A stretch of 64,000 bases of DNA from Streptacidiphilus rugosus AM-16. GTDB lineage: Bacteria; Actinomycetota; Actinomycetes; Streptomycetales; Streptomycetaceae. Both the position numbers and the translations under genes were made by a program. Shown here one piece after another: positions 1 through 64,000 of the stretch (its first letter is position 1; every line of letters begins with the position of its first letter). Location of the stretch: NCBI RefSeq assembly GCF_000744655.1, contig NZ_JQMJ01000004.1:1054001-1118000 (forward strand). Reading direction: 5' to 3'. The notes below the pieces were generated by a model. The model had not been told where the DNA came from, searched no databases, and worked only from the letters and a program-made list of their open reading frames with translations.

Positions 1-234
1 GAGCAGATCGGCGTGCTGGAGGACGCCGTGCTCAAGACGACCTTCTTCGGCGACCCGACGCTCACCGCCCACACACTGGCCCGCTCCCTGATCGGCTCGC
101 TGGCCCAGCGGGAGTCCGACACCGCGATCCTCAACAAGTACCTGCACGGCGTCGTGGCCCCGCGCGCCGAGCAGCATCCGGAGTGGACCGAGTTCCTGCA
201 GGGCGGTCGCAGCGCGCTGGAGGCCCTGGCGTGA
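1..234 (+). CDS. C-terminal end of an ATPase-like protein (partial), likely MoxR-type AAA
   Basis: Only the last 77 codons are present; the frame is open from base 1 and begins EQIGVLEDAVLKTTFFG. The fragment is helical and has no Walker motif, so the family cannot be read directly. The assignment rests on context: its stop overlaps the GTG start of a DUF5682 gene by four bases. From general knowledge, DUF5682 genes are usually preceded by a MoxR-type AAA ATPase and accompanied by vWA, SWIM zinc-finger and DUF5691 genes. The overlap implies coupled translation. It could instead be another cluster member such as the DUF5691 or vWA protein. Confidence 0.5.
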   Translation, partial: EQIGVLEDAVLKTTFFGDPTLTAHTLARSLIGSLAQRESDTAILNKYLHGVVAPRAEQHPEWTEFLQGGRSALEALA

Positions 235-3053
235 CGACCCCCGAGGCGGGCGTGTTCGACGCCCTGCGCGCCCAACTCCAGGAGGCGGCAGGGACCTTCG
301 CCGACGGCCCGGACGCGCTGGAAGGAATCCTCCTCGGCATGGTCGACGACGTCGACCGCGCCGTCCGCGAGCCGCTGGAGATCTTTCCCGTCTGCCACCA
401 CTCCCCCGCGTCCGCGGCGGCCATGGCCCGCAGGCTGCGCGCGAAGCAGCCGAAGGTGGTCTACCTGGAGCTGTGCGAGGACATGGCCCCGCTGCTGACC
501 GAGCTGCGCAACTGCACCCTGCCGGTGGCGGTCCAGGCCTTCGCGACCGAGCTGGAGGGCTTTCCTGCCGACCTGGCCCCGCTGTCGGTCATCGCCCCGC
601 TGACCGAGGCGTCGGCCGAGTACCAGGCCATCGCCTACGCGCTGGACACGCCCGGGGTCGAACTGGTCCTGGTCGACCGCTCCAGCGACCACGTCTTCCA
701 GTGGGAGCCGGAGCGCCCCACGCAGCCGGGCCAGGCCGGTGCGCACGCGGACGCGGACGTGGACGCCGAGGAGAGCGGTCTGCACGGCGACGCGGTCGGC
801 GTGGAGATCGGCGACCTGCGTCCGCGCTTCGCCGAGCTCGAGGAGCACCTGCTGCGCAACGGCCGGGTGCGGCACTGGTCGGAGTGGTGGCACCAGTACG
901 TCGAGCTGCCGCTCGGGGACGCGGGCCACGACGCCTACCGCCAGGTCATGTTCCTGATCGGCTCCCTGTTCCGGCGTCTGGCCCCCGGCGACGCGTCGCG
1001 GGTGCGGGTGGACGAGGACCGCGAGCGGTACATGTGGACGCGGATGCGCGAGCATCTGGCCGCGACCGGCACCGACCCGGCTGACGCCGTCTACGTCTGC
1101 GGCGCGTTCCACGCCGCGAGCCGCGTCGCCGAGTTCGGTTTCGCCGGCGCCGGGGGCTTCACGATCCCCGCACGCACCGGCACGAAGTGGCAGTACGGCC
1201 TGATCCCGTCCAGCAACACGGCGATCGAGGCGCAGTTCGGACTCGCGCCGGGATCGGTGTCGATCTCCGCGACGCAGTGGGCGAAGAACCTCAAGCGCAC
1301 CAAGGTCGTCCCGTTCCGCCTGGAGGGCCAGGCCGGTGGCGGCCGGAAGCCCACGAGGAGGACCACGGCGAAGGCCGCCGCGCCAGCTGCCGCGCCCACT
1401 GCTGCAGAGGCGAAGGAACTGGACCGGCTGTCCGGGTTCCTGCAGCGGCCCGGCGTCCTGGACACTCTCGACGAGGCGGAACTGCTGGGCTGGTCCGTCT
1501 CCATCGTCCAGGCGGCGCGGCGCAACGGGTACCTCGCCTCCACGGCGGACGCGATCGCCGTCTACGAGCACGCCATCCTCCTGGCCCATCTGCGCGACCG
1601 CGCCAAGCCCACCCCGTACGACTTCCAGGACGCGGCGGTCACCTGCATCGAGAAGGAGCGCGTGCCCGGCCGCCGGGACGTCCGCCGCCTGGTCGAGATC
1701 ATGATGGGCGGCGACCGGATCGGCCGCGTCGGCTACGACGCGCTGCCGCCGCTCGCCCGCGACGTCCACGACCGGCTCGCCCCGCTCGGCCTGGACCTGC
1801 AGCAGCGCGGCGTGAAGCGCGCGCTGCTGGACGTCTCCTCCAGGCCCGAACTGGAGCGCTGCTCGGACCTGCTGTGGATGCTGCGCAACCTGCTGCCCGC
1901 GGAGGCGGCCCGCCCGATCATGGGCGAGCGGGTGCTCGGTCAGCGCCCGATCCAGGAGTCCTGGGACCTCGCGCTCGGCACCCACCAGCGCGCGCTGATC
2001 GAGCTCGGGTACGAGGGCATCAGCGTCGAACAGGTCCTGGAGCAGCGGCTGCGCCGCAAGGCGTACCACCCGCTGGCCACCACGGCCACCGTGCTGGAGG
2101 CGGTCGAGGACGCCACCCTGTACCTGCGCTCCGCCCGCCTGGCCGACGAGCTCGGGGCCCACGCCCTGAAGGTCCTGGCGACCGAACGCACCGTCGACAG
2201 CGCCCCTGAGGTCCTGCGCAGGGTGCGCCGGCTGCTCGCGTACTACCGCACCAGCGCGCCGGTCCTGCCCGCATGGGTCGAGGCGTTCGTCACGACGGGC
2301 TACGCGCACTACTGCACGCTGTTGCCCCGTGCCTTCGCCGACGAGGACGCGACGGTGCGTCAGGTCGCGGCCATGCTGGGCTTCCTGTTCACCATGGAGT
2401 CCCTGGCCCTGTCGCTGGGCTGCGACCGGACCCAGCTGGAACTCGCCGTCGCGCAGGCCCACCCCGAGGAACCGTCGAAGGTCGCCCTGCTGTGGGCCGC
2501 GCAGGTCCAGCTCGGCCGCCTGAGCCGCGCGGAGCTGCGCGGCCGCTGCGACGAACTCCTCGGCAACCCGCTCGTCCTGCCCACCTACCCGCGCTACCTC
2601 TCCGGCCTGGTCCACGCCCTCGAACCGGTCCCGGGGCTGACCGACCTCGCCGTCGAGGCCATCTCGAACGCCTTCGCCCGACTCCCGGACCCGGTCCTGC
2701 TGCCGTGGCTGCCGACCCTGATCACCACCCTCCGCGCCGGCGGAGCGGAGTTCGCCCCTCTCCTCGTCCGCGAGGCCGGCCGGATCTTCCCCGGCCACCT
2801 GCCCTCCCTCGACACCTGGGTCCCCCCATGGCGCCTCCCCACCCCCACCCCAGCTCCACAGCGCCCCCGACCCGCCCACGACCCGGGCTCGACACTGCTC
2901 GCCGCCCACCCGGCCACCTGCAACGCCACGGCCCTCCTCCTCGGCTGCGACGCGCCCTGGGCATCCGCCGCCCCGGCCGCTCCCGCAGGGGCCCTGCTGA
3001 TGGAACACCACCCCACCACCGCGGAGGCCCTGACGAGCCTCATCTCCCTCTGA
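231..3053 (+). CDS. DUF5682 family protein
   Basis: A protein of 940 residues. I chose the GTG at 231 because it forms a GTGA overlap with the upstream stop; an in-frame ATG at 183 lies inside the upstream gene. The N-terminal third carries the features I associate with DUF5682: CHHSPASAAAMARRL near residue 50, then VYLELCEDMAPLL, and a later YVCGAFHA segment. Residues about 380-410 are a K/A/P/T-rich linker (RKPTRRTTAKAAAPAAA). The remaining 530 residues look like a long all-helical repeat region. No transmembrane helix or signal peptide is visible, so it is probably cytosolic. DUF5682 is known as a component of MoxR/vWA multi-gene systems proposed to act in biological conflict; its biochemical role is not established. 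Confidence 0.75.
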   Translation: MTTPEAGVFDALRAQLQEAAGTFADGPDALEGILLGMVDDVDRAVREPLEIFPVCHHSPASAAAMARRLRAKQPKVVYLELCEDMAPLLTELRNCTLPVAVQAFATELEGFPADLAPLSVIAPLTEASAEYQAIAYALDTPGVELVLVDRSSDHVFQWEPERPTQPGQAGAHADADVDAEESGLHGDAVGVEIGDLRPRFAELEEHLLRNGRVRHWSEWWHQYVELPLGDAGHDAYRQVMFLIGSLFRRLAPGDASRVRVDEDRERYMWTRMREHLAATGTDPADAVYVCGAFHAASRVAEFGFAGAGGFTIPARTGTKWQYGLIPSSNTAIEAQFGLAPGSVSISATQWAKNLKRTKVVPFRLEGQAGGGRKPTRRTTAKAAAPAAAPTAAEAKELDRLSGFLQRPGVLDTLDEAELLGWSVSIVQAARRNGYLASTADAIAVYEHAILLAHLRDRAKPTPYDFQDAAVTCIEKERVPGRRDVRRLVEIMMGGDRIGRVGYDALPPLARDVHDRLAPLGLDLQQRGVKRALLDVSSRPELERCSDLLWMLRNLLPAEAARPIMGERVLGQRPIQESWDLALGTHQRALIELGYEGISVEQVLEQRLRRKAYHPLATTATVLEAVEDATLYLRSARLADELGAHALKVLATERTVDSAPEVLRRVRRLLAYYRTSAPVLPAWVEAFVTTGYAHYCTLLPRAFADEDATVRQVAAMLGFLFTMESLALSLGCDRTQLELAVAQAHPEEPSKVALLWAAQVQLGRLSRAELRGRCDELLGNPLVLPTYPRYLSGLVHALEPVPGLTDLAVEAISNAFARLPDPVLLPWLPTLITTLRAGGAEFAPLLVREAGRIFPGHLPSLDTWVPPWRLPTPTPAPQRPRPAHDPGSTLLAAHPATCNATALLLGCDAPWASAAPAAPAGALLMEHHPTTAEALTSLISL

Positions 3054-3054
3054 C

Positions 3055-3102
3055 CGCTCCCCTCCGGGCGGGCCGCCATGGGCGGTCCCCCTGAGGGGAG
3101 CA
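3055..3102. terminator. Hairpin between convergent genes
   Basis: GCTCCCCT at 3056-3063 pairs with AGGGGAGC at 3094-3101. A smaller stem inside the loop is formed by GGCCGCC and GGCGGTCC. It lies just after the DUF5682 stop and just before the convergent small gene, so it is a likely bidirectional terminator without a U-tract, as is common in streptomycetes. Confidence 0.5.
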
Positions 3103-3121
3103 GGGTGCAGGCAGGAGGCGC

Positions 3122-3385
3122 TCAGCGCTGAAGGATGCAGCGCACTCCGTGGTACGACGCCATGAATCCGCTGGCGAAGTGGACGACCTCCCAGTCGGTA
3201 CAGTCCTCACCGCCGAAGGCCGTGTCGATCAGGACGCCATTGACGGTGTGCCCCTCGTTCTCCAGCAGCTTGCGCAGGTAGCCACCGGGGTCGGCGCGCA
3301 GTGCTCGTCGCTCGCCCTCGTCGAGGTCGAGGTGGTACGTCTCGACGGAGAGGTCTTCGGTGCGTGTCCGGGTGATGCGCGCCAT
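3122..3385 (-). CDS. Hypothetical 87-aa protein (possible peptide precursor)
   Basis: I do not recognise the family. The protein has a charged, helix-prone N-terminal half (residues 1-50, containing YHLDLDEGERRALRADPGGY and LRKLLENEGHTVNG) followed by a different C-terminal third with two cysteines (GGEDCTDWEV and GVRCILQR). There is no signal peptide or transmembrane segment. An AGGAAGGA Shine-Dalgarno lies about 10 bases before the ATG. The conserved-looking helical front plus Cys/Ser/Thr-bearing tail resembles a leader/core layout, which is only a hypothesis. The 452-aa gene upstream (3529-4887) is on the same strand with a 143-bp gap and could be functionally linked, but it has no recognisable modifying-enzyme motif. 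Confidence 0.6.
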   Translation of the reverse strand: MARITRTRTEDLSVETYHLDLDEGERRALRADPGGYLRKLLENEGHTVNGVLIDTAFGGEDCTDWEVVHFASGFMASYHGVRCILQR

Positions 3386-3528
3386 GAGTCGGCGTCCTTC
3401 CTGGTCAGGGTCCCCCCGACCCGGACCACCCTAGGTCCGGGTGGCGAAGGCCGCGCGTGGTGTCCGGCCGAACAGAGCAACGCAGTGCGGCGATTCCGAC
3501 GTGCTGCCATCGCCCGGCGACCGCCCGG

Positions 3529-4887
3529 TCAGGCCGCTCCGTACGAGACCACCAGCGCGCCGTCGTGGAGGTCCAGGCTGTGGTCGGCGAGCGCGAGCGG
3601 GCCCTCGTCCGTGAGGGCCCTGGTGCGGAGGTGGAAGGTCGCACACCCGTCGCGGGCGACGCGACGCAGTCGCCAGTCTGCCGCGCCGAGAAGCGGAGGG
3701 ACGGCCAACTGCACCGCCGTCCGGGCGGGCTGAGCATACGTGCGCGTGTGGGACGCAGCGTCCCAGGAGGCCGAGACCAGGACCGCCCGGTCCGGCCTGT
3801 CGTCCTCGGGCGCACGAGGCCTCTCGGCTGCCGGGACCAAATCAGCGCTGTGGGTGAACGTCCGCAGCGTGTCGGCGATCCAGGGTCGGAGTGCAGGACC
3901 GCCTCGCTCTGCCCAGGAGCGGACGAGGTCGCGGAACGCGCCGCCGCGGTGGCGAGCGCCGGCTGCCATGATCTCGGTACCCGCACCGGCGAAGACACGG
4001 CTCAGCTCCGCCGCCGACGTCCCTCCGGGGGCGCGGAGGTGGCGGGCGGCACGCAGCTCCAGCATGGCGCAGTGCAGCAGTCGGGCCGCCGTGTAGGCGT
4101 CCCACCGCAGCGGCACACCCCGCAGCTCCGGCACCCGTCTGAGCTCGGCCAGGCAGTCGTCCAGGGAAGGTGCAGTCGCCGCGACCTGTCGCCCAGCGGC
4201 CGACAGGTGCCACTGCCGGTCATCGATGCTGAGTCGGGCGTCGGGAGCGGTCACTCGGCCGCTGGCACCCCACCGGACACCGTCCGCTCCCAGCACCACG
4301 CCCCGCGTGTCGTCATAGTCGAAGCGCACTGCGGAGACCTCCGCAAGGTGCACCGACAGCAGCGCCTCGTCCGCCTCTCCGTCGGCGGTGAAGCGACGCG
4401 GAACGGCGAACCGCAGGCTCGCGTTCATCCGGGTCCCGGCCCGGTTCACCGCGAGTCTGCGGACGACGGCCGCCTCAAGCTCGTAGTCGGCCCGCACGTC
4501 GGCGATGCTCTGCGTCGAAAGCGCCTGGCGTGCCGGGTGCACGCGGCCCAGGTGGTCCCGGTACGGCAGCGGCGTGTCGAACCCCAGCCCCGCCAGGAGC
4601 GGCGCGAGGTCGTACCCGGCGACTGCCGCCTGCTCCAGCATCCACTGCCGCCGGGACGCACCGAACGCGCCCATCCACCGCAACGCGACCCGCGCCCGGC
4701 GTTCGCGGCGCCAGGCGCCCTTGGTGCAAGCGACCCGGAACAGCGGCAGCAGGTTGTTGTCCCAGACATCGGCGCTCTGGTGGATCAGGGCTCCGTCGAA
4801 GCGGCGGGGGTCGGCCGCGGTGTCGGTGATCAGTTCCAACGAGCGGTCCAGCAGCGCGGCCAGTGCACCGGACAGGTCCTGCGGCAC
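3529..4887 (-). CDS. Hypothetical 452-aa protein
   Basis: A soluble protein with no family that I recognise. The start MPQDLSGALAALLDRSLELI is helical. A tryptophan- and arginine-rich stretch (KGAWRRERRARVALRWMGAFG) lies near residue 60. The middle (residues about 150-260) has alternating hydrophobic strands, and residues 260-330 are helical again. No signal peptide, membrane helix, nucleotide-binding loop or metal-binding motif is apparent. It lies upstream of, and on the same strand as, the 87-aa gene. Codon usage matches the neighbours, so it looks like a real gene. Confidence 0.65.
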   Translation of the reverse strand: MPQDLSGALAALLDRSLELITDTAADPRRFDGALIHQSADVWDNNLLPLFRVACTKGAWRRERRARVALRWMGAFGASRRQWMLEQAAVAGYDLAPLLAGLGFDTPLPYRDHLGRVHPARQALSTQSIADVRADYELEAAVVRRLAVNRAGTRMNASLRFAVPRRFTADGEADEALLSVHLAEVSAVRFDYDDTRGVVLGADGVRWGASGRVTAPDARLSIDDRQWHLSAAGRQVAATAPSLDDCLAELRRVPELRGVPLRWDAYTAARLLHCAMLELRAARHLRAPGGTSAAELSRVFAGAGTEIMAAGARHRGGAFRDLVRSWAERGGPALRPWIADTLRTFTHSADLVPAAERPRAPEDDRPDRAVLVSASWDAASHTRTYAQPARTAVQLAVPPLLGAADWRLRRVARDGCATFHLRTRALTDEGPLALADHSLDLHDGALVVSYGAA

Positions 4888-4953
4888 GGGTGTCCCCTCT
4901 CCTCTCCGTCACGGTTGCCGAAGGAACTCTACGGTGCAGGCACAGCGACCTGC

Positions 4954-5877
4954 TCAGTTCGGGCCGATCAGCGCGGCGGTGGCCGCGAGGGTGGCGAGGG
5001 AGAAGGTGGTGGTGACGAGGACGGCGCGGTTGGCGAGGGCTTCGCCGACGCCGTACTCCTGGGCGAAGATGAAGGTGTTCTGCGCGGTGGGGAGTCCGGC
5101 GCAGACGACGACCGCGAGCAGTTGGGGGTGCGTCAGGTGCAGGAGCAGACCCGCCGCGAGCGCCGTGGCCGGCTGGAGGACCAGTTTCATGAGCGTGATC
5201 GCCCCGAGCTCCGCGCGCGCGACCTGCTGACGTGAGGCGCCGCTGTGGAGGGAGGCGCCCAACGCGATCAGGGCGACGGGGACGGCCGCGGTGGCCAGCA
5301 GGTTCAGTGATCCGGAGACCTCGTGCGGCACCGGCAGGTGCCCCGCGGACCAGATGACGCCGAGCACGGAGCCGAGGATCACCGGGTTGCGCACCGGCAG
5401 GCTCGCGATCCTGCGCACCCGCACCCTGCCCTCCGCGTCGCCGTGCCGGTCGAGGACGATGAGGATGACCGGCGTCACCACGAGAACCTGGAGCAGCACG
5501 ACCTCGGCGAGGAAGGAGACGCTGTGCAGCACCTGCTGGGCGATCGGGATGCCCAGGTTCGCCGAGTTGACGTACCCGGCCGCCATGCCCCAGATCGGAC
5601 GCTCGCCCGCCTTGCGGCCGAACAGCCGGCCTGCGCCGAGCCAGGACACGCCGATCGCCACGGCCGTGCTGACGCCGAACGCGCCGACGGCGCGCACGTC
5701 GAAGCTCTTGAGCGGCATCGCGGACAGGGTCAGGAAGAGCGCGGCGGGCATCGCGAGATGGAAGACGAAACGGCCCAGCACCGCGGCTGCGGTGTCGCCC
5801 AGCAGTCCGCGGCGGCGCGCCGCGTATCCGACCGCGGTCAGGACCCAGATCGGGACGAAGGCGTTGACGAGACCCAC
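4954..5877 (-). CDS. AEC-family transporter (auxin efflux carrier-like permease)
   Basis: An integral membrane permease of the AEC/bile-arsenite-riboflavin-like fold that exports or exchanges organic anions; the substrate cannot be predicted. The sequence shows about ten hydrophobic segments, starting VNAFVPIWVLTAVGYAA. Characteristic family features include FHLAMPAALFLTLSAM near the N-terminus and CAGLPTAQNTFIFAQEYG near the C-terminus. I prefer the GTG at 5877, preceded by GGGGG, giving 307 residues, the usual family length. A longer frame back to 5988 would add a Pro/Gly-rich, non-membrane 37-residue tail that is unlikely to be translated. Confidence 0.8.
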   Translation of the reverse strand: MGLVNAFVPIWVLTAVGYAARRRGLLGDTAAAVLGRFVFHLAMPAALFLTLSAMPLKSFDVRAVGAFGVSTAVAIGVSWLGAGRLFGRKAGERPIWGMAAGYVNSANLGIPIAQQVLHSVSFLAEVVLLQVLVVTPVILIVLDRHGDAEGRVRVRRIASLPVRNPVILGSVLGVIWSAGHLPVPHEVSGSLNLLATAAVPVALIALGASLHSGASRQQVARAELGAITLMKLVLQPATALAAGLLLHLTHPQLLAVVVCAGLPTAQNTFIFAQEYGVGEALANRAVLVTTTFSLATLAATAALIGPN

Positions 5878-6025
5878 GGACTCAACCCCCGGAGGCGTCG
5901 CGCGCCCGGACAGTACGCCCCAGGCCGCAGCCTGGTATCCGGGTCCCGGGAGCTGCCGTTCCGTCGGGCGACATCGTCGCGGCGCCACTCATGACGAGCA
6001 GCTGATCATTCCTGACTCCGGGGCG

Positions 6026-6040
6026 TCAATCGCTGATTGA
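6026..6040. promoter_or_regulatory. Inverted repeat, possible operator
   Basis: TCAATC-GCT-GATTGA forms a perfect 6-bp inverted repeat with a 3-bp spacer. It lies in the intergenic region between the divergent AEC transporter and GNAT genes. The bases around it are more AT-rich than the surroundings, as expected of a promoter/operator. No regulator gene is adjacent, so the cognate factor is unknown. Confidence 0.35.
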
Positions 6041-6134
6041 TCGCATACGCAGCCCGTGATTCGACGATGTGTCAGGGTGCGACCTCCCAGCGATGCCGTG
6101 CGGGCATTCGGCTCCGAGGTCGCTACGCTGAGGC

Positions 6135-6683
6135 ATGCCAGAAATGATCTCTACGCCCGATTTCACCGAGCCCCGATGGACCGCGCGCCCCGAGGCGCCG
6201 GACGGCTCGGAGGCCCGGGCCGTCCGGCGGGTGAACCTCGCCGCGTTTCCCACGGCCAACGAAGCGGACCTGGTCGACGCCCTCCGCCTCGACGCCGATG
6301 CCTGGCTGCCCGGCCTCTCCATGGTCGCCGAGGCGCCCGACGGCACCGTCGCCGCGCACGCTCTGCTGACCCGCTGCCAGGTCGACGGCGTGCCGGCGCT
6401 CGCGCTGGCGCCGGTCGCGGTGCTGCCGGAGTGGCAGCGGCGGGGAGGCGGGAGCACGGTGGTGCGCGCCGTGCTGGATCTGGCCGCGGCGGATTGCGAG
6501 CAGCTGGTCCTGGTCCTCGGCCATCCCGCGTACTACTCGCGCTTCGGCTTCGTCCCTGCGTCGGGTTACGGCATCAAGCCGCCGTTCGAGGTCCCGGACG
6601 AGGCGATGATGGCGCTCGCGCTGGATCCCGGCCGCCCGGTCCCCGCCGGATCGATCCGCTACGCGGACGCCTTCGGGGTCTGA
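6135..6683 (+). CDS. GNAT family N-acetyltransferase (YhbS-like)
   Basis: A 182-residue cytosolic acyl-CoA-dependent acetyltransferase. The core motif A reads LAPVAVLPEWQRRGGGSTVV at about residues 95-115, in which the Q/R-x-x-G-x-G/A-like turn binds the acetyl-CoA pyrophosphate. It is followed by VLVLGHPAYYSRFGFVPAS, the YYxRFGF signature of the YhbS/COG3153 subgroup. The substrate is unknown. It is monocistronic, divergent from the AEC transporter and convergent with the small gene downstream. Confidence 0.85.
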   Translation: MPEMISTPDFTEPRWTARPEAPDGSEARAVRRVNLAAFPTANEADLVDALRLDADAWLPGLSMVAEAPDGTVAAHALLTRCQVDGVPALALAPVAVLPEWQRRGGGSTVVRAVLDLAAADCEQLVLVLGHPAYYSRFGFVPASGYGIKPPFEVPDEAMMALALDPGRPVPAGSIRYADAFGV

Positions 6684-6699
6684 GCGCAGGGGCAGCCGG

Positions 6700-6939
6700 T
6701 CACGCGTCGGTCGGCGGGGCGGAGGACTCGATGATGTCCGCGCTCTCACCCTCGAAGTCGAAGCTGTCCAGGGGCACGCCGTAGCGCCGCGCGATCTCGT
6801 AGAGGTCGTGCGGCTCGGCGATCACGAACTCCTCGCCGATGGGGTTGTTGAGCGTGTCCAGGACCTGGGCCACCACGTGCCGGGGTCCGATCTCGGCCTT
6901 CACCCAGACCCTGACCGTTGCACCGGATTGTCCCGTCAT
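6700..6939 (-). CDS. Hypothetical 79-aa protein
   Basis: A small acidic soluble protein starting MTGQSGATVRVWVKAEIGPR and ending with an S/P/T-rich tail. I do not recognise a domain; the middle (EEFVIAEPHDLYEIARRYGV) predicts a strand followed by a helix. I chose the ATG at 6939 because the frame further upstream to 7221 has low-complexity, non-protein-like composition. Codon usage supports a real gene, and similar small proteins are common in streptomycetes. Confidence 0.6.
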   Translation of the reverse strand: MTGQSGATVRVWVKAEIGPRHVVAQVLDTLNNPIGEEFVIAEPHDLYEIARRYGVPLDSFDFEGESADIIESSAPPTDA

Positions 6940-7193
6940 GATCCAATTATCCGCCCGGATCGGCTCCGCTTCCAGTGAGACACGCGCGGCAGACAGGCGA
7001 ACCGGCCCGTGAGCCACCCCAACGGACGCGGGCCCGCGCACCCGTCCGGCCCAGTCCGCCACCGCCGCGCCCCGCCCGTGAACCCGCGAGCGAACCCGCC
7101 CGTCGACACCGTCCGTGGACACCGGCGACCCGCCCGCGGCGTCCCGGGTAGCCTGGCCCAGGAACTGACGTTCGTTCACCGGGGGGAGACGAC

Positions 7194-7808
7194 ATGAGTC
7201 TCGGGTTCCTGCTGACCTCACTGGTCATCGTCGCGACGCCGGGCACCGGCGCGCTCTACACGGTCGCCGCCGGACTGCAGCGCGGCGCGCGCGCCAGCCT
7301 GGTCGCCGCCGTGGGCTGCACGCTCGGCATCGTGCCGCACCTGGTCGCGGCCATCACCGGGCTCGCCGCCCTGCTCAACGCGAGTGCCGCGGCGTTCCAG
7401 ATCTTCAAGTACGCGGGCGTCGCCTACCTGCTCTACATGGCCGTGGCCACGCTCCGCGACAAGAGCGCACTCAGCGTGGACGAGCAGGACAGCACGCCGC
7501 GGCCGGCGCTGCAGGTGATCACGCGCGGGATTCTGATCAACATCCTCAACCCCAAGCTGACCATCTTCTTCTTCGCGTTCCTGCCGCAGTTCGTGAAGAC
7601 GGACCAGCCCGACGCCACGCTCCGGATGGTCGCCCTGAGCGGCGTCTTCATGTTGATGACCTTCGTGGTCTTCGCCGCCTACGGGCGTTTCGCGGCGGCG
7701 TTCCGCTCCCGCGTGATCGAGCGTCCCTCCGTGGTCGCCTGGCTGCGACGCAGTTTCGCGGGCGCGTTCGCCGCCCTCGCCGCCGCGCTGGCCTTCGAAT
7801 CGGCGTGA
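7194..7808 (+). CDS. LysE/RhtB family amino-acid exporter
   Basis: A 204-residue membrane exporter expected to export an amino acid or derivative across the cytoplasmic membrane; the exact substrate is unknown. Six hydrophobic segments are visible. The family signature VIVATPGTGALYTVAAGLQRG lies at residues about 11-31, followed by the conserved K-x-AGVAYLLYMAV segment and the NPKLTIFFFAFLPQFV segment near residue 120. A GGGGGGAGA ribosome-binding site sits 6-8 bases before the ATG. The gene ends in a strong hairpin that it shares with the convergent yegP-like gene. Confidence 0.9.
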   Translation: MSLGFLLTSLVIVATPGTGALYTVAAGLQRGARASLVAAVGCTLGIVPHLVAAITGLAALLNASAAAFQIFKYAGVAYLLYMAVATLRDKSALSVDEQDSTPRPALQVITRGILINILNPKLTIFFFAFLPQFVKTDQPDATLRMVALSGVFMLMTFVVFAAYGRFAAAFRSRVIERPSVVAWLRRSFAGAFAALAAALAFESA

Positions 7809-7840
7809 GCGTCCGCCCCCGGTCAGGGGGCGGACGCTCA
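7806..7840. terminator. Strong bidirectional hairpin terminator
   Basis: TGAGCGTCCGCCCCC (7806-7820) and GGGGGCGGACGCTCA (7826-7840) form a perfect 15-bp stem with the 5-base loop GGTCA. It begins inside the stop codon of the LysE gene and serves both it and the convergent yegP-like gene. Confidence 0.8.
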
Positions 7841-7865
7841 CCGGAACCGTCGAGGCCCTCCGTCG

Positions 7866-8054
7866 TCAGCTCGAGGCGGCCGAGTCGACCAGCTTCGCGT
7901 AGGGGGCGTGCTTGCGCACCGACTCGATGCTCTTCTCGCAGGCCTCACGGCTGTCGAAGACCTCGCTCATGGCGATGACCTCGCCGGTCGCCGCCTTGAG
8001 CGTGAACCGGAACTCCTGCGCCTTGTCCTGATGCACTTCGAACTTGCCCGGCAT
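7866..8054 (-). CDS. YegP-like DUF1508 protein
   Basis: A protein of 62 residues holding one copy of the DUF1508/YegP domain. The sequence shows the two-strand plus helix plan: GKFEVHQDKAQEFRFTLKA, then GEVIAMSEVFDSREACEKSIESVRK. YegP homologues often carry two tandem copies; this is the single-domain form common in actinobacteria. The function is poorly defined. A terminator hairpin lies immediately downstream. Confidence 0.85.
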   Translation of the reverse strand: MPGKFEVHQDKAQEFRFTLKAATGEVIAMSEVFDSREACEKSIESVRKHAPYAKLVDSAASS

Positions 8055-8199
8055 GCCCGCACTCCTTGGTCGCTTCTGTCACTGTCCGTCGCGGTGCGAC
8101 TACAGCCGAAGCTAACGCCGAACGCCCGCGTCGGCATCCGGAGCGAATCCGGAGCGGCGCGGGCGATCGGGTGTGCGAGGCGGTGCGGAGCGCAGCGCG

Positions 8200-9630
8200 T
8201 CAGAGAATGGCGCCCGGACGGTACTTGGCCGCCTCCGGGTAGCGCGCGGCGATGTCCTCGACCCGGGCGACGACCTGCGCCACCTGGCCGGACGCCGCAC
8301 CGGTGAAGGAGAGCCGGTCCGCGAGCAGCGCGTCCAGGCCGGCCCGGTCGAGCGGGATCCGCTCGTCCGCCGCCAGCCGGTCCAGCAGCTGGTTCTCGCG
8401 GACGCCCTGGCGCATGGCCAGCGCGGACGCGACCGCGTGCTCCTTGATCGCCTCGTGCGCCGTCTCGCGGCCCACGCCCGCCCGCACCGAGGCCATCAGC
8501 ACCTTGGTGGTGCCGAGGAACGGCAGGTAGCGGTCCAGCTCGGCGGCGATGACGGCCGGGAAGGCGCCGAACTCGTCGAGCACCGTCAGGAAGGTCTCCA
8601 GCAGGCCGTCGAAGGCGAAGAACGCGTCCGGCAGCGCCACGCGGCGCACGACCGAGCAGGAGACGTCGCCCTCGTTCCACTGGTCCCCCGACAGCTCGGA
8701 GACCATGGAGGCGTAGCCGCGCAGGATCACGGCCAGGCCGTTGACGCGCTCGCAGGAGCGGGTGTTCATCTTGTGCGGCATCGCGGAGGAGCCGACCTGG
8801 CCCTCCTTGAATCCCTCGGTGACCAGCTCGATACCGGCCATCAGGCGGATCGTCTTGGCCAGGCTGCCGGGCGCGCCCGCCAGCTGGACCAGGGCGGAGA
8901 GCACGTCGTAGTCGAGGGAGCGGGGATAGACCTGACCGACGCTGGTGAAGGCGTGGTCGAAGCCGAGGTGGCCGGCGACCCGCTGCTCCAGCTCGGCGAG
9001 CTTGGCCTCGTCGCCGCCGAGCAGGTCAAGCATGTCCTGGCTGGTGCCGACCGGGCCCTTGATGCCGCGCAGCGGGTAGCGCGCGATCAGCTCCTCCAGG
9101 CGGGTGAACGCCACCAGCAGCTCGTCCGCGGCGGAGGCGAAGCGCTTGCCCAGGGTGGTCGCCTGCGCGGCCACGTTGTGGGAGCGGCCGGTCATGACCA
9201 GCTCGCCGTGCTCGGCGGCGAGCGCGGCCAGGCGGGTGAGCAGCGCGACGGTGCGGTCGCGGACGTGCTCGAGGGACTGCTTGATCTGCAGCTGCTCGAC
9301 GTTCTCGGTCAGATCCCTGGACGTCATGCCCTTGTGGATCTGCTCGTGCCCGGCGAGGGCGCTGAACTCCTCGATCCGCGCCTTCACGTCGTGGCGGGTG
9401 ACCCGCTCACGGGCGGCGATCGAGGGGAGGTCGACCTGGTCGACGACGCGCTCGTAGTCGGCGACGGCTCCCTCGGGCACCTCGATCCCCAGGTCGGCCT
9501 GGGCCTTCAGGACGGCCAGCCAGAGCTGCCGTTCGAGGACGACCTTGTGTTCGGGGGACCAGAGCCGCGCGAGCTCGCCGGAGGCGTAGCGGGCGGCCAG
9601 GACATCGGGGATGAAGGGCTTGGCGCTCAC
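8200..9630 (-). CDS. purB: Adenylosuccinate lyase
   Basis: Catalyses two beta-eliminations in purine synthesis: SAICAR to AICAR plus fumarate, and adenylosuccinate to AMP plus fumarate. The protein has 476 residues, as expected. The fumarase/aspartase superfamily signature SSAMPHKMN is at residues 281-289 with the catalytic Ser in the preceding flexible loop. TSRDLTEN near 103 and TGRSHNVAAQ near 147 supply further substrate contacts. It is cytosolic and monocistronic here. Upstream and downstream genes are unrelated. Confidence 0.95.
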   Translation of the reverse strand: MSAKPFIPDVLAARYASGELARLWSPEHKVVLERQLWLAVLKAQADLGIEVPEGAVADYERVVDQVDLPSIAARERVTRHDVKARIEEFSALAGHEQIHKGMTSRDLTENVEQLQIKQSLEHVRDRTVALLTRLAALAAEHGELVMTGRSHNVAAQATTLGKRFASAADELLVAFTRLEELIARYPLRGIKGPVGTSQDMLDLLGGDEAKLAELEQRVAGHLGFDHAFTSVGQVYPRSLDYDVLSALVQLAGAPGSLAKTIRLMAGIELVTEGFKEGQVGSSAMPHKMNTRSCERVNGLAVILRGYASMVSELSGDQWNEGDVSCSVVRRVALPDAFFAFDGLLETFLTVLDEFGAFPAVIAAELDRYLPFLGTTKVLMASVRAGVGRETAHEAIKEHAVASALAMRQGVRENQLLDRLAADERIPLDRAGLDALLADRLSFTGAASGQVAQVVARVEDIAARYPEAAKYRPGAIL

Positions 9631-10091
9631 GTTGCGCCATTCTAACGGTCCAGCTCAGCCATGCTCCGCCCACCTCTCCCCCCGGCGCGGCTCGGCGGAC
9701 CGGAGGAGGCGGACCACCGGGCAGGCGGGGCGGACGGCCGGGGCGGGCGGTCCCGGCCGACATCCGGGCCCATCACCCCGCGACCAGGCCTGGAACGCCG
9801 GACGCCGGGTACTGGGCGCCGGACACCTGACGCCGGGAACCGGCACGGCACCGGGACCGGGACCGGGACCGGCAGCATCCGAGGCGTACGGGGTGGTCAC
9901 CCAGAGACGCCCCTGTGCAGATCCGTGCGCGGCCCTGCAGCGGCGAGCGCGAACGACCGCATCGGCCTTCCCGACACGCCGACCGTCGCCCACGACGCGA
10001 CGCGGGCCCGATCCCGTTTTCGCTCCGTTCGCACCCTTCTGACCGCGTGTCACTGCCTGTTCCCCGGGCCCCTGCGTATTGCCATGGAGGG
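9631..10091. other. Gene-poor intergenic region
   Basis: These 461 bp separate the purB start from the next plus-strand gene. Frames are open on both strands because of the extreme GC content, but their composition (R/P/G/T-rich) is not protein-like. A short run of GGGACC hexamers occurs around 9850-9872. The region probably contains the divergent promoters of purB and the Tat-exported protein; I could not define a convincing -10/-35 pair. Confidence 0.5.
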
Positions 10092-11198
10092 ATGAACTCA
10101 CCCCCTGATGGATTCCCCGTGCCGCCCCGCCGCCCCACGGCCCCGTCCCGGCGTGACGTGATCAAGGCCGCGGCCGGCCTGGTCGGCGTGTGCGGCTCGG
10201 CCGCCTTCGCCGGGCCCCGGCCCCGGCAGGTCCCCGCACCGGAGGACCCGGCCGACGGCCCGCGCAGTCTGGTCCTGGCGGCGGACCAAGCCAGCGAGAG
10301 GGTGCTGCTGCTGAACGCCGACAATCCGGCCTGGCAGCACGTCAGCCCCATGGTCCACCCGATGCAGGCGGCCGCCACCGCCTCCTGGTCGTGGTCACCG
10401 CTTGACCACCCGGAGCTGAGCGGGCTTGACCCGAAGCACACCTGGTACAGCGTCAGCGAGGCCAAGTACCGCCTCTGGGCCGGTGAGCCGTGGGTGCTGT
10501 CCTGCGCGTCCGGCGGCCTGGCCGCGATGGTGTCCTACCCCGACGGGCGGGTGCAGTGGGCAGGCCGCACCGGTGCGAACGCGCACAGCGTGGAGGTGCT
10601 CCCCGAGGGCAACGTGGCCGTCGCCGCGAGCACGGAGGGGTTCGTGCGGATCTACACCGCCTCCCAGTCGCCCCTGTCGACCCGCTTCACCCAGTTCGAC
10701 CTCGCGGGCGCGCACGGCCTGCAGTGGGACCGCACCAGGAGCCTGCTGTGGGCCGTCGGAGACACGGTTCTGCTCGCGCTCGACGTCGGCGGCACCGCGA
10801 ACGCCCCCGTGATGAAGGTGCGGAAGACCGTCGTCCTGCCCACCAGCGGCGGTCACGACCTGAGCCTGGTCGCGGCCGCCCCGGACCGGATGTGGGTCAC
10901 CACCGACAGCCATGTCTACCAGTACTCGGTCCCTGACAACGCCTTCGTGCCGTACGCGGGGCAGCTGGGCATCGACGAGGCGGGGGTGAAGAGCGTCGGT
11001 GACGACCCCGTGAGCGGCCAGGTCCTCACGGTGACACCCGACAGCGAGAACCCCTGCCAGTGGTGCACCTCCACGCTCTCGTTCCATCTCCCCGACCGCC
11101 GGACGAGCATCGCGAAGACCAGCCTGTACAAGGCGCGCTGGATGCCGGGCCTCCCGACGCCGGTGGCCCCTCCGCACGCCCCGCACACGCACGGCTGA
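10092..11198 (+). CDS. Tat-exported beta-propeller-like protein (DUF6528-like)
   Basis: A protein of 368 residues with a twin-arginine signal (PSRRDVIKAAAGLVGVCGSAAFA, residues about 17-38). The mature part shows repeated short blocks such as SLVLAADQASERVLLLNAD, GLAAMVSYPDGRVQWAG, GNVAVAASTEGFVRIYTA and RSLLWAVGDTVLLALDV, the pattern of a six- or seven-bladed propeller. It resembles DUF6528 proteins, whose function is unknown. A WCTST segment near the end contributes one cysteine. It ends in a Pro/His-rich tail. The ATG at 10092 is preceded directly by GGAGGG, which is very tight spacing, so a downstream GTG could be the true start. Confidence 0.6.
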   Translation: MNSPPDGFPVPPRRPTAPSRRDVIKAAAGLVGVCGSAAFAGPRPRQVPAPEDPADGPRSLVLAADQASERVLLLNADNPAWQHVSPMVHPMQAAATASWSWSPLDHPELSGLDPKHTWYSVSEAKYRLWAGEPWVLSCASGGLAAMVSYPDGRVQWAGRTGANAHSVEVLPEGNVAVAASTEGFVRIYTASQSPLSTRFTQFDLAGAHGLQWDRTRSLLWAVGDTVLLALDVGGTANAPVMKVRKTVVLPTSGGHDLSLVAAAPDRMWVTTDSHVYQYSVPDNAFVPYAGQLGIDEAGVKSVGDDPVSGQVLTVTPDSENPCQWCTSTLSFHLPDRRTSIAKTSLYKARWMPGLPTPVAPPHAPHTHG

Positions 11199-11209
11199 GT
11201 CGCTGACCC

Positions 11210-11256
11210 CCGCCCCGCCCGGCCCGCGCGAACGACGGCGAGCCGGGGCGGGGCGG
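11210..11256. terminator. GC-rich hairpin
   Basis: CCGCCCCGCCCGGC (11210-11223) pairs with GCCGGGGCGGGGCGG (11242-11256) with one bulged base. It sits between the convergent Tat-exported protein and the small membrane protein gene, and is a likely shared terminator. Confidence 0.55.
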
Positions 11257-11282
11257 TGCCGCGGACGGTGCGGACGGTCCGG

Positions 11283-11672
11283 TTAAGGGAGTCGGCCGGG
11301 ATGGCCGTAGGGGACCATCGCGAGCGAGGCCACGATCGCGACGAGGTGGACGAACGCCGCCAGGCCGTACGCGGGGGCCGGGCGCCTGGAGCGGGCGGCC
11401 AGCCACCCGCCCCACCCCGCGACGATCGCGATCGACGCCAGCCAGCCGCCCAGCAGCAGGGGAAAGCACAGGCTCCCGAGGTCACCCTCACCGGCGAAGC
11501 TCTCGAACCCGAGGACGAGGAGGCCGACACCGGCCCCCAGCAGCGCCGCGCCGATCGCCGCGCCGGTGACCCGATCGGCCATCGGCCGCGGCGCGGCCAG
11601 TCGCCGGCCGCCCTGCGGCGCCGCCGACGCGGGCGGGCGCTCCCGTCTCTGCGTGTACCTGTACCGCTCCAC
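11283..11672 (-). CDS. Small integral membrane protein
   Basis: A protein of 129 residues. The GTG at 11672 is preferred because GGAGG lies 6 bases upstream; the frame continues upstream to 11762 without a good ribosome-binding site. A basic N-terminus (VERYRYTQRRERPP) is followed by three hydrophobic segments: VTGAAIGAALLGAGVGLLVL, LCFPLLLGGWLASIAIVAG and LAAFVHLVAIVASLAMV. No family is recognised. It is separated from neighbours by hairpins and likely transcribed alone. Confidence 0.55.
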   Translation of the reverse strand: MERYRYTQRRERPPASAAPQGGRRLAAPRPMADRVTGAAIGAALLGAGVGLLVLGFESFAGEGDLGSLCFPLLLGGWLASIAIVAGWGGWLAARSRRPAPAYGLAAFVHLVAIVASLAMVPYGHPGRLP

Positions 11673-11860
11673 GTCCACCTCCGACGCAGCAGTCTGGCCC
11701 CGGCGTCGGCCGAATTCGATACCGCCACAGTCACATTCGGACGCCGGCTCCGCTTCGGCCAAAGGCCCAGCCGCACCACCCTCCGGCGGGGCGAGGCTCT
11801 GCCGACATGCGGCTCCGGCGCGCGTGCGGTAGGTCTCAGCGACGGGCCAGTTGCACCATC

Positions 11861-11978
11861 AGGGGCGCGGGGCTCCGCTCGATGAACTGCGTGCGCGAGG
11901 ACCCCCCGGTGCGGACGGCCCTGCGCAATCGGGGACCCACCACCTGGGGTGGCTCGTCGAGCAGAGCCCCGCGCCCCT
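11861..11978. repeat. Long-range inverted repeat of a streptomycete intergenic element
   Basis: AGGGGCGCGGGGCTC (11861-11875) is matched perfectly by its reverse complement at 11964-11978, giving a 15-bp stem around an 88-base loop that contains TGAACTGCGTGCGCGA and ACCCACCACC. Sequences built on AGGGGCGCGGGG-AACTGCGCGA occur repeatedly between genes in streptomycetes; a related single arm lies at 51423-51452. The rest of the 325-bp gap 11673-11997 holds no gene that I can support. Confidence 0.55.
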
Positions 11979-11997
11979 CGGGGGTGCGACTGCCGCC

Positions 11998-12375
11998 TCA
12001 GTGGACCAGGAGGGCGAGGAGGCGGTCGGCCTCGGCGGCGGGGTCGGCGGAGAGGCCGCAGTGGACCGGTCCCGGCTGGACCACCGTGCTGCGCGGGGCG
12101 GTAAGCCACCGGAAGCGGCGGCCCGGCTCCTCGTCCGCGGCCTGGCCGGCCGCCGCGCCGCCGCCGCAGACGCCGGCCACGGCGTCCAGCGCGGCGCGGA
12201 CCGCGGCGACGTCCGCCGCCGGGTCGAGCGCGAGCAGCCGCGCCTCGTCCAGGTGGATCGCCGCGCGCAGCACGCCCGCCTGGCGGCTGTAGACCAGAAC
12301 CCCTGCGTTGATCTGCTCGCCGCGTTCGACCCGCGGCACCACGCGCACCAGCGCGTACTCGTAGACCAGCTTCAC
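11998..12375 (-). CDS. DUF3037 family protein
   Basis: A protein of 125 residues starting at a GTG that overlaps the upstream HipA-like kinase stop (GTGA, 12372-12375). The DUF3037 pattern is visible: KLVYEYALVRVVPRVERGEQ then INAGVLVY at the N-terminus and FRWLTAPRSTVVQPGPVHCG near the C-terminus. DUF3037 genes are known to be coupled to HipA-like kinase genes in many bacteria, suggesting a partner or substrate relationship; no biochemical function is established. Confidence 0.85.
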   Translation of the reverse strand: MKLVYEYALVRVVPRVERGEQINAGVLVYSRQAGVLRAAIHLDEARLLALDPAADVAAVRAALDAVAGVCGGGAAAGQAADEEPGRRFRWLTAPRSTVVQPGPVHCGLSADPAAEADRLLALLVH

Positions 12376-13166
12376 GCCGCCACCCACCAATCCCTCGGGC
12401 CGGCCGCCCGCGTCGCCAGCTGCGTCACGTAGGCCGCGCGGACCGCGTCCGGGTCCTCGAAGCCCGGCTCGTCCGCCAGCCAGACGTCGGGGACCAACGC
12501 CAGCACCTCGGCCAGCAGCGTCTCCGTCACCCTCGGGCCGAGCTCCGCGTCCGCCGCCGCGAGGTTCGGGCCGAAGGGGGCCAGGACGTGGTCCGAGGCG
12601 TCGTAGGGCTTGCGGGCGGACGCGGACGCGCGCGGCCAGTTGTGATGGAAGATCAGGCTCGCCCCGTGGTCGATCAGCCACAGTTCGCCGTCGCGCATGA
12701 GCAGGTTCGGGTTGCGCCAGGAGCGGTCCACGTTGCCGATGAGGGCGTCGAACCAGACCACCCGCCCCGCCGTCGCCGCGTCGACCGCGAAGGCGAGCGG
12801 GTCGAAGCCGAGCGCACCGCTGAGGTAGGCCATGCCGAGGTTGGTACCGCCCGAGGCCTTCACCAGGTCCTGCACCTGCTGGTCGGGCTCGCCGACCGCG
12901 ACCCGCGGATCGACCTCCATCCTGGCCAGCTCCGGCACCCGCAGGCCGAGCCGCCGGGCCAGCTCACCCGCGACGACCTCCGCGACGAGCGCCTTGCGGC
13001 CCTGCGCCGCGCCGACGAACTTGGCGACCCAGAGCCCGGCATCGCGCGCCGCCCCGCCCGCAGCCCCGCCCGAATCCCCCGTCTCCGCCGCCTCGACCAG
13101 GCCCGGCAGCGAGCCGCCCTCCCGAAGCGGCGTCACATAACGGTCCGCCGTCACCTCTCGCAACAT
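12372..13166 (-). CDS. HipA-like kinase family protein
   Basis: A protein of 264 residues with a HipA/PI3K-type kinase fold. A nucleotide-binding Lys is likely in LWVAKFVGAAQGRKALVAEV (residues about 45-65). The catalytic segment is FDALIGNVDRSWRNPNLL with Asp and Asn at the expected places, followed by the metal-binding Asp in LWLIDHGASLIFHH. It lacks the N-terminal HipB-interacting domain of true HipA toxins and there is no HTH antitoxin gene beside it, so a classical HipBA toxin-antitoxin pair is unlikely. It is translationally coupled to the DUF3037 gene. The target is unknown. Confidence 0.8.
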   Translation of the reverse strand: MLREVTADRYVTPLREGGSLPGLVEAAETGDSGGAAGGAARDAGLWVAKFVGAAQGRKALVAEVVAGELARRLGLRVPELARMEVDPRVAVGEPDQQVQDLVKASGGTNLGMAYLSGALGFDPLAFAVDAATAGRVVWFDALIGNVDRSWRNPNLLMRDGELWLIDHGASLIFHHNWPRASASARKPYDASDHVLAPFGPNLAAADAELGPRVTETLLAEVLALVPDVWLADEPGFEDPDAVRAAYVTQLATRAAGPRDWWVAA

Positions 13167-13295
13167 GCGTCACACCCTATCGAGCCCCACGCGGCGGATC
13201 CGCAGGCCCGCGCGGTGGCGAGGGCGGCGAGGGCGTGCCAGTGTGACCAGGAGCGCGGAAGTAGAACAGTGACCCCAGCCGTGAGAAGACAAGGG

Positions 13296-14663
13296 ATGGG
13301 CACGATGGAACGACCCCGGATCCTCGTGGTCGGCGGCGGCTTCGCCGGCGTCGAGTGCGCACGACGGCTGGAGCGGCAGCTCGCCCCCAGCGAGGCGGAG
13401 ATCGCGATGATCGCGCCGTTCAGCTACGAGCTCTATCTGCCGCTGCTGCCGCAGGTCGCGGCCGGGGTGCTGACGCCGCAGTCGGTCGCCGTGTCACTGC
13501 GGCGGATGCTGCGCCGGACGCGGATCGTGCCGGGCGGCGCGGTCGGCATCGACGCGAAGGCGAAGATGGTGATCGCCCGCAAGATCACCGACGAGCTGAT
13601 CGCCGAGCCCTACGACTACCTGGTGCTCGCGCCCGGCAGCGTGACCCGCACCTTCGACATCCCCGGCCTGGTCGACCACGCACGCGGCATGAAGACGCTG
13701 GCCGAGGCCGCCTACGTGCGCGACCACGTGATCTCCCAGCTCGACCTCGCCGACGCGGCCACCACGCAGCAGGAACGTATCTCCCGGCTCCAGTTCGTCG
13801 TCGTGGGCGGCGGCTACGCCGGTACCGAGACGGCCGCCTGCCTCCAGCGGGTCACCGCCTCGGCGGTGCGCCGCTATCCCCGGCTCAACCCGAACCTGAT
13901 CAAGTGGCATCTGGTCGACATCGCCCCGAGGCTGATGCCCGAGCTGGGCGAGAACCTGGGCGACACCGCCATGGAGCTGCTCCGCAAGCGCGGCATCCAG
14001 ATCTCCCTGGGCGTCTCTGTCGCCGAGGTCGAGGACGAGTCGGTCAAGCTGACCGACGGGCGGGTGATCCCCTGCCGGACGCTGATCTGGACCGCGGGAG
14101 TCGCCGCGAGCCCGCTGGTCGCCACGCTCGACGCGGAGACCGTGCGCGGACGCCTGGCGGTGACCGCCGACATGCGGGTGCCGCAGTGCGACGGCGTCTT
14201 CTCCCTGGGGGACGCGGCCGCCGTGCCGGACCTGGCGGCGGGCGACGGGGCGGTCTGCCCGCCGACCGCGCAGCACGCGCAGCGGCAGGGCAAGCAGGTC
14301 GCCGACAACGTGATCGCCTCGCTGCGCGGCCAGGAGCTCAAGCCGTACTTCCACAAGGACCTCGGCCTGGTCGTCGACCTCGGCGGCGCGGACGCGGTGT
14401 CGAAGCCGATGGGCGTGGAGCTCACCGGCATCGCCGCCCAGGGAGTGGCCCGCGGCTACCACCTGATGGCGTTGCGCACCAACGTCGCCAAGGTCCGGGT
14501 GATCACGAACTGGCTGCTGAACGCGACCGCCGGGGACGATTTCGTCCGCACCGGCTTCCAGTCGCGCCGCCCTGCCAGGCTGCAGGACTTCGAGTACACG
14601 GACTCCTACCTGACCAAGGACCAGATCCGCAGCCACACCGCGTCGCTGCGGGCGAGGCAGTGA
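13296..14663 (+). CDS. Type II NADH dehydrogenase-like FAD oxidoreductase
   Basis: A peripheral-membrane flavoprotein expected to pass electrons from NADH to quinone without proton pumping. The protein has 455 residues. The FAD-binding loop GGGFAGVECARRL is at residues about 12-24; the NAD-binding loop VVVGGGYAGTETAACL lies near residue 170; the FAD-contacting GVFSLGDAAAVP segment is near residue 300. The C-terminus (TNWLLNATAGDDFVRTGF) fits the membrane-binding helical end of NDH-2. The start is ATG 13296 or ATG 13305; AAGGG at 13291 favours 13305 by spacing. It is divergent from the HipA-like gene and stands alone. Confidence 0.85.
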   Translation: MGTMERPRILVVGGGFAGVECARRLERQLAPSEAEIAMIAPFSYELYLPLLPQVAAGVLTPQSVAVSLRRMLRRTRIVPGGAVGIDAKAKMVIARKITDELIAEPYDYLVLAPGSVTRTFDIPGLVDHARGMKTLAEAAYVRDHVISQLDLADAATTQQERISRLQFVVVGGGYAGTETAACLQRVTASAVRRYPRLNPNLIKWHLVDIAPRLMPELGENLGDTAMELLRKRGIQISLGVSVAEVEDESVKLTDGRVIPCRTLIWTAGVAASPLVATLDAETVRGRLAVTADMRVPQCDGVFSLGDAAAVPDLAAGDGAVCPPTAQHAQRQGKQVADNVIASLRGQELKPYFHKDLGLVVDLGGADAVSKPMGVELTGIAAQGVARGYHLMALRTNVAKVRVITNWLLNATAGDDFVRTGFQSRRPARLQDFEYTDSYLTKDQIRSHTASLRARQ

Positions 14664-14854
14664 CCGCGGGGCCCTGACACGGGCTCCGTGACACCGGGGC
14701 TTTCGCGCCCTGGGCGGCGGGTTGCGACCTGCGCCGTCCAGGGCGAGATCATTCTGGCATGCACGCGCCAGGCTGTCACCCGTCTGCACGCAATTGACGA
14801 CGACACGATCATCCTGCCGCCACGGAACTGTCCGCACGCCCTAACTTTGCGTGC

Positions 14855-16339
14855 ATGCTCGACCACCCTTCGCCATTCGCGCAGTCCGGGCTGCCTCGCC
14901 CCTCCCGCCGTCGCATGCTCGGCTCGGCCGCGGGCGCCGCGCTGCTGACGGCCGCCGGCACGGCCGCCGCGCCCGCCGCCCGCGCCGCGACGACGGGCGA
15001 GCCGCGGAGCACCCCCTCCCGCAGCGCGTCGCGCACGCTGCCCGCCGACGCGCACGCCGCCGCGGCCGTCCGCGCGGAGTACCTGCACAGCTGGCACGGC
15101 TACACCGCGGCCGCCTGGGGCCACGACGAGGTGAAGCCGCTCAGCGGCGGGCACAACGACTTCTTCGCCATCGGGCGCACCTTCGGACTCTCCATCGTCG
15201 AGGCCCTGGACACCCTCTACCTGATGGGCTGCGACCAGGAGCTCGCCCGCGCCCGCGCCTGGGTCGAGGCGCATCTCGACCCGACCCAGAACGCCGACAT
15301 CCACGTCTTCGAGGCGATCATCCGCCTCGTCGGGGGCCTGCTCGCGGGCTACAACACCACGCACAGCCAGGTGCTGCTGGCGCGCGCCCGCGAGTTCGCC
15401 GACCGGCTGCTGCCCGCGTTCACCTCCTCCCCCACCGGGATCCCCTACACCCACGTCAACCTCCGCACCGGGCGGGCCCACGGCCGCGAGGTCCCGCTGG
15501 CCGAGGCGGGGACCAGCGTGATGGAGTTCGGGCTGCTCTCCCGGCTGCTGGGCGACGCCCGCTACTACGACGCGTCGATGCGGGCCTACCGCGCGGTGCT
15601 GGCCAGGCGCAGCTCGCTCGACCTGCTCGGCACCGTCATCGACGCGGAGTCCGGCCGCTGGCTCGACCACACCTCACGCGCGCCCGATCCGCCCGTCGAC
15701 TCCTTCTACGAGTACCTCTGGGCGGGCGGGCGGCTGCTCGGCGACAGCCGGCTGACCGGCTGGTACCGCCTGCTGACGAAGCCGGTGCTCGCCCACCAGA
15801 GCGACGTGCGCGGCGGCCGGCTCTGGTTCCACGGCGTCGACGCGGCGAGCGGCGCGCGCACCGGGCCGACGTACCAGTCCGAACTGGCCTGCTTCTACGC
15901 GGGTCTGCTGGCCAAGGGCGGCGACGTGAGCCGGGGCGCGGCGTACTTCCGCTCCTGGTCCGCCGTGCTGGCACGCCATCCGGTCCTGCCGGAGACCGTC
16001 GACTACACCACGCTGGCCGCCGTCGACTCCGGCAGCGAGCTGCGCCCCGAGTACGCCAACGCGGCCTTCGACCTGTGGCGGGTCACCGGCGAGTCCGGCT
16101 ACAAGCAGGCGGCCTGGAACTGGTTCGAGAGCCTGCGCTCGCACCACAGGGTCGCCGGCGGCTACACGATCGCCGCGTCGGTCGACGGCTCCGCCGTCCG
16201 ACTGGGCGACCTGACGCCCGGCTACTGGTTCGCCGAGAACCTCAAGTACCTGTGGCTGATGTTCTCGCGCACGCCACGCTTCGACTACCGCAACGGCATC
16301 CTCTCCACCGAGGGCAAGGTGCTCGCCGGCGCCCGCTGA
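14855..16339 (+). CDS. Tat-exported glycoside hydrolase family 47 (alpha-mannosidase-like)
   Basis: A protein of 494 residues. The N-terminus has a twin-arginine signal (PSRRRMLGSAAGAALLTAAG, about residues 16-37). The mature part shows the (alpha/alpha)7-barrel pattern of class I alpha-mannosidases: WHGYTAAAWGHDEVKPLS near the start, SIVEALDTLYLMG, then FEAIIRLVGGLLAGY, and the terminal FRTPRF-like block ending ILSTEGKVL, whose Thr is the conserved calcium ligand of GH47. GH47 enzymes trim alpha-1,2-mannose and are mainly eukaryotic, with a bacterial branch in actinobacteria and Caulobacter. A role in degrading fungal or own mannosylated proteins outside the cell is inferred. Confidence 0.85.
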   Translation: MLDHPSPFAQSGLPRPSRRRMLGSAAGAALLTAAGTAAAPAARAATTGEPRSTPSRSASRTLPADAHAAAAVRAEYLHSWHGYTAAAWGHDEVKPLSGGHNDFFAIGRTFGLSIVEALDTLYLMGCDQELARARAWVEAHLDPTQNADIHVFEAIIRLVGGLLAGYNTTHSQVLLARAREFADRLLPAFTSSPTGIPYTHVNLRTGRAHGREVPLAEAGTSVMEFGLLSRLLGDARYYDASMRAYRAVLARRSSLDLLGTVIDAESGRWLDHTSRAPDPPVDSFYEYLWAGGRLLGDSRLTGWYRLLTKPVLAHQSDVRGGRLWFHGVDAASGARTGPTYQSELACFYAGLLAKGGDVSRGAAYFRSWSAVLARHPVLPETVDYTTLAAVDSGSELRPEYANAAFDLWRVTGESGYKQAAWNWFESLRSHHRVAGGYTIAASVDGSAVRLGDLTPGYWFAENLKYLWLMFSRTPRFDYRNGILSTEGKVLAGAR

Positions 16340-16449
16340 CAGCCGGACGCCCTCGACGCTCCGTCCCCGGACCTGCGACCTTCGGACGAGACGGGCACCG
16401 GTCCCGAGGCCGGTCCCCGCAGATCGGATGCGGGCCTAGCGTGACTGGC

Positions 16450-16848
16450 ATGGAGATTCCGCAGCACCACCGACAGGCCGTCGTCCCGCACATCATGGTC
16501 GACGGCGCGGCCGAGGCGATCGCCTTCTACGAGGCGGCCTTCGGTGCCGTCGAGCACCTGCGTCTGGAGCGGGCGGACGGAGGGATCAGCCACGCCGAGA
16601 TCGCAGTGGCCGGCTCCACGCTGATGCTCAGCGACGCCGACTCGCCGGACTTCGCCGCGCCCGGCCCCGCGTGAGCCTCGGTCGTGCTGCACGTGTACGT
16701 CCCCGACGTGGACGCCGTCACCGCCCGTGCCGTCGCCGCCGGCGCGGTCGTGCTCGCGCCGGCGGCGGACATGCCCTACGGGCTGCGGCAGTCGATGCTG
16801 CGCGACCCGTTCCGGCACGTCTGGGTCCTGCTGACCCCGCTGACCTGA
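16450..16848 (+). pseudogene. VOC/glyoxalase-family protein broken by an in-frame TGA
   Basis: The frame from ATG 16450 reads MEIPQHHRQAVVPHIMVDGA and continues as a typical PhnB-like VOC protein (AIAFYEAAFGAVEHLRLE, then HAEIAVAGSTLMLSD). It stops at TGA 16672-16674. The same frame then continues without shift as VVLHVYVPDVDAVTARAVAA and ends LRDPFRHVWVLLTPLT at 16848. Both halves are needed for one VOC module of about 132 residues. The TGA is therefore a nonsense mutation or a sequencing error; recoding is less likely. As written, the product would be 74 residues. Confidence 0.85.
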
Positions 16849-16859
16849 CCGTCAGCGGG

Positions 16860-17525
16860 TCACTTCAGGCCGAGCCGGGTCTCCGCCGTGGACCAGTCCG
16901 TGGCGATGGCCTGCTGCGCGGCGGAGAGCGTCACCGTGCCGGCGCAGACGGCCGTGTGGAGCCGGGTCTCGACGGCGTCCTTCGGGTTGTTGACACCCGC
17001 TCCGGGCTTGTGGCCGGGGGACGGCGGCTCGACCCAGAGGTTGCGCGGGTCGTTCGGGTCGCCGCCCAGTTCCAGGCTGACCAGGTGATCGTACTCGGCG
17101 TCGTGCAGCGAGCCGGTGTAGCCGTAGGAGGCCGCGTTCTTGCGCTTCTCGCTGTCCGTGACCGAGGCCGGCGGCCGCACGCCGCCGGTGTAACCGCCCT
17201 TGCGGCAGATCGTCGTGGCGAGGTCGGCCTGGGTCACCTCCGGGGAGAGGGCCCCGGGGGTGCAGGCCGGGTCCGGCAGCGGCTGGCCCGCGTCGGAGCG
17301 GTAGTGGCAGCTGCCCGCGGCGGGCTGGGCGGCGACGGTGTAGTGCGTCTGCGGGCCGGGGCCCTCGGCGAGCGGCGCGGCGGCGTCACCGGCCCGCGCG
17401 CTGCTGCTCGCGGCGCCCGACGCTGACGCGTGATCACCGGAGCCCGAGGTGCCGGAGGTGTGGGCGCAGCCCGCGACGGCGGCGAGCAGCAGCGCGGAGG
17501 CGAGGGCAAGGACAGGACGGCGCAC
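16860..17525 (-). CDS. Lipoprotein with HNH-like nuclease motif
   Basis: A protein of 221 residues with a lipoprotein signal (ALLLAAVAGC, Cys near residue 20) and a Ser/Ala/Gly linker to about residue 55. The C-terminal 140 residues are conserved-looking: DLATTICRKGGYTGGVRPP, then YDHLVSLELGGDPNDPRNLW. The D-H-L-x(6-8)-GG-x-N-x-x-N-L-W arrangement matches the core of HNH/His-Me finger nucleases. Two further cysteine pairs may form disulphides outside the cell. Nuclease activity is inferred from the motif alone; GTG is the start codon. Confidence 0.65.
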   Translation of the reverse strand: MRRPVLALASALLLAAVAGCAHTSGTSGSGDHASASGAASSSARAGDAAAPLAEGPGPQTHYTVAAQPAAGSCHYRSDAGQPLPDPACTPGALSPEVTQADLATTICRKGGYTGGVRPPASVTDSEKRKNAASYGYTGSLHDAEYDHLVSLELGGDPNDPRNLWVEPPSPGHKPGAGVNNPKDAVETRLHTAVCAGTVTLSAAQQAIATDWSTAETRLGLK

Positions 17526-17717
17526 GGATGTTCCTCAGCTGTGGGTCGTGGTTGCCGGGACAGCCTGGCAGAGTCGGCGCGGCGGCGGAGCGGATTCCGC
17601 TTCTGACGGTGCGTCCCCCGTTCGCCACGCTATCCTCGCACCTCGCGGGCCTCCCGGTCACGGCCCTGACGGCACGGGCTCCCGCCGCCGTCCGGCCCGC
17701 CCGCTTCGCCCGTCCCT

Positions 17718-18260
17718 TCACACCGCGCCCGCAGGGACGACCGACGCCGGCCTGCCACGTTCCCGCTCGACGGCCCTGACGTGGCGTCGGGCCAGCCAGA
17801 GCGGGACCGCGCCGAGGACGCCGAAGGACATGTCGATCGGCAGCCACCACAGCGGCAGTCCGCGCAGCGGCCCGCAGATCGCGGCCAGCGGCAGGATCCC
17901 GGCGCAGGCGATCAGGCCGAACTCCAGCACCCAGACGTTGCGGACCGGGTCGCGCAGCGGTCCGACGAAGGCGACGGCGATGACCAGGTGCGCGAAGGCG
18001 AGCCAGTCGGTGCCGTAGGCGAGGAACGGATAGCTGCGCGCGGTGGCCGTCAGCCCGGTGTGGACGTGGCGGACCCACTCGACCCCGGCGGGGAAGTGAC
18101 CGGCGAGCGAGGAGATCGGGGAGCCGCGGTCGCTCGCCCACCACACCAGCCAGCCCGACTCGGTGACGAGCGGAAAGGCGGTCAGGCCGGCCAGCACCAG
18201 TCCAACCATGAAAAGGACGATCCACACCCGTGCGCGCCGGAGGCGCTCCCCTTGGCTCAT
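17718..18260 (-). CDS. Hypothetical integral membrane protein (180 aa)
   Basis: The start ATG at 18260 begins MSQGERLRRARVWIVLFMVG. Four hydrophobic segments follow: VWIVLFMVGLVLAGLTAFPL, then WLAFAHLVIAVAFVG, VWVLEFGLIACAGILPLAA and LPLWWLPIDMSFGVLGAVPL. The family is not recognised. It is divergent from the TetR gene, and a palindrome (18282-18295) lies 22 bp upstream of the start, so it could be regulated by the TetR protein or by a different factor. Confidence 0.7.
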   Translation of the reverse strand: MSQGERLRRARVWIVLFMVGLVLAGLTAFPLVTESGWLVWWASDRGSPISSLAGHFPAGVEWVRHVHTGLTATARSYPFLAYGTDWLAFAHLVIAVAFVGPLRDPVRNVWVLEFGLIACAGILPLAAICGPLRGLPLWWLPIDMSFGVLGAVPLWLARRHVRAVERERGRPASVVPAGAV

Positions 18261-18281
18261 GCGCCCATCATGGCGGAGTTT

Positions 18282-18295
18282 TTGAACACGTTCAA
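18282..18295. promoter_or_regulatory. Palindromic operator candidate
   Basis: TTGAAC-AC-GTTCAA has perfect 6-bp arms and a 2-bp centre. It lies between the membrane protein gene and the divergent TetR gene. Its TTGAAC arm matches the left half of the sites at 18334-18349 and 18997-19012. Confidence 0.5.
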
Positions 18296-18333
18296 CTTTG
18301 GCTCGGCCCGTGATCGCCGCGAGCCCCTTGTTC

Positions 18334-18349
18334 TTGAATGGTCGCTCAT
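18334..18349. promoter_or_regulatory. Likely TetR operator (autoregulation)
   Basis: TTGAATGGTCGCTCAT is an imperfect inverted repeat 13 bp before the chosen TetR start. It matches 12 of 16 positions with TTGAACGACCGCTCAA at 18997-19012, in front of the oxidoreductase gene. The same element before a regulator and its neighbour is the normal layout for an autoregulated TetR unit. Confidence 0.55.
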
Positions 18350-18362
18350 GTATTTTCGTGCC

Positions 18363-18947
18363 ATGCCCAGACCCCGAGAGTTCGAGCCCGACACGGTCGT
18401 GGACCAGGCCATGCTGCGGTTCTGGCTGCAGGGGTACCGGGCCACCTCCGTCGAGGACCTGGTCAAGGCGACCGGGGTGAAGCCCGGGAGTCTGTACAGC
18501 GTCTTCCCCGGCGGCAAGCACACGCTGTTCCTCAAGTCCCTGGAGAGGTACTCCAAGCTGGTCGTTCCCCAGAAACTGGGCGAACTCGCGGCACCGGCCG
18601 CTTCGCTCGCCGCCCTGCGCGGGTACTTCGACGGACTGGTGCACGACCTGCTCAGCCCGGAGGGCCGGCAGGGGTGCCTGCTGGTGAACACGGCCATCGA
18701 GAACGCCGCCGAGGACGACGAGGCCGCCGCCGTCGTGCGCGGACATCTCGCCCGCCTCGAGCACTGCATGACCACCGCACTGCGCAACGCCCGCGACGAG
18801 GGCGAGGTCCGCGCCACGGTGGACCCGTCCGGCAGTGCCAAGGCCCTGGTCGCCACCTGCCAGGGGCTGATGGTCGTGGGCAAGGCGAACCCCGACGAGA
18901 CCCTGCTGCGCGCCGTCGTCGACAACGCCTTCGCCGTACTGGTCTGA
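18363..18947 (+). CDS. TetR/AcrR family transcriptional regulator
   Basis: A protein of 194 residues. The N-terminal HTH reads MLRFWLQGYRATSVEDLVKA then TGVKPGSLYSVFPGGKHTLF at residues about 17-56, matching the TetR DNA-binding domain. The C-terminal ligand domain has the TetR_C_16/YcdC-like block GCLLVNTAIENAAEDDEAAA. Start: ATG 18363; another ATG at 18348 overlaps the operator and is less likely. It probably represses itself and the downstream quinone-oxidoreductase-like gene, from which it is separated by a terminator and an operator. Confidence 0.85.
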   Translation: MPRPREFEPDTVVDQAMLRFWLQGYRATSVEDLVKATGVKPGSLYSVFPGGKHTLFLKSLERYSKLVVPQKLGELAAPAASLAALRGYFDGLVHDLLSPEGRQGCLLVNTAIENAAEDDEAAAVVRGHLARLEHCMTTALRNARDEGEVRATVDPSGSAKALVATCQGLMVVGKANPDETLLRAVVDNAFAVLV

Positions 18948-18959
18948 CCCGACCCTTGG

Positions 18960-18986
18960 GCCACCGCCGGCGGTGGCTCTTTTTTC
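18960..18986 (+). terminator. Rho-independent terminator after the TetR gene
   Basis: CCACCGCC-GGCGGTGG (18961-18976) forms a stem and is followed directly by a CTCTTTTTT tract. It is one of the few canonical U-tract terminators in the window. Confidence 0.85.
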
Positions 18987-18996
18987 CGCCCAATAG

Positions 18997-19012
18997 TTGA
19001 ACGACCGCTCAA
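18997..19012. promoter_or_regulatory. Likely TetR operator in front of the oxidoreductase gene
   Basis: TTGAACGACCGCTCAA is an imperfect 16-bp palindrome located 15 bp before the ATG at 19028, in a position to block transcription or translation initiation. It resembles the site at 18334-18349. Confidence 0.55.
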
Positions 19013-19027
19013 GAATGGATTCCGCCC

Positions 19028-20008
19028 ATGCAGGCCATCGTCATCTCCAGCTACGGCGCCCCCGAGGTGCTCCAGCTCACCGAACTGCCCGACCCCCTGC
19101 CCGCGCCGGGCGAGGTGCTGATCCGGGTCAAGGCGTTCGGCCTCAACCACGCGGAGGCCTACATGCGCGCGGGCGCCTGGGGCGAGGTCGCGGCCGTCCC
19201 CGGCATCGAGTGCGCCGGGGTCGTCGAGGCCGACCCCTCGGGCCGACTCGCCCCCGGCACCCGGGTCGTGGCGATCCTCGGCGGCATGGGCCGCACCCGC
19301 AACGGCAGCTACGCCGAGCTGGTCACGGTGCCGGCGACCAACGTGGCCGCGGTGAGCTCCCGGCTGGGATGGGCCGAGCTGGCGGCGGTGCCCGAGGTCT
19401 ACGCGACGGCCTGGTACGGGCTGTTCGGCAATCTGGGCCTGCGCCGGGGTGACCGGGTCCTGGTGCGCGGAGCGACCTCCTCCCTCGGCCAGGCCGCGGT
19501 GAACCTGGCCGTCGACCACGGCGCGCACGTGCTCGCGACCACCCGGAACCCCGCCCACGCACCGCTGTTGAAGGAGCTCGGCGCGGAGGACGTCCTCGTC
19601 GACGACGGCCGCCTGGCCGCGCAGGTCGACCGGCGCACGACACCGGTCGACGCCGTCTTCGACCTGGTCGGCAACAGTGTCCTGCGCGACTCCCTGGCCA
19701 CCGTGCGCCCGGGGGGCCGGGTCTGCCAGCTCGGTTTCCTCGGCGGCTTCGACCCGGTGCGCGACTTCGATCCGATCGCCGATCTCCCCACCGGCGTCCA
19801 GCTCAGCTTCTTCGGCAGCGCGTTCGTCCTGGGCAGCCCCGAGTTCCCGCTCGCCGCCGTTCCCCTGGCAGCGATCTACGCCAAGGTCGAGTCGGGAACC
19901 TTCCCGGCCAAGCCGGTACGGGTCTTCCGCTTCGACGAGATCGTCGAAGCCCACCGGGTCATGGAAGCGGGAGTCGCGCTGGGCAAGATGGCCGTCACCG
20001 TCGGCTGA
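19028..20008 (+). CDS. Zinc-independent medium-chain dehydrogenase (quinone oxidoreductase-like)
   Basis: A protein of 326 residues in the MDR/QOR family, expected to reduce quinones or enones with NADPH. The N-terminal domain starts MQAIVISSYGAPEVLQLTEL, and residues about 20-60 hold the conserved GEVLIRVKAFGLNHAEAYMR. The Rossmann loop is VRGATSSLGQAAVNLAV near residue 150 and replaces the usual GGAGGVG. The structural zinc cysteines are absent, typical of QOR. TetR-controlled members of this family often respond to electrophiles or oxidative compounds; the inducer here is unknown. Confidence 0.85.
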   Translation: MQAIVISSYGAPEVLQLTELPDPLPAPGEVLIRVKAFGLNHAEAYMRAGAWGEVAAVPGIECAGVVEADPSGRLAPGTRVVAILGGMGRTRNGSYAELVTVPATNVAAVSSRLGWAELAAVPEVYATAWYGLFGNLGLRRGDRVLVRGATSSLGQAAVNLAVDHGAHVLATTRNPAHAPLLKELGAEDVLVDDGRLAAQVDRRTTPVDAVFDLVGNSVLRDSLATVRPGGRVCQLGFLGGFDPVRDFDPIADLPTGVQLSFFGSAFVLGSPEFPLAAVPLAAIYAKVESGTFPAKPVRVFRFDEIVEAHRVMEAGVALGKMAVTVG

Positions 20009-20118
20009 CGACCCCGCCGGCAGCCGGGCGCGGAGCTCCGGCGGACGCCTCACATCGTGCCGTCGGACCTCACGCCCCCAGGTGTGCAGGACATCGCGCG
20101 CCCACCCCGGAGGTCATC

Positions 20119-20226
20119 ATGGCTCGCAGCGCCTTGGACGAGATCCGCCGTCTCCCCCCGACCGGCGAAGTCCCCGGGGCGCCGCCGGACGAACCCTTGT
20201 CGCCGGAGGCGGTGAGCCGGCCGTGA
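20119..20226 (+). CDS. 35-residue protein overlapping the amidase start
   Basis: The ATG at 20119 is preceded by a good GGAGG site at 7-bp spacing. The product begins MARSALDEIRRLPPTGEVPG and ends EAVSRP. Its TGA overlaps the GTG start of the amidase (GTGA, 20223-20226), implying translational coupling. The sequence is a short helix followed by a Pro-rich tail. I do not recognise the family. Small GatC- or AtzG-like partners do precede some amidases, but this is much shorter than those. It may be a leader peptide that controls amidase translation. Confidence 0.5.
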   Translation: MARSALDEIRRLPPTGEVPGAPPDEPLSPEAVSRP

Positions 20227-21725
20227 CCGCGACCGACACCGCCCCGGCCGGTCCGGCCGGTCCGGCTTGGGAGGTGGCCGCGCTCGACGCCACCGCCCAG
20301 GCGGAGCTGGTGCGCGGCGGCGAGGTGTCCGCGACCGAGCTCGTCACCTGGGCGATCGAGCGCATCGAGCGGCTGAATCCGCGGCTCAACGCCGTGATCA
20401 CCCCGACGTTCGACGCCGCGCTGCGCGCCGCGGCCGCTGCGGACCGGGCGGCGGAGTGGGACCGCGCGCCGTTCGCCGGCGTGCCGTTCCTGGTCAAGGA
20501 CCTGGTGGCGGAGACCGCGGGTGAGCGCTTCACGGAGGGGTCGCGCTTCCTGCGGGACAACCGCTCCGGTCACGACTCCGAGCTGGTGCGCCGCCACCGT
20601 CGGGCGGGGCTGGTCATCCTGGGAAAGACGAACACCCCCGAGTTCGGCATGGTCCCCGCCTGCGAGCCGCTGCTCTTCGGTCCGACCCGCAACCCCTGGG
20701 ACACGGACCGCTCCACCAGCGGGTCCAGTGGCGGCTCGGCCGCCGCGGTCAGCAGCGGGATGGTTCCGTGCGCGCACGCCAACGACCTGGGCGGCTCGAT
20801 CCGCTTCCCGGCTTCCGCCTGCGGGCTCTTCGGCCTCAAGCCGACCCGGGCCCGCAACCCCCTGGGGCCCGAGTACGGGGACGCGGTCAGCGGCTGGGCC
20901 GTCGAACACGTGCTGACCCGCAGCGTGCGCGACAGCGCCGCGCTGCTCGACGCCACCAGCGGGCCGATGCCGGGCGACCCGTATCCGGCTCCGGCGCGGC
21001 ACCGCCCCTTCGCGGCGGAGGTCGGCGCGGACCCCGGCCGCCTGCGCATCGCCTACAGCCCGCGCACCGCCGACGGTTCGCCAGGGCACCCCGACTGCCT
21101 GGCCGCGCTCGAGGACGCCGTCAGGCTCTGCGGGGCGCTGGGCCACGATCTCGTCGAGGCGGATCTCCCCGGTACGACCCCGAGGGTGGGAGAGGCGATC
21201 GGCACCGTCTTCATGGCCGCCACGGCCTGGATCGTCCACTACTGGATCCGCCGGACCGGCCGGGTCCCCAGCCGTGACGAACTCGAACCCCTGACCCGCG
21301 CGTACCTGGAACGCGGGGAACAGGTGAGCGCCGCCGACTACCTGCTGGCCGTCGAGGAACTCCAGCGTCTCGCGCGCGGGGTGGCGGGGTTCCTGGCGGA
21401 CGTGGACCTCTGGCTCACCCCGACCATGTCCACCCCGCCCGCCCTCCTCGGCGAGATCACCTCCACCGAGGACGACCCGCTGCGGGCGGCCCGGACCGGC
21501 GGCGCGACCATCGGCTACCCGGCCGTGGTCGCCAACCTGACCGGCAACCCCGCGATGTCCGTCCCACTGTCCCGAAACACGGCGGGCCTGCCGATCGGCG
21601 TCCACTTCCTGGCCCGCTACGGCGACGAGGCCACCCTGCTCCGCCTGGCCGCACAGCTCGAATCGGCCTGCCCCTGGCCGCTGACCGCCGGAGGCGGCCC
21701 ACCCTCGCCCCGGTCGGCCCGCTAG
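20223..21725 (+). CDS. Amidase signature family hydrolase
   Basis: A protein of 500 residues hydrolysing an amide; the substrate is unknown. The Ser-cisSer-Lys triad is visible: Lys92 in PFLVKDLV, cis-Ser168 in [12 protein letters not shown] and nucleophile Ser192 in [13 protein letters not shown], with the family's normal spacing. The C-terminal half ends with the usual [13 protein letters not shown] and [13 protein letters not shown] blocks. No signal peptide is seen, so it is cytosolic. Start GTG 20223 is set by the overlap with the 35-codon gene. Its stop TAG shares the tetranucleotide CTAG (21722-21725) with the stop of the convergent hydrolase gene. Confidence 0.9.
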
Positions 21726-22510
21726 GGACGCCGGCCGACGGCGACGGCTTCCCCGATGGCGGCCGCCACCGGCCCGGGGGCCTCCACCGGGAGCAGGAAC
21801 ACCGAGCCCGGGATGGTCACCAGACGGACGTTCGGGCAGGCCGCCAGGGTGCTGCGTTCGGCGCCGGTGAGCCCGCCGTCGCCCTTCTCGGCGTGCACGA
21901 TCCAGGTCGGCGCCCCGGCCCGGCACAGGCGCTCGGCCCGGCGACGGTCCTGCCGCAACCACCGTACGTACTGCGCCAGGATCAGCCGCATCACCGCCGA
22001 GTCGTTCCTGCGGAAGTCCGCGCGCAACTCGTCGCGACGCTCCGCGGTCAACGACGCCCGCCTGAGCATCGATTCCGCTCCGCGCGCCAGGAGGGTCGCC
22101 GGGAGGCCGCCGAGTACCCGACCCAGCCCCACCAGCGCGTGGAAGAACGCCGGTTCGTCGGCGGAGGAGAGGCTGATCCCGAGCAGCACGACCGGCCCGG
22201 TGAACGCGCCCGAGGTCACCATCTCCGCCGCGACGGACGCGCCGATGCTGAACCCGACCACGACATCGGCGCCGACGGCGGCCGCCAGCTCCGCCGTGAC
22301 CGCCGCGCAGGACTCGATGCCGCAGTCCGCCAAGGGTGGCGCCCCGGCGTGTCCCGGCAACGTCGCGGCCACCAGTCGCACCCCGTCGAGCGCGGGCTGC
22401 GCCATCACCTCAGCGTAGGAAGCAGCGCTGCACATCCCTCCCGGGAGCAGCAGCACCGTTGCCTCAGCCTGTGCCGGACCGGACTCCCGCAGCTGCCATT
22501 CCAGGTCCAT
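21722..22510 (-). CDS. Alpha/beta hydrolase
   Basis: A protein of 262 residues with the alpha/beta-hydrolase pattern: VLLLPGGMCSAASYAEVM (oxyanion region near residue 20), nucleophile elbow VVGFSIGASVAAEM (G-F-S-I-G) near residue 85, and a late Asp/His region where TWIVHAEKGDGGLTGAERS supplies the acid. A canonical catalytic His in the last 40 residues is not obvious: the expected position reads IPGSVFLLPVEAPG. The protein may therefore be inactive or use a different base. It lies convergent to, and overlaps, the amidase stop. Confidence 0.75.
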   Translation of the reverse strand: MDLEWQLRESGPAQAEATVLLLPGGMCSAASYAEVMAQPALDGVRLVAATLPGHAGAPPLADCGIESCAAVTAELAAAVGADVVVGFSIGASVAAEMVTSGAFTGPVVLLGISLSSADEPAFFHALVGLGRVLGGLPATLLARGAESMLRRASLTAERRDELRADFRRNDSAVMRLILAQYVRWLRQDRRRAERLCRAGAPTWIVHAEKGDGGLTGAERSTLAACPNVRLVTIPGSVFLLPVEAPGPVAAAIGEAVAVGRRP

Positions 22511-22671
22511 CACGCATCGGCTCCCTCCCGGCTGCTCGGTGTCCGGACGCCGTTCATCTGCGCCGGCCGGCAGGTTCGGGACGACCGGGTGATTCCAGTC
22601 TGGTGCCGGCCCCGGCGCCACGCGACACGATGGCGGTCCGGAGCCGGTCTCCGGTGCTTCGGGGCACGCGC

Positions 22672-23163
22672 TCAGGCCGTGCCCGCGCGCTCCGAGCCCT
22701 CCGGCCAGACGCGGACCACCTCGACGCCCGCTGCGCGGCTGCGCTGCACCAGGTCCCCGGTACCGCCGGGCCCCGCGGGCGGGCGGCCGTCCCAGACCGC
22801 CACGACCACGTCGGCCCGGCTGAGCAGGACCTCGTTCGCCGCCTCGTAGGCCTCGTGCGAGACCTGCGCGAAGTCCAGCTCGTGGACCTCCACCGCGACG
22901 TCGACCAGCCGGTCGAAGACGGGCGCGTGGTCGGGCCTGACCTTGTTCTCCCGGTAGTGCTGGGCGGGCAGCACCACCACCAACTCTCCTCCGGCCTCGA
23001 CCAGTTCCTCGGCGAAAATCGTGTCCGCGCCCCTGGCCAGGCAGGACAGGCCCGTCAGCGGGCCCTCGGCGGCGCGCGCCGCGAGGAGCTTGCGCAGCTC
23101 CGCGCGGACCAGCTCGGCCGTCTGCTCGGTCAGATCCCTGTGCCCGGTCACCGCGAGCGTCAC
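22672..23163 (-). CDS. SLOG-like Rossmann-fold protein (DprA/LOG-type)
   Basis: A protein of 163 residues starting at the second of two adjacent GTG codons (23163), with GGGGAG 6 bases upstream. It opens MTLAVTGHRDLTEQTAELVR. The G-H-R motif and the later SCLARGADTIFAEELVEAGG then VVVLPAQHYRENK fit the SLOG superfamily of nucleotide or nucleotide-sugar sensing folds. A second half contains RADVVVAVWDGRPPAGPGGT, the acidic-Trp-Gly motif that follows in these proteins. It stands alone with no effector gene beside it. The ligand is unknown. Confidence 0.6.
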   Translation of the reverse strand: MTLAVTGHRDLTEQTAELVRAELRKLLAARAAEGPLTGLSCLARGADTIFAEELVEAGGELVVVLPAQHYRENKVRPDHAPVFDRLVDVAVEVHELDFAQVSHEAYEAANEVLLSRADVVVAVWDGRPPAGPGGTGDLVQRSRAAGVEVVRVWPEGSERAGTA

Positions 23164-23469
23164 CACTGACTCCCCTTCGTCGCAACCGTGGCCCGGTGTC
23201 TGCGGCGCTCCGCTGGGCCCCCTCTCACCTATGCCCGTCCGACGCGGGCCCGATGCCGCCGTGAGACGGGCGCGCTGCGGGCGCGCGGCGTCACCTGGTC
23301 GGGGCAGAACGGCGCACGGCCGCCGGGTGCGGGGCAAGGACGGGCGGCACCCGCGGGCCGAGACCAAAGCCCCGGCAGGAGGGGCCGGTCGCCGCGCTCA
23401 CCGGCGCCGGCTGCGGAGCAGCATGACGGTGTACGGGTTCACGCCTTCGGTTCCGGCAGGGGAGCGAGT
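23164..23469. other. Intergenic region upstream of the formate-lyase-like genes
   Basis: These 306 bp separate divergent genes. Very GC-rich, with no open frame that looks like protein. The presumed promoters of the SLOG gene and of the pfl-like operon must lie here; I could not identify an FNR, Rex or other clear redox-responsive site. Confidence 0.4.
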
Positions 23470-23787
23470 ATGACCGTCCAGTACGGCGAGTCCACGCAGC
23501 CAGGCGGCGCCTGGGAGGGTTTCCGCGGCGGGCTGTGGCGGGAGGCGATCGACGTCCGCGACTTCATCCAGGCCAACTACACCCCCTACCTGGGCGGCGA
23601 CTCGTTCCTGGCGGGCCCGACCGGGCGGACCGCAGCGGTCTGGAAGAAGATCACCGATCTCTTCCCCGAGGAGCGCCGCAGGGGCGTCCTCACCATCCGG
23701 GTCAGCGGCTACGCCGTCAACTTCGTCCGGCTGAGCCGCGAGCAGCAGCTCGACGTGCTGAACCGCACCTTCCACGGTGCGCTGTGA
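23470..23787 (+). CDS. Internally deleted pyruvate formate-lyase retaining the glycyl-radical domain
   Basis: A protein of 105 residues. Residues 14-73 match the N-terminus of pyruvate formate-lyase: AWEGFRGGLWREAIDVRDFI, NYTPYLGGDSFLAGPTGRTA and the LFPEERRRGV block. Residues 74-105 then match the extreme C-terminus, LTIRVSGYAVNFVRLSREQQ, with the radical-bearing Gly80 in RVSGYAV. Roughly 650 central residues, including the catalytic Cys-Cys pair, are missing, and the join is in frame. A GGGGAG ribosome-binding site is present and the stop overlaps pflA (GTGA). It cannot be a complete PFL. It may be a decayed gene, or a GrcA/YfiD-like spare radical subunit that works with a PFL encoded elsewhere. 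Confidence 0.8.
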   Translation: MTVQYGESTQPGGAWEGFRGGLWREAIDVRDFIQANYTPYLGGDSFLAGPTGRTAAVWKKITDLFPEERRRGVLTIRVSGYAVNFVRLSREQQLDVLNRTFHGAL

Positions 23788-24578
23788 CCGGCCGCGCCAC
23801 CACCGTCGCCGCCGCACGCACGCTCGCCGCGGTCGCCACGCGCCGCCCGGCCTGCGGCTCGGTGCACTCCTGGGACCTGTCGACGGGCGTGGACGGGCCG
23901 GGCACGCGTTTCGTCACCTTCCTGTCGGGCTGCCCGCTCAACTGCCTGTACTGCCAGAACCCCGACACGAAGAAGCTGCGCAACGGCACCCGCACCTCGG
24001 CCGACGACGTGCTGGCGGAGGCGGGCAAGTACACCGCCTTCATCCGCGCCTCGGGCGGCGGCGCGACGGTCAGCGGCGGCGAGCCGCTGCTGCAGCCGGT
24101 CTTCACCGGCGAACTGCTGAGCCGCTTCAAGCACGAACTCGGCCTGCACACCGCCCTGGACACCTCCGGCTTCCTGGGCCCGCGCGCGACCGACGCGATG
24201 CTCGCCGACACCGACCTGGTCCTGCTGGACATCAAGTCCTGGGACCCCGCCCTCTACCGCAGACTGACCGGCCGCCCCCTCCAGCCCACCCTGGACTTCG
24301 CCCGCCGCCTGGCCGCCCTCGACCAGGACGTCTGGGTCCGCTTCGTCCTCGTCCCCGGCCTGACCGACGGCGAGGACAACATCACCGGCGTGGCGAGGTT
24401 CGCTGCCTCGCTGGGCAACGTCTCCCGGATCGACGTCCTGCCCTTCCACAGGCTCGGCGCGGCCAAGTACGAAGCCATCGGCGAACGCTTCGCACTCGCC
24501 GACACCCCGTCACCCACCCCCGAACAGGTCGCCTCGGCCCGCGCCGTCTTCGCCGCCGAGGGCCTCGACGCGGTGTAA
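23784..24578 (+). CDS. pflA: Pyruvate formate-lyase activating enzyme (radical SAM)
   Basis: A protein of 264 residues. It uses S-adenosylmethionine and a [4Fe-4S] cluster to create the glycyl radical of PFL-type enzymes. The cluster motif CPLNCLYC (Cys50, Cys54, Cys57) is complete. The AdoMet-binding GGE follows in ATVSGGEPLLQP, and the conserved DTSGFLG and LLDIKSWD motifs are present. The length is typical and nothing is broken. The GTG start at 23784 overlaps the stop of the shortened pfl gene, so the two are translationally coupled and the activase would be made at the same time as the truncated radical protein. Confidence 0.9.
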   Translation: MTGRATTVAAARTLAAVATRRPACGSVHSWDLSTGVDGPGTRFVTFLSGCPLNCLYCQNPDTKKLRNGTRTSADDVLAEAGKYTAFIRASGGGATVSGGEPLLQPVFTGELLSRFKHELGLHTALDTSGFLGPRATDAMLADTDLVLLDIKSWDPALYRRLTGRPLQPTLDFARRLAALDQDVWVRFVLVPGLTDGEDNITGVARFAASLGNVSRIDVLPFHRLGAAKYEAIGERFALADTPSPTPEQVASARAVFAAEGLDAV

Positions 24579-24598
24579 GCCCTCCCGCCAACAGCCCA

Positions 24599-24624
24599 TA
24601 TACCTGTGGTGAATTCGCGGTATA
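24599..24624. promoter_or_regulatory. Inverted repeat upstream of the first secreted protein gene
   Basis: TATACC (24599-24604) and GGTATA (24619-24624) form a 6-bp inverted repeat separated by 14 bases that include GAATTC. It is notably AT-rich for this genome and lies 75 bp before the ATG at 24699, where a promoter or activator site is expected. It may be a SARP or other operator; the heptameric direct repeats typical of SARPs are not clear. Confidence 0.35.
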
Positions 24625-24698
24625 CCCGCCGGCAATAAGGTCGCGCCGCGCACTGACGAAGTTCGGTGCGACATCCCCTCCTTGCCGAAAGGGACAGA

Positions 24699-25271
24699 AT
24701 GACCACGCGACGGAAACTGGCGACCGCGCTCGCCGCGGCGGCTGCGGCCTTGCTCGTCACCGCCACTCCCGCGACCGCTTCGTCGACGCACACGCTCTCC
24801 GACACCGGAGTCGGCGGTTGCCAGAAGCCCAGCAACAACGCCTGGGGCACGTCGGGATCGTACGCGTACGTGTACATCTACGACTCGTTCACGGAGAACT
24901 CGCTGCAGAGCCTGCACATCAACACCAGCAGCATGGACGGCGACCTGTACGAGTGCAACAACGGCTACAACCGCACCGGCGGCAGCTACAGCTACTCCAA
25001 CCACTGGCAGGTGGACGGCGCGGGCATCACGACCTGCTCGATCGCCGTCGGCGGCACCGGCTGCTCGTTCGGTGGCGGCACGGTCGCCAGCGACACCTAC
25101 TCCCACTCCGGGAGTAACACCACGGGAACCGTCGCCTACAACGGCGGCGGCTGGAACATCTACACCAAATCCACGGGGATCCTCCACACCTACTCGCACA
25201 GCGCGGACGTGACCTACTCCTACAGTTCGTGGGCCACCGAAGCCGGCAGTTCGAACCAGTGGAATTTCTGA
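24699..25271 (+). CDS. Secreted four-cysteine protein A
   Basis: A protein of 190 residues with a Sec signal peptide (residues 1-28, ending TPATASS). The mature domain, about 160 residues, is rich in Gly, Ser, Asn, Thr and Tyr and predicted to be all-beta. Four cysteines occur in GVGGCQKPSNNAWG, DLYECNNGYNRTGG, TTCSIAVGG and TGCSF, enough for two disulphides. It ends NQWNF. I do not recognise the family. A close paralogue is encoded at 27099-27674, with all four cysteines and most of the sequence conserved. It is the first of a three-gene block separated by hairpins. A GAAAGGG-type ribosome-binding site precedes the ATG. Possible roles include a wall-associated or antagonistic protein; this is speculation. 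Confidence 0.75.
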   Translation: MTTRRKLATALAAAAAALLVTATPATASSTHTLSDTGVGGCQKPSNNAWGTSGSYAYVYIYDSFTENSLQSLHINTSSMDGDLYECNNGYNRTGGSYSYSNHWQVDGAGITTCSIAVGGTGCSFGGGTVASDTYSHSGSNTTGTVAYNGGGWNIYTKSTGILHTYSHSADVTYSYSSWATEAGSSNQWNF

Positions 25272-25281
25272 CGCAGTAGTC

Positions 25282-25313
25282 CGCCATGGGATCGCCCCGG
25301 CGCTCCCATGGCG
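25282..25313 (+). terminator. Hairpin between secreted protein A and the membrane-anchored protein
   Basis: CGCCATGGGA (25282-25291) and TCCCATGGCG (25304-25313) form a perfect 10-bp stem with a 12-base GC-rich loop. It follows the stop codon by 10 bp and can terminate or attenuate transcription into the next gene. No U-tract is present. Confidence 0.55.
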
Positions 25314-25353
25314 CACTGTGCACCTCATAAGCCAAGGGATCGGGCTCGATAGA

Positions 25354-27039
25354 ATGATAGTGACCATCCGTCGGTGGGCCGCGCTGCTGGCCCTGGGTCT
25401 GGCCGCGGTCGTCGTGGCGGTGTACGCGATTCCCGGCCACTCGGAAAAGGCGCCGCTGTGGGCGGTCTCGGACCAGCCCGATCCCGTCGACCACTGGCGT
25501 TACAACCTGGCGACCACCGCCGGCGACATGCTGCTGCGGACGGACACGGGTTACCGCCTGCTGTACCCGGACGGCGAGACCAGCCTCCTGACGGAGCTGG
25601 GCGCAGGCGCCGCTCTCGGCGGCGCGACGACGGCGCGGATCACCCCGAGTGATCTGCGGGACGCCTACTCGCAGTCGACCGGGCTCTTCGGGTACAAGAC
25701 CATCGATCCCCTGTACGTCACCTGGCTGACCGTCAGGTACGAGCAGGGCATCCACGACCTCTCCCTGCTCGAGCCGCGGAAGCAGGCGATCCTTCGGTCG
25801 ACCCGGCTGGCCGTCGCCAAGCTCGTTCCCACGGTCCAGCAGGGGGACCTGAACGCCGCCACGTCGCTCGTGCACGGCGTGCAGGTGCTGACCCTGCTCG
25901 GCGACACGGCTCCGCTCGCCGGTACCGGCCTGGAGCCCTGCTCCCGGCTCGCCGCCGCTGCCGGTGCCGGCCAGCTCGAGGCCGCGGACACCTGGCTGCA
26001 GCTGGCCGCTCTCGCCCGCGTCTCGTGTGACGTCCCCTTCCCACGCGCCCTCACCGATGCGGCTCACACCGCCGTCACCACGCAGTACTCGTCCCTGAAC
26101 CTTCCCGAGGTCGCCGACGCGGCCGCCGGCCTGGACATTCTGCGCACCGCAGGAAAGCGGTCCACGGCGGCTCCGGCGGTGTGCCAGGAACTGTTCGAAG
26201 AGGCGCCGGACGACGGCCTGCTGCCGAGCCACCAGCCGGTGTTCTATCTGGTGTGCCGGGACGCGCTCGATCACGCCGGTCTGCCCGTGACGCTCTCGTC
26301 CAGGGTGCGGACCAGCCTCGAACTGCAGGTCCAGCTGCACGGACAACTGGTCAGCAACGAGCGGACGGACTCCCTGGGCGTGCTCTACGCGTCGAGCATC
26401 CTGCGGGGCCTGAACTTCCGGCCTGCGGTCGTCAGCGGCACCGCCGGGGAGCAGTTCATCCCCGAGGCGGCGGACTTCGACTCCACGGTCCTCAAATTCG
26501 CCCATGGGACACCGGACTTCAGCGGGCCGGAGCTGGACAGGCTGGCCGCGACCCTCGGCGGCGACAAGGATCTGCGGACCGCGAGCATGACCGCGGCCGT
26601 GATCCTCTCCTCTCACCGGTGCTCGGCCCGGGCGGTGGACGGCCTGCGCGCGGCCTACGGTGCGACGCCGAGCCAGAACCTCGCGCTCGTCCTGCGGAAG
26701 GCCATGGTCGTCACGGCGCTGGGGCGTTGCTGGCCGGCCGGCGGCGACTGGGTGCAGGAGCAGAAGGCGAAACTGCTGGACTTCCTGGGCAGCCAGAAGA
26801 AGCAGGGCGGGCTCTTCGGCGACGATCCCGACGTGCTGCAGACCTGGTGGGGACAGGAGTCGCAGTGCCTGCTCGCAGGGCGCTCCGACATCGACGAGCG
26901 GGCCCTGCTGCCGCTGCTGCCGCCGGCGGACCCGGGCGCGTCGCAGTTCACCTTCCGCGGAGACCAGATCTACGGCGCCCTTCGGCTCACGCAGTTGCTG
27001 CACGGCTGCGGCGGCGCCTGGTGGGCGACCCGGAGCTAG
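25354..27039 (+). CDS. Membrane-anchored protein of unknown function (561 aa)
   Basis: The ATG at 25354 starts MIVTIRRWAALLALGLAAVV, a signal anchor whose positive residues place the bulk of the protein outside the membrane. The large external part is mostly helical with several scattered cysteines (for example GLEPCSRLA, RVSCDVPF, LVCRDALD, SSHRCSARA, ESQCLLAG). The helical blocks have variable length and suggest a solenoid. A QFTFRGDQIYGALRLTQLL segment lies near the end. No family is recognised. It is encoded between two paralogous secreted proteins and may act on, or display, them. An upstream in-frame ATG at 25318 is possible but lies inside the intergenic region. Confidence 0.65.
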   Translation: MIVTIRRWAALLALGLAAVVVAVYAIPGHSEKAPLWAVSDQPDPVDHWRYNLATTAGDMLLRTDTGYRLLYPDGETSLLTELGAGAALGGATTARITPSDLRDAYSQSTGLFGYKTIDPLYVTWLTVRYEQGIHDLSLLEPRKQAILRSTRLAVAKLVPTVQQGDLNAATSLVHGVQVLTLLGDTAPLAGTGLEPCSRLAAAAGAGQLEAADTWLQLAALARVSCDVPFPRALTDAAHTAVTTQYSSLNLPEVADAAAGLDILRTAGKRSTAAPAVCQELFEEAPDDGLLPSHQPVFYLVCRDALDHAGLPVTLSSRVRTSLELQVQLHGQLVSNERTDSLGVLYASSILRGLNFRPAVVSGTAGEQFIPEAADFDSTVLKFAHGTPDFSGPELDRLAATLGGDKDLRTASMTAAVILSSHRCSARAVDGLRAAYGATPSQNLALVLRKAMVVTALGRCWPAGGDWVQEQKAKLLDFLGSQKKQGGLFGDDPDVLQTWWGQESQCLLAGRSDIDERALLPLLPPADPGASQFTFRGDQIYGALRLTQLLHGCGGAWWATRS

Positions 27040-27047
27040 TTCCGACT

Positions 27048-27075
27048 CCGCTCCTGCCGCCCTGGTCAGGAGCGG
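27048..27075 (+). terminator. Hairpin before the second secreted protein gene
   Basis: CCGCTCCTG (27048-27056) and CAGGAGCGG (27067-27075) pair perfectly around a 10-base loop. It lies between the membrane-anchored protein stop and the ribosome-binding site of the next gene, with TCCTT following. It can act as terminator, attenuator or mRNA 5'-end stabiliser. Confidence 0.55.
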
Positions 27076-27098
27076 TCCTTCCGATCGAAAGGGATGAG

Positions 27099-27674
27099 AT
27101 GACCACCACCCGCAAGACGCTGGCTCTGTGCCTCGCCACGGCGGCCTCCGCCATGCTGGCCTTCGCCGCGCCCGCGCAGGCCGCCAGTCCGGCGACCCTG
27201 TCCGACACCGGAGTCGGGGGCTGCGTGAGGCCCAGCAACAACGCCTGGGGCACCTCCGGCTCGTACGCGTACGTCTACATCTACGACTCGGCCACGGAGT
27301 ACTCGCGTCAGAGCGTGCACATCAACTCCAGCAGCATGGACGGCGACCTGTACGAGTGCAACAACGGCTACAACCGCACCGGCGGCAGCTACAGCTACAC
27401 CAACCACTGGCAGGCGGACGGCACCGGCATCACCTCGTGCACGATCGCCGTCGGCAGCACCGGCTGCAGCATCTCCTCGGGAACCGTCGCCAGCAACACG
27501 TACTCGCACTCGGGGAGCAACACGACCGGCACCGTCTCCTACAGCGGCGGCGGCTGGAACATCTACACCAAGTCCACCGGCTATCTGGACACGCTCGCGC
27601 ACAGCGCGAACGTGACCTTCTCCTACAGCTCGTGGGCCACTGAGGCGGGAAGCGCGAACCAGTTCAACTTCTGA
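27099..27674 (+). CDS. Secreted four-cysteine protein B, paralogue of protein A
   Basis: A protein of 191 residues with a Sec signal peptide (MTTTRKTLALCLATAASAML through APAQAA). The mature part aligns end to end with protein A at 24699-25271. The blocks SNNAWGTSGSYAYVYIYDS, SSMDGDLYECNNGYNRTGG and TYSHSGSNTTGTV are nearly identical, and the four cysteines are in the same places. It ends NQFNF. The start ATG has an AAAGGGATGAG site. Differences are concentrated in the signal peptide and in short loops, which indicates duplication followed by selection to keep the fold. The function is unknown. Confidence 0.75.
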   Translation: MTTTRKTLALCLATAASAMLAFAAPAQAASPATLSDTGVGGCVRPSNNAWGTSGSYAYVYIYDSATEYSRQSVHINSSSMDGDLYECNNGYNRTGGSYSYTNHWQADGTGITSCTIAVGSTGCSISSGTVASNTYSHSGSNTTGTVSYSGGGWNIYTKSTGYLDTLAHSANVTFSYSSWATEAGSANQFNF

Positions 27675-27689
27675 GCCTCTGAATCGCCT

Positions 27690-27727
27690 GTCTGCCGTGG
27701 GGTCGTTGCGCCGACCCCACGGCAGAC
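27690..27727. terminator. Strong bidirectional hairpin terminator
   Basis: GTCTGCCGTGGGGTCG (27690-27705) and CGACCCCACGGCAGAC (27712-27727) form a perfect 16-bp stem with a 6-base loop. It lies between the convergent secreted protein B and SARP genes. Confidence 0.8.
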
Positions 27728-27732
27728 CTCTC

Positions 27733-28575
27733 TCATGCGCTTCGGCGCCCGTCGCTCCCGAGCGGAGCCGCCACGACGGGTCGTCCGTTCCTGAGGATGG
27801 ACTGGTGCAACTGCTGCAGCGAGGAGGAGGGGTCCGCCCCCAACGTGTGGCGCAGACAGCTACGGGTCCGGGCATACACCTCCAGCGCCGCAGCAGGCTG
27901 ACCGGCGCCCACGAGCGCCGTCATCAGATGCCCGACCAGCGCTTCGTGGACGGGATGGCGTCGCACCAGGTCGTCCAGCTCGTCGGCCACCTCCCGGTAC
28001 CTGCCCAGCTCCAGGGAGGCCGCGCTCCAGCGTTCGCAGACGCCGAGTCGTAGGCGCTCCAGACGCTGCGCCTCGAGCTCGACCGACTCGCAGTCGAGAA
28101 AGTCCGCGTAGGCGGGCCCACGCCACATGTCCATGGCCTGTCGCAACGTGCTGCAGGCGCCAGCGAAGTCGCCCGAGTCGAGCTCCTGCGCCCCCGATCG
28201 GGCCAGTTGCTGGAAATGGACCGCGTCCACGCGGTCACAGGGCCCGAACGAGTACGCCTCCTCGTGTGTCCTCACGAGCGGCGCCCCCAGCTGGGATCGC
28301 AGTCGATGGACATAGAGCTGGATGTTCCGGCGGGCCGACTTGGGCGGGTCGACCGGCCACAACGCGCTGGTCAGGCCCTCCAGTGTGATCGCTCGCCCCC
28401 GCTGAGCGATCAGCACCGCGAGCAGCACCCGCGCTTTACGGGTCAGGTCGAGGTCGACCTGACCACCAGAAGTTTCGACAACTTGAAAAGGCCCAAGAAC
28501 AGACAGAAGCAACTGATCCCCCGTGCAAATTCTGCGCTGTGTCGTCGGCACAGCGCGACTCTCCAGACAAAACAC
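27733..28575 (-). CDS. SARP family transcriptional activator (DNA-binding plus BTAD domain)
   Basis: A protein of 280 residues. It has the two-domain layout of small SARPs such as ActII-ORF4 and DnrI. The N-terminal OmpR-like winged helix runs from SVLGPFQVVE through KARVLLAVLIAQRGRAITLE and ARRNIQLYVHRLRSQLG, and the bacterial transcription activation domain follows (LRQAMDMWRGPAYADF, HPVHEALVGHLMTALVGAGQ). SARPs activate nearby operons through direct repeats. Two start choices exist: ATG 28575, or TTG 28512 with GGGGGAT in front, which would give a normal SARP N-terminus and leave an inverted repeat in the leader. Its position facing the three-gene secreted block makes that block a candidate target. 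Confidence 0.85.
   Translation of the reverse strand: MFCLESRAVPTTQRRICTGDQLLLSVLGPFQVVETSGGQVDLDLTRKARVLLAVLIAQRGRAITLEGLTSALWPVDPPKSARRNIQLYVHRLRSQLGAPLVRTHEEAYSFGPCDRVDAVHFQQLARSGAQELDSGDFAGACSTLRQAMDMWRGPAYADFLDCESVELEAQRLERLRLGVCERWSAASLELGRYREVADELDDLVRRHPVHEALVGHLMTALVGAGQPAAALEVYARTRSCLRHTLGADPSSSLQQLHQSILRNGRPVVAAPLGSDGRRSA
28534..28556. promoter_or_regulatory. Inverted repeat at the SARP gene 5' end
   Basis: GCGCTGTG-TCGTCGG-CACAGCGC forms a perfect 8-bp inverted repeat. If the SARP starts at the TTG at 28512 it lies in the leader or promoter and could be an operator or RNA hairpin. If translation starts at 28575 it lies within the coding region. Confidence 0.4.
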
Positions 28576-29088
28576 CCCCGGCCAAAGGTGTAAACCTCCG
28601 TTGACCGCGGGGACTGCAGGCGCACGCTACCCCATGGCTTCGCGGCACGGTAGGGGGAAAGTACCTAGGTTCATCGACTCATTGTCACGACCGGAGATCC
28701 CTGACAGACGGTACGAAATCAGGCAATGCGCAACCGTGCAGACCGGCCCGCCGCCCCGGGCCACCCTGGGGCTGCACCGGTCGCCACCATCCCCCACATC
28801 CGTCTCCTGCAACGGAGTTGGCGACTCCGGAAGCTCGCTGCCGCCCGATTCCGCCTCGGCCGATCCGCGCAGCTGCAGCACTGGTCTCGGAATGCACGCG
28901 TGCGCGCGCCGGCCGGAGCGGGAAATCGTTTCGAATTCACCGGGTTCTCACCGGAAGCGCCGCGAGGACTGTCCCGACGGGTATCCATGACCCTCTCCGC
29001 CTCCGGCGTCGGCGAGTTGGCCAATTGTGCGGACTTCTCACCAGGTCTGCACGCGAATTGACTCCCCCGGACGCAGGCCCTACCGACG
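28576..29088. other. Intergenic region without a supported gene
   Basis: These 513 bp lie upstream of the SARP gene. Open frames on both strands (for example 28726-29061 plus and 28719-29024 minus) have no ribosome-binding site and poor composition. The stretch 28650-28720 is less GC-rich than the surroundings and is the best candidate for the SARP promoter. No RNA gene was recognised. Confidence 0.45.
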
Positions 29089-29424
29089 TCATTCCTCTGT
29101 GGGATTTCCCAACGCGAAGGCGGCGCGACAGCGTTCGACCTGCCCGGTGACCTGCTCCATGAACCACCGCATGATCTCGTAGGGGATCACGTGCTCGTCG
29201 TGGCTGTGGATGTGGACGGTCGGCTCCAGACTCGGGTCCTCATCGGGCACGAACGCCACCAGGAAGGCGTTCCCGGGCAGATGGGTCCCGGCGTCGGGGA
29301 TGTCGGCCCACGCAGCAGGCGCCGGCACGGCTTCGCTGAGCTCCACCGCCCAGGCATCGTCGGGCAGGGCGTAGTGGAACTGGACGGCGTAGTGGCGGCC
29401 CGCATGTTCGCGCAGCTCTGGCAT
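29089..29424 (-). CDS. Hypothetical 111-aa protein
   Basis: A soluble acidic protein beginning MPELREHAGRHYAVQFHYAL. The middle shows HLPGNAFLVAFVPDEDPSLE then VHIHSHDEHVIPYEIMRWFM, with a His-rich H-I-H-S-H-D-E-H segment that might bind metal. The C-terminus is a helix (EQVTGQVERCRAAFALG). No family is recognised. There is no clear partner; the lipoprotein gene upstream is on the same strand 200 bp away. Confidence 0.6.
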   Translation of the reverse strand: MPELREHAGRHYAVQFHYALPDDAWAVELSEAVPAPAAWADIPDAGTHLPGNAFLVAFVPDEDPSLEPTVHIHSHDEHVIPYEIMRWFMEQVTGQVERCRAAFALGNPTEE

Positions 29425-29624
29425 GTCCGCAGACTGCCACAGACTCGCGGGGACGCCGCGGCCGGGCCTGCCTCGGAAATCCGCGCCGACCCGCGGCGTG
29501 GCGCGTGCTCCTCAGTGAGACGTCTGAGTGCCGTCGCCGCGGCCGCGCTCGGCATTGTCATCCACGGGTCGCGACGCTCATGCCGGCCATGCGGCCGCCG
29601 GCGGAAACGCCGGTGCCTCCGGTG

Positions 29625-30110
29625 TCAGTAGTGCCAGCGGTAGCGGCCGTTGACCTCGCTGCAGACGATCCGGTTGCCGTGCGAGTCGACCGTCGAGAGG
29701 CCGTCGTCGGCGTGCGGGCAGAACTCCCCCGCGTGGTAGAAGTTCCCGCTCGGCGATTTGATCACCGCGCCCCCACCGGAGGAGGTCCCACCCGTCGAGC
29801 TCCCGCCCGAGGTGCCGCCCAAACTCCCGCCGGAGCCGCCGCTGCGGCGGGTGGAGCCGGAGGTGTGGGTCGGCGCCGGGGTGCGGGGGTGCGTCGCCGC
29901 GACGGTCGGCCGGGCGGACGGGGACGCCGACGGGCTGGCGCTGGGGGTCGCCGCCGGGCTGGTGGTGGCCTCGCCGGTGACGACGGAGCGGGTGGTGACG
30001 GCGACGGTCGGGGATGCGGCCGCGTCGCCGCTCGACGTCGTGGTGGGGCCGCAACCGGCGAGGGCCAGGAGCACGGCGGCAGCGGCGGTGCGTATGGGGA
30101 GGCGCTTCAT
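29625..30110 (-). CDS. Lipoprotein with Ser/Thr/Pro-Gly linker and small C-terminal domain
   Basis: A protein of 161 residues from ATG 30110, with GGAGG 7 bases upstream. A lipobox (VLLALAGC, Cys near residue 19) is followed by about 95 residues of S/P/T/A and then G/S low complexity, probably spanning the peptidoglycan. The C-terminal domain of about 45 residues begins IKSPSGNFYHAGEFCPHADD and continues HGNRIVCSEVNGRYRWHY; it has two cysteines and is a type found on many actinobacterial secreted proteins. The function is unknown. Confidence 0.7.
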   Translation of the reverse strand: MKRLPIRTAAAAVLLALAGCGPTTTSSGDAAASPTVAVTTRSVVTGEATTSPAATPSASPSASPSARPTVAATHPRTPAPTHTSGSTRRSGGSGGSLGGTSGGSSTGGTSSGGGAVIKSPSGNFYHAGEFCPHADDGLSTVDSHGNRIVCSEVNGRYRWHY

Positions 30111-30194
30111 CCCGGCAGCCTCCCGCGTCTGTGAGGGGATGGTGTGCAAAGTTGCCGGGTCGTGACCTTCCGTCCAGGCCCGCTGCCGGACCTG

Positions 30195-30854
30195 CTACGC
30201 CCCGTCGGCAAGGTCGGCCCCCTCGACGGCAAGTACCGTGCCGCCGACGGCGAAGAGCCGCGCGCAGCGCTGCGCCATCGCCTCGGGCGACTGGTCGGGG
30301 TGGTGGATCCACCAGCGGACCAGGGCGGTGGTGAGGCCGCGCCAGGCGTACTTGAGGGCGTCGGCGTCGAGCGGGTCGTGCGAGCCGGCGGCGCGCAGCA
30401 GGTCGGCGGTGCCGGCCGCGGCGAGGTCGTCGATCGCGCCGCGGTAGTGGGCCGCCCGGTGGGCGACCTCGCTGTCGGGCGGCAGCGATTCGGCGTAGAG
30501 GACGAACCAGGCCTCCCGCTGCCCTTCGAGGGCGGTGAACAGGCCGTGCAGTACCCGGATCGGCGTCGGCCGCGCGCCGGGGCCGGCGTCGGCCATCGCG
30601 TCGCGGATGGCTTCCAGCAGCCGCTCGCCGACCGGTTCCAGGCAGGCGAGGTAGAGGTCCTGCTTCGCGCCGAAGTACTGGTGCAGCAGCGGCTTGGTGA
30701 CGCCCACGCGCGCGGCGATGGCGGCCACGGTGGTGGCCTCGTAGCCGTGGCGGCCGAACTCCTCGGTCGCCGCGGCCAGGACCTGTCGTTCGCGGTCGGC
30801 CCGTGCGACGCCCTTGGTGCCGGCCTTGGGGTGGGACGTTGTCATGACCGGCAT
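30195..30854 (-). CDS. TetR family transcriptional regulator
   Basis: A protein of 219 residues. The HTH is RQVLAAATEEFGRHGYEATT followed by VAAIAARVGVTKPLLHQYFG (residues about 22-62). The C-terminal domain is the TetR_C type seen in actinobacterial regulators of lipid and fatty-acid genes, with LYLACLEPVGERLLEAIRDA near the linker. The perfect palindrome TTACCCTAGGGTAA lies two bases before its start, so it probably represses itself and the divergent FAD-linked oxidase gene at 30906. An internal ATG at 30845 is an alternative start. Confidence 0.85.
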   Translation of the reverse strand: MPVMTTSHPKAGTKGVARADRERQVLAAATEEFGRHGYEATTVAAIAARVGVTKPLLHQYFGAKQDLYLACLEPVGERLLEAIRDAMADAGPGARPTPIRVLHGLFTALEGQREAWFVLYAESLPPDSEVAHRAAHYRGAIDDLAAAGTADLLRAAGSHDPLDADALKYAWRGLTTALVRWWIHHPDQSPEAMAQRCARLFAVGGTVLAVEGADLADGA

Positions 30855-30855
30855 C

Positions 30856-30869
30856 TTACCCTAGGGTAA
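30856..30869. promoter_or_regulatory. Perfect palindromic operator (TetR site)
   Basis: TTACCCTAGGGTAA is a perfect 14-bp palindrome between divergent TetR and oxidase genes, followed by a further TTACCC half-site at 30871-30876. It overlaps the TetR ribosome-binding region and lies 36 bp before the oxidase start. Confidence 0.7.
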
Positions 30870-30905
30870 TTTACCCATCGGTCATATCAAACCTGGAGCA
30901 CGCGC

Positions 30906-32513
30906 ATGTCCGCATCCCCGACCGCCCCCGGCGCCGCCCGCGCCCGCTCCTGGTGGGGCTGGGGCTACAGCGACGCCCACCCCGACGACGCGGAGTGCCT
31001 CGCCCTGGGAAGCCTCCTGCCCGGCACCCTGGCCGCGCCGCTGCCCGTCCCCCGGGTGGCCGACCTCCGCATCGGGCGCCCGGCCGTCTCCGCGCCGGAC
31101 TCCCTGGCACACCTGGTCAGCGAGGATCCAGGGACGCGCGCCGCGCACGCCATGGGCAAGGCCTACCGTGACGTCATCCGGGCGCTGCGCGGCCGGCCGG
31201 GCCGGATTCCCGACCTGGTCGCCCGGCCGCGAAACGAGCAGGATGTCGCCGACCTGCTGGAGTGGGCCGGCGGTCCCGGCGTGGCCGTGATCCCCTTCGG
31301 CGGCGGGTCCTCGGTGGTGGGCGGGGTCGAGTACCGCGGCGACGCCCACCGAGCCGTGCTGTCGCTCGACCTGACCGCGATGGACCGGATCCTGGAGATC
31401 GACACGACCAGCCGGGCCGCCCGCATCCAGGCGGGTGCGCTCGGCCCGGTGCTGGAGGAGCAGCTGCGGCCGCACGGCCTGACTCTGCGTCACTTCCCGC
31501 AGAGCTTCGAGTTCTCCACCCTCGGCGGCTGGCTGGCCACCCGGGCAGGCGGCCACTTCGCCACCGGCCCCACCCACATCGACGACTTCGTCCAGTCGAT
31601 GCACGTGGTCACGCCCGCCGCCGCGGGTTCCTCCTGGCGGCTGCCGGGATCCGGCGCCGGCCCCTCGCCCGACCGGCTGTTCCTCGGCTCCGAGGGCACG
31701 CTCGGCGTCATCACCGAGGCCTGGATGCGCCTGCAGGAGCGCCCGCGGCACAAGGCGTCGGCCTCCGTGGCCTTCTCCGACTTCCGGCGGGCGCTGGACG
31801 CGGTGCGCTCCCTCGCCCAGTCCGACCTGGCCCCCGCCAACTGCCGCCTGCTCGATCCGGGCGAGGCCGCGCTGTCCGGGGCCTCGCGCGACGGCTCCAG
31901 CGTCCTGGTGCTCGGCTTCGAGTCCGCCACCGCGCCGGTCGACGACCGGTTGGCGATCGCCCTGGAGCTGGCCCGCTCCCACGGCGGGCGTGGGCCGGCC
32001 GAACCGGCGCAGGGCCACGGTGCCGAGGCCGACACCGCCGTGGACGCCTGGCGCTCCGCGTTCCTCCGGATGCCGTACCTGCGCGACGGCCTGGCCCGGA
32101 TGGGGGCCGTCGTGGAGACCTTCGAGACCGCCGCCACCTGGGACCGGATCCCGGCCCTGATCGACGCCGTCCGGACCGAGGTCGGTGCCGCCGCCGCGAA
32201 GGCCACCGGGCACACGGCGACCGTCAACTGCCGCCTGACGCACGTCTATCCCGACGGCGCCGCACCCTACTTCACCGTGGTCGTCGGCGGCCGCCCGGGC
32301 GACGAGGTCGCGATCTGGGACGACGTCAAGGCCGTCGCGGGGGACGTCCTGCACCGCCACCGCGCCACGATCACCCACCACCACGCCGTCGGCCGCGACC
32401 ACCGCCCCGGCTACGACCTCCAGCGCCCGGAGCCGTTCGCCCTGGCACTGCGCGCGACGAAGGCCGCCCTGGACCCGCACGGCATCCTCAACCCCGGCGT
32501 CCTGCTCGACTGA
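30906..32513 (+). CDS. FAD-binding oxidase, alkyl-DHAP synthase-like
   Basis: A protein of 535 residues of the VAO/PCMH family. The FAD-binding domain shows VIPFGGGSSVVGGVEYRG near residue 125 and the conserved HFPQSFEFSTLGGWLATRAG with GGHFATGPTHIDD after it. The segment RLFLGSEGTLGVITEAWMRL near residue 260 is the family signature. The C-terminal TIL-like domain ends THHHAVGRDHRPGYD then DPHGILNPGVLL. This matches bacterial homologues of alkyldihydroxyacetonephosphate synthase, which may make ether lipids; a D-lactate- or glycolate-type dehydrogenase activity is also possible. The gene is divergent from the TetR regulator with the shared operator. Confidence 0.85.
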   Translation: MSASPTAPGAARARSWWGWGYSDAHPDDAECLALGSLLPGTLAAPLPVPRVADLRIGRPAVSAPDSLAHLVSEDPGTRAAHAMGKAYRDVIRALRGRPGRIPDLVARPRNEQDVADLLEWAGGPGVAVIPFGGGSSVVGGVEYRGDAHRAVLSLDLTAMDRILEIDTTSRAARIQAGALGPVLEEQLRPHGLTLRHFPQSFEFSTLGGWLATRAGGHFATGPTHIDDFVQSMHVVTPAAAGSSWRLPGSGAGPSPDRLFLGSEGTLGVITEAWMRLQERPRHKASASVAFSDFRRALDAVRSLAQSDLAPANCRLLDPGEAALSGASRDGSSVLVLGFESATAPVDDRLAIALELARSHGGRGPAEPAQGHGAEADTAVDAWRSAFLRMPYLRDGLARMGAVVETFETAATWDRIPALIDAVRTEVGAAAAKATGHTATVNCRLTHVYPDGAAPYFTVVVGGRPGDEVAIWDDVKAVAGDVLHRHRATITHHHAVGRDHRPGYDLQRPEPFALALRATKAALDPHGILNPGVLLD

Positions 32514-32602
32514 ACAGCAGCAGGATCGACCCGCCCCGGGGCACCGAGCGGCCGCGGCACCGTACGGTCGAGCAGGTCACGGGGAGCCACGGACGCGTCC
32601 GG

Positions 32603-33439
32603 TCAGACCTTCAGGCCAACTCCGGCGTAGAAGGACACCTGCGCGTCCGTCACCTCGTCCGGCAGCCGCTCGTCGCCGTCGTCCGGACGCCAGCGGTGGG
32701 CGGTGACGATGCCGGGCTCCCAGAGGTCCAGGCCCTCGAAGAAGGTGGCGAACTCCGCGCGGGACCGCAGCTGGAGCGTGGTGCCCACCTGGTTGTAGAT
32801 CTCCTGGACCTTGGGCGCGCCGTCCGGGTCCAGTTCGGCGGTGGCGTGCGAGAGCACCAGCGCCGAGCCGGCCGGGAGCGGCTCGAAGAGGCGGTCCACG
32901 ATGGCGCGGGCCTCGCGGATGTCCGGCACGAAGTGCAGCAGGGCCACCATCGACAGCACCACCGGCTGTCCCAGGTCGAGGGTCTGCGCCAGCTGCGGCG
33001 CGGCCAGGATCGCGTCGGGGTCGCGCACGTCACCGTGGATGTAGGCGGTCCTGCCCTCGGCGGAGCTGGTCATCAGCGCCCGCGAGTGCGCCAGCACCAC
33101 CGGGTCCTTGTCCACGTAGACCACGCGCGCCTCGGGGGCCACCGACTGCGCGACCTCGTGGAGGTTCGGCGAGGTGGGGATGCCGGTGCCGATGTCGAGC
33201 CACTGCCGCAGACCGTGCTGCGCCAGCGCCCGGGTGGACCGGCGCATGAACGCCCGGTTCGCCCGCACGGCGGTCCTCATGTTCGGGAAGACCGTGAGCA
33301 CCCGCTCGCCGGCCTCGCGGTCCACCGCGTAGTTGTCCTTGCCGCCGAGGAAGTAGTCGTACATCCGGGCGCTGTGCGGCACATCCTGCTGGATGTGCGT
33401 GCTGAGCGGCGCCTCGGAGCCAAGGTCCCCCGCAGTCAT
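32603..33439 (-). CDS. SAM-dependent methyltransferase (DUF574/Methyltransf_19)
   Basis: A protein of 278 residues. The actinobacterial DUF574 hallmarks are present: N-terminal HSARMYDYFLGGKDNYAVDR, the AdoMet loop WLDIGTGIPTSPNLHEVAQ, VVYVDKDPVVLAHSRALM, and SMVALLHFVPD. The family is very abundant in Streptomyces, often next to antibiotic or regulator genes; substrates are mostly unknown. It stands alone here, with the start ATG behind a GAAGGGAAG site. Confidence 0.9.
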   Translation of the reverse strand: MTAGDLGSEAPLSTHIQQDVPHSARMYDYFLGGKDNYAVDREAGERVLTVFPNMRTAVRANRAFMRRSTRALAQHGLRQWLDIGTGIPTSPNLHEVAQSVAPEARVVYVDKDPVVLAHSRALMTSSAEGRTAYIHGDVRDPDAILAAPQLAQTLDLGQPVVLSMVALLHFVPDIREARAIVDRLFEPLPAGSALVLSHATAELDPDGAPKVQEIYNQVGTTLQLRSRAEFATFFEGLDLWEPGIVTAHRWRPDDGDERLPDEVTDAQVSFYAGVGLKV

Positions 33440-33546
33440 CCCGCACTTCCCTTCACCCCAGGCGATCTCCCGTCGCCAGAAGTGTAGTCAAGTGCTTGAT
33501 CAAAAAGGCAACTTCTCCGGCCGTTCACCCACCGGAGGACGCCGCG

Positions 33547-33630
33547 TCAGGTGGGCCTGCTCTCGATGGCCAGCCACGCGAGCAGCAGGAACAGCGGGGT
33601 CAGCAGAACGAAAACAGTGAAGGCAAGCAA
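33547..33630 (-). CDS. Possible 27-aa single-helix membrane peptide
   Basis: A TTG at 33630 with AGGGAG 6 bases before it opens a frame for LLAFTVFVLLTPLFLLLAWL followed by AIESRPT. It is one transmembrane helix with a short charged tail. The remaining part of this 405-bp gap (33440-33844) contains no other gene. The case is composition, a plausible ribosome-binding site and hydrophobicity; there is no homology evidence. Confidence 0.3.
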   Translation of the reverse strand: MLAFTVFVLLTPLFLLLAWLAIESRPT

Positions 33631-33777
33631 GGGAGACTCCCTGGGGCCGGATCCACGTCTGGCTACGCCCCCACCCGTCGCACCCTACGCCACGGGGACG
33701 TCCGGCACACGGATACGCCCGTTCCCCCCACCCCAATGGACCCGCATTCCTGGTCCTCCCGGGTGAAAGACGCCTGG

Positions 33778-33824
33778 CCCGGCGGGCGGGAGCGACGGAG
33801 TGCCCGTCGCGCCCGCCCGCCGGG
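33778..33824 (-). terminator. Terminator hairpin of the arabinofuranosidase gene
   Basis: CCCGGCGGGCGGG (33778-33790) and CCCGCCCGCCGGG (33812-33824) form a perfect 13-bp stem, extended inside by GCGACGG/CCGTCGC-type pairing. It sits 20 bp beyond the GH54 stop codon. Confidence 0.7.
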
Positions 33825-33844
33825 GGTTCAGCAGCGCCGTGCGG

Positions 33845-36103
33845 TCAGTGCAGGGCGAACTTCTGCGCGGAGCTGCCGTTGCAGGTCCAGATCTGCAGCC
33901 GGGTGCCGTTGGCCGTGTTGCCGCTCGGATCGTCCAGACACAGACCCGACTGCGGATTCAGCAGCGAACCGTCCGACTGCTGCACCCACTTCTGACCACC
34001 CACCCCGTTGCAGTCCCACAACTCCACCGGTGTACCGGCCGCCGTCCCGTTGCCGTTGATGTCCAGGCAGCGCCCGAGCGTCCGCAGCGAGGTGTCGGCG
34101 TTGTGGAACCAGTGCTGGTCGACGGCGTAGGACTGGCAGCCCCACAGGTCGATGGCGGTGCCGTTCGCGCCGTTGTCGTCACCGATGACGTCCACGCACT
34201 GGCCGCCGGGGCCCACGACCGGCGCGCCGCCGTCGACCGCGAACTTCTGCGCGGAGCTGCCGTTGCAGGTCCAGATCTGCAGCCGGGTGCCGTTGGCCGT
34301 GTTGCCGCTCGGATCGTCCAGACACAGACCCGACTGCGGGTTCAGCAGCGAACCGTCCGACTGCTGCACCCACTTCTGACCACCCACCCCGTTGCAGTCC
34401 CACAACTCCACCGGCGTGCCCGCCGCCGTCCCGTTGCCGTTGATGTCCAGGCAGCGCCCGAGCGTCCGCAGCGAGGTGTCGGCGTTGTGGAACCAGTGCT
34501 GGTCGACGGCGTAGGACTGGCAGCCCCACAGGTCGATGGCGGTGCCGTTCGCGCCGTTGTCGTCACCGATGACGTCCACGCACTGGCCGCCGGGGCCCAC
34601 GACCGGCGCGCCGCCGTCGACCGCGAACTTCTGCGCGGAGCTGCCGTTGCAGGTCCAGATCTGCAGCCGGGTGCCGTTGGCCGTGTTGCCGCTCGGATCG
34701 TCCAGACACAGACCCGACTGCGGGTTCAGCAGCGAACCGTCCGACTGCTGCACCCACTTCTGACCACCCACCCCGTTGCAGTCCCACAACTCCACCGGCG
34801 TGCCCGCCGCCGTCCCGTTGCCGTTGATGTCCAGGCAGCGGCTGATCGTGCTGAGCGAGCCGTCGGCGTTGTGGGTCCAGTGCTGGTCCTCGGCGTAGGA
34901 CTGGCAGTTCCACAGCTGGACCGCCGTGCCGTCGACGCCGGTGTCGTCGGCGGCGACGTCGACGCACTGGCCGCCGGGCCCCGCGATGGTGCCCTGCGGG
35001 CCGTTGGGCACGTTGGTCTCCCCCGCGTAGCCGACGGAGACGATGTTCGACTGGACCGCGTTCTCGGTGGCGTCGCTCGAGAAGCCGGAGACCATGACGC
35101 CCTCGAAGAAGGTGCCCATGTTCCAGTTGCTGTTGTCACCGCCGGTGCCCAGGATGATGCCGCCCTCCTGGTGCATCGGCATGTAGCCGCCGCGGGTCGG
35201 CAGCGCGCCGTTCCACCAGGTGGAGAGGCCGCCCGACTGCGAGTTGCCGCCCTTGAGGGCGTAGGTCGTCTGGCCGTTGTCCTTGAGCACGGCGGTGACG
35301 TAGGTGCTGCTGTTGCCCGCGTTGGCGGTGTTGGAGCCGTTGTTCCCCTGGAACATGCCGTTCTCCATGTCCGCCTCGACCCAGGGGCCGGAACCGGTGC
35401 ACGGCGGGAAGTAGCAGGTGGTGGCGAGACTGACGGCGTCCATGTGCCCGTTGCCGGTGTCGGACGGGGTGCTCTCGGCGTTGCCGTAGTCGAAGCAGCA
35501 GGCCGAGCCGACGTGCGTGCCGCTGGCGACCATGTAGGCGCCCTCGGCCTGGCCGTTGACCGCGACGCCGGAGGCCGCGCCGGTGTAGCGGTAGCCGACG
35601 CCGGGCGAGATCCACACGCCGTACACCTTGTGCCCGCCGGCGGTGACGGCGATCTCGCTCGCGTCGGCACCGCGGTCCGCGCCCATGCCGGAGGTGCCGG
35701 ACGGGCCGGGGGTCAGGTCGTTGTGGCGCGAGGTCTGGTCGTAGATCCGGGTGATCCGGCAGCTGGACCCGGCGCAGAAGGCGTCCTGCTGGCCGGAGTT
35801 GGCGTACCCGCCGGCGGCCAGCAGGCCGATGTCGGCGGTGGCGCCGTCGGAGACCCTGGTGACCTGGTAGAGCGGGCCGTTGTAGGAGGAGAACAGGGCG
35901 CGGACGGTGCTGTGCGCGGCGACGCACGGGGTGCCGCCGGAGGCGTACAGATCGCAGGGCAGCGATCCGGCCGCGTGCCCGACGGCGGGCAGGCCGACGA
36001 GCGCGGCGAGGACGAGCGCGAGCGTCGCCACGGCCGAGCGGACGGCCAGGCGTATCCGGCGGAGGGGTCGGGGCGGGCCGCCGGGAGTGGGGTGACTGGA
36101 CAT
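33845..36103 (-). CDS. Secreted GH54 alpha-L-arabinofuranosidase with three ricin-type lectin modules
   Basis: A protein of 752 residues. The ATG at 36103 has AGGAG 6 bases upstream. A signal peptide follows a basic front (RRIRLAVRSAVATLALVLAA, ending GHAAG). The catalytic domain (about residues 42-365) has the GH54 start PCDLYASGGTPCVAAHST and later GNAESTPSDTGNGHMDAV, DMENGMFQGNNGSNT, and GGIILGTGGDNSN, typical of fungal-type AbfB. It would release L-arabinofuranose from arabinoxylan or arabinan. Instead of the usual CBM42 it carries three ricin-B (CBM13) modules (about 367-752), each with QxW-like repeats (GQKWVQQSDGSLLNP, AQKFAVDG). The modules are nearly identical at the DNA level. It is divergent from a LacI gene. 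Confidence 0.9.
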   Translation of the reverse strand: MSSHPTPGGPPRPLRRIRLAVRSAVATLALVLAALVGLPAVGHAAGSLPCDLYASGGTPCVAAHSTVRALFSSYNGPLYQVTRVSDGATADIGLLAAGGYANSGQQDAFCAGSSCRITRIYDQTSRHNDLTPGPSGTSGMGADRGADASEIAVTAGGHKVYGVWISPGVGYRYTGAASGVAVNGQAEGAYMVASGTHVGSACCFDYGNAESTPSDTGNGHMDAVSLATTCYFPPCTGSGPWVEADMENGMFQGNNGSNTANAGNSSTYVTAVLKDNGQTTYALKGGNSQSGGLSTWWNGALPTRGGYMPMHQEGGIILGTGGDNSNWNMGTFFEGVMVSGFSSDATENAVQSNIVSVGYAGETNVPNGPQGTIAGPGGQCVDVAADDTGVDGTAVQLWNCQSYAEDQHWTHNADGSLSTISRCLDINGNGTAAGTPVELWDCNGVGGQKWVQQSDGSLLNPQSGLCLDDPSGNTANGTRLQIWTCNGSSAQKFAVDGGAPVVGPGGQCVDVIGDDNGANGTAIDLWGCQSYAVDQHWFHNADTSLRTLGRCLDINGNGTAAGTPVELWDCNGVGGQKWVQQSDGSLLNPQSGLCLDDPSGNTANGTRLQIWTCNGSSAQKFAVDGGAPVVGPGGQCVDVIGDDNGANGTAIDLWGCQSYAVDQHWFHNADTSLRTLGRCLDINGNGTAAGTPVELWDCNGVGGQKWVQQSDGSLLNPQSGLCLDDPSGNTANGTRLQIWTCNGSSAQKFALH
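33855..34980. repeat. Tandem 384-bp repeats encoding lectin modules
   Basis: The sequence from GCGAACTTCTGCGCGG recurs at 33855, 34239 and 34623, an exact period of 384 bp (128 codons). Copies 1 and 2 differ at only a few positions, for example near 33956 and 34029-34032. The third copy keeps the first half but diverges from about 34842. This implies recent duplication or gene conversion within the lectin region, and also a risk of assembly collapse. Confidence 0.9.
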
Positions 36104-36284
36104 GGTGGCTCCTGGGGTGGAGGGGAGCGAACAGCGGAAGGGACCTTGCGCGGGCCTTGCTCTGGCCTTGCTGGGCATTGCCGAACCGGTGCGCGGTCGG
36201 GGCGCGGCCCGTGGCGGCGCCCGCGCTCCACCCGGCGTCCGACGGATGCGGCAGACCTGACGGCAGATCACCGGTGACCTTGTA

Positions 36285-36298
36285 TTCTCACGTTGTAG
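36285..36298. promoter_or_regulatory. Operator candidate between the GH54 and LacI genes
   Basis: TTCTCACGTTGTAG resembles TTCCAACGATGTAG at 45330 and TTCCAACGTTGTGC at 45561 upstream of the sugar-binding-protein gene. The CG-centred core with TTG flank is typical of LacI-family sites. The region is also the least GC-rich part of the 257-bp divergent intergenic space. Confidence 0.5.
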
Positions 36299-36360
36299 TC
36301 GCGGCGCAGGTGCCGGCCCCGCTCCCTCGCGCACGGTCGGCGGAAAGTGGGGGTGCAGGC

Positions 36361-37398
36361 ATGTCCGTGCCGACCGAGGGTCCGACGGCACCACGTCTCA
36401 AGGACGTGGCCGAGCTCGCCCAGGTGTCCGTCAAGACCGTCTCCAACGTGGTCAACGGCACGACGCCGGTGGCCGAGCCGACGCGCGAGCGCGTCCAGCG
36501 CGCCATCGACGCGCTCGGCTACCAGCCGAACGTGACGGCCCGTCGGCTGCGCACCGGCCGCAGCGGAGTGATCGCCCTGGCCTTCCCCGAGCTGCCTTCG
36601 CCCTACTTCGCGGAGCTCGCCGTCGAAGTGATCGCCGCCGCGAGACGGGTCGGCATCACCGTGCTGATGGACGACACGGGCGGGGACCCGGCGGCCGAGC
36701 TGCGCATCGCCTCCGGTCTGGGCGATCCGATGATCGACGGGGTGATCCTCAGCCCGCTCGGCCTGGACCAGGCGACGCTGCTGTCCCGCTCCCGCGAGAT
36801 CCCGCTGGTCCTGCTCGGCGAGGCCGACCTGGGCCCGGTCGCGGACCGGGTGCACATCGACAACGTGGCGGGAGCGCACGCGGTGACCCGGCACCTCATC
36901 GACGAGGGTTACCGCCGCATCGCCGCCATCGGCTGGCAGGACCCCTCCCCGCGCGCCACCGCCGAGCAGCGGCTGTCCGGCTACCGCACGGCGCTGGAGG
37001 AAGCGGGCCTGACGGTCGATCAGGCCCTGCTGCCGCCGGTGCGGGCCTACTTCCGCCCCGACGGCGCCTCGGCGATGCGCCGCCTGCTGAAGCTGCCGCA
37101 GCGGCCGGACGCGGTGTTCTGCTTCAACGACCTGCTGGCCCTGGGCGCGCTCCGCGCCGCGCACGAGGCCGGCCTGCGCGTCCCCGACGACATTGCGATC
37201 GTCGGCTTCGACGACGTCGAGGAGGCCGAGTACGCGATCCCCTCCCTGACCACGGTGGCCCCCGACAAGCGCCACATCGCGGAACTCGCGGTGCGCTGCC
37301 TGATGGAACGGATCGAGGGCCGGTACGACGGCCCGAGCCGACTGATCACGCCGGGCTACCGCGTCGTGGTGCGCGAGAGCAGCACCAGCTCGCGCTGA
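36361..37398 (+). CDS. LacI family transcriptional regulator (divergent from GH54)
   Basis: A protein of 345 residues. The HTH reads RLKDVAELAQVSVKTVSNVV then NGTTPVAEPTRERVQRAIDA (residues about 12-50), and the hinge helix RLRTGRSGVIALAF follows. The sugar-binding domain has HIDNVAGAHAVTRHLIDEGY and the C-terminal IAIVGFDDVEEAEYAIPSLT with TTVAPDKRHIAELAV. It is similar along its length to the second LacI protein at 38816-39907, suggesting a common origin. It probably responds to arabinose or a related sugar and controls the divergent GH54 gene and perhaps the transporter. Confidence 0.9.
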   Translation: MSVPTEGPTAPRLKDVAELAQVSVKTVSNVVNGTTPVAEPTRERVQRAIDALGYQPNVTARRLRTGRSGVIALAFPELPSPYFAELAVEVIAAARRVGITVLMDDTGGDPAAELRIASGLGDPMIDGVILSPLGLDQATLLSRSREIPLVLLGEADLGPVADRVHIDNVAGAHAVTRHLIDEGYRRIAAIGWQDPSPRATAEQRLSGYRTALEEAGLTVDQALLPPVRAYFRPDGASAMRRLLKLPQRPDAVFCFNDLLALGALRAAHEAGLRVPDDIAIVGFDDVEEAEYAIPSLTTVAPDKRHIAELAVRCLMERIEGRYDGPSRLITPGYRVVVRESSTSSR

Positions 37399-37632
37399 CG
37401 CGCGGTCATGCGTGCAGCAGGATAAGTCGGGCGGACACGGGCGACCGGCACCGGACCGACTCGGCACAGGTCGCCCGTTCCCCCCGCCCGCCTGCGGTCG
37501 CGCCACGCCACGTGCGAGCCAGGCGCGGCGCGCCTGCGTCGCAGAGCCGAGCGGGCGTTCCGATCCCGGCCTCCGGCGGGAGGGCGCAGCCGGGGCGGCG
37601 GGGACAGGCGTCGGGTGGCGGGTCATCGAGGT

Positions 37633-38727
37633 TCACCGTTCCTCGGCGCGTGCGGAGAGGTGGGGGAAGCGGAACTCCGTGGTGCTGTGACGGGCCGTGC
37701 CCGGGCGGAGCACCGGGTCGGGGTAGTCCGGGCGGTTGGGGGCGTCGGGGAACTGCTGGGTTTCCAGGCACACCGCGGCGTGGCGCTCCAGGCGCTTGCC
37801 GTCGGGGCCGCGCAGGGAGCCGTCGAGGCTGTTGCCGGTGTAGACCTGGAGGCCCGGCTCGGTCGTCCAGACCTCCATCCGGCGTCCGCCGCGCGGATCG
37901 TGGAGCCTGGCCGCGCGGCGCAGCGCGCCCGGGCCCGGCGGCGGGGCGAGCACGAAGCAGTGGTCGTAGCCGCCGGCCGCGGCGAGCTGCGGATCGTCCT
38001 GGCCGATGCGCTCCGCGAGGACCCGCGGCTCGCGCAGGTCGAAGGCCGTGCCGGCGGTCGCGGTCGGCGCGCCGAGCGGGATGGATTCGGCGTCCACCGG
38101 CAGATAGGCGTCGGCGTCCACCGCGAGCCGGTGGCCCAGGACGTCGCCGCGGCCGGGCCCGCCGAGGTGGAAGTAGGCGTGGTGGGTGAGGCTCACCGGG
38201 GTGGCCCGGTCGGTACGGGCGGTGAGGTCGAGGCGCAGGGTGCCGTGCCGGTCCAGGGTGTAGACGGCGGCGACGTCGAGGGTGCCCGGGAAGCCCATGT
38301 CGCCGTCGGGGCTGCGCAGGTCGAGCCGGAGCGCGGCCGCCTCGGGCCCGGGCTGGGGGGTGGCCCGCCAAAGGCGGCGGTTGAAGCCGTCAGGGCCGCC
38401 GTGCAGGGCGTGGCCACGGTCGTTGGGCGGCACCTGGCGGGTGACCCCGTCGAGGGTGAACCGGCCGTGCGCGAGGCGGTTGGCGTAGCGGCCGACGAGG
38501 GCGCCGAGGTAGGCGGTGTCCGCCCGGTAGGCGGCGAGGTCGGCGAGACCGAGCACGACGGTGTCGGAGCGGCCCGAGAGGTCGGGCACCTCGAGACGGT
38601 GCAGGATGCCGCCGTACTCGAGCACCTCCGCCCGCACGCCGGTCCCCGAGTCGAGGATCCAGCGGGCGACGGCGGCGCCGTCCGGCAGGGCGCCGAACGG
38701 GGCGCGGGTCAGCTGGGGCTGCGGCAT
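37633..38727 (-). CDS. galM: Aldose 1-epimerase (galactose mutarotase-like)
   Basis: A protein of 364 residues interconverting alpha and beta anomers of an aldose. Family landmarks are LVGRYANRLAHGRFTLDG near residue 78, HALHGGPDGFNRRLW (catalytic His region), LTHHAYFHLGGPGRGDV near residue 180 with the second His pair, and a C-terminal ETQQFPDAPNRPDYPD with the catalytic Glu. It is on the same strand after the transporter and LacI genes, and probably the last gene of that operon. It would help process imported arabinose or galactose. Confidence 0.9.
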   Translation of the reverse strand: MPQPQLTRAPFGALPDGAAVARWILDSGTGVRAEVLEYGGILHRLEVPDLSGRSDTVVLGLADLAAYRADTAYLGALVGRYANRLAHGRFTLDGVTRQVPPNDRGHALHGGPDGFNRRLWRATPQPGPEAAALRLDLRSPDGDMGFPGTLDVAAVYTLDRHGTLRLDLTARTDRATPVSLTHHAYFHLGGPGRGDVLGHRLAVDADAYLPVDAESIPLGAPTATAGTAFDLREPRVLAERIGQDDPQLAAAGGYDHCFVLAPPPGPGALRRAARLHDPRGGRRMEVWTTEPGLQVYTGNSLDGSLRGPDGKRLERHAAVCLETQQFPDAPNRPDYPDPVLRPGTARHSTTEFRFPHLSARAEER

Positions 38728-38815
38728 GGGGTCCTTCTCGTCCTTCTCGTCGTGCGCGGCGGGGAGGGGCGGGATGCGGATGACTGGTCGTCAGGAGTCT
38801 TCGCCGGGTGCGGGG

Positions 38816-39907
38816 TCACGGATCGACGCAGCCGCCCGGGGCCGCGGCCGTGGCCAGTCCGGGCGCCGCGGGCCGGTGCGCGGGGGCCGCGCGGCCCGTG
38901 GTGGACTCGCGGACGACGAGAGTGTGTCCGGGCAGGATGCGGCGCGGGAGGATCGGTGCCCGGTCGGGGCCGGCCTCGATCCGGGTGATCAGGCAGTCGA
39001 CGGCGAGGCGCGCGATCGCCGCCTTGTCGGGGGCGACGGTGGTCAGCGAGACGCCGCCGTAGCGGCCGTCCTCGATGTCGTCGAAGCCGACGACGGCCAC
39101 GTCCTGCGGGACCCGCAGGCCGCGTTCGGCCAGGACCCGCAGCGCGCCCAGGGCGACCAGGTCGTTGTAGGCGAACACCGCGTCGGGCGGTTCGGGCAGG
39201 TCGAGCAGCCTGGTCATGGCCACCGCGCCGTCGAGCCGGTCGTAGCCGTCGGTGGCGACCACGAGGTCATCCCTCGGTGTGCCGCCGGCCCGCAGGATCT
39301 CCTCGCGCCAGCCGCGCAGCCGCAGGTGGGCGGGTTGCCGGAGGCTCTCGCGGCGTGCGCCGACGAAGGCGATCCTGCGTCGGCCCAGGTCGATGAGGTG
39401 ACGCACCGCCAACCGGGCGGCGGCGACGTTGTCGATGGCGATGTGGTCGTAGGGGGCGTCGTACTCGCGTTCGCCGAGCAGCACCAGCGGGGGGCCGTCC
39501 GGGCGGCTGAGCAGATCCTCGTTCTCCAGCTGGATCGGGCTGAGGATCAGCCCGTCGATGAGGTGGGAGCGGAAGCCCTGCGAGACCAGGGTCTCGTTCA
39601 CGCGCCGTCCGGCCGTGTGGTCCAGCAGCACCGTGTGCCGGTGGTGCGCCGCGGCGTCGATCACGGCCGCGGCGAGGTCCGCGAAGTAGGGGTTGCCCAG
39701 TTCGGGGACGGCCAGGGCGATGATCCCGCTGCGGCCGGTGCGCAGATGACGGGCGGTGGCGTTGGGTCGGTATCCCAGCTCATCGATGGCGCGCTGGACG
39801 CGCTCCCTGGTGCCGGGTCTGATGTGGGGGTAGTCGTTGACGACGTTGGAGACGGTCTTGACCGACACTCCCGCGCGCAACGCGACGTCCTTGAGGCTCA
39901 CGCCCAC
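38816..39907 (-). CDS. LacI family transcriptional regulator (in transporter operon)
   Basis: A protein of 363 residues. The HTH is MGVSLKDVALRAGVSVKTVS with NVVNDYPHIRPGTRERVQRA (residues 1-40), followed by the hinge RHLRTGRSGIIALAVPEL. The effector domain includes HIAIDNVAAARLAVRHLIDL and VAVVGFDDIEDGRYGGVSLT. It sits between permease gene 39984 and galM on one strand, so it is probably co-transcribed and regulates its own operon. The C-terminal 25 residues (RAAPAHRPAAPGLATAAAPG) are a low-complexity extension. Confidence 0.9.
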   Translation of the reverse strand: MGVSLKDVALRAGVSVKTVSNVVNDYPHIRPGTRERVQRAIDELGYRPNATARHLRTGRSGIIALAVPELGNPYFADLAAAVIDAAAHHRHTVLLDHTAGRRVNETLVSQGFRSHLIDGLILSPIQLENEDLLSRPDGPPLVLLGEREYDAPYDHIAIDNVAAARLAVRHLIDLGRRRIAFVGARRESLRQPAHLRLRGWREEILRAGGTPRDDLVVATDGYDRLDGAVAMTRLLDLPEPPDAVFAYNDLVALGALRVLAERGLRVPQDVAVVGFDDIEDGRYGGVSLTTVAPDKAAIARLAVDCLITRIEAGPDRAPILPRRILPGHTLVVRESTTGRAAPAHRPAAPGLATAAAPGGCVDP

Positions 39908-39983
39908 GGCGCTGCTTCCCTCGACTTCCTTGTGCTCGGCGGCCCGACGGCCGGTCTCCCGACCGTCGGCTGGGGGGCGCTGG

Positions 39984-41021
39984 TCACTCCTCCTGCCGGC
40001 CGCGGTCGAGCAACGCCTGGGCGAGCACGACCAGGGCGAGGAAGCCGCCGTTCACGGTGTCGGTGAACGCGGAGCCGTACTGGGAGGCGTACTGGTCGAT
40101 CAGGTTGTGGATCACGGCCAGCAGCAGGACGCCGCTGACGGTCCCGCCGACCGAGCCGCTGCCGCCGGTGAGCAGCGTGCCGCCGATGACGACGGAGGCG
40201 ATGGCGGTCAGCTCGTAGCCGATGCCGATGGTGGTGACCCCGGAGCCGAGGCGGGCGCTGCCGAGCGCTCCGGCCGCGGCGGCGAGCGTCGCGGAGAGCA
40301 CGTAGACCAGCAGCTTGCTGCGGACGACGGGCAGGCCCATCAGCCGCGCGGCGTTCTCGTTGCCGCCGATGGCGGTCAGGTCCGCGCCGAACCTGGTCCG
40401 GGTGAGCAGCACGGCGCCGAGGCCGAACAGGACCGCGACGATCAGCACGGGGGTCCAGGTGCCGGCGCCGAGGCTGCGGAAGGCGGAGCCGGCCGGGACC
40501 AGGTAGGTGGTGGCGCCCTCGCTGGTGACCAGTTGCAGCAGGCCGCGGGCTCCGAGGAGTCCGGCGAGGGTGACGATGAACGGCGCCATCCCGGCGCGGG
40601 CGACGAGCAGGCCGTGCACGGCTCCCCAGGCCGCGCCGACGGCCAGCGGCAGCAGGATCGCCAGCCAGGTGCCCTGCGTCTGCGCGCCGTAGGCGGCGAG
40701 TACGCCGCCGAGGGCGTACATCGAGCCGACGGAGAGGTCGATGCCGCCGGTGATGATGACGAAGGTCATGCCGAGCGCGAGCAGCCAGACGAAGGCGTTG
40801 TTGCCCAGGATGGCGCTGAGGTTCGACCAGGTGGGAAAGGTGGCCGACACCGAGGAGGCGACGACGGCGACGAGCACCAGCACCACCAGCGCGCCGCGGC
40901 GCTGCACCTGGGCGGCGAGCCGTTCGCGCCGCTCGCCGCCGGTCGGCGTGGTGGCGCGGGGCGTCCGCCGGGGTCCGGGTTCCTGGTCCGGTGGGGCGGA
41001 GGTCAGGACGGTGGGGCTCAT
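39984..41021 (-). CDS. yjfF: Sugar ABC transporter permease (YjfF-like)
   Basis: A protein of 345 residues of the BPD_transp_2 (ribose/galactofuranose) permease family. After a Pro-rich N-terminus it has about eight to nine hydrophobic segments, including GNNAFVWLLALGMTFVIITG then GIDLSVGSMYALGGVLAAY, the family signature. The late block ELTAIASVVIGGTLLTGGSG then SVGGTVSGVLLL matches the coupling-loop region. It forms a heterodimeric channel with the permease at 41018-41983; the ATG overlaps that gene's stop. The paired-permease layout is the YtfT-YjfF pattern. Confidence 0.85.
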   Translation of the reverse strand: MSPTVLTSAPPDQEPGPRRTPRATTPTGGERRERLAAQVQRRGALVVLVLVAVVASSVSATFPTWSNLSAILGNNAFVWLLALGMTFVIITGGIDLSVGSMYALGGVLAAYGAQTQGTWLAILLPLAVGAAWGAVHGLLVARAGMAPFIVTLAGLLGARGLLQLVTSEGATTYLVPAGSAFRSLGAGTWTPVLIVAVLFGLGAVLLTRTRFGADLTAIGGNENAARLMGLPVVRSKLLVYVLSATLAAAAGALGSARLGSGVTTIGIGYELTAIASVVIGGTLLTGGSGSVGGTVSGVLLLAVIHNLIDQYASQYGSAFTDTVNGGFLALVVLAQALLDRGRQEE

Positions 41022-41983
41022 CGGGTACCACGCTCCTGGGAGGCGTACACGGCGAAGCAGATGATGGCGGCCTCCACGATCTGGGTGACGGAGGTGTGCA
41101 CGTTGTGCTGGGTCAGCACGGCGCTGATCAGCTGCATGAACAGCGCCCCGGCGACGGTGCCGAGCACCCGCACCCGGCCGCCGGTCAGCGGGGTGCCGCC
41201 GACGACGACGGCGGTGATGGCGTCGAGCTCCATGTTCAGGCCCTGGTTGGCCGGGTCGGCCTCGGCGCCGTGGCCGACGATGAGCGCGCCCGCGAGGGCG
41301 GCGAGAACGCCGGAGAGCAGGTAGACGGTGAGCAGCACCCGGCGCACGGGGAGTCCGGCCAGGCGGCCGGCGCGCCGGTTGTCGCCGACCGCGACCAGCT
41401 GACGTCCGAAGGTGGTGCGGTGCACCAGCACGCCGGTCAGCGCGACGCAGACGGCGGCGAGCCAGGCCATCAGCGGAACCCCGGCGAACCCGTCCGCGCC
41501 GAGCGAGAGCAGGGCGGAGTCGGTGACGGGCTTGGCCGAGCTCCCGTTGACCAGTTCGGCCAGGCCGCGCACCCCGATCATCAGGGCGAGCGTGGCCACG
41601 ATGGGCTGGACCCTGGTGAAGGCGACCATCGCCCCTGCGGCGAGCCCGCTCACCGCGCCGAGCGCGAGGGCGACGAGCAGGGCGACCGGGAGCCCCCAGC
41701 CCAGGTACAGCGGAATGACGGCGGCGGACAGGGCGATGACGGCCCCGACGGAGAGGTCGATCCCCTCGGTGCCGATCACCAGCGCCATGCCGAGGGCGAC
41801 CAGTAGCGTCGGGGCGACCTGGAACAGCTGGATCCGGATGTTGCCCGCGGACAGGAAACCGGTGTCCAACGCGACGGAGACCGCGAACAGCACGACGAGC
41901 GCGGCGTAGACGCCGTAGCTCTGGAGCAGTCGCAGGCTGCGGTCACGGTCACGGACGATGTCCGCGAATCCGAGGGCGGTCAT
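41018..41983 (-). CDS. ytfT: Sugar ABC transporter permease (YtfT-like)
   Basis: A protein of 321 residues of the same permease family as the downstream gene. The signature LLVALGMALVIGTEGIDLSV followed by GAVIALSAAVIPLYLG lies at residues about 65-100, and the C-terminal coupling block is ELDAITAVVVGGTPLTGGRV then RVLGTVAGALFMQLISAVL. Overlaps of four bases with the ATPase gene upstream and the second permease downstream (ATGA in both) show tight operon coupling. The substrate is probably a furanose or pentose sugar. Confidence 0.85.
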   Translation of the reverse strand: MTALGFADIVRDRDRSLRLLQSYGVYAALVVLFAVSVALDTGFLSAGNIRIQLFQVAPTLLVALGMALVIGTEGIDLSVGAVIALSAAVIPLYLGWGLPVALLVALALGAVSGLAAGAMVAFTRVQPIVATLALMIGVRGLAELVNGSSAKPVTDSALLSLGADGFAGVPLMAWLAAVCVALTGVLVHRTTFGRQLVAVGDNRRAGRLAGLPVRRVLLTVYLLSGVLAALAGALIVGHGAEADPANQGLNMELDAITAVVVGGTPLTGGRVRVLGTVAGALFMQLISAVLTQHNVHTSVTQIVEAAIICFAVYASQERGTR

Positions 41984-44028
41984 CGGGAGGTGCCCTTCCT
42001 CTGGGGGTACTCGGACGCGGCGGATGCCGCGCCAGGCGCGCCGGGATCGGCAGAGCCGCCCGCCTCGGCCATGCCCTTGGGCTCGACGGGATTCCCGTCG
42101 GTTTCCTCGGCCCGGACGAGCACGGCCGCCTCGGCGGCGCCCGGCTCGGCGGAATCGCCGGACACTCGGCGGACCTGCTCCAGATCGGCCTGGTCGGCAT
42201 CCGCGGCCCCGGGCCCTCCGGCTCCGAACTCGGCGGAATAACCGGCCGCATCGGCGGCCCCGCCCTCCCGGGTTCCCGGCTCGGCTGAATCACCGGACAG
42301 GCCGCGGGCCTGCTCCCGACCGGGTGAGTCGGCATCAGCAGCCCCGGGGCCCTCAGCTCCGGACTCGGTGGAATCACCGGCCGTGCCAGGGCCTTGCGCC
42401 GGGGTGCGCGCGCCGGAGGCGGCGGCTTCGGGCGCCTCGCTCGCGGCATGGGCCGCGAGGGTGTCCGGCGCCGGGCCGGACGGGTCCGCCGCGCCTGCGG
42501 CCAGGGCGGTGAGGAGGCCGGATTCGCTGACCTGGTCGCCCGTCAGTTCACCGACGACCGTGCCGTCCTTCAGGACGACCACGCGGTCCGAGCCCTCGAT
42601 CAGTTCCTCCGGGTCGGAGGAGATCAGCAGGACGCCGAGGCCGTCCGCCGCCAGTTCGTCGATGAGGGCCTGGACCTCGGCCTTCGCGCCGACGTCGATG
42701 CCGCGGGTCGGCTCGTCCAGCAGCAGCACCTCGGGGTCGAGGCAGAGCCAGCGGGCGAGCAGTACCTTCTGCTGGTTGCCGCCGGAGAGGTCGCTGACCT
42801 TCTGGTCCGGGCCGGAGGTCTTGATCCGCAGCCGCCGCACGAAGCGGTCGACGATCTCGTCCTGGCGGGCGCGGGACACCACGCCCGCACGGGAGAGGCG
42901 GGGCAGGGCGGCGAGCACGATGTTCTCGCGGACGGAGAGGTTCGGGATGATCCCCTCGACCTTGCGGTCCTCCGGCAGCAGCACCACGCCCGCGCGGATC
43001 GCCGCGGCCGGGCTGCGCCGGGTCAACAGGCGGCCGGCCACCTCGACGCGGCCCGCGGCCGCGCCCAGCGCGCCGACGACCGCCTTGGCGGTCTCACTGC
43101 GTCCGGAGCCCAGCAGGCCGCCGAGCCCGACCACCTCGCCCGCGTGCACGTCGAAGGAGACGCCGTCGATCCGGTGGCGGACCGTCAGTCCTTCGGCGCG
43201 CAGCGCGGGCGTCCCGTCGGCGTGGCGGCGGTGTGCGCTCCCGAACGCGGTGGTGCCCTTGGCGCGCACCACGCTCTGCTCCCGGCCGAGCATCAGGGAG
43301 ACCAGTTCCAGCCGTTGCAGCCCGGCCAGCTCGCCGCTGTGCACGACCCGGCCGTCGCGCAGCACGGTCACCTGGTCGCAGACGGCGTAGAGCTCGTCGA
43401 GCCTGTGGCTGACGTAGACGACGGCGATGCCCTGGGCGGTGAGGCCCCGGATGACCCGGAAGAGCGTCTCCACCTCGCGCGGTTCGAGCGAGGAGGTGGG
43501 CTCGTCCATGATCACGACGCGGGCATCGACCTGCACGGCGCGGGCCAGTGCCACCATCTGCTGCGCGCCCAGCCCCAGCGTCTGCAGCGGACGGGTGACG
43601 TCCACGTCGACGCCGTAGCGGGCCAGGACCTGCGCGGCCTCGCGGTTCATCCGGCGGACCTCGAGCAGCCCGAGGCGGCGCGGTTCCCGGCCCAGGAAGA
43701 GGTTGCGCGCCACCGACATCATCGGGACGAGGTTGACCTCCTGGTAGATGGTGGAGATCCCCGCCTTCTGCGCCTCCAGCGGGCTGCGGAACTCCCGCTC
43801 CCGGCCGCCGAAGCGCAGGCCTCCGGCGTCGGGCCGGTGGACGCCGGTCATCACCTTGATCAGCGTCGACTTGCCGGCGCCGTTCTCTCCGACGAGCGCG
43901 TGCACCTGGCCGGCGCGCAGCGTCAGGTTCACCCCCTGCAGGGCGTGGACGCCGGCGAAGCTCTTGTCGATCCCGGACGCCTCCAGGACGGGGTGGTCGG
44001 CCGGGTCGGTGCGGTCCGCGAGGACCAT
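41980..44028 (-). CDS. ytfR: Sugar ABC transporter ATP-binding protein with long C-terminal extension (YtfR-like)
   Basis: A protein of 682 residues. Two fused nucleotide-binding domains power the importer. The first has Walker A GENGAGKSTLIKV, signature LGAQQMVALARAV and Walker B VVIMDEPTSS (residues about 40-175). The second has the degenerate Walker A-like GGLLGSGRSETAKAVVG, SGGNQQKVLLARWL and LLLDEPTRGIDVG (about 295-430), as in RbsA/YtfR. The family ends near residue 510. Here about 170 residues follow that are Ala/Gly/Pro/Glu/Asp-rich with repeats such as GPGAADAD and SGDSAEPG, ending YPQRKGTSR. I see no domain in the tail. It is overlapped by the YtfT permease gene. Confidence 0.85.
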   Translation of the reverse strand: MVLADRTDPADHPVLEASGIDKSFAGVHALQGVNLTLRAGQVHALVGENGAGKSTLIKVMTGVHRPDAGGLRFGGREREFRSPLEAQKAGISTIYQEVNLVPMMSVARNLFLGREPRRLGLLEVRRMNREAAQVLARYGVDVDVTRPLQTLGLGAQQMVALARAVQVDARVVIMDEPTSSLEPREVETLFRVIRGLTAQGIAVVYVSHRLDELYAVCDQVTVLRDGRVVHSGELAGLQRLELVSLMLGREQSVVRAKGTTAFGSAHRRHADGTPALRAEGLTVRHRIDGVSFDVHAGEVVGLGGLLGSGRSETAKAVVGALGAAAGRVEVAGRLLTRRSPAAAIRAGVVLLPEDRKVEGIIPNLSVRENIVLAALPRLSRAGVVSRARQDEIVDRFVRRLRIKTSGPDQKVSDLSGGNQQKVLLARWLCLDPEVLLLDEPTRGIDVGAKAEVQALIDELAADGLGVLLISSDPEELIEGSDRVVVLKDGTVVGELTGDQVSESGLLTALAAGAADPSGPAPDTLAAHAASEAPEAAASGARTPAQGPGTAGDSTESGAEGPGAADADSPGREQARGLSGDSAEPGTREGGAADAAGYSAEFGAGGPGAADADQADLEQVRRVSGDSAEPGAAEAAVLVRAEETDGNPVEPKGMAEAGGSADPGAPGAASAASEYPQRKGTSR

Positions 44029-44116
44029 GTCGCACCTCCTCCTTCGGGGGCGGGCGCGGGGAGACGGCGGCGCGCTGCGGACGCCGTCTCCCGGTGCGCG
44101 GGTGGTGGCAGCTCCG

Positions 44117-45232
44117 TCAGTAGACGAGGCCCTGGGCCAGCGCCTGCTGGGCGTTGGCGCTGGTGAAGTGGCCGTCCTTGATGATCACCTTGGACTGGAC
44201 GCCGGTGCCGCCGTAGAGGTCCTGGAGGGACTGGAAGGCGAGCGGTCCGAAGCGCGGGTTGGTTTCGATGTCGGCGACCAGCTGCCCGGCGACGACGTCC
44301 TGTACGGCCTGCTGGATCCCGTCGATCGAGACGATCTTTATGTCCTTGCCCGGGGTCTTCCCGGCGGAACGGATCGCCTGGATCGCACCGAGGGCCATCT
44401 CGTCGTTCTCGGCGTAGACGGCGTTGATGTCCGGGTGCGCCTGGAGCAGCTGCTCCATGACCTTCTGGCCGTCGGTCTGGTCGAAGTTGCCGGTCTGCGA
44501 GGCCACGACCTGGATGTTCGGGTACTTGGCCTTGACCTCGTCGAGGAAGCCGTTGGTGCGGTCGGTGGAGACGTTGTTGCCGGGGGTGCCTGAGAGGATC
44601 GCCACGTGGGCGGTGCTGTCGGTCGCGCCCGCCAGGTCGTCGGCGGCGATCTGCGCCTGGCCGTAGAAGTTGGAGCCGATGAACGCCACAAAGTCGCTGC
44701 AGGCGGAGCCGGTGACGGTTCTGTCGATGGTGAGCACCGGGATCTTCTTGGCCTTGGCCTGGGCCAGCGCCGGTCCGAGGCCGTCTGAGTTCTCCGGAGC
44801 CACGCTCAGCACCTTCGCGCCCTGCGCGATCATGTCCTCGATCTGCGAGTTCTGCGCGTTGACGTCGGCGTTGGCGTTGCGCTCGATCAGCTTGACGCCC
44901 AGCTTCTTGGCCTGGGCCTCGATGCTGGAGGTCTCGGTGGCGCGGAACGGGTTGCTGGTGGACTCGGACTGGGAGAACCCGACGATCGTCCTGCCGTCGG
45001 TGATGTCCAGCTTCGGGACGCCGCCGCCGTAACTCTGGTACGTGCAGGCGGGCCCGGCGGCGCTCGCCGAGGGCGAGACCACCTGCTGGGCGGCCGCGGA
45101 GTTCTCCGCGCTCGCGGAGGAGCCGCCGGAGGCCGTGGTGGAGCCGGCGTTCGTGCAGGCGGCCGCCGTCAGGCAGAGGCCCGCGGCGAGCAGGGCGGCG
45201 ACGGGGGTCTTGGCGCGCAGGGTGGGGTTCAT
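44117..45232 (-). CDS. ytfQ: Sugar ABC transporter substrate-binding protein (YtfQ-like lipoprotein)
   Basis: A protein of 371 residues from ATG 45232. The lipobox is ALLAAGLCLTAAAC (Cys near residue 25), followed by a Ser/Ala linker. The periplasmic-binding-protein fold begins TIVGFSQSESTSNPFRATET, close to the YtfQ motif VGFSQ-x-G/S-ES-x-WR, and continues with LSVAPENSDGLGPALAQAKA, IPVLTIDRTVTGS, FIGSNFYGQAQIAADDL and MALGAIQAIRSAGKTPGKDI. YtfQ binds galactofuranose; arabinofuranose or arabinose is also plausible given the neighbouring arabinofuranosidase. First gene of the transporter operon, with two candidate operators upstream. Confidence 0.85.
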   Translation of the reverse strand: MNPTLRAKTPVAALLAAGLCLTAAACTNAGSTTASGGSSASAENSAAAQQVVSPSASAAGPACTYQSYGGGVPKLDITDGRTIVGFSQSESTSNPFRATETSSIEAQAKKLGVKLIERNANADVNAQNSQIEDMIAQGAKVLSVAPENSDGLGPALAQAKAKKIPVLTIDRTVTGSACSDFVAFIGSNFYGQAQIAADDLAGATDSTAHVAILSGTPGNNVSTDRTNGFLDEVKAKYPNIQVVASQTGNFDQTDGQKVMEQLLQAHPDINAVYAENDEMALGAIQAIRSAGKTPGKDIKIVSIDGIQQAVQDVVAGQLVADIETNPRFGPLAFQSLQDLYGGTGVQSKVIIKDGHFTSANAQQALAQGLVY

Positions 45233-45326
45233 GCGCCCGATCACATCCTTGACTGCGAGAGGGAAGGGTGGAGGAAGGTGCGCGAGGGGCACGGCGGGGG
45301 CGTCCGCGGCTGCCTGACTACCCGCC

Positions 45327-45346
45327 GGTTTCCAACGATGTAGAGG
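45327..45346. promoter_or_regulatory. LacI-type operator candidate upstream of the sugar importer
   Basis: The stretch contains GTTTCCAACGATGTAG, whose CAACG-TTG-like centre is typical of LacI operators. A second copy, GTTTCCAACGTTGTGC, lies at 45559-45574, and a related motif occurs at 36285-36298 in front of the GH54 and LacI genes. Confidence 0.5.
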
Positions 45347-45556
45347 ACCATGAAGCATGGCCGACTCGCTGTCAAGAACCTTGGTGCGAAGGGTGCTTGA
45401 CCTCCCCTCGGTTGAACGGGCGCGAAGGTTCAGGCATTTCACCAGGTCATTGCCGCCCTGAGGAGGATCCGTCGGGCCCGCGCGCAGAGTGTCCGAGATG
45501 GCCGGTGAGCGAGAGGTCTGGACAAGCCCTGAGCAGCGTGCTGTCATGCTCGTGTC

Positions 45557-45576
45557 CTGTTTCCAACGTTGTGCAA
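45557..45576. promoter_or_regulatory. Second LacI-type operator candidate
   Basis: The stretch contains GTTTCCAACGTTGTGC, with the self-complementary centre CAACGTTG. It lies about 230 bp further from the transporter operon than the first site. The spacing allows DNA looping by a LacI-type tetramer or dimer pair. Confidence 0.45.
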
Positions 45577-46055
45577 AAGGGCGGGGCGCGCAGCGCGCAC
45601 CCAGCCCCTCCTGGCAAGTGGTCGGATCAGCCGGTGAACGTGTGGTGCGGCATCGTGTTCCGGTACGTCTGTGTGGAGGGCTGGTCGTCGAACCAGTGGC
45701 CGAGCACCTGCCCGACCGGAACGGTCACCGGCTGCTCCGCGCTGACGTCACTTTCCGCGACCTGGCAGACCTGCTCTCACGGTGCGCCGGGGGGTGCACG
45801 CCGAGGAGGAGGCGCGCCGAGACGCGCCGTCTCCCCCGTCGGCCCTCCGCCCCGTGGCCCGACCGACCATCGGGCCCGTCCGGGGCCTCGGTGAGCCAAC
45901 GCCCGGGGCCCCGGACAATCCCCGAGCCGGCCAGAGCCCCCAGAGTCACCGGGACCTGGGCCATGTGATGCTCACGCAGTTCGTGCGTGAACATGGGGAA
46001 CCTCCTCCCCCGGATTGTGGCTCACCGGTCTTCCGGGGCGGCCTTGGAGCGCCTG

Positions 46056-46241
46056 AAGTTGTGCTGTTTCAGGCAGCGGGTGGCTCCGCTGTTGCCACCC
46101 GCTCCCGAGCGATGCCGCCGCCTCCCCGGACGACTGCGGATTCCCGACCGAGCGGCACTCGCTGGCGTCATGTACGTGCTGCGGACCGGTGCCGCATGGC
46201 GCGACGTCCCTAGGCGACTGACCCTCGCCAGTCCCGAGTAG
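46056..46241 (+). pseudogene. IS5-family transposase remnant (N-terminal DUF4096-like fragment)
   Basis: The frame ending at TAG 46239-46241 contains RVAPLLPPAPERCRRLPGRL and IPDRAALAGVMYVLRTGAAW then RDVPR, which matches the first 60 residues of IS5-type transposases (PLLP, PGR, DRAALAGI-x-YVLRTG-x-AWRDVP). The remaining two-thirds of the transposase, including the DDE catalytic core, is missing. No terminal inverted repeats could be paired. It is a scar of a mobile element directly upstream of the GH18-like gene. Confidence 0.8.
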
Positions 46242-46330
46242 GTACAGACCATTGACGGAGTGTCGGACTCCACTCCACCCTGTGATCCACGCACGCACCC
46301 CCCACAGTCCCTGTCCCCTGGAGGCAAGGA

Positions 46331-47437
46331 ATGCGCATGCACACAGGCCGTCTCAAATCTCTGGCAGGAGCCGCTCTCCTGGTGGGCGCGGCGGTGACCG
46401 GGACGGCCGCCGCGCCCGCGGCGCAGGCGGCAGCCGCGTCCTCGATTCAGGTCTACGGGGCGTGGCACTGCGGTAACGATGCCTGTACCTGGGGCACCGT
46501 CCGCAACATGACCGACTTCGACACCAACAACCACTGGCTGATCGACCGCGGCGACGGACACCCGTCCGTCAACCTCGTCGTCCTCGCCTTCGTCGACCCG
46601 CTCAAGCTGCTCAACAGCACCAACGACTCCGGCGACGTCAACGGCGCACCGGTCGGCATGAACCAGGCCGTGGTCAACTACTTCACCAGCCACGGCGTTC
46701 GCGTGATGCTCTCGATCGGCGGGATCACCTACACCGGCAACTGGGACACCGCCCTCAGCCAGAACCCCACTCTGCTGGGGCAGAAGGCCGCAGCTCTGGC
46801 CACGCAACTCGGTGTCGGCATGGAGATCGACTACGAGAACTCCTCCAGCCCCGACGTTACCGGCCTGCAGTCCTTCATCACTGCCTACCGGGCCGCCCAC
46901 CCTTACGACGCGACCGGTTCGAATCCGGCCGCACGTCTGACGATCGACCTCGCCGCCGGCGACCGCTACCTGATCGCGCTGACCCAGTACGCCACCCCGA
47001 ACTGGCTCAGCACCGCCAACCCCGTGCTCGATTACGCCAACGCGATGGTTCCCAACAAGCAGCCCTCGACCAGCGGAGCCGAGTCGAACTGGCAGGAGCA
47101 CATCACCGGCAAGCCGAACTACAGCCCGCCGATCGCCCCGCTCGCCCCCGCGAAGTTCACCGGCAGCGTCTACCTCGCGGGCCAGCCCCAGGTACTGCCC
47201 GAGTGCAACAACTTCGCGTCCTCGCTGGAGAACACCACCGGCAGCTGGCTCCAGGCGGCGGCCCCTGCAGGCGCCGGGTCCACCTCCGGGATGCTCGGCT
47301 ACATGTTCTGGGCCGCTGAGATGCCCTCCACCCGCGGCGTCACCACGGACCCGCCCAACACCTGCCAGGGCGGCGTCGGCGTCGGCTCCAGCACCTACAA
47401 CGTCCCCGTCCCGATGCCCGCGCTCCGCCAGAACTGA
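46331..47437 (+). CDS. Secreted GH18-like glycosidase (chitinase/endoglucosaminidase fold)
   Basis: A protein of 368 residues with a Sec signal peptide (to about residue 36, APAAQAAAA). The TIM-barrel strands SIQVYGAWHC, VNLVVLAFVDPL, GVRVMLSIGG and GVGMEIDYEN are in GH18 order. The catalytic DxxDxDxE motif is altered to G-V-G-M-E-I-D-Y-E: the terminal Glu and the preceding Asp are kept, but the two upstream Asp are replaced. SIGG is intact. Activity on chitin, peptidoglycan or poly-GlcNAc is plausible but not assured. It is convergent with the MatB-like gene, 10 bp apart. Confidence 0.75.
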   Translation: MRMHTGRLKSLAGAALLVGAAVTGTAAAPAAQAAAASSIQVYGAWHCGNDACTWGTVRNMTDFDTNNHWLIDRGDGHPSVNLVVLAFVDPLKLLNSTNDSGDVNGAPVGMNQAVVNYFTSHGVRVMLSIGGITYTGNWDTALSQNPTLLGQKAAALATQLGVGMEIDYENSSSPDVTGLQSFITAYRAAHPYDATGSNPAARLTIDLAAGDRYLIALTQYATPNWLSTANPVLDYANAMVPNKQPSTSGAESNWQEHITGKPNYSPPIAPLAPAKFTGSVYLAGQPQVLPECNNFASSLENTTGSWLQAAAPAGAGSTSGMLGYMFWAAEMPSTRGVTTDPPNTCQGGVGVGSSTYNVPVPMPALRQN

Positions 47438-47447
47438 CCGTCGGGCC

Positions 47448-49955
47448 TCAGCCCGACCAGTGCCCCGACTGCGGGTCCTGACCATTGGGCCAGGACCCGT
47501 AAGGCGGCTGAACGACCTGCTGCTCGGGCCAGTGGCCCGACTGGTGCGGGTACTGCGGCGGCTGCACGTAGCCGGGCTGCTGCGGGTACGCCTGGGGAAC
47601 CGGTTCGTAGTACGAAGGCTCCGGGCTGCCCGCCGCGTAGAACGTGGGCTGCGTCTCGGCGCGCACCTCGTCCAGCCACTCTTGGCCCAGGTTCAAGCCG
47701 GACCCCTGCCCGGGGATCGGGATGTTGGTCAGCTGCGTCCCCGGTCCGGTCTGGGTGAAGCTCCCGACCGGCGCGCCCAGGCCGGTCGGGGCCTGGAGGG
47801 AGCCGTAGCGTTCCATCCGCTGCCAGCGCAGCCGGACGCCGGCCACGGCCGTGATCGCGGACTGGATCACCACCAGGTACATCAGCTGCCGGTAGACGAA
47901 CTGCTGCAGCGGCAGGCTCCACAGCGCACCGGGGCGCTCGCCGTCCAGGCGGAACGCGTAGAGCCCCATCAGCAGTTGCAGGGCCAGGAAGCCGAACCAG
48001 AGACCGAGCACGTGCCAGGGGTCGAGGAAGACCAGCCCGTAGAGCGCGAAGATGTCCACCACCGGCGCCAGCAGCGGCAGCAGCACCTGGAAGAGCAGCA
48101 GGTAGCCGAGGCCGCGGCGGCCCAGCTTGCCCGCCGCGCCGCCCTGGAGCAGCGCGCCGCGGTGCTTCCACATCGCCTGCATCGTGCCGTAGCACCAGCG
48201 GTAGCGCTGCCTCCACAGCGCCCCCAGCGACGCCGGGGCCTCGGTCCAGGCGACGGCCTGCTCCTCGTAGACCACCCGCCAACCGTCCCGGCACAACGCC
48301 ATGGTCAGGTCGGTGTCCTCCGCCAAGGTGTCCTCCGCCAGGCCGCCGACCCGTTCCAGCGCCTCGCGGCGGAAGCCGCCGACCGCGCCGGGCACGGTGG
48401 GCATGCACTCGGCCAGGTCGAAGAGCCTGCGGTCCAGGTTGAAGCCGACCACGTACTCGATGTGCTGCCAGCGCCCCAGCAGACCACCACGGTTGACCAC
48501 CTTCGCGTTGCCCGACACCGCGCCCACCTTGGGGTCGGCGAAAGGCTGGATCAGCTTCCTGACCGCGTCCGGTTCGAAGACCGTGTCGCCGTCCACCATC
48601 ACCAGCAGGTCGAACGAGGCGTTCGCGATGCCGGTGTTCAGAGCGGAGGGCTTGCCGCCGTTCTCCTTGCGGATCACCCGCACCCCGGGCAGACCCAGTG
48701 ACTCGGCGATGTCCGCGGTGCCGTCCGAGGAGCCGTCGTCCACGACCAGGATCTCCACCGGATGGTCCTGTGCCACCAGCGAGCGCACCGCCGCCTCGAT
48801 GCCCGCGCTCTCGTTGTAGGCGGGCACGATCACCGTCGCCGGCTCGGTGACGGGGTCACCCCAGGCGTACTGCGAGAGGCGCTTGTGGCGCCGGGCCGCG
48901 ATCACACTGACCACGGCGCGCAACACGCTCAGGCCGCCGGCCGCGTACATGAACCAGCCGAGGACCGTCAGCAGCCAGTGGCTGCCCAGCAGTGCCCAGA
49001 TCAGCGCCAGGCCCGTCCAGTGGTCCACCGAGGGCGCCTTGGTCATCGGTGCGGAGAGCCCGGTCGTCGCGCTGACCGTGCCGACCGTGAGCCCTTGCTG
49101 CTGGTACCGCGTCAGCAATCGATCGAGTGCCGCCACGGACTGCGAGCGATCCCCGCCCGCGTCGTGCATGAGCACCACCTGCCCAATGGGCAGCTTTCCG
49201 CTCCGCACACCTGGGAGAGCGCCGTTGGCGACGATCTTCGCTACGCCGGGGCGCTGCCAGTCCTCGGTGTCCCGCGTGGTCAGGACGGTCAGGTAGCCCT
49301 CGCTGCCGGCCTGCTGGACCGCCGCCCAGTCGGCGTCGTCGAGCGAGTCGTTGCCCGCCGAGTAGGGCGGACGCAGCAACGTCGTGGTCCGCCCGGTCGC
49401 CCCGGCGATGGCCAGCTGCGTCTCACGCAACTGCAGCGTGCGCTGCCACGCCGGGATCAGGCCCAGATTCGGGTGGGTGAAGGTGTGCACCCCGAGCTCG
49501 TTGCCGTCCGCCACGATCTGCGACGTCACGCCGGGATGGGCGCTGACGTTCTCGCCGATCACGAAGAAGGTCGCGTGCACGCCGTGCCGGCGCAGCACCG
49601 CAAGGATCTGCGGGGTCCACGTCGGGTCCGGACCGTCGTCGAAGGTCAGCGCGACGGTGCCCGGCCGCGGGCGCGCGGTACGCGGCGTCCCGGCCGCCCC
49701 GCCCTGGGGGGCGAGCACCGGCCCACCACCGACGACCGCGCCCGGAACGTGCACGGATGTCCCCTGCGTCATGCCCGCACCGTCCGGCGTGCTGCCGAAC
49801 ATGTGCTGGGTGTAGCCCTCGATAAGCAGCGCAAGCGTCAGCGTCACCGCGAGCGTGCCGAGCAGCAGCCAGTGCGTCCGCAGCGGCACCTCACGGACCG
49901 AACGACGCCGACCGCGACGAGCCGAGGGAGAAGAAGCATTCATGGTGCGGCTCAC
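47448..49955 (-). CDS. matB: MatB-like bifunctional polysaccharide deacetylase/glycosyltransferase 2
   Basis: A protein of 835 residues. Order: a cytoplasmic basic start, a transmembrane helix (residues about 27-47), an extracellular NodB deacetylase domain (GTVALTFDDGPDPTWTPQIL near residue 100; HTFTHPNLG metal-binding His; LRPPYSAGNDS), two membrane helices, then a cytoplasmic GT2 domain (VIVPAYNESAGIE, VVDDGSSDGT, MVDGDTVFEPDA, EDTDLTMAL, and the processive QRYRWCYGT motif), more helices and a Pro/Gln/Tyr-rich tail. MatB proteins of Streptomyces make a poly-N-acetylglucosamine-like glycan that causes mycelial aggregation. Its GTG start overlaps the upstream small gene. Confidence 0.85.
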   Translation of the reverse strand: MSRTMNASSPSARRGRRRSVREVPLRTHWLLLGTLAVTLTLALLIEGYTQHMFGSTPDGAGMTQGTSVHVPGAVVGGGPVLAPQGGAAGTPRTARPRPGTVALTFDDGPDPTWTPQILAVLRRHGVHATFFVIGENVSAHPGVTSQIVADGNELGVHTFTHPNLGLIPAWQRTLQLRETQLAIAGATGRTTTLLRPPYSAGNDSLDDADWAAVQQAGSEGYLTVLTTRDTEDWQRPGVAKIVANGALPGVRSGKLPIGQVVLMHDAGGDRSQSVAALDRLLTRYQQQGLTVGTVSATTGLSAPMTKAPSVDHWTGLALIWALLGSHWLLTVLGWFMYAAGGLSVLRAVVSVIAARRHKRLSQYAWGDPVTEPATVIVPAYNESAGIEAAVRSLVAQDHPVEILVVDDGSSDGTADIAESLGLPGVRVIRKENGGKPSALNTGIANASFDLLVMVDGDTVFEPDAVRKLIQPFADPKVGAVSGNAKVVNRGGLLGRWQHIEYVVGFNLDRRLFDLAECMPTVPGAVGGFRREALERVGGLAEDTLAEDTDLTMALCRDGWRVVYEEQAVAWTEAPASLGALWRQRYRWCYGTMQAMWKHRGALLQGGAAGKLGRRGLGYLLLFQVLLPLLAPVVDIFALYGLVFLDPWHVLGLWFGFLALQLLMGLYAFRLDGERPGALWSLPLQQFVYRQLMYLVVIQSAITAVAGVRLRWQRMERYGSLQAPTGLGAPVGSFTQTGPGTQLTNIPIPGQGSGLNLGQEWLDEVRAETQPTFYAAGSPEPSYYEPVPQAYPQQPGYVQPPQYPHQSGHWPEQQVVQPPYGSWPNGQDPQSGHWSG

Positions 49956-50524
49956 GCCTTCTTGGTCGGGTGGTTCGACGCCCCAGGCGGCGTGGCGGTG
50001 TGGGTGCTGCGCCCGTGGGCCGCCGTGGCACTGGCGCTCGGCACCGCCGAAACCGTCGCAGGGGCGGACGGCGTGGGCCCCGGAACGGGCGCACCTGCCG
50101 ACGTGGAACCAGCGCCCGGCGTGACTCCTCCCGCCCCCCTCGACTGCCCTGTGTCCCCGGTCGCCCCACCGCCGGCGCCGACCGTGGTGCGGCTTCCCGG
50201 CCCAGCACCCCCGCTCTGCTGCGCGCCTCCGTCACCCGGTGCGCCCTTCGAGGGTGCTGCCGCAGGCGCATGGCTCGCTCCCGGGGCACCGGGTAGCGGC
50301 AGATACGGCGAGTCGACGGTGGGACCTCCCAGCGCAGTGCTGACCAGAAGTCCGACATAACCGATCGCGGGCACCATCAGGACACGTCCCAGCCGCCGCA
50401 CCCGGCGCTGACGGCGACCCGTGGCGTCAACGAACACGGGCCGCACCAACCCCCGCCGAACGGCGGGGGTACCCATCGGACCCGGCGCGGATGTCGAACC
50501 CACTGATTCCTTCTGCACAAGCAC
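49952..50524 (-). CDS. matA: Small membrane protein upstream of matB (MatA position)
   Basis: A protein of 190 residues. A basic cytoplasmic start (residues 1-45) is followed by one transmembrane helix (VLMVPAIGYVGLLVSTALGG) and about 120 residues of Gly/Ala/Ser/Pro/Thr low complexity predicted to be outside, ending HPTKKA. Its stop overlaps the matB start (GTGA). The position and architecture match the small partner of the streptomycete matAB locus, but sequence similarity could not be tested, so the name is tentative. Confidence 0.55.
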   Translation of the reverse strand: MLVQKESVGSTSAPGPMGTPAVRRGLVRPVFVDATGRRQRRVRRLGRVLMVPAIGYVGLLVSTALGGPTVDSPYLPLPGAPGASHAPAAAPSKGAPGDGGAQQSGGAGPGSRTTVGAGGGATGDTGQSRGAGGVTPGAGSTSAGAPVPGPTPSAPATVSAVPSASATAAHGRSTHTATPPGASNHPTKKA

Positions 50525-50813
50525 GGAACCCTAGTCGCGGCAGGAGCATCCGTCATACCGCGGTCCCGCCTACCGCCCCCCCAACTGGGGGGAACGTACC
50601 CGGGCAAGCGATGCGCGCGTGCTGCCTTCGGCCGGTCCCGGCCGAGTGGCAATCCGCCCGAGTAGGCCAAGCGGCCGGCTGATCAGGGCCGAAGGACCCA
50701 AGCGCGCACGGCAGGTCTCAGGCGCACGCTGGAGGTCGACCATCCGACGCGCGTCCTCCGGCCAGAGTCCGCCGTCCGCGCCAGTCGCGGCATTCCGGAT
50801 ACCGGTGAGCACC

Positions 50814-51023
50814 ATGACCTTCGAGCTCAAAGCCGAGTACGAGTTCCGCGCCGTCCTCGCCTGGCACGTGGTGCCGCAGGGCGATTCCACGAGCCTCTGC
50901 GGCACGCCGCTGGCCCCGAGAGCCGAAACACGCGACGTGGCTGCCTTGCACAGACTGAGCAACCGGTGCCGCCCGTGCGAGATCCTCTACACGCCGCGGC
51001 TGGGAATGTGGCGGGCAGGGTGA
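50814..51023 (+). CDS. Small Cys-containing protein (69 aa)
   Basis: The ATG at 50814 follows GGTGAGCACC. The product starts MTFELKAEYEFRAVLAWHVV and has GDSTSLCGTPLAPRAETRDV then LSNRCRPCEILY. The C..CxxC spacing plus His in WHVV suggests a small zinc-binding module; such short LCG.L...C..C proteins are common and uncharacterised in Streptomyces. Weak evidence for the start. Confidence 0.5.
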   Translation: MTFELKAEYEFRAVLAWHVVPQGDSTSLCGTPLAPRAETRDVAALHRLSNRCRPCEILYTPRLGMWRAG

Positions 51024-51290
51024 GTGCAGCCCCGCTACGGGGCGCTGCCGAACCCCCGACCCTCCTCGGAGGGGCGACCCAGCATCGGCACCTGGCCGGC
51101 GGGGGTGGGATCGGCGAGGGAAGCGGGACGTCCCCCCTCCTCGACCGACCCCGGAGGCATACCAGGAACCTCCGGTCCGACGAAGCTGCCCGATCGAGGA
51201 GGGAACCGCCCCGCTCACAGCGCGCATCAAGCTGCGCTGCCGGGCCCGGCCACCACATCCGGCAGCCGCGCCGGCTGCACCGCCGTGATC

Positions 51291-51410
51291 GTGTCCAAGC
51301 GCGCCGCGAGCCCCGCCTTCACCGGCGCCTTTGTCGGCCTGTGGGTCCAGGACCTCGGCGCGGACGGCGGCTACGCCGACTTCGACCACGCCACCTACCG
51401 GACGCTGTGA
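51291..51410 (+). pseudogene. Possible C-terminal remnant of a GH43-type glycosidase
   Basis: The frame that ends at TGA 51408-51410 reads ASPAFTGAFVGLWVQDLGAD and GGYADFDHATYRTL, which resembles the last beta-strands of the concanavalin-like domain that ends GH43 beta-xylosidases. No preceding catalytic sequence exists, and the frame upstream is not protein-like. I infer a decayed fragment. Confidence 0.4.
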
Positions 51411-51422
51411 GGCGCAGCCTCC

Positions 51423-51452
51423 AGGGGCGCGAGGACTGCGCGACAAGCCACC
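51423..51452 (+). repeat. Single arm of the AGGGGCGCG intergenic repeat
   Basis: The stretch AGGGGCGCGAGGACTGCGCG, continuing into ACAAGCCACC, matches the streptomycete element type also seen at 11861-11978. It lies in the 51024-51553 gap, in which only the GH43-like remnant and this repeat were recognised. Confidence 0.5.
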
Positions 51453-51553
51453 CACGAACGGATGGTCCCCGGGGTGCAGGGCCACCCGCACACGGTGGTC
51501 GCCCGCGGTTCGGCGCCGGGTGGTGGGTGTGTTCCGCAGGCGCGGGTCGGGAC

Positions 51554-51838
51554 TCAGCCGGCGCCGCGCTGGTACTCCTCGTTGAGCTGGTAGCCCACCT
51601 GGTAGGTGCCGTTCTTGATCTGACGGTCGATCTCGTAGCAGGCGAAGGCGATGGCGGGGCTGCTGGAACTCGCCACGTCGGCGCGTCCCTGCGCCTGGCA
51701 CGCTGCCTGGGCGTTGGTGCCCCAGTAGTTCCCGACCACGACCCACACGGTCTGTGCCGAGGCGGCGGGCGCCGCGACGGCGAGCGCCGAGGTGATCGCG
51801 GCCGCCGTCAGGCCGGCCCGGAGAAGTGTCGTGCGCAT
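51554..51838 (-). CDS. Small secreted protein (94 aa)
   Basis: The ATG at 51838 has GAAGGG 9 bases upstream. A Sec signal peptide (MRTTLLRAGLTAAAITSALA through APAASA) is followed by a 64-residue mature domain: QTVWVVVGNYWGTNAQAACQ, then FACYEIDRQIKNGTYQVGYQ. Two cysteines may form one disulphide. The pattern resembles small secreted actinobacterial proteins of unknown function. It is downstream of, but 160 bp from, hypE on the same strand, so may be transcribed separately. Confidence 0.65.
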   Translation of the reverse strand: MRTTLLRAGLTAAAITSALAVAAPAASAQTVWVVVGNYWGTNAQAACQAQGRADVASSSSPAIAFACYEIDRQIKNGTYQVGYQLNEEYQRGAG

Positions 51839-51997
51839 GCGGCACACCCTTCGTGAGATGCGGATGCGAATGCGGCCCGGCGGCCGCGCCCGTCAGCCTC
51901 GCAACCGCAGCGTCGAGCCCACCAACGTTTCGGCCTGGCCCGAAACGACTCCGCCCTCCGGCGGGCCGGAGGGCGGAGCGCGCGTGGCGGACGGCGG

Positions 51998-53083
51998 TCA
52001 GCAGATGCGCGGCAGCTGCTCGCCGAGCGGGAGGTCGACCACGCGGGTGCCGCCCAGGCCGGTGCGGGCGACGACCATGCCCGGGTGCTGGTCGGTGCAC
52101 TCGCCGATGATCGCGGCGCGCGCGCCCAGCGAATGGGCGCGCAGCGCGGCGAGCGCGGCCTCCGCCTGCTCGCGGGGGACGAAGGCGACCAGCTTGCCCT
52201 CGTTCGCCACGTACCAGGGGTCGAGGCCGAGCACCGCACAGGCGTTGGCCACCTCGGGCGGCACCGGCACCGCGCGTTCGTCGACGCTCACGCCGACGTC
52301 GGCGGCCACTGCGATCTCGTTCAGCGCGGCGGCCAGTCCGCCGCGGGTCGGGTCGCGCAGCACGTGGACGTCCGGCACGGCGGCCAGCAGCGCCTGGACC
52401 AGACCACCGAGCGGGGCGCAGTCGCTGACGATCTCGACGCCGAACTCCAGGCCCTCCCGCACGCTCATCACCGCGACGCCGTGGACGCCCAGGTCGCCGC
52501 TGACGATCACGACGTCGCCGGGCCTGGCCCGCTGCGGGCGGATGTCGACGCCGGGGGCGACCAGGCCGAGCCCCGAGGTGTTGAGGTAGACGCCGTCGCC
52601 GTGGCCGGACTCGACGACCTTGGTGTCGCCGGTGACCACCTCAACCCCGGCCCGCCGGGCCGCCGCGCCCAGCGCCTCGGCCACGCGGGTGACCGTGTCC
52701 AGGCCGACGCCCTCCTCCAGCACGAAGCCGCAGGCGAGGTAGGCGGGCGTGGCGCCGCTCATGGCCAGGTCGTTGACGGTGCCGTTGACCGCCAGGTCGC
52801 CGATGCTGCCTCCGGGGAAGAAGAGCGGCCGCACCACGAAGGTGTCGGTGGAGAAGGCGATCCTGGCCCCGCCCAGGTCGAGCACCGCGGAGTCGCCGAG
52901 CTGGGCGAGGTGCGCGCCGCCGAAGGCGGGGGCGAACACGTCGCGGACGAGTTCGGCGGAGAGCATGCCGCCCCCGCCGTGGCCCATGACGACCCGCTCG
53001 GCGTTGCGCAGCGGCGTGGGACAGCTGAACTTCGAGAAGTCCGGGCTCTCCCGGTCCGCGTCGGTGGTGAGGATGTCAGCCAA
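51998..53083 (-). CDS. hypE: Hydrogenase expression/formation protein HypE
   Basis: A protein of 361 residues. It dehydrates the carbamoylated C-terminal cysteine to the thiocyanate that donates cyanide to the Fe(CN)2CO centre. The PurM-like start includes [20 protein letters not shown], then [20 protein letters not shown], and the conserved ending is PRIC, whose last residue is the carbamoylated Cys. The start ATG overlaps hypD by 8 bases. It is the last gene of the hyp series. Confidence 0.95.
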
Positions 53084-54215
53084 CGGGGCTCGCCTCCATG
53101 GCAGTCGGCGCAGCGGCCGCGACGGGTCCGCCGAGCCGGCGGTAGAGGTAGTAGGCGGCGCAGGCGCCCTCGCTGGAGACCATCGTCGCCCCCAGCGGGG
53201 TGCGCGGGGTGCAGGTCGTGCCGAAGGCCTCGCACTCGTGCGGCTTCAGCAGCCCCTGCAGCACCTCGCCGCTGCGGCACGCGGCCGGCTCCTGCGTCGC
53301 GATGTCGCCGACCTCGAAGCGGTGCTCGGCGTCGTAGGGCCGGTAGCGCTCGGACAGCCGCCAGCCGCTGGCGGGAATGGTGCCGATGCCGCGCCAGGGA
53401 CGGTCGGTGACCTCGAAGACGTCCGCGAGCATCCGGCGCGCGGCCGGGTTTCCCTCCGGACGCACCGCGCGCTCATAGGCGTTCTCGACCCGGTGGTCGC
53501 CGCGTTCCAGCTGGATCACCGCGCGCCGCACGCCCTCCAGGATGTCCAGCGGCTCGAAGCCGGTGACCACGATCGGCACCCGGAACCGCTCGGCCAGCTC
53601 CGGGTACTCCTCGGTGCCCATGACGCTGCACACGTGCCCGGCCGCCAGGAAGGCCTGCACCCGGCAGTCGGGCGAGGTCATCAGCGCCTCGATCGCCGGG
53701 GGCACGCGGACGTGGGAGACCAGCATGCTGAAGTTCTTCACGCCCAGCTTCTCGGCCTGGTACACCGTCATCGCGTTGGGCGGCGCGGTCGTCTCGAAGC
53801 CGATGCCGAAGAAGACGACCTCGCGCTCGGGGTTCTGCTGGGCGATCCGCAGGGCGTCGAGCGGGGAGTAGACGACGCGCACGTCGCCGCCGTGGCTGCG
53901 GACCTGGAACAGGTCGCGGTCACTGCCGGGCACCCGCAGCATGTCGCCGAAGGAGCAGAAGATCACGCCGGGCCGGGAGGCGATCTCCAGGGCCTTGTCG
54001 ATGGTCTCCAGCGGCGTCACGCACACGGGGCAGCCGGGTCCGTGGATCAACTCGACCTGCTCGGGCAGGAGCTGGTCGATGCCGTGCCGGATGATCGAGT
54101 GCGTCTGCCCGCCGCAGACCTCCATCAGTGCCCAGGGGCGGGTCGTCACGGCGTGGATCTCGTCCAGCAGTCGGCGGGCCAGCCGCGGGTCCTGGAACTC
54201 CTCGAGGTACTTCAC
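53076..54215 (-). CDS. hypD: Hydrogenase formation protein HypD
   Basis: A protein of 379 residues from GTG 54215, which overlaps the hypC stop (GTGA). It is the scaffold on which the Fe(CN)2CO unit is built with HypC and HypE. Its motifs are visible: [20 protein letters not shown], then [20 protein letters not shown] with the key CxxC, and [20 protein letters not shown]. The C-terminal cysteines that hold the [4Fe-4S] cluster are in [20 protein letters not shown] and [12 protein letters not shown]. Confidence 0.95.
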
Positions 54216-54562
54216 GCCCGCGCCTCCTCGTCGCGCTGCGGGCCGCCGTGCGCGTCGCCGCCAGGGGCGTCGTCCGTCGGCTGCTCGGCCCCGGCGGCCT
54301 TCGCGGCGATCGCCCACTGGTCGCCGAACTCCTCCTCCAGCAGCCCAAGGCCCTCGAACAGGGCCAGCGTCTGCCGCGCCGACTCCTCGTCCAGGCGCTG
54401 GAGCGCGAAGCCCACATGGACGATGGTGTACTCGCCGACCTGCAGGTCGGGCAGGTACTCCAGGCACACCTCCTTGACCACGCCGCCGAAGTCGACGACG
54501 GCCATCCTGGTCCCTTCCCTGTCCTCGATCTCCAGGACCTTGCCGGGTACCGCCAGGCACAT
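54212..54562 (-). CDS. hypC: Hydrogenase assembly chaperone HypC with C-terminal extension
   Basis: A protein of 116 residues. The start [12 protein letters not shown] has the essential Cys2 that carries the iron unit from HypD to the large-subunit precursor. The OB-like core [19 protein letters not shown], then [20 protein letters not shown], is complete by about residue 78. Family members usually have 75-95 residues; this one carries about 30 additional residues ([20 protein letters not shown]) of disordered acidic composition. Confidence 0.95.
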
Positions 54563-54593
54563 GGGCTGCTCTCCTCGGTTTCGCTAGCGCTGA

Positions 54594-56951
54594 TCAGGTT
54601 CGGGCGGTCACGGCCAGCTGGCCGAGGGCCAGTCCGCCGTCGTTGGGAGGTACCAGGCGGTGCCGCAGCACGGCGAAGCCGTCCTCGCGCAGGCCGGCCA
54701 GAGCGGCCGTCAGCAGGAGCGTGTTGGCGAACACGCCGCCACTGAGCGCGACCGTGCCGACGCCGGTGCTCTCGCGCAGCCGGCCGCAGACCTCCCGGAC
54801 CGCGTCGGCGAGGCCGGCGTGGAAGCGGGCCGCGACCAGCCGCACGGGGACGCCCGCCCCGAGGTCGGCGACGACGGCCCGCAGCACCGGCGCGGCGTCG
54901 ACGCGCAGTGGCGCGTCGCCCGGCCGGTCGAGGGCGAACGCGTAGGGCTCGGGCACCGGGCCGTCCCAGAGCCGGGCGGCCGCCTCCAGTTCGACGGCGG
55001 CCTGCGCCTCGTAGCGCGCTTCCTGGCACACCCCGGCCAGCGCGGACACCGCGTCGAAGAGGCGTCCCGCGCTGGAGGTGGGCACGCAGTTCAGGTCGCG
55101 CTCCAACTGCCGTGCCAGCAGCCTGCGCTCGTCCTCGGGGCAGGCCTCGACGCAGGGCAGTCCCGGCGTCCACGGCAGTCCGGCCGCGTACAGGTGGGCC
55201 AGCGCCATCCGGTAGGGGCGGTGCACGGCGGCGTCGCCGCCGGGCAGCGGGACCTGGGCGAGGTGGGCGAGGCGGCGGAAGCCGTCGTAGTCGGCGAGCA
55301 GGAACTCCCCGCCCCACACGGTGGCGTCGTCGCCGTAGCCGGTTCCGTCGAAGGCGACGCCCAGGACCGGGCCGGTTCCGTTCCAGCCGTTCTCGGCGAG
55401 GACGGCGGCGACATGGGCGTGGTGGTGCTGGACCCCGTGCAGGGGGCGGCCCTCGGCGTTGCGCCGGGCCCAGCCGCCGGAGCGGTAGCCGGGGTGGCGG
55501 TCGACGGCCAGCCGTTGCGGCGTCACACCGCTGATCGACTCCAGTTGCCGCTCCGCGCGCTCGAAGGCGGTGAGGGTGGCGAGGTCGTCCATGTCGCCGA
55601 TGTGCGCGGAGAGCCAGGCCTGCCGGTCGCGGCCGAGGCAGAAGGCGTTCTTCAGGTCCCCGCCGACGGCCAGCGTCGGCGCGACGGAGAAGGGCAGGGC
55701 GACCGGGAACGGCGCGTAGCCGCGCGAACGGCGCAGCAGCAGTTCCTCACCGTCGACGACGCGGACCACGGAGTCGTCGCAGGGCACGTGGATGGGACGG
55801 TCGTGGGTGAGCCAGGCGTCGGCCAGCGGGGCGAGCCTGACCAGCGCGTCGGTCTCGTCGGTGACGATCGGCTCGCCGCCCAGGTTGCCGCTGGTCATCA
55901 CCAGCAGACGCGGTCCAGGGGCGTCGCCGGGCAGGCCGAGCAGCAGGTGGTGCACCGGAGTGTAGGGCAGCATCACGCCCAGGTCCGGGCTGCCGGGCGC
56001 GACCGCGTCTGCCACCCCGGCGCGGGCGCGCGGCCCCGCGTCCCCGCGGCGGCGCAGCAGCACGATCGGCCGCCGCGCGCCGGTGAGCAGCGCCCGCTCC
56101 TCGGCGTCCAGGTGCACCAGCTCGGCGACCGCGTCGGTGTCGGCCGCCATCAGTGCGAAGGGCTTGTCGCCGCGCGCCTTGCGGGTGCGCAGCAGACTGA
56201 CGGCCCGTTCGTTGGCCGCGTCGCAGGCCAGGTGGTAGCCGCCCAGGCCCTTGACGGCGACGATCGCTCCCTGGGCCAGCAGCCGCCGGGTGGCGACGAC
56301 GGGGTCCCCGGGCCGCTCCACCGGGCCGCCGGACGCGGCGACCAGCAGCCGCAGCCGCGGACCGCAGTCGTGACAGGCCACGGGCTGGGCGTGGAAGCGG
56401 CGGTCGGCAGGATCGGCGTACTCCCGTGCGCACTGCGGGCACATCGGGAATCCCGCCATCGTGGTGTTGACCCGGTCGTAGGGCAGGCCGGTGACGATGG
56501 TGAACCGCGGTCCACAGTGCGTGCAGGTGACGAAGGGGTGCCGGTAGCGGCGGTCGCCCGGGTCGCACAACTCGGCCAGGCAGGCGTCGCAGGTCGCGGT
56601 GTCGGGCGACACGAGGGTGCGGCGCTCGCCTCCCGCGCGTGAGGCCCTGATCGTGAACACCGCGTCGCCGCACGCGGCGACGGGCGCGTGGCGTACCGAC
56701 TGCACGACCGCGAGCGGCGGCGCCTCGGGGGCCAGCCTGGCGCAGAACGCGGCGACGTCCGCGCCGGCGCCCTCGACCTCGGCGACGACGCCCTCGGCCG
56801 TGTTGGTGACGTACCCGGTCAGCCGCAGTTCGTTGGCCAGGCCGAAGACGTAGGGCCGGAAGCCGACGCCCTGCACCACGCCCTCGACGGTGACGCGGCG
56901 GCGCTCGACCGGGAGTCGCTGCGCGACGGAGGCGGTGGTCGGGGCGGTCAC
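54594..56951 (-). CDS. hypF: Carbamoyltransferase HypF
   Basis: A protein of 785 residues. It turns carbamoyl phosphate into the thiocarboxamide on HypE's C-terminal Cys. Domain order: acylphosphatase (VEGVVQGVGFRPYVFGLANE, residues about 20-105), two zinc fingers (CDACLAELCDPGDRRYRHPF, CTHCGPRFT, MCPQCAREYA and CHDCGPRLRLL, about 120-215), YrdC-like domain (GAIVAVKGLGGYHLACDA near 235), and Kae1-like domain with HHHAHVAAVLAENGW near 525 and the ending ALSGGVFANTLLL. The length is normal. It lies 7 bp downstream of hypB. Confidence 0.95.
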   Translation of the reverse strand: MTAPTTASVAQRLPVERRRVTVEGVVQGVGFRPYVFGLANELRLTGYVTNTAEGVVAEVEGAGADVAAFCARLAPEAPPLAVVQSVRHAPVAACGDAVFTIRASRAGGERRTLVSPDTATCDACLAELCDPGDRRYRHPFVTCTHCGPRFTIVTGLPYDRVNTTMAGFPMCPQCAREYADPADRRFHAQPVACHDCGPRLRLLVAASGGPVERPGDPVVATRRLLAQGAIVAVKGLGGYHLACDAANERAVSLLRTRKARGDKPFALMAADTDAVAELVHLDAEERALLTGARRPIVLLRRRGDAGPRARAGVADAVAPGSPDLGVMLPYTPVHHLLLGLPGDAPGPRLLVMTSGNLGGEPIVTDETDALVRLAPLADAWLTHDRPIHVPCDDSVVRVVDGEELLLRRSRGYAPFPVALPFSVAPTLAVGGDLKNAFCLGRDRQAWLSAHIGDMDDLATLTAFERAERQLESISGVTPQRLAVDRHPGYRSGGWARRNAEGRPLHGVQHHHAHVAAVLAENGWNGTGPVLGVAFDGTGYGDDATVWGGEFLLADYDGFRRLAHLAQVPLPGGDAAVHRPYRMALAHLYAAGLPWTPGLPCVEACPEDERRLLARQLERDLNCVPTSSAGRLFDAVSALAGVCQEARYEAQAAVELEAAARLWDGPVPEPYAFALDRPGDAPLRVDAAPVLRAVVADLGAGVPVRLVAARFHAGLADAVREVCGRLRESTGVGTVALSGGVFANTLLLTAALAGLREDGFAVLRHRLVPPNDGGLALGQLAVTART

Positions 56952-56958
56952 GACGGCC

Positions 56959-57783
56959 TCAGTGGGCGTGCTCGTGCGGGTGGGCGGCTCCGTGGCCGGG
57001 CCCCTGGCCGGGGCCGTGGGTGTGCGGGGCGGCCGGACCCTGGTCGTGGGAGCGGGCCTGGCCGTGGGAGTGCGCGTGGCCGTGGGACTGCGGCGCGGTC
57101 GCCATCACCGGGCGGTGCGCCGGGCCGCCGCGCTCGTGGGCCGCGAGCGCCCGGTCGAGGAGCGCGCCGACGCCCTGCCCCCGCCGGGCCGAGGTGAAGA
57201 CGACCTCGACGCCCGGGTTGACCCGGCGCACGTTGGCCAGGAACGCCTCGCCGTCGAAGTCGACCGCCTCGGCGATGTCGAACTTGGTCACCAGCACCAG
57301 GTGCGCGAGGCCGAAGGCGCTGGGGTACTTCAGCGGCTTGTCCTCCCCCTCGGTGACCGAGGCGAGGGCCACCCGCAGCGTCTCGCCGAGGTCGTAGGAG
57401 GCCGGGCAGACCAGGTTGCCGACGTTCTCGACGAAGAGCAGCCGGGTGTCGGCGGGCAGCCAGCCGTCCAGGTGGGCGCCGAGCATGTCGGCCTCCAGAT
57501 GGCACAGGCCGTCGGTGAGCACCTGCTTCACCGGGGCCCCCGAGCGGGCGAGGCGGACCGCGTCGTTCTCGGTGGCCAGGTCCGCGGTCAGCGCGGCGAC
57601 GGGGACGCCCCGCTCGCCCGCCAGCCGCAGTTCCGCCTCCAGCAGCGCGGTCTTGCCGCTGCCGGGGCTGGAGAGGAGGTTGACGACGGTCGTGCCGCGG
57701 GCGGCGAGGTCGGCGCGCAGCTCGTCCGCGCTCCGGTCGTTCTTGGCGAGCACCGCCTGCTGCAGTTCGGTCACACGGCACAC
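56959..57783 (-). CDS. hypB: Hydrogenase nickel-insertion GTPase HypB with C-terminal His-rich tail
   Basis: A protein of 274 residues that hydrolyses GTP during nickel delivery. The G domain includes the P-loop NLLSSPGSGKTALLEAEL, the conserved TADLATENDAVRLARSG, and VENVGNLVCPASYDLGE with metal-binding Cys, then LVLVTKFDIAEAV. The last 45 residues are His-rich (QSHGHAHSHGQARSHDQG and THGPGQGPGHGAAHPHEHAH), which could store nickel. In many HypB proteins the His-rich stretch is N-terminal; here it is at the C-terminus. The start may be GTG 57783 or the GTG 9 bases later. It is flanked by hypA (6-bp gap) and hypF (7-bp gap). Confidence 0.95.
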   Translation of the reverse strand: MCRVTELQQAVLAKNDRSADELRADLAARGTTVVNLLSSPGSGKTALLEAELRLAGERGVPVAALTADLATENDAVRLARSGAPVKQVLTDGLCHLEADMLGAHLDGWLPADTRLLFVENVGNLVCPASYDLGETLRVALASVTEGEDKPLKYPSAFGLAHLVLVTKFDIAEAVDFDGEAFLANVRRVNPGVEVVFTSARRGQGVGALLDRALAAHERGGPAHRPVMATAPQSHGHAHSHGQARSHDQGPAAPHTHGPGQGPGHGAAHPHEHAH

Positions 57784-57789
57784 AGGGCG

Positions 57790-58179
57790 TCAGTCCTCCT
57801 TCGGTGGGGCCGTGGACGCCGGTTCGGACCAGCACACCTCGGCGATCTCCAGTTCCCGGCCGGCGACCAGTTCGCTCGCGGCGCCGCCGCAACGGGGGCA
57901 GCACAGGTCGGGCGGCAGTCCGGTGGCCCACTCGTCGGCGCACGGGGCGCACCGGGCACGGCCGGGCACGTGCCGGGTCGTCAGTTCGGCGCCGGCCAGC
58001 AGGGTGTCGGCGCAGGCGAGCTCGAAGCAGAAGCGCAGGGAGTCCGGCACCACTCCGGCGAGTTCGCCGACCCTGAGGGTGATGCTGCGGGCCGTGGGCG
58101 CGGCACCGTCGCCGCCTGCCGCACGCGCCGCCGTCTCGACCTGGCCGACGACGGCCAGGGCGATCGACATCTCGTGCAT
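57790..58179 (-). CDS. hypA: Nickel metallochaperone HypA
   Basis: A protein of 129 residues. The N-terminal MHEMSIALAVV supplies His2, which binds nickel. The structural zinc site is the Cys set CAPC (RARCAPCADEW) and CCPRC (PPDLCCPRCGG). Conserved GELAGVVPDSLRFCFELA lies between. A tail of about 20 residues (SEPASTAPPKED) follows the fold. It pairs with HypB downstream to insert nickel. Confidence 0.95.
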   Translation of the reverse strand: MHEMSIALAVVGQVETAARAAGGDGAAPTARSITLRVGELAGVVPDSLRFCFELACADTLLAGAELTTRHVPGRARCAPCADEWATGLPPDLCCPRCGGAASELVAGRELEIAEVCWSEPASTAPPKED

Positions 58180-58317
58180 CGCGCTCTCCTGACGCCGCGG
58201 CCGGGCGGGCCCGTTGCCGGGCCCCGCTTCGCGGCCCGTCCATTACATGGCGACGGGCGGGGCCTTCGGCCCCGCCACGCCGTCGGGGACCGTCCGAGGT
58301 CCACCGTTCGGATGCGC

Positions 58318-58419
58318 TCACATGGAGCGCATGCGCAGGTACCGCTTGATGTCGGGCAGGTTGGCGGCCACCAGGCCGGCCACCGCGAGCAGCGAAGCGC
58401 CGCAGAGAAACTTGAACAT
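58318..58419 (-). CDS. DUF6893-like 33-residue microprotein
   Basis: The ATG at 58419 is preceded by GGAGGT at good spacing. The product starts MFKFLCGASLLAVAGLVAAN and continues LPDIKRYLRMRSM: one hydrophobic helix, then the LPDIKRYLRM tail typical of DUF6893 small proteins in Streptomyces. It is encoded within the hydrogenase operon between hypA and the maturation protease, on the same strand. A 13-bp tandem duplication (GGTCAGCCGTGAG, 58458-58483) lies in its upstream region. The function is unknown. Confidence 0.7.
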   Translation of the reverse strand: MFKFLCGASLLAVAGLVAANLPDIKRYLRMRSM

Positions 58420-58500
58420 GTGCACCTCCTCGGTCGTCCGTGGGGTCGGTGGGAAGGGTCAGCCGTGAGGGTCAGCCGTGAGGGGCGGCGTGGCGGCCGG

Positions 58501-59049
58501 TCAGCCGGGGGTCACCGTGGCGGGATCCGGGGCGAGCAGGCGCAGCACGACGTCGACGGCCTCGTCGAGGGAGGCCGTCACCGGGGCGCTGAGCCCGATC
58601 CCCTCCTCCACCGTGGCCGGTTCGCAGCCGACGACCACGACGCGGCGCGGCCGGGCCGCGCCGGTTCCGGCGCTGAGTGTGCCGAGCAGTGCGAGCACCG
58701 CGTCGGGCGTCATCCGGTGCCCGTCGATGACGACCGATTCGGGGACCACGGCGTCGGCCTGGTCGATCAGGTAGACCGTGCCGGGGAGTCCGCCCTGGGC
58801 GGTGGCGTCGAGCAGCACCACCGTGTCGTAGCCCTCCAGGAGTTGGTAGGCGAGGTGGACTCCGCGCACACCGATGTCCACGACCTCCACGCCGGGCGGC
58901 AGCCGCCGGGCGGTGAGCCGCCGGGCCGCCTCGACGCCGAAGCCGTCGTCGCCGAGGAAGATGTTGCCGAGCCCGGCGACGAGCGTGCGCCCCGAAGCCC
59001 GCCTCGGAGCCCGCCCCGGAGCGTGTCCGGAGAACCCGTGCCGGGTCAT
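58501..59049 (-). CDS. Hydrogenase maturation protease
   Basis: A protein of 182 residues from ATG 59049 (ATGA overlap with the unknown gene upstream). It cleaves the C-terminal peptide of the nickel-loaded large subunit. The M52 family motifs are LVAGLGNIFLGDDGFGVEAA (nickel-binding acidic residue in LGDDGFG), VEVVDIGVRGVHLAYQLLEG, then VVLLDATAQGG. The first 20 residues are an Arg/Pro-rich extension. A partner peptidase for the large subunit at 62360-64000 is expected, since the subunit carries a cleavable tail after DPCLPCGVH. Confidence 0.9.
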   Translation of the reverse strand: MTRHGFSGHAPGRAPRRASGRTLVAGLGNIFLGDDGFGVEAARRLTARRLPPGVEVVDIGVRGVHLAYQLLEGYDTVVLLDATAQGGLPGTVYLIDQADAVVPESVVIDGHRMTPDAVLALLGTLSAGTGAARPRRVVVVGCEPATVEEGIGLSAPVTASLDEAVDVVLRLLAPDPATVTPG

Positions 59050-60473
59050 CGCTCGACCACCGCCGCCACCTCGTCGGGCTGGAAGTAGAGGAACCGGCCC
59101 TGCTGCCGGCGCAGGTCCGCGCCCGGGTCGTCGTCCAGGGTGACGGCGAGGTGGATCAACCCGTCGACGTCGTGCAGCACGGCTTCCACCCGGGCGAAGG
59201 CGTCCTGGAGGAAGAGGTCCTGGGCGTCGCTGCGCCGCCTGCCCGGGCGCAGCCGTACCCGGCTGCCCGCGCGGACGGGAGTGCCGTCCACCACCACGTG
59301 GTCGCTGCCGGGATCGACGCTGCGGTCCGCGGCCGGGTCCCACCAGGGCAGTTGCGGGGTCATCAGGTCCTCCAGCGCGGCGCTCTCCTCGCCCGGGGTG
59401 ACCAGGACCGGCGGTCCCTCGGTCACCTCGCGCATCGAGCGGACGGCGCCGTGCAGGCGTTCCCAGATCTCCGGTGGCAGCGAGTCCGCCAGGTCCACCA
59501 CGGCGGCGGCGCGGTCGTCCGTGCCGCGGGCCTCGCGCTTCTCCTGGTCGGTCAGCGCAGCGGTGCGCAGGGCCAGGATCTCGTCGATCTCGGTGGCGTC
59601 GTAGAGCGTCCCGCAGCTCTCCGGGGCGATCCGCGGGTGGTCCTCCAGGATGATGGGCGAGGAGAGCACCACGTCGGCGCCGCCGTCCGCCCCGGCCAGC
59701 ACCGGCCAGGTCCGCTCGTTGCGGCACTCGGCCACGGCTGCGCCCGCCCATTCGGGCGGGTCGGTCATCGACACGAACGACCCGTCGGTCAGGCCCAGCA
59801 GCAGGTGCGCGGAGAGCAGGGCGTGCGGCAGCGCCGCCTCCCTGTCGCCGGCCCGGCCGACGCCCGGGCTCCACGCCCCGGTGTTCTCCACGACGGCGCG
59901 CAGCCGCACCACCCGGTAGGGGCCGGGCAGTTCCTCCGCCGAGAGGCGCAGCACCCCGTCGACCTGCTCGCGTCGGCGCACCAGGCGGCCGACGACGCGT
60001 CCCTCCTCGTCGCGCACCTCCTCGGTCTCCTCGGCGGCGGGGCGGTGGAAGGGAAGGGAAAGCGGTTCTGCGCTCTCGCACAGGTCGGCGATCGGCACCC
60101 GGAAGTCCGCCGTCTGCTCGACGCCCTCGTCCCAGGGGACCAGGACCCGGTCGGCGAGCTCCAGCCGCTCCACCGTCCGGTGCGAGCGGTCCGGGCCGAC
60201 GCGCTGCACGGTGCGCCGTTGCGCGTGCAGGAACCGCACCTGGGCGACCAGTTCGGCTCCTGCACGGGGTTCGGCCAGGCACTCGGTGCGGTGCCAGGCG
60301 TGCTCGCCGACGTCCAGACCGTAGCCGGGCGGCACCAGCACCCCGAACTGCCAGCGCATCCGGTTCTTGGCGGAGGAGGCGCGGTAGGGGTAGAGCACGT
60401 AGCCCTCGTAGAGCACCGCGTCCGCGACCTCGCGCGCGGTGTCGAAGCAGGGGCGGGCGGCGGTGGTGGTCAC
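59046..60473 (-). CDS. Hydrogenase-locus protein of unknown function (475 aa)
   Basis: The GTG at 60473 overlaps the preceding DUF6084 stop; the stop overlaps the protease start. I do not recognise a domain. The front reads CFDTAREVADAVLYEGYVLY and PYRASSAKNRMRWQFGVLVP, the middle has EEVRDEEGRVVGRLVRRREQ, and the end has GRFLYFQPDEVAAVVER after DDDPGADLRRQQ. No transmembrane helix or metal-binding motif is obvious. It is strictly embedded in the high-affinity hydrogenase operon, so it probably aids assembly or function of the enzyme complex. Confidence 0.8.
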   Translation of the reverse strand: MTTTAARPCFDTAREVADAVLYEGYVLYPYRASSAKNRMRWQFGVLVPPGYGLDVGEHAWHRTECLAEPRAGAELVAQVRFLHAQRRTVQRVGPDRSHRTVERLELADRVLVPWDEGVEQTADFRVPIADLCESAEPLSLPFHRPAAEETEEVRDEEGRVVGRLVRRREQVDGVLRLSAEELPGPYRVVRLRAVVENTGAWSPGVGRAGDREAALPHALLSAHLLLGLTDGSFVSMTDPPEWAGAAVAECRNERTWPVLAGADGGADVVLSSPIILEDHPRIAPESCGTLYDATEIDEILALRTAALTDQEKREARGTDDRAAAVVDLADSLPPEIWERLHGAVRSMREVTEGPPVLVTPGEESAALEDLMTPQLPWWDPAADRSVDPGSDHVVVDGTPVRAGSRVRLRPGRRRSDAQDLFLQDAFARVEAVLHDVDGLIHLAVTLDDDPGADLRRQQGRFLYFQPDEVAAVVER

Positions 60474-61156
60474 GTGGGACTCCCCTCGGTGGTCAGCAGG
60501 CGTGCGGCCGGCACGGCGTCCGCCGCGTCCGCGTGCGCGAGCAACTGTTCGACGGTGGCCTCCCAGGACGGCAGGCCGTGCCGGGAGCGGTAGCCGCGCA
60601 GGGCGTCCAGCACGTCGCGGGGCAGCCGCAGCCAGCCGCAGCCGGGGAAGTGCTGGTCGATCATCTCCCGCCAGACGGCCACCGGCATGCGGCAGACCGC
60701 CTCCTTGTGCCAGGGCACGGGCTCGACCTGGAAGCCGCCGGGCCCGCGGAAGGCGGTGCCGGAGAAGAGCAGCAGCAACGGCACCTCGCCGTCGGCGAGG
60801 GCCTCGAAGTAGCGGGTCGCGGCGATGTCGGTGTCGTAGCTGCACGGCACCGGCAGGTCGACCTCGGTGCTGCCGTCGAACCCGGGGACCACCATCGAGA
60901 CCTGGGCGAACTGCATCGGGTTGAGGCTGCGGCCCCACCGCTCGCGCCCGCCGAACAGGTCCCCGAGTGCCTCGGCCTCCGCGTCGTCGTAGCGGCGCCG
61001 GGCCGGCTCGACGCGCAACTGGCAGCGCAGCGCGATCGCGTGGACCCGGCGGTCCTCGCCGTCGGCGGTGATCCTGATCCGGAACACCAGGGTGGGTCCG
61101 ACGGCGTAGGGCTCGGCGCGGACGCCGACGCAGGCGAAGTCCAGGCCGCCGCTCAC
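60470..61156 (-). CDS. DUF6084 family protein (hydrogenase locus)
   Basis: A protein of 228 residues from GTG 61156. The N-terminal VSGGLDFACVGVRAEPYAVG then LVFRIRITADGEDRRVHAIA looks beta-rich; the later LPVPCSYDTDIAATRYFEAL and PWHKEAVCRMPVAVWREMID fit DUF6084. It overlaps both neighbours (GTGA). DUF6084 genes are known in group 1h/5 hydrogenase loci of actinobacteria; the role is undefined. Confidence 0.8.
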   Translation of the reverse strand: MSGGLDFACVGVRAEPYAVGPTLVFRIRITADGEDRRVHAIALRCQLRVEPARRRYDDAEAEALGDLFGGRERWGRSLNPMQFAQVSMVVPGFDGSTEVDLPVPCSYDTDIAATRYFEALADGEVPLLLLFSGTAFRGPGGFQVEPVPWHKEAVCRMPVAVWREMIDQHFPGCGWLRLPRDVLDALRGYRSRHGLPSWEATVEQLLAHADAADAVPAARLLTTEGSPT

Positions 61157-61812
61157 CGCTCGGCCTCCGCGTCGTGGCGCAGCGCGCGGGACTGCCGGGC
61201 CACCTCGGCGAAGAAGGCGTCGAGTTCGGCGTGCGCCTCGGCGCCGCCGTCGAAGCCCTGCCAGAACACGCGCATCCGGCCGACGAGTTCGTAGGCGGCG
61301 TCGACGGGGACGAGATGGCAGTCGCGGTGTCCCTCGGTCCGGCGCACCAGCAGCACCTCGACGTCGGGGAGCAGCTCGGCGGCGAGCGGGGTCGCGGCGG
61401 TGAACCGGTCCCAGACGGCAGGTTCGATCTCGCTCTCGGTCACCCCCGCGGGGCCGGGGAAGCAGGCGACGACCTGATCGAGGGCCGAGTTGCGCAGCAG
61501 GAACGCGACGCCGATGGGGATCCGCAGCAGCGCCCAGGCGTCCTCGTCCAGGGGGCGGGCTGGGTCGTGGAGGTAGCGGCGCGGCACGGCGCGGTAGCGG
61601 ACGCCGCCCGCGCCCTCGCGGTCGAACAGGGCCGCGCAGGGCGGGCAGGCGCAGGCCAGCGCCCGGCGTTCGACGTCGACCAGGTGCCGGTGCTCGGGGG
61701 CGACCGGTGTCGCGCACATCTCGCACCGCTCGACGGCGGGCGGGCGCGGCGCGGTGAAGCGCCGCAGCCCGCCGCGAGCGGTGGCGGGAGCCGGCGGGAG
61801 GCCCGCGCTCAT
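61153..61812 (-). CDS. DUF5947 family protein (hydrogenase locus)
   Basis: A protein of 219 residues. It has two CxxC-type pairs near the N-terminus, RCEMCATPVAPEHRHLVDVE and LACACPPCAALFDREG, suggesting a bound metal or cluster, then RYRAVPRRYLHDPARPLDED and WALLRIPIGVAFLLRNSALD. The pattern matches DUF5947, recognised in group 1h/5 hydrogenase clusters. Overlaps of four bases on each side (ATGA upstream, GTGA downstream) imply co-translation. The function is unknown. Confidence 0.8.
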   Translation of the reverse strand: MSAGLPPAPATARGGLRRFTAPRPPAVERCEMCATPVAPEHRHLVDVERRALACACPPCAALFDREGAGGVRYRAVPRRYLHDPARPLDEDAWALLRIPIGVAFLLRNSALDQVVACFPGPAGVTESEIEPAVWDRFTAATPLAAELLPDVEVLLVRRTEGHRDCHLVPVDAAYELVGRMRVFWQGFDGGAEAHAELDAFFAEVARQSRALRHDAEAER

Positions 61813-62363
61813 CGGGCCTCCGAGGCGGCGGCGGGACGCCGGCCGATCTGCAGCAGTGCCGGTTCGCGCGGGGCCTGCTCGGTGACGATCTCGACGGTGG
61901 TGATCTCCGGCGCGAAGCAGGACAGCGACGCCTCGATCCGGTCGCCCAGTGTGGCGTTGGTACTGGGGCAGCCGCAGCCGTGTGCTGCATCAGCAGTCTG
62001 GCGCAGCGTCAGCCTGGCGTCGGCCGCGTCGAGTTCCGCGATCTCCAGCGCGCCGGCGTCGGCCGCGCGCAGGGCGCGGCCGACGCGGGCGGCCAGGTCG
62101 TCGGGGTGCAGGTCGTGCAGGACCAGCAGGCCCGCGGTGACCTCGTCGGCCAGCAGCGCGTCCAGCGGCGCGCCGGAGCGTCCCGACAGCAGGCCGACCG
62201 CGCGGGCCAGGCCCGCGCCGTAGAACTCCATCAGGGCGCGGACCAGTTCCTCGGCCGTCGCGGCGGCGGCCGGGTCCTGCGCCGCCAGCCGGTCCAGCAG
62301 CTCCTCGACGCGGGCGGCCGTCTGCTGCGGGGACGGCGCGGACTGCGTGGCGGCGGCCGTCAT
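61809..62363 (-). CDS. NifU-like domain protein (hydrogenase locus)
   Basis: A protein of 184 residues from ATG 62363, overlapping the large-subunit stop (ATGA). The N-terminal two-thirds are helical (VEELLDRLAAQDPAAAATAE and FYGAGLARAVGLLSG). The C-terminal NifU-like domain has LTLRQTADAAHGCGCPSTNA then TLGDRIEASLSCFAPEITTV. The usual CxxC is replaced by CGC-P-S. It may help to assemble the iron-sulfur clusters of the small subunit. Confidence 0.75.
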   Translation of the reverse strand: MTAAATQSAPSPQQTAARVEELLDRLAAQDPAAAATAEELVRALMEFYGAGLARAVGLLSGRSGAPLDALLADEVTAGLLVLHDLHPDDLAARVGRALRAADAGALEIAELDAADARLTLRQTADAAHGCGCPSTNATLGDRIEASLSCFAPEITTVEIVTEQAPREPALLQIGRRPAAASEAR

Positions 62364-64000
62364 CCGGCCAGGCCGCTCAGGCCGGTCGGGACGTGCATCT
62401 TCTCCACGGTCTTCCCGTTGCCCACGTACATGTGCACGCCGCAGGGCAGGCACGGGTCGAAGCTGCGGACCGCGCGCATGATGTCGATGCCCTTGAAGTT
62501 GTCCGGCGGGTTCTCCTCGAAGATCGGGGTGTTCTGCACCGCGTCCTCGTAGGGTCCGGGCGTGCCGTAGCTGTCGCGCACGGAGGCGTTCCACGGCGTC
62601 GGCGGGTAGGGGTGGTAGTTGGCGATCTTGCCGTCGCGGATCACCATGTGGTGCGAGAGCACGCCGCGGACGGCCTCGGTGAAGCCGCAGCCGATTGACT
62701 CGTCAGGCACCTCGAACTTCTCCCAGGTCTGGGTGCGTCCGGCGCGGATCTCCGCGAGCGCCTTCTCGGCGCTGTGCAGCGCCACGCCGGCGGCGTAGGC
62801 CTGGAAGTAGGTGCGGGCCCGGTTGCGTTCCAGCGCGTTGCTCCACTGCGGGATCTTCCACTCGAAGGTGGTCTCCGGCTTGGTGAGCGTCTTGGGCAGG
62901 TTGATGACCACGCTGTGGCCGGTGGCCTTGACGTAGCCGATGTCGACCAGGCCCGACAGCGCGGTGGACCACAGGCGGGCGATGGGGCCGCCGCCGGTGT
63001 CGAGCGCGAGGTGGTCGGTGCCGTCGAACCAGCGCGGGGACATGACCCAGCTGTACTTGTCGTCGAAGTTCCGCTTCTGCGGGGCCGGGATGGTGTGCTG
63101 GTTCCACGGGTGACGCGGGTCGACCGGGTTGCCGAGGGGGTCGTGGGTGACGAACTGCTCCTGCCCCTCCCAGTCCTGGTAGTAGGAGCTGCCCAGCAGG
63201 ATCCTGATGCCGAGGTTGATCTGCGTCAGGTCGTTGGTGACCAGCTTGCCGTCGACCACCACGCCGGGGGTGACGAACATCCGCCGGCCCCAGTCGGTCA
63301 TGTTGCGGTAGGTGAAGTCGCAGTACTCGGGGTCGTTGAGCGCGCCCCAGCAGCCGAGCAGCACGCGGCGGCGGCCGACCTCCTCGTAGCCGGGCAGCGC
63401 CTCGTAGAAGAAGTCGAAGAGGTCGTCGTGGAGCGGCACGACGCGCTTCATGAACTCCACGTAGCGCATCAGCCGGCTCATGTAGTCGGTCATCAGCTGG
63501 ACCGAGGCCACCGTGCCGACGCCGCCGGGGTAGAGGGTGGAGGGGTGCACGTGGCGCCCCTCCATCAGGCAGAACATCTCCCGGGTGTAGCGGGAGACCT
63601 GGAGCGCCTCGCGGTAGAACTCGCCCTCCAGCGGGTTGAGCGAGCGCATGATGTCGGCGATGGTGCGGTAGCCGTGGTCGCCGGCGTGCGGGGCCTCCGT
63701 GCGCTCGGCCAGCTCCAGCACGCCGGGGTTGGTCTCGCGGACCATCTTCTCGCAGTAGTCCACCCCGACCAGGTTCTCCTGGAAGATGTTGTGGTCGAAC
63801 ATGTACTCGGCCGACTCGCCGAGGTTGATCAGCCACTCCCCCAGGTGCGGCGGCTTCACGCCGTACGCCATGTTCTGCGCGTACACCGAACAGGTGGCGT
63901 GGTTGTCGCCGCAGATACCGCAGATGCGGCTGGTGATGAAGTGCGCGTCACGCGGGTCCTTGCCGCGCATGAACACGCTGTAGCCGCGGAAGACGGACGA
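62360..64000 (-). CDS. hhyL: [NiFe]-hydrogenase large subunit, group 1h/5 (partial; N-terminus beyond window)
   Basis: Codons are open to the window edge, and only the first part is missing. The L1 nickel motif RICGICGDNHATC lies near the visible start, and the C-terminal L2 motif DPCLPCGVHMYVGNG is followed by KTVEKMHVPTGLSGLAG. Together they supply the four Cys ligands. The enzyme oxidises H2 at atmospheric concentrations and feeds electrons to the respiratory chain in actinobacteria of this group. The GVH tail after the last Cys would be cleaved by the protease encoded at 58501-59049. The small-subunit gene should lie just outside the window. Confidence 0.9.
   Translation of the reverse strand, partial: SSVFRGYSVFMRGKDPRDAHFITSRICGICGDNHATCSVYAQNMAYGVKPPHLGEWLINLGESAEYMFDHNIFQENLVGVDYCEKMVRETNPGVLELAERTEAPHAGDHGYRTIADIMRSLNPLEGEFYREALQVSRYTREMFCLMEGRHVHPSTLYPGGVGTVASVQLMTDYMSRLMRYVEFMKRVVPLHDDLFDFFYEALPGYEEVGRRRVLLGCWGALNDPEYCDFTYRNMTDWGRRMFVTPGVVVDGKLVTNDLTQINLGIRILLGSSYYQDWEGQEQFVTHDPLGNPVDPRHPWNQHTIPAPQKRNFDDKYSWVMSPRWFDGTDHLALDTGGGPIARLWSTALSGLVDIGYVKATGHSVVINLPKTLTKPETTFEWKIPQWSNALERNRARTYFQAYAAGVALHSAEKALAEIRAGRTQTWEKFEVPDESIGCGFTEAVRGVLSHHMVIRDGKIANYHPYPPTPWNASVRDSYGTPGPYEDAVQNTPIFEENPPDNFKGIDIMRAVRSFDPCLPCGVHMYVGNGKTVEKMHVPTGLSGLAG

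Follow-up and report, generated by a model that had tools for sequence, protein, structure and literature searches.

The 105-amino-acid open reading frame (ORF) described here is very probably the remnant of a full-length second pyruvate formate-lyase (PFL) gene, which lost about 1,953 nt in frame, in the lineage leading to the strain, and now most likely has no selected function. It lies in the window, by which is meant the whole stretch of 64,000 nucleotides of Streptacidiphilus rugosus AM-16 that was analysed. The window allele is an ordinary pfl deletion allele, and it is probably recent. A recent deletion allele had been named as the alternative reading in an earlier note on this DNA, and it is favoured by the full-length gene of G009 (a relative of the same genus), by a second intact pfl, by the singleton status of the short form and by the recurrent partial loss of pfl.

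Structure of the 105-aa ORF

The locus comprises the following features:

23457..23468, + strand: purine-rich stretch upstream of the start, likely ribosome-binding site, common to the full-length G009 gene
23470..23787, + strand: 105-aa pfl remnant, both PFL ends fused in frame
23470..23688, + strand: N-terminal PFL piece, 73 codons (residues 1-73), 83% identity to the G009 orthologue and 65% to the genome's own intact copy
23686..23691, + strand: deletion joint GTC/CTC, set against full-length relatives
23689..23784, + strand: C-terminal PFL piece, 32 codons (residues 74-105), equivalent to E. coli PFL 728-759, 94% identity to G009
23707-23709, + strand: radical-loop Gly80, inside the C-terminal PFL piece
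23784..24578, + strand: pflA, PFL-activating radical SAM enzyme, 264 aa, intact (TIGR02493; Radical_SAM over its cut-off)

The ORF runs from ATG 23470 to TGA 23785-23787. In a phmmer comparison with E. coli PFL (1h16), residues 13-68 were aligned with PFL 9-64 and residues 66-102 with PFL 720-756, and these two separate stretches indicate that it is not a chance ORF. The proposed fusion of the two PFL termini with the motif RVSGYAV was confirmed, with 73 and 32 residues aligned to the PFL ends; the motif occupies residues 77-83 and was the same in all 75 of the C-piece matches counted. The window shares with PflB (TIGR01255; E. coli 1h16) both protein ends, the radical loop and the pfl-pflA order, whereas the ORF is without 651 residues that include the active-site cysteines, and it scored 93.6 bits against TIGR01255, for which the cut-off is 994.2. 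The claim that about 650 residues with the catalytic cysteines are missing thus holds, at 651 codons (1,953 nt), provided that the ancestral gene was as long as the syntenic G009 gene. Because the active-site cysteine part is gone, the short protein cannot be a PFL.

No stop or frameshift interrupts the ORF, and the start, the ribosome-binding stretch and the adjoining pflA are intact, as the earlier note had described together with the 4-bp overlap with pflA; AGGGGAGCGAG upstream of the start is also present at the full-length G009 gene. Residue 43 is Gly, where 80 of 92 matches have Asp and 6 have Gly, and residue 89 is Ser, where 64 of 75 matches have Thr and 11 have Ser; both are weak hints. 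No promoter or terminator was found in a scan of 23150-24750, which may not fit streptomycete promoters.

An intact PFL system in the same genome

The window corresponds to 1.054-1.118 Mb of a 7.1-Mb contig, in an assembly of 9.0 Mb and 4 contigs. The Gly_radical and PFL-like searches of the genome gave one match each, and the two matches fall in a single full-length gene (about 873-875 kb of the same contig); the 105-aa remnant fell below the threshold of the genome-wide Gly_radical search, in which no separate GrcA was matched. The product of the full-length gene has 755 aa, with the Cys-Cys site (IACCVSAM) preserved; adhE precedes the gene and its own pflA follows it, at a distance of about 200 kb from the remnant. 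The full pflB elsewhere in the genome for which a check had been suggested was therefore found, and the presence of this intact adhE-pfl-pflA locus identifies the window locus as a second copy.

Origin of the short allele

Of the 60 relatives searched, G009 matched best, and it carries a full-length pfl (L034 8206-10473) and pflA (L034 10521-11303) at the same syntenic place; this is the outcome of the comparison of lengths at the locus that the earlier note had proposed. Window segments 13292-17520 and 22688-23196 map, in order, to L034 2979-7195 and 7383-7891, and segments 23457-23697 and 23692-24574 map, in order, to L034 8192-8433 and 10381-11302. The N-terminal piece is an orthologue of the G009 gene, since it is 83% identical to that gene and 65% identical to the genome's own intact copy. 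The G009 stretch that is missing from the window measures 1,953 nt, a multiple of three, and the full-length syntenic gene thus identifies the window allele as an in-frame deletion of about that length. Judged from the genome's own intact copy, both sides of the joint may have had CTC, which makes a deletion by short homology or end joining plausible. Upstream, window 17520-22688 is a stretch of about 5.2 kb without a counterpart at the syntenic G009 place, where the flanks lie about 190 bp apart (L034 7195-7383).

The short form appears to be confined to this strain. In the protein database it is the single member of its cluster, on one contig. A match to the 105-aa ORF was present in 6 of 14 genomes of the genus, and the full 1-105 span was covered only in this genome; matches were likewise present in 141 of the 394 family genomes, where the 1-105 span was found only here among the matches listed, which were ordered by E-value with the strongest first. 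The literature search gave no on-topic paper on split or truncated PFL among the matches listed.

The occurrence of the short form in one genome only (in the family, among the matches listed) is also what would be expected if a full-length pfl had been collapsed during assembly. However, the joint is clean and in frame, on the 7.1-Mb contig of a 4-contig assembly, and the N- and C-terminal pieces are each nearer to the G009 gene than to the genome's own copy. Moreover, that other copy is only 65% identical in the N-terminal piece, which renders a collapse between the two copies unlikely, and an assembly artefact is accordingly judged improbable.

Other shortened pfl genes in the family

Partly deleted pfl copies are recurrent in the family. 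Thirteen further loci were picked for short open frames or one-end matches, and in this non-random sample only part of pfl was present in 8 (L036, L041, L044, L154, L155, L160, L162 and L163). L036, from the same genus, holds a partial pfl and a pflA in pieces across different frames, and in L162 PFL 7-113 is followed directly by pflA from residue 42. At this deletion in L162 (2006-3005) the search gave an open frame of 331 aa. In L156, L157 and L159 pfl is nearly whole, and the breaks may be sequencing errors; in L158 pfl was aligned over its length, and in L161 it is cut by the contig end.

Products that retain both PFL ends were also found. In the protein database search with the 105-aa ORF, the best 120 of 1,529 matches were taken, and at least five of the 119 other matches (P0009, P0010, P0011, P0036 and P0058) resemble it in that the PFL N-terminus is fused to a C-terminus with the Gly loop. 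The five joints differ from one another and none equals the window joint, so these products seem to have arisen independently. About half or more of the Gly_radical profile is retained in P0009 and P0010, against only the last 14 of its 106 positions in the window ORF. When P0036 (source name Streptomyces sp. NBC_00038) was used as query, matches were obtained in 142 of the 392 genomes of another genus of the family, and none of the matches listed spanned the whole query.

As a control, an equivalent chimera of both ends was built from the genome's own AdhE and used as query, and both ends were found in 2 of 83 matches, P0123 and P0168. The difference from the 5 of 119 for PFL (among the matches listed) gave a Fisher p of 0.70, in a comparison that is rough because very unequal numbers of matches passed and the PFL set was the best 120 of 1,529. 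The comparison thus does not point to any preference for PFL deletions of this shape, and a recurrent class of mini-PFL was rejected, as the joints differ and the adhE control rate is similar (2/83 against 5/119). P0168 is an AdhE remnant of 87 aa with both ends joined, on a 297-kb contig with the source name Micromonospora matsumotoense.

Selection on the remnant and state of pflA

The Ka/Ks values against G009 were 0.24 for the N-terminal piece (73 codons), 0.14 for the C-terminal piece (32 codons) and 0.20 for pflA; the two pieces are short stretches and the deletion is undated, and all three values are comparable with those of the full-length pairs, inside their range or close to it. Low values of this kind, like those of functional pairs, speak against a relic without deciding the matter, as do the unbroken ORF and the intact start, ribosome-binding stretch and pflA.

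The earlier note had described the adjacent activase as intact, and this was borne out: window PflA scored 280.9 bits against TIGR02493 (PFLA equivalog; cut-off 231.75), and its GCPLNCLYC stretch is the CX3CX2C motif. The gene starts with GTG at 23784, overlaps the 105-aa ORF by the 4 bp GTGA and ends with its stop at 24578. The overlap is not peculiar to the short allele, since the intact pfl copy of the same genome also overlaps its pflA by GTGA. With G005 as outgroup, window pflA had 18 private amino-acid changes and its G009 orthologue 4, and with four further outgroups the ratios (window:G009) were 14:4, 16:5, 7:4 and 13:6. The window gene thus changed faster by count with all five outgroups, weakly in two (7:4 and 13:6), and this higher count fits a mild relaxation of constraint. 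Window PflA deviates at only 2 columns of at least 90% conservation, as many functional relatives do, which suggests that it is probably still active.

In another explanation the short protein would serve as a decoy or brake, binding PflA through its loop and lowering the activation of the intact PFL. The loop on which the activase acts is intact, and the overlap of the 105-aa ORF with pflA implies that both would be made together. Against this, no recurrence or conservation of the short form was seen and no sequence feature points specifically to such a role, so that it is considered very improbable.

Beyond pflA, window 24699-25271 and 27099-27674 encode two small proteins (190 and 191 aa) that are probably secreted; 150 aligned residues are identical between them, and they flank an ORF of 573 aa (25318-27039). 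A Pfam search with the 190-aa protein (24699-25271) gave no family over the cut-off.

Comparison with GrcA/YfiD

The 105-aa ORF resembles GrcA/YfiD, GrcA2 and GrcA3 in being a small protein that ends in a Gly-radical loop and a C-terminal helix; unlike them, it begins with the PFL N-terminus and is without the strand-helix ahead of the loop. Membership in the GrcA group fails on two features, the model scores and this strand-helix. The scores were 35.5 bits for GrcA (TIGR04365; cut-off 170), 58 for GrcA2 (NF008341; cut-off 145) and 45.9 for GrcA3 (NF038360; cut-off 158), all far under the cut-off, and GrcA membership by NCBIfam and Pfam was rejected; the Gly_radical model gave 16 bits (cut-off 22.2) over profile positions 93-106 of 106. 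YfiD residues 61-127 share the fold of PFL 693-759, and the strand contacts between YfiD and PFL are considered likely to be critical in holding the radical loop in place (PMC8683613). The 105-aa ORF is without the strand-helix that precedes the Gly loop (E. coli PFL about 693-727) and keeps only the equivalent of 728-759. The strand motif is retained in all 16 stand-alone radical ORFs of viral loci, some of which are near-copies.

The spare-part explanation holds that a GrcA-like protein arose by internal deletion, that PflA makes the radical on Gly80, and that the protein replaces the oxygen-cleaved C-terminus of the intact PFL while the N-terminal piece docks. The intact RVSGYAV loop, the overlap with an intact pflA and the low Ka/Ks of both pieces are consistent with it, as are the intact PFL available as a partner in the cell and the failure of the Gly_radical genome search to match another GrcA. 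In addition, PMC9326890 cites activity with the activase for a heptapeptide that contains the loop glycine, by which a radical on Gly80 made by PflA would be chemically possible. However, the strand proposed to secure the loop is missing, the three GrcA scores are low, and the short form was seen in no other genome searched (in the family, among the matches listed). Moreover, the AlphaFold model of the 105-aa protein gave no confident fold (mean pLDDT 46.9, pTM 0.31, alignment of 10 sequences). The new GrcA-like radical subunit suggested in the earlier note is thus unsupported; GrcA-like function of the 105-aa protein appears unlikely from its sequence, and the spare-part explanation as a whole is unlikely. 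Since an intact pfl is present elsewhere and the part found in known repair proteins is missing, the 105-aa ORF is most likely a relic.

The scan of viral sequences (24 loci) revealed whole PFLs and small GrcA-type proteins, and a phage counterpart of the mini-PFL was rejected. L133 and L134, which resembled mini-PFLs by span, were also rejected; on these viral contigs (28-5138) a small radical ORF of 77 aa (2866-3099) is followed by a separate, broken pfl core (3153-5138), and an ORF of 773 aa looks like an anaerobic ribonucleotide reductase. The viral locus L141 (IMGVR_UViG_3300028591_000126, about 1406-3711) carries a split PFL, in which a core of about 680 aa that has no Gly-radical domain is followed by a separate radical protein of 77 aa. 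The latter scored 156.7 bits against GrcA3 NF038360 (cut-off 158), and for the core the best relative of solved structure is 38la, a formate acetyltransferase of 687 residues.

Proposed history and meaning of the remnant

For the favoured relic, the synteny with G009 suggests that a once full-length second pfl lost an internal stretch of about 1,953 nt with the frame kept. The intact adhE-pfl-pflA locus about 200 kb away is present in the genome, and the loss would have been tolerated because of it. That the ORF stays open would be due to chance, as a deletion preserves the frame in one third of cases, or to the short time that has probably passed since. The short protein, if made, would have no PFL function and most likely no selected function, and the adjoining intact PflA may continue to act on the intact PFL or may itself be in the course of being lost.

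There is also a slight chance that in-frame deletions of a redundant pfl occasionally yield a protein of N-terminus and loop that is charged by PflA, and that the ORF is a newborn carrier repairing or regulating the intact PFL here. If this were true, the locus would capture one way in which GrcA-type proteins could come into being; and if the short protein took the radical, it would be a carrier of the glycyl radical that lacks the anchoring strand, and a natural starting point for work on how GrcA-like spare parts originated. As found, the remnant is of little import: a redundant fermentation gene was shortened in a soil-type actinomycete.
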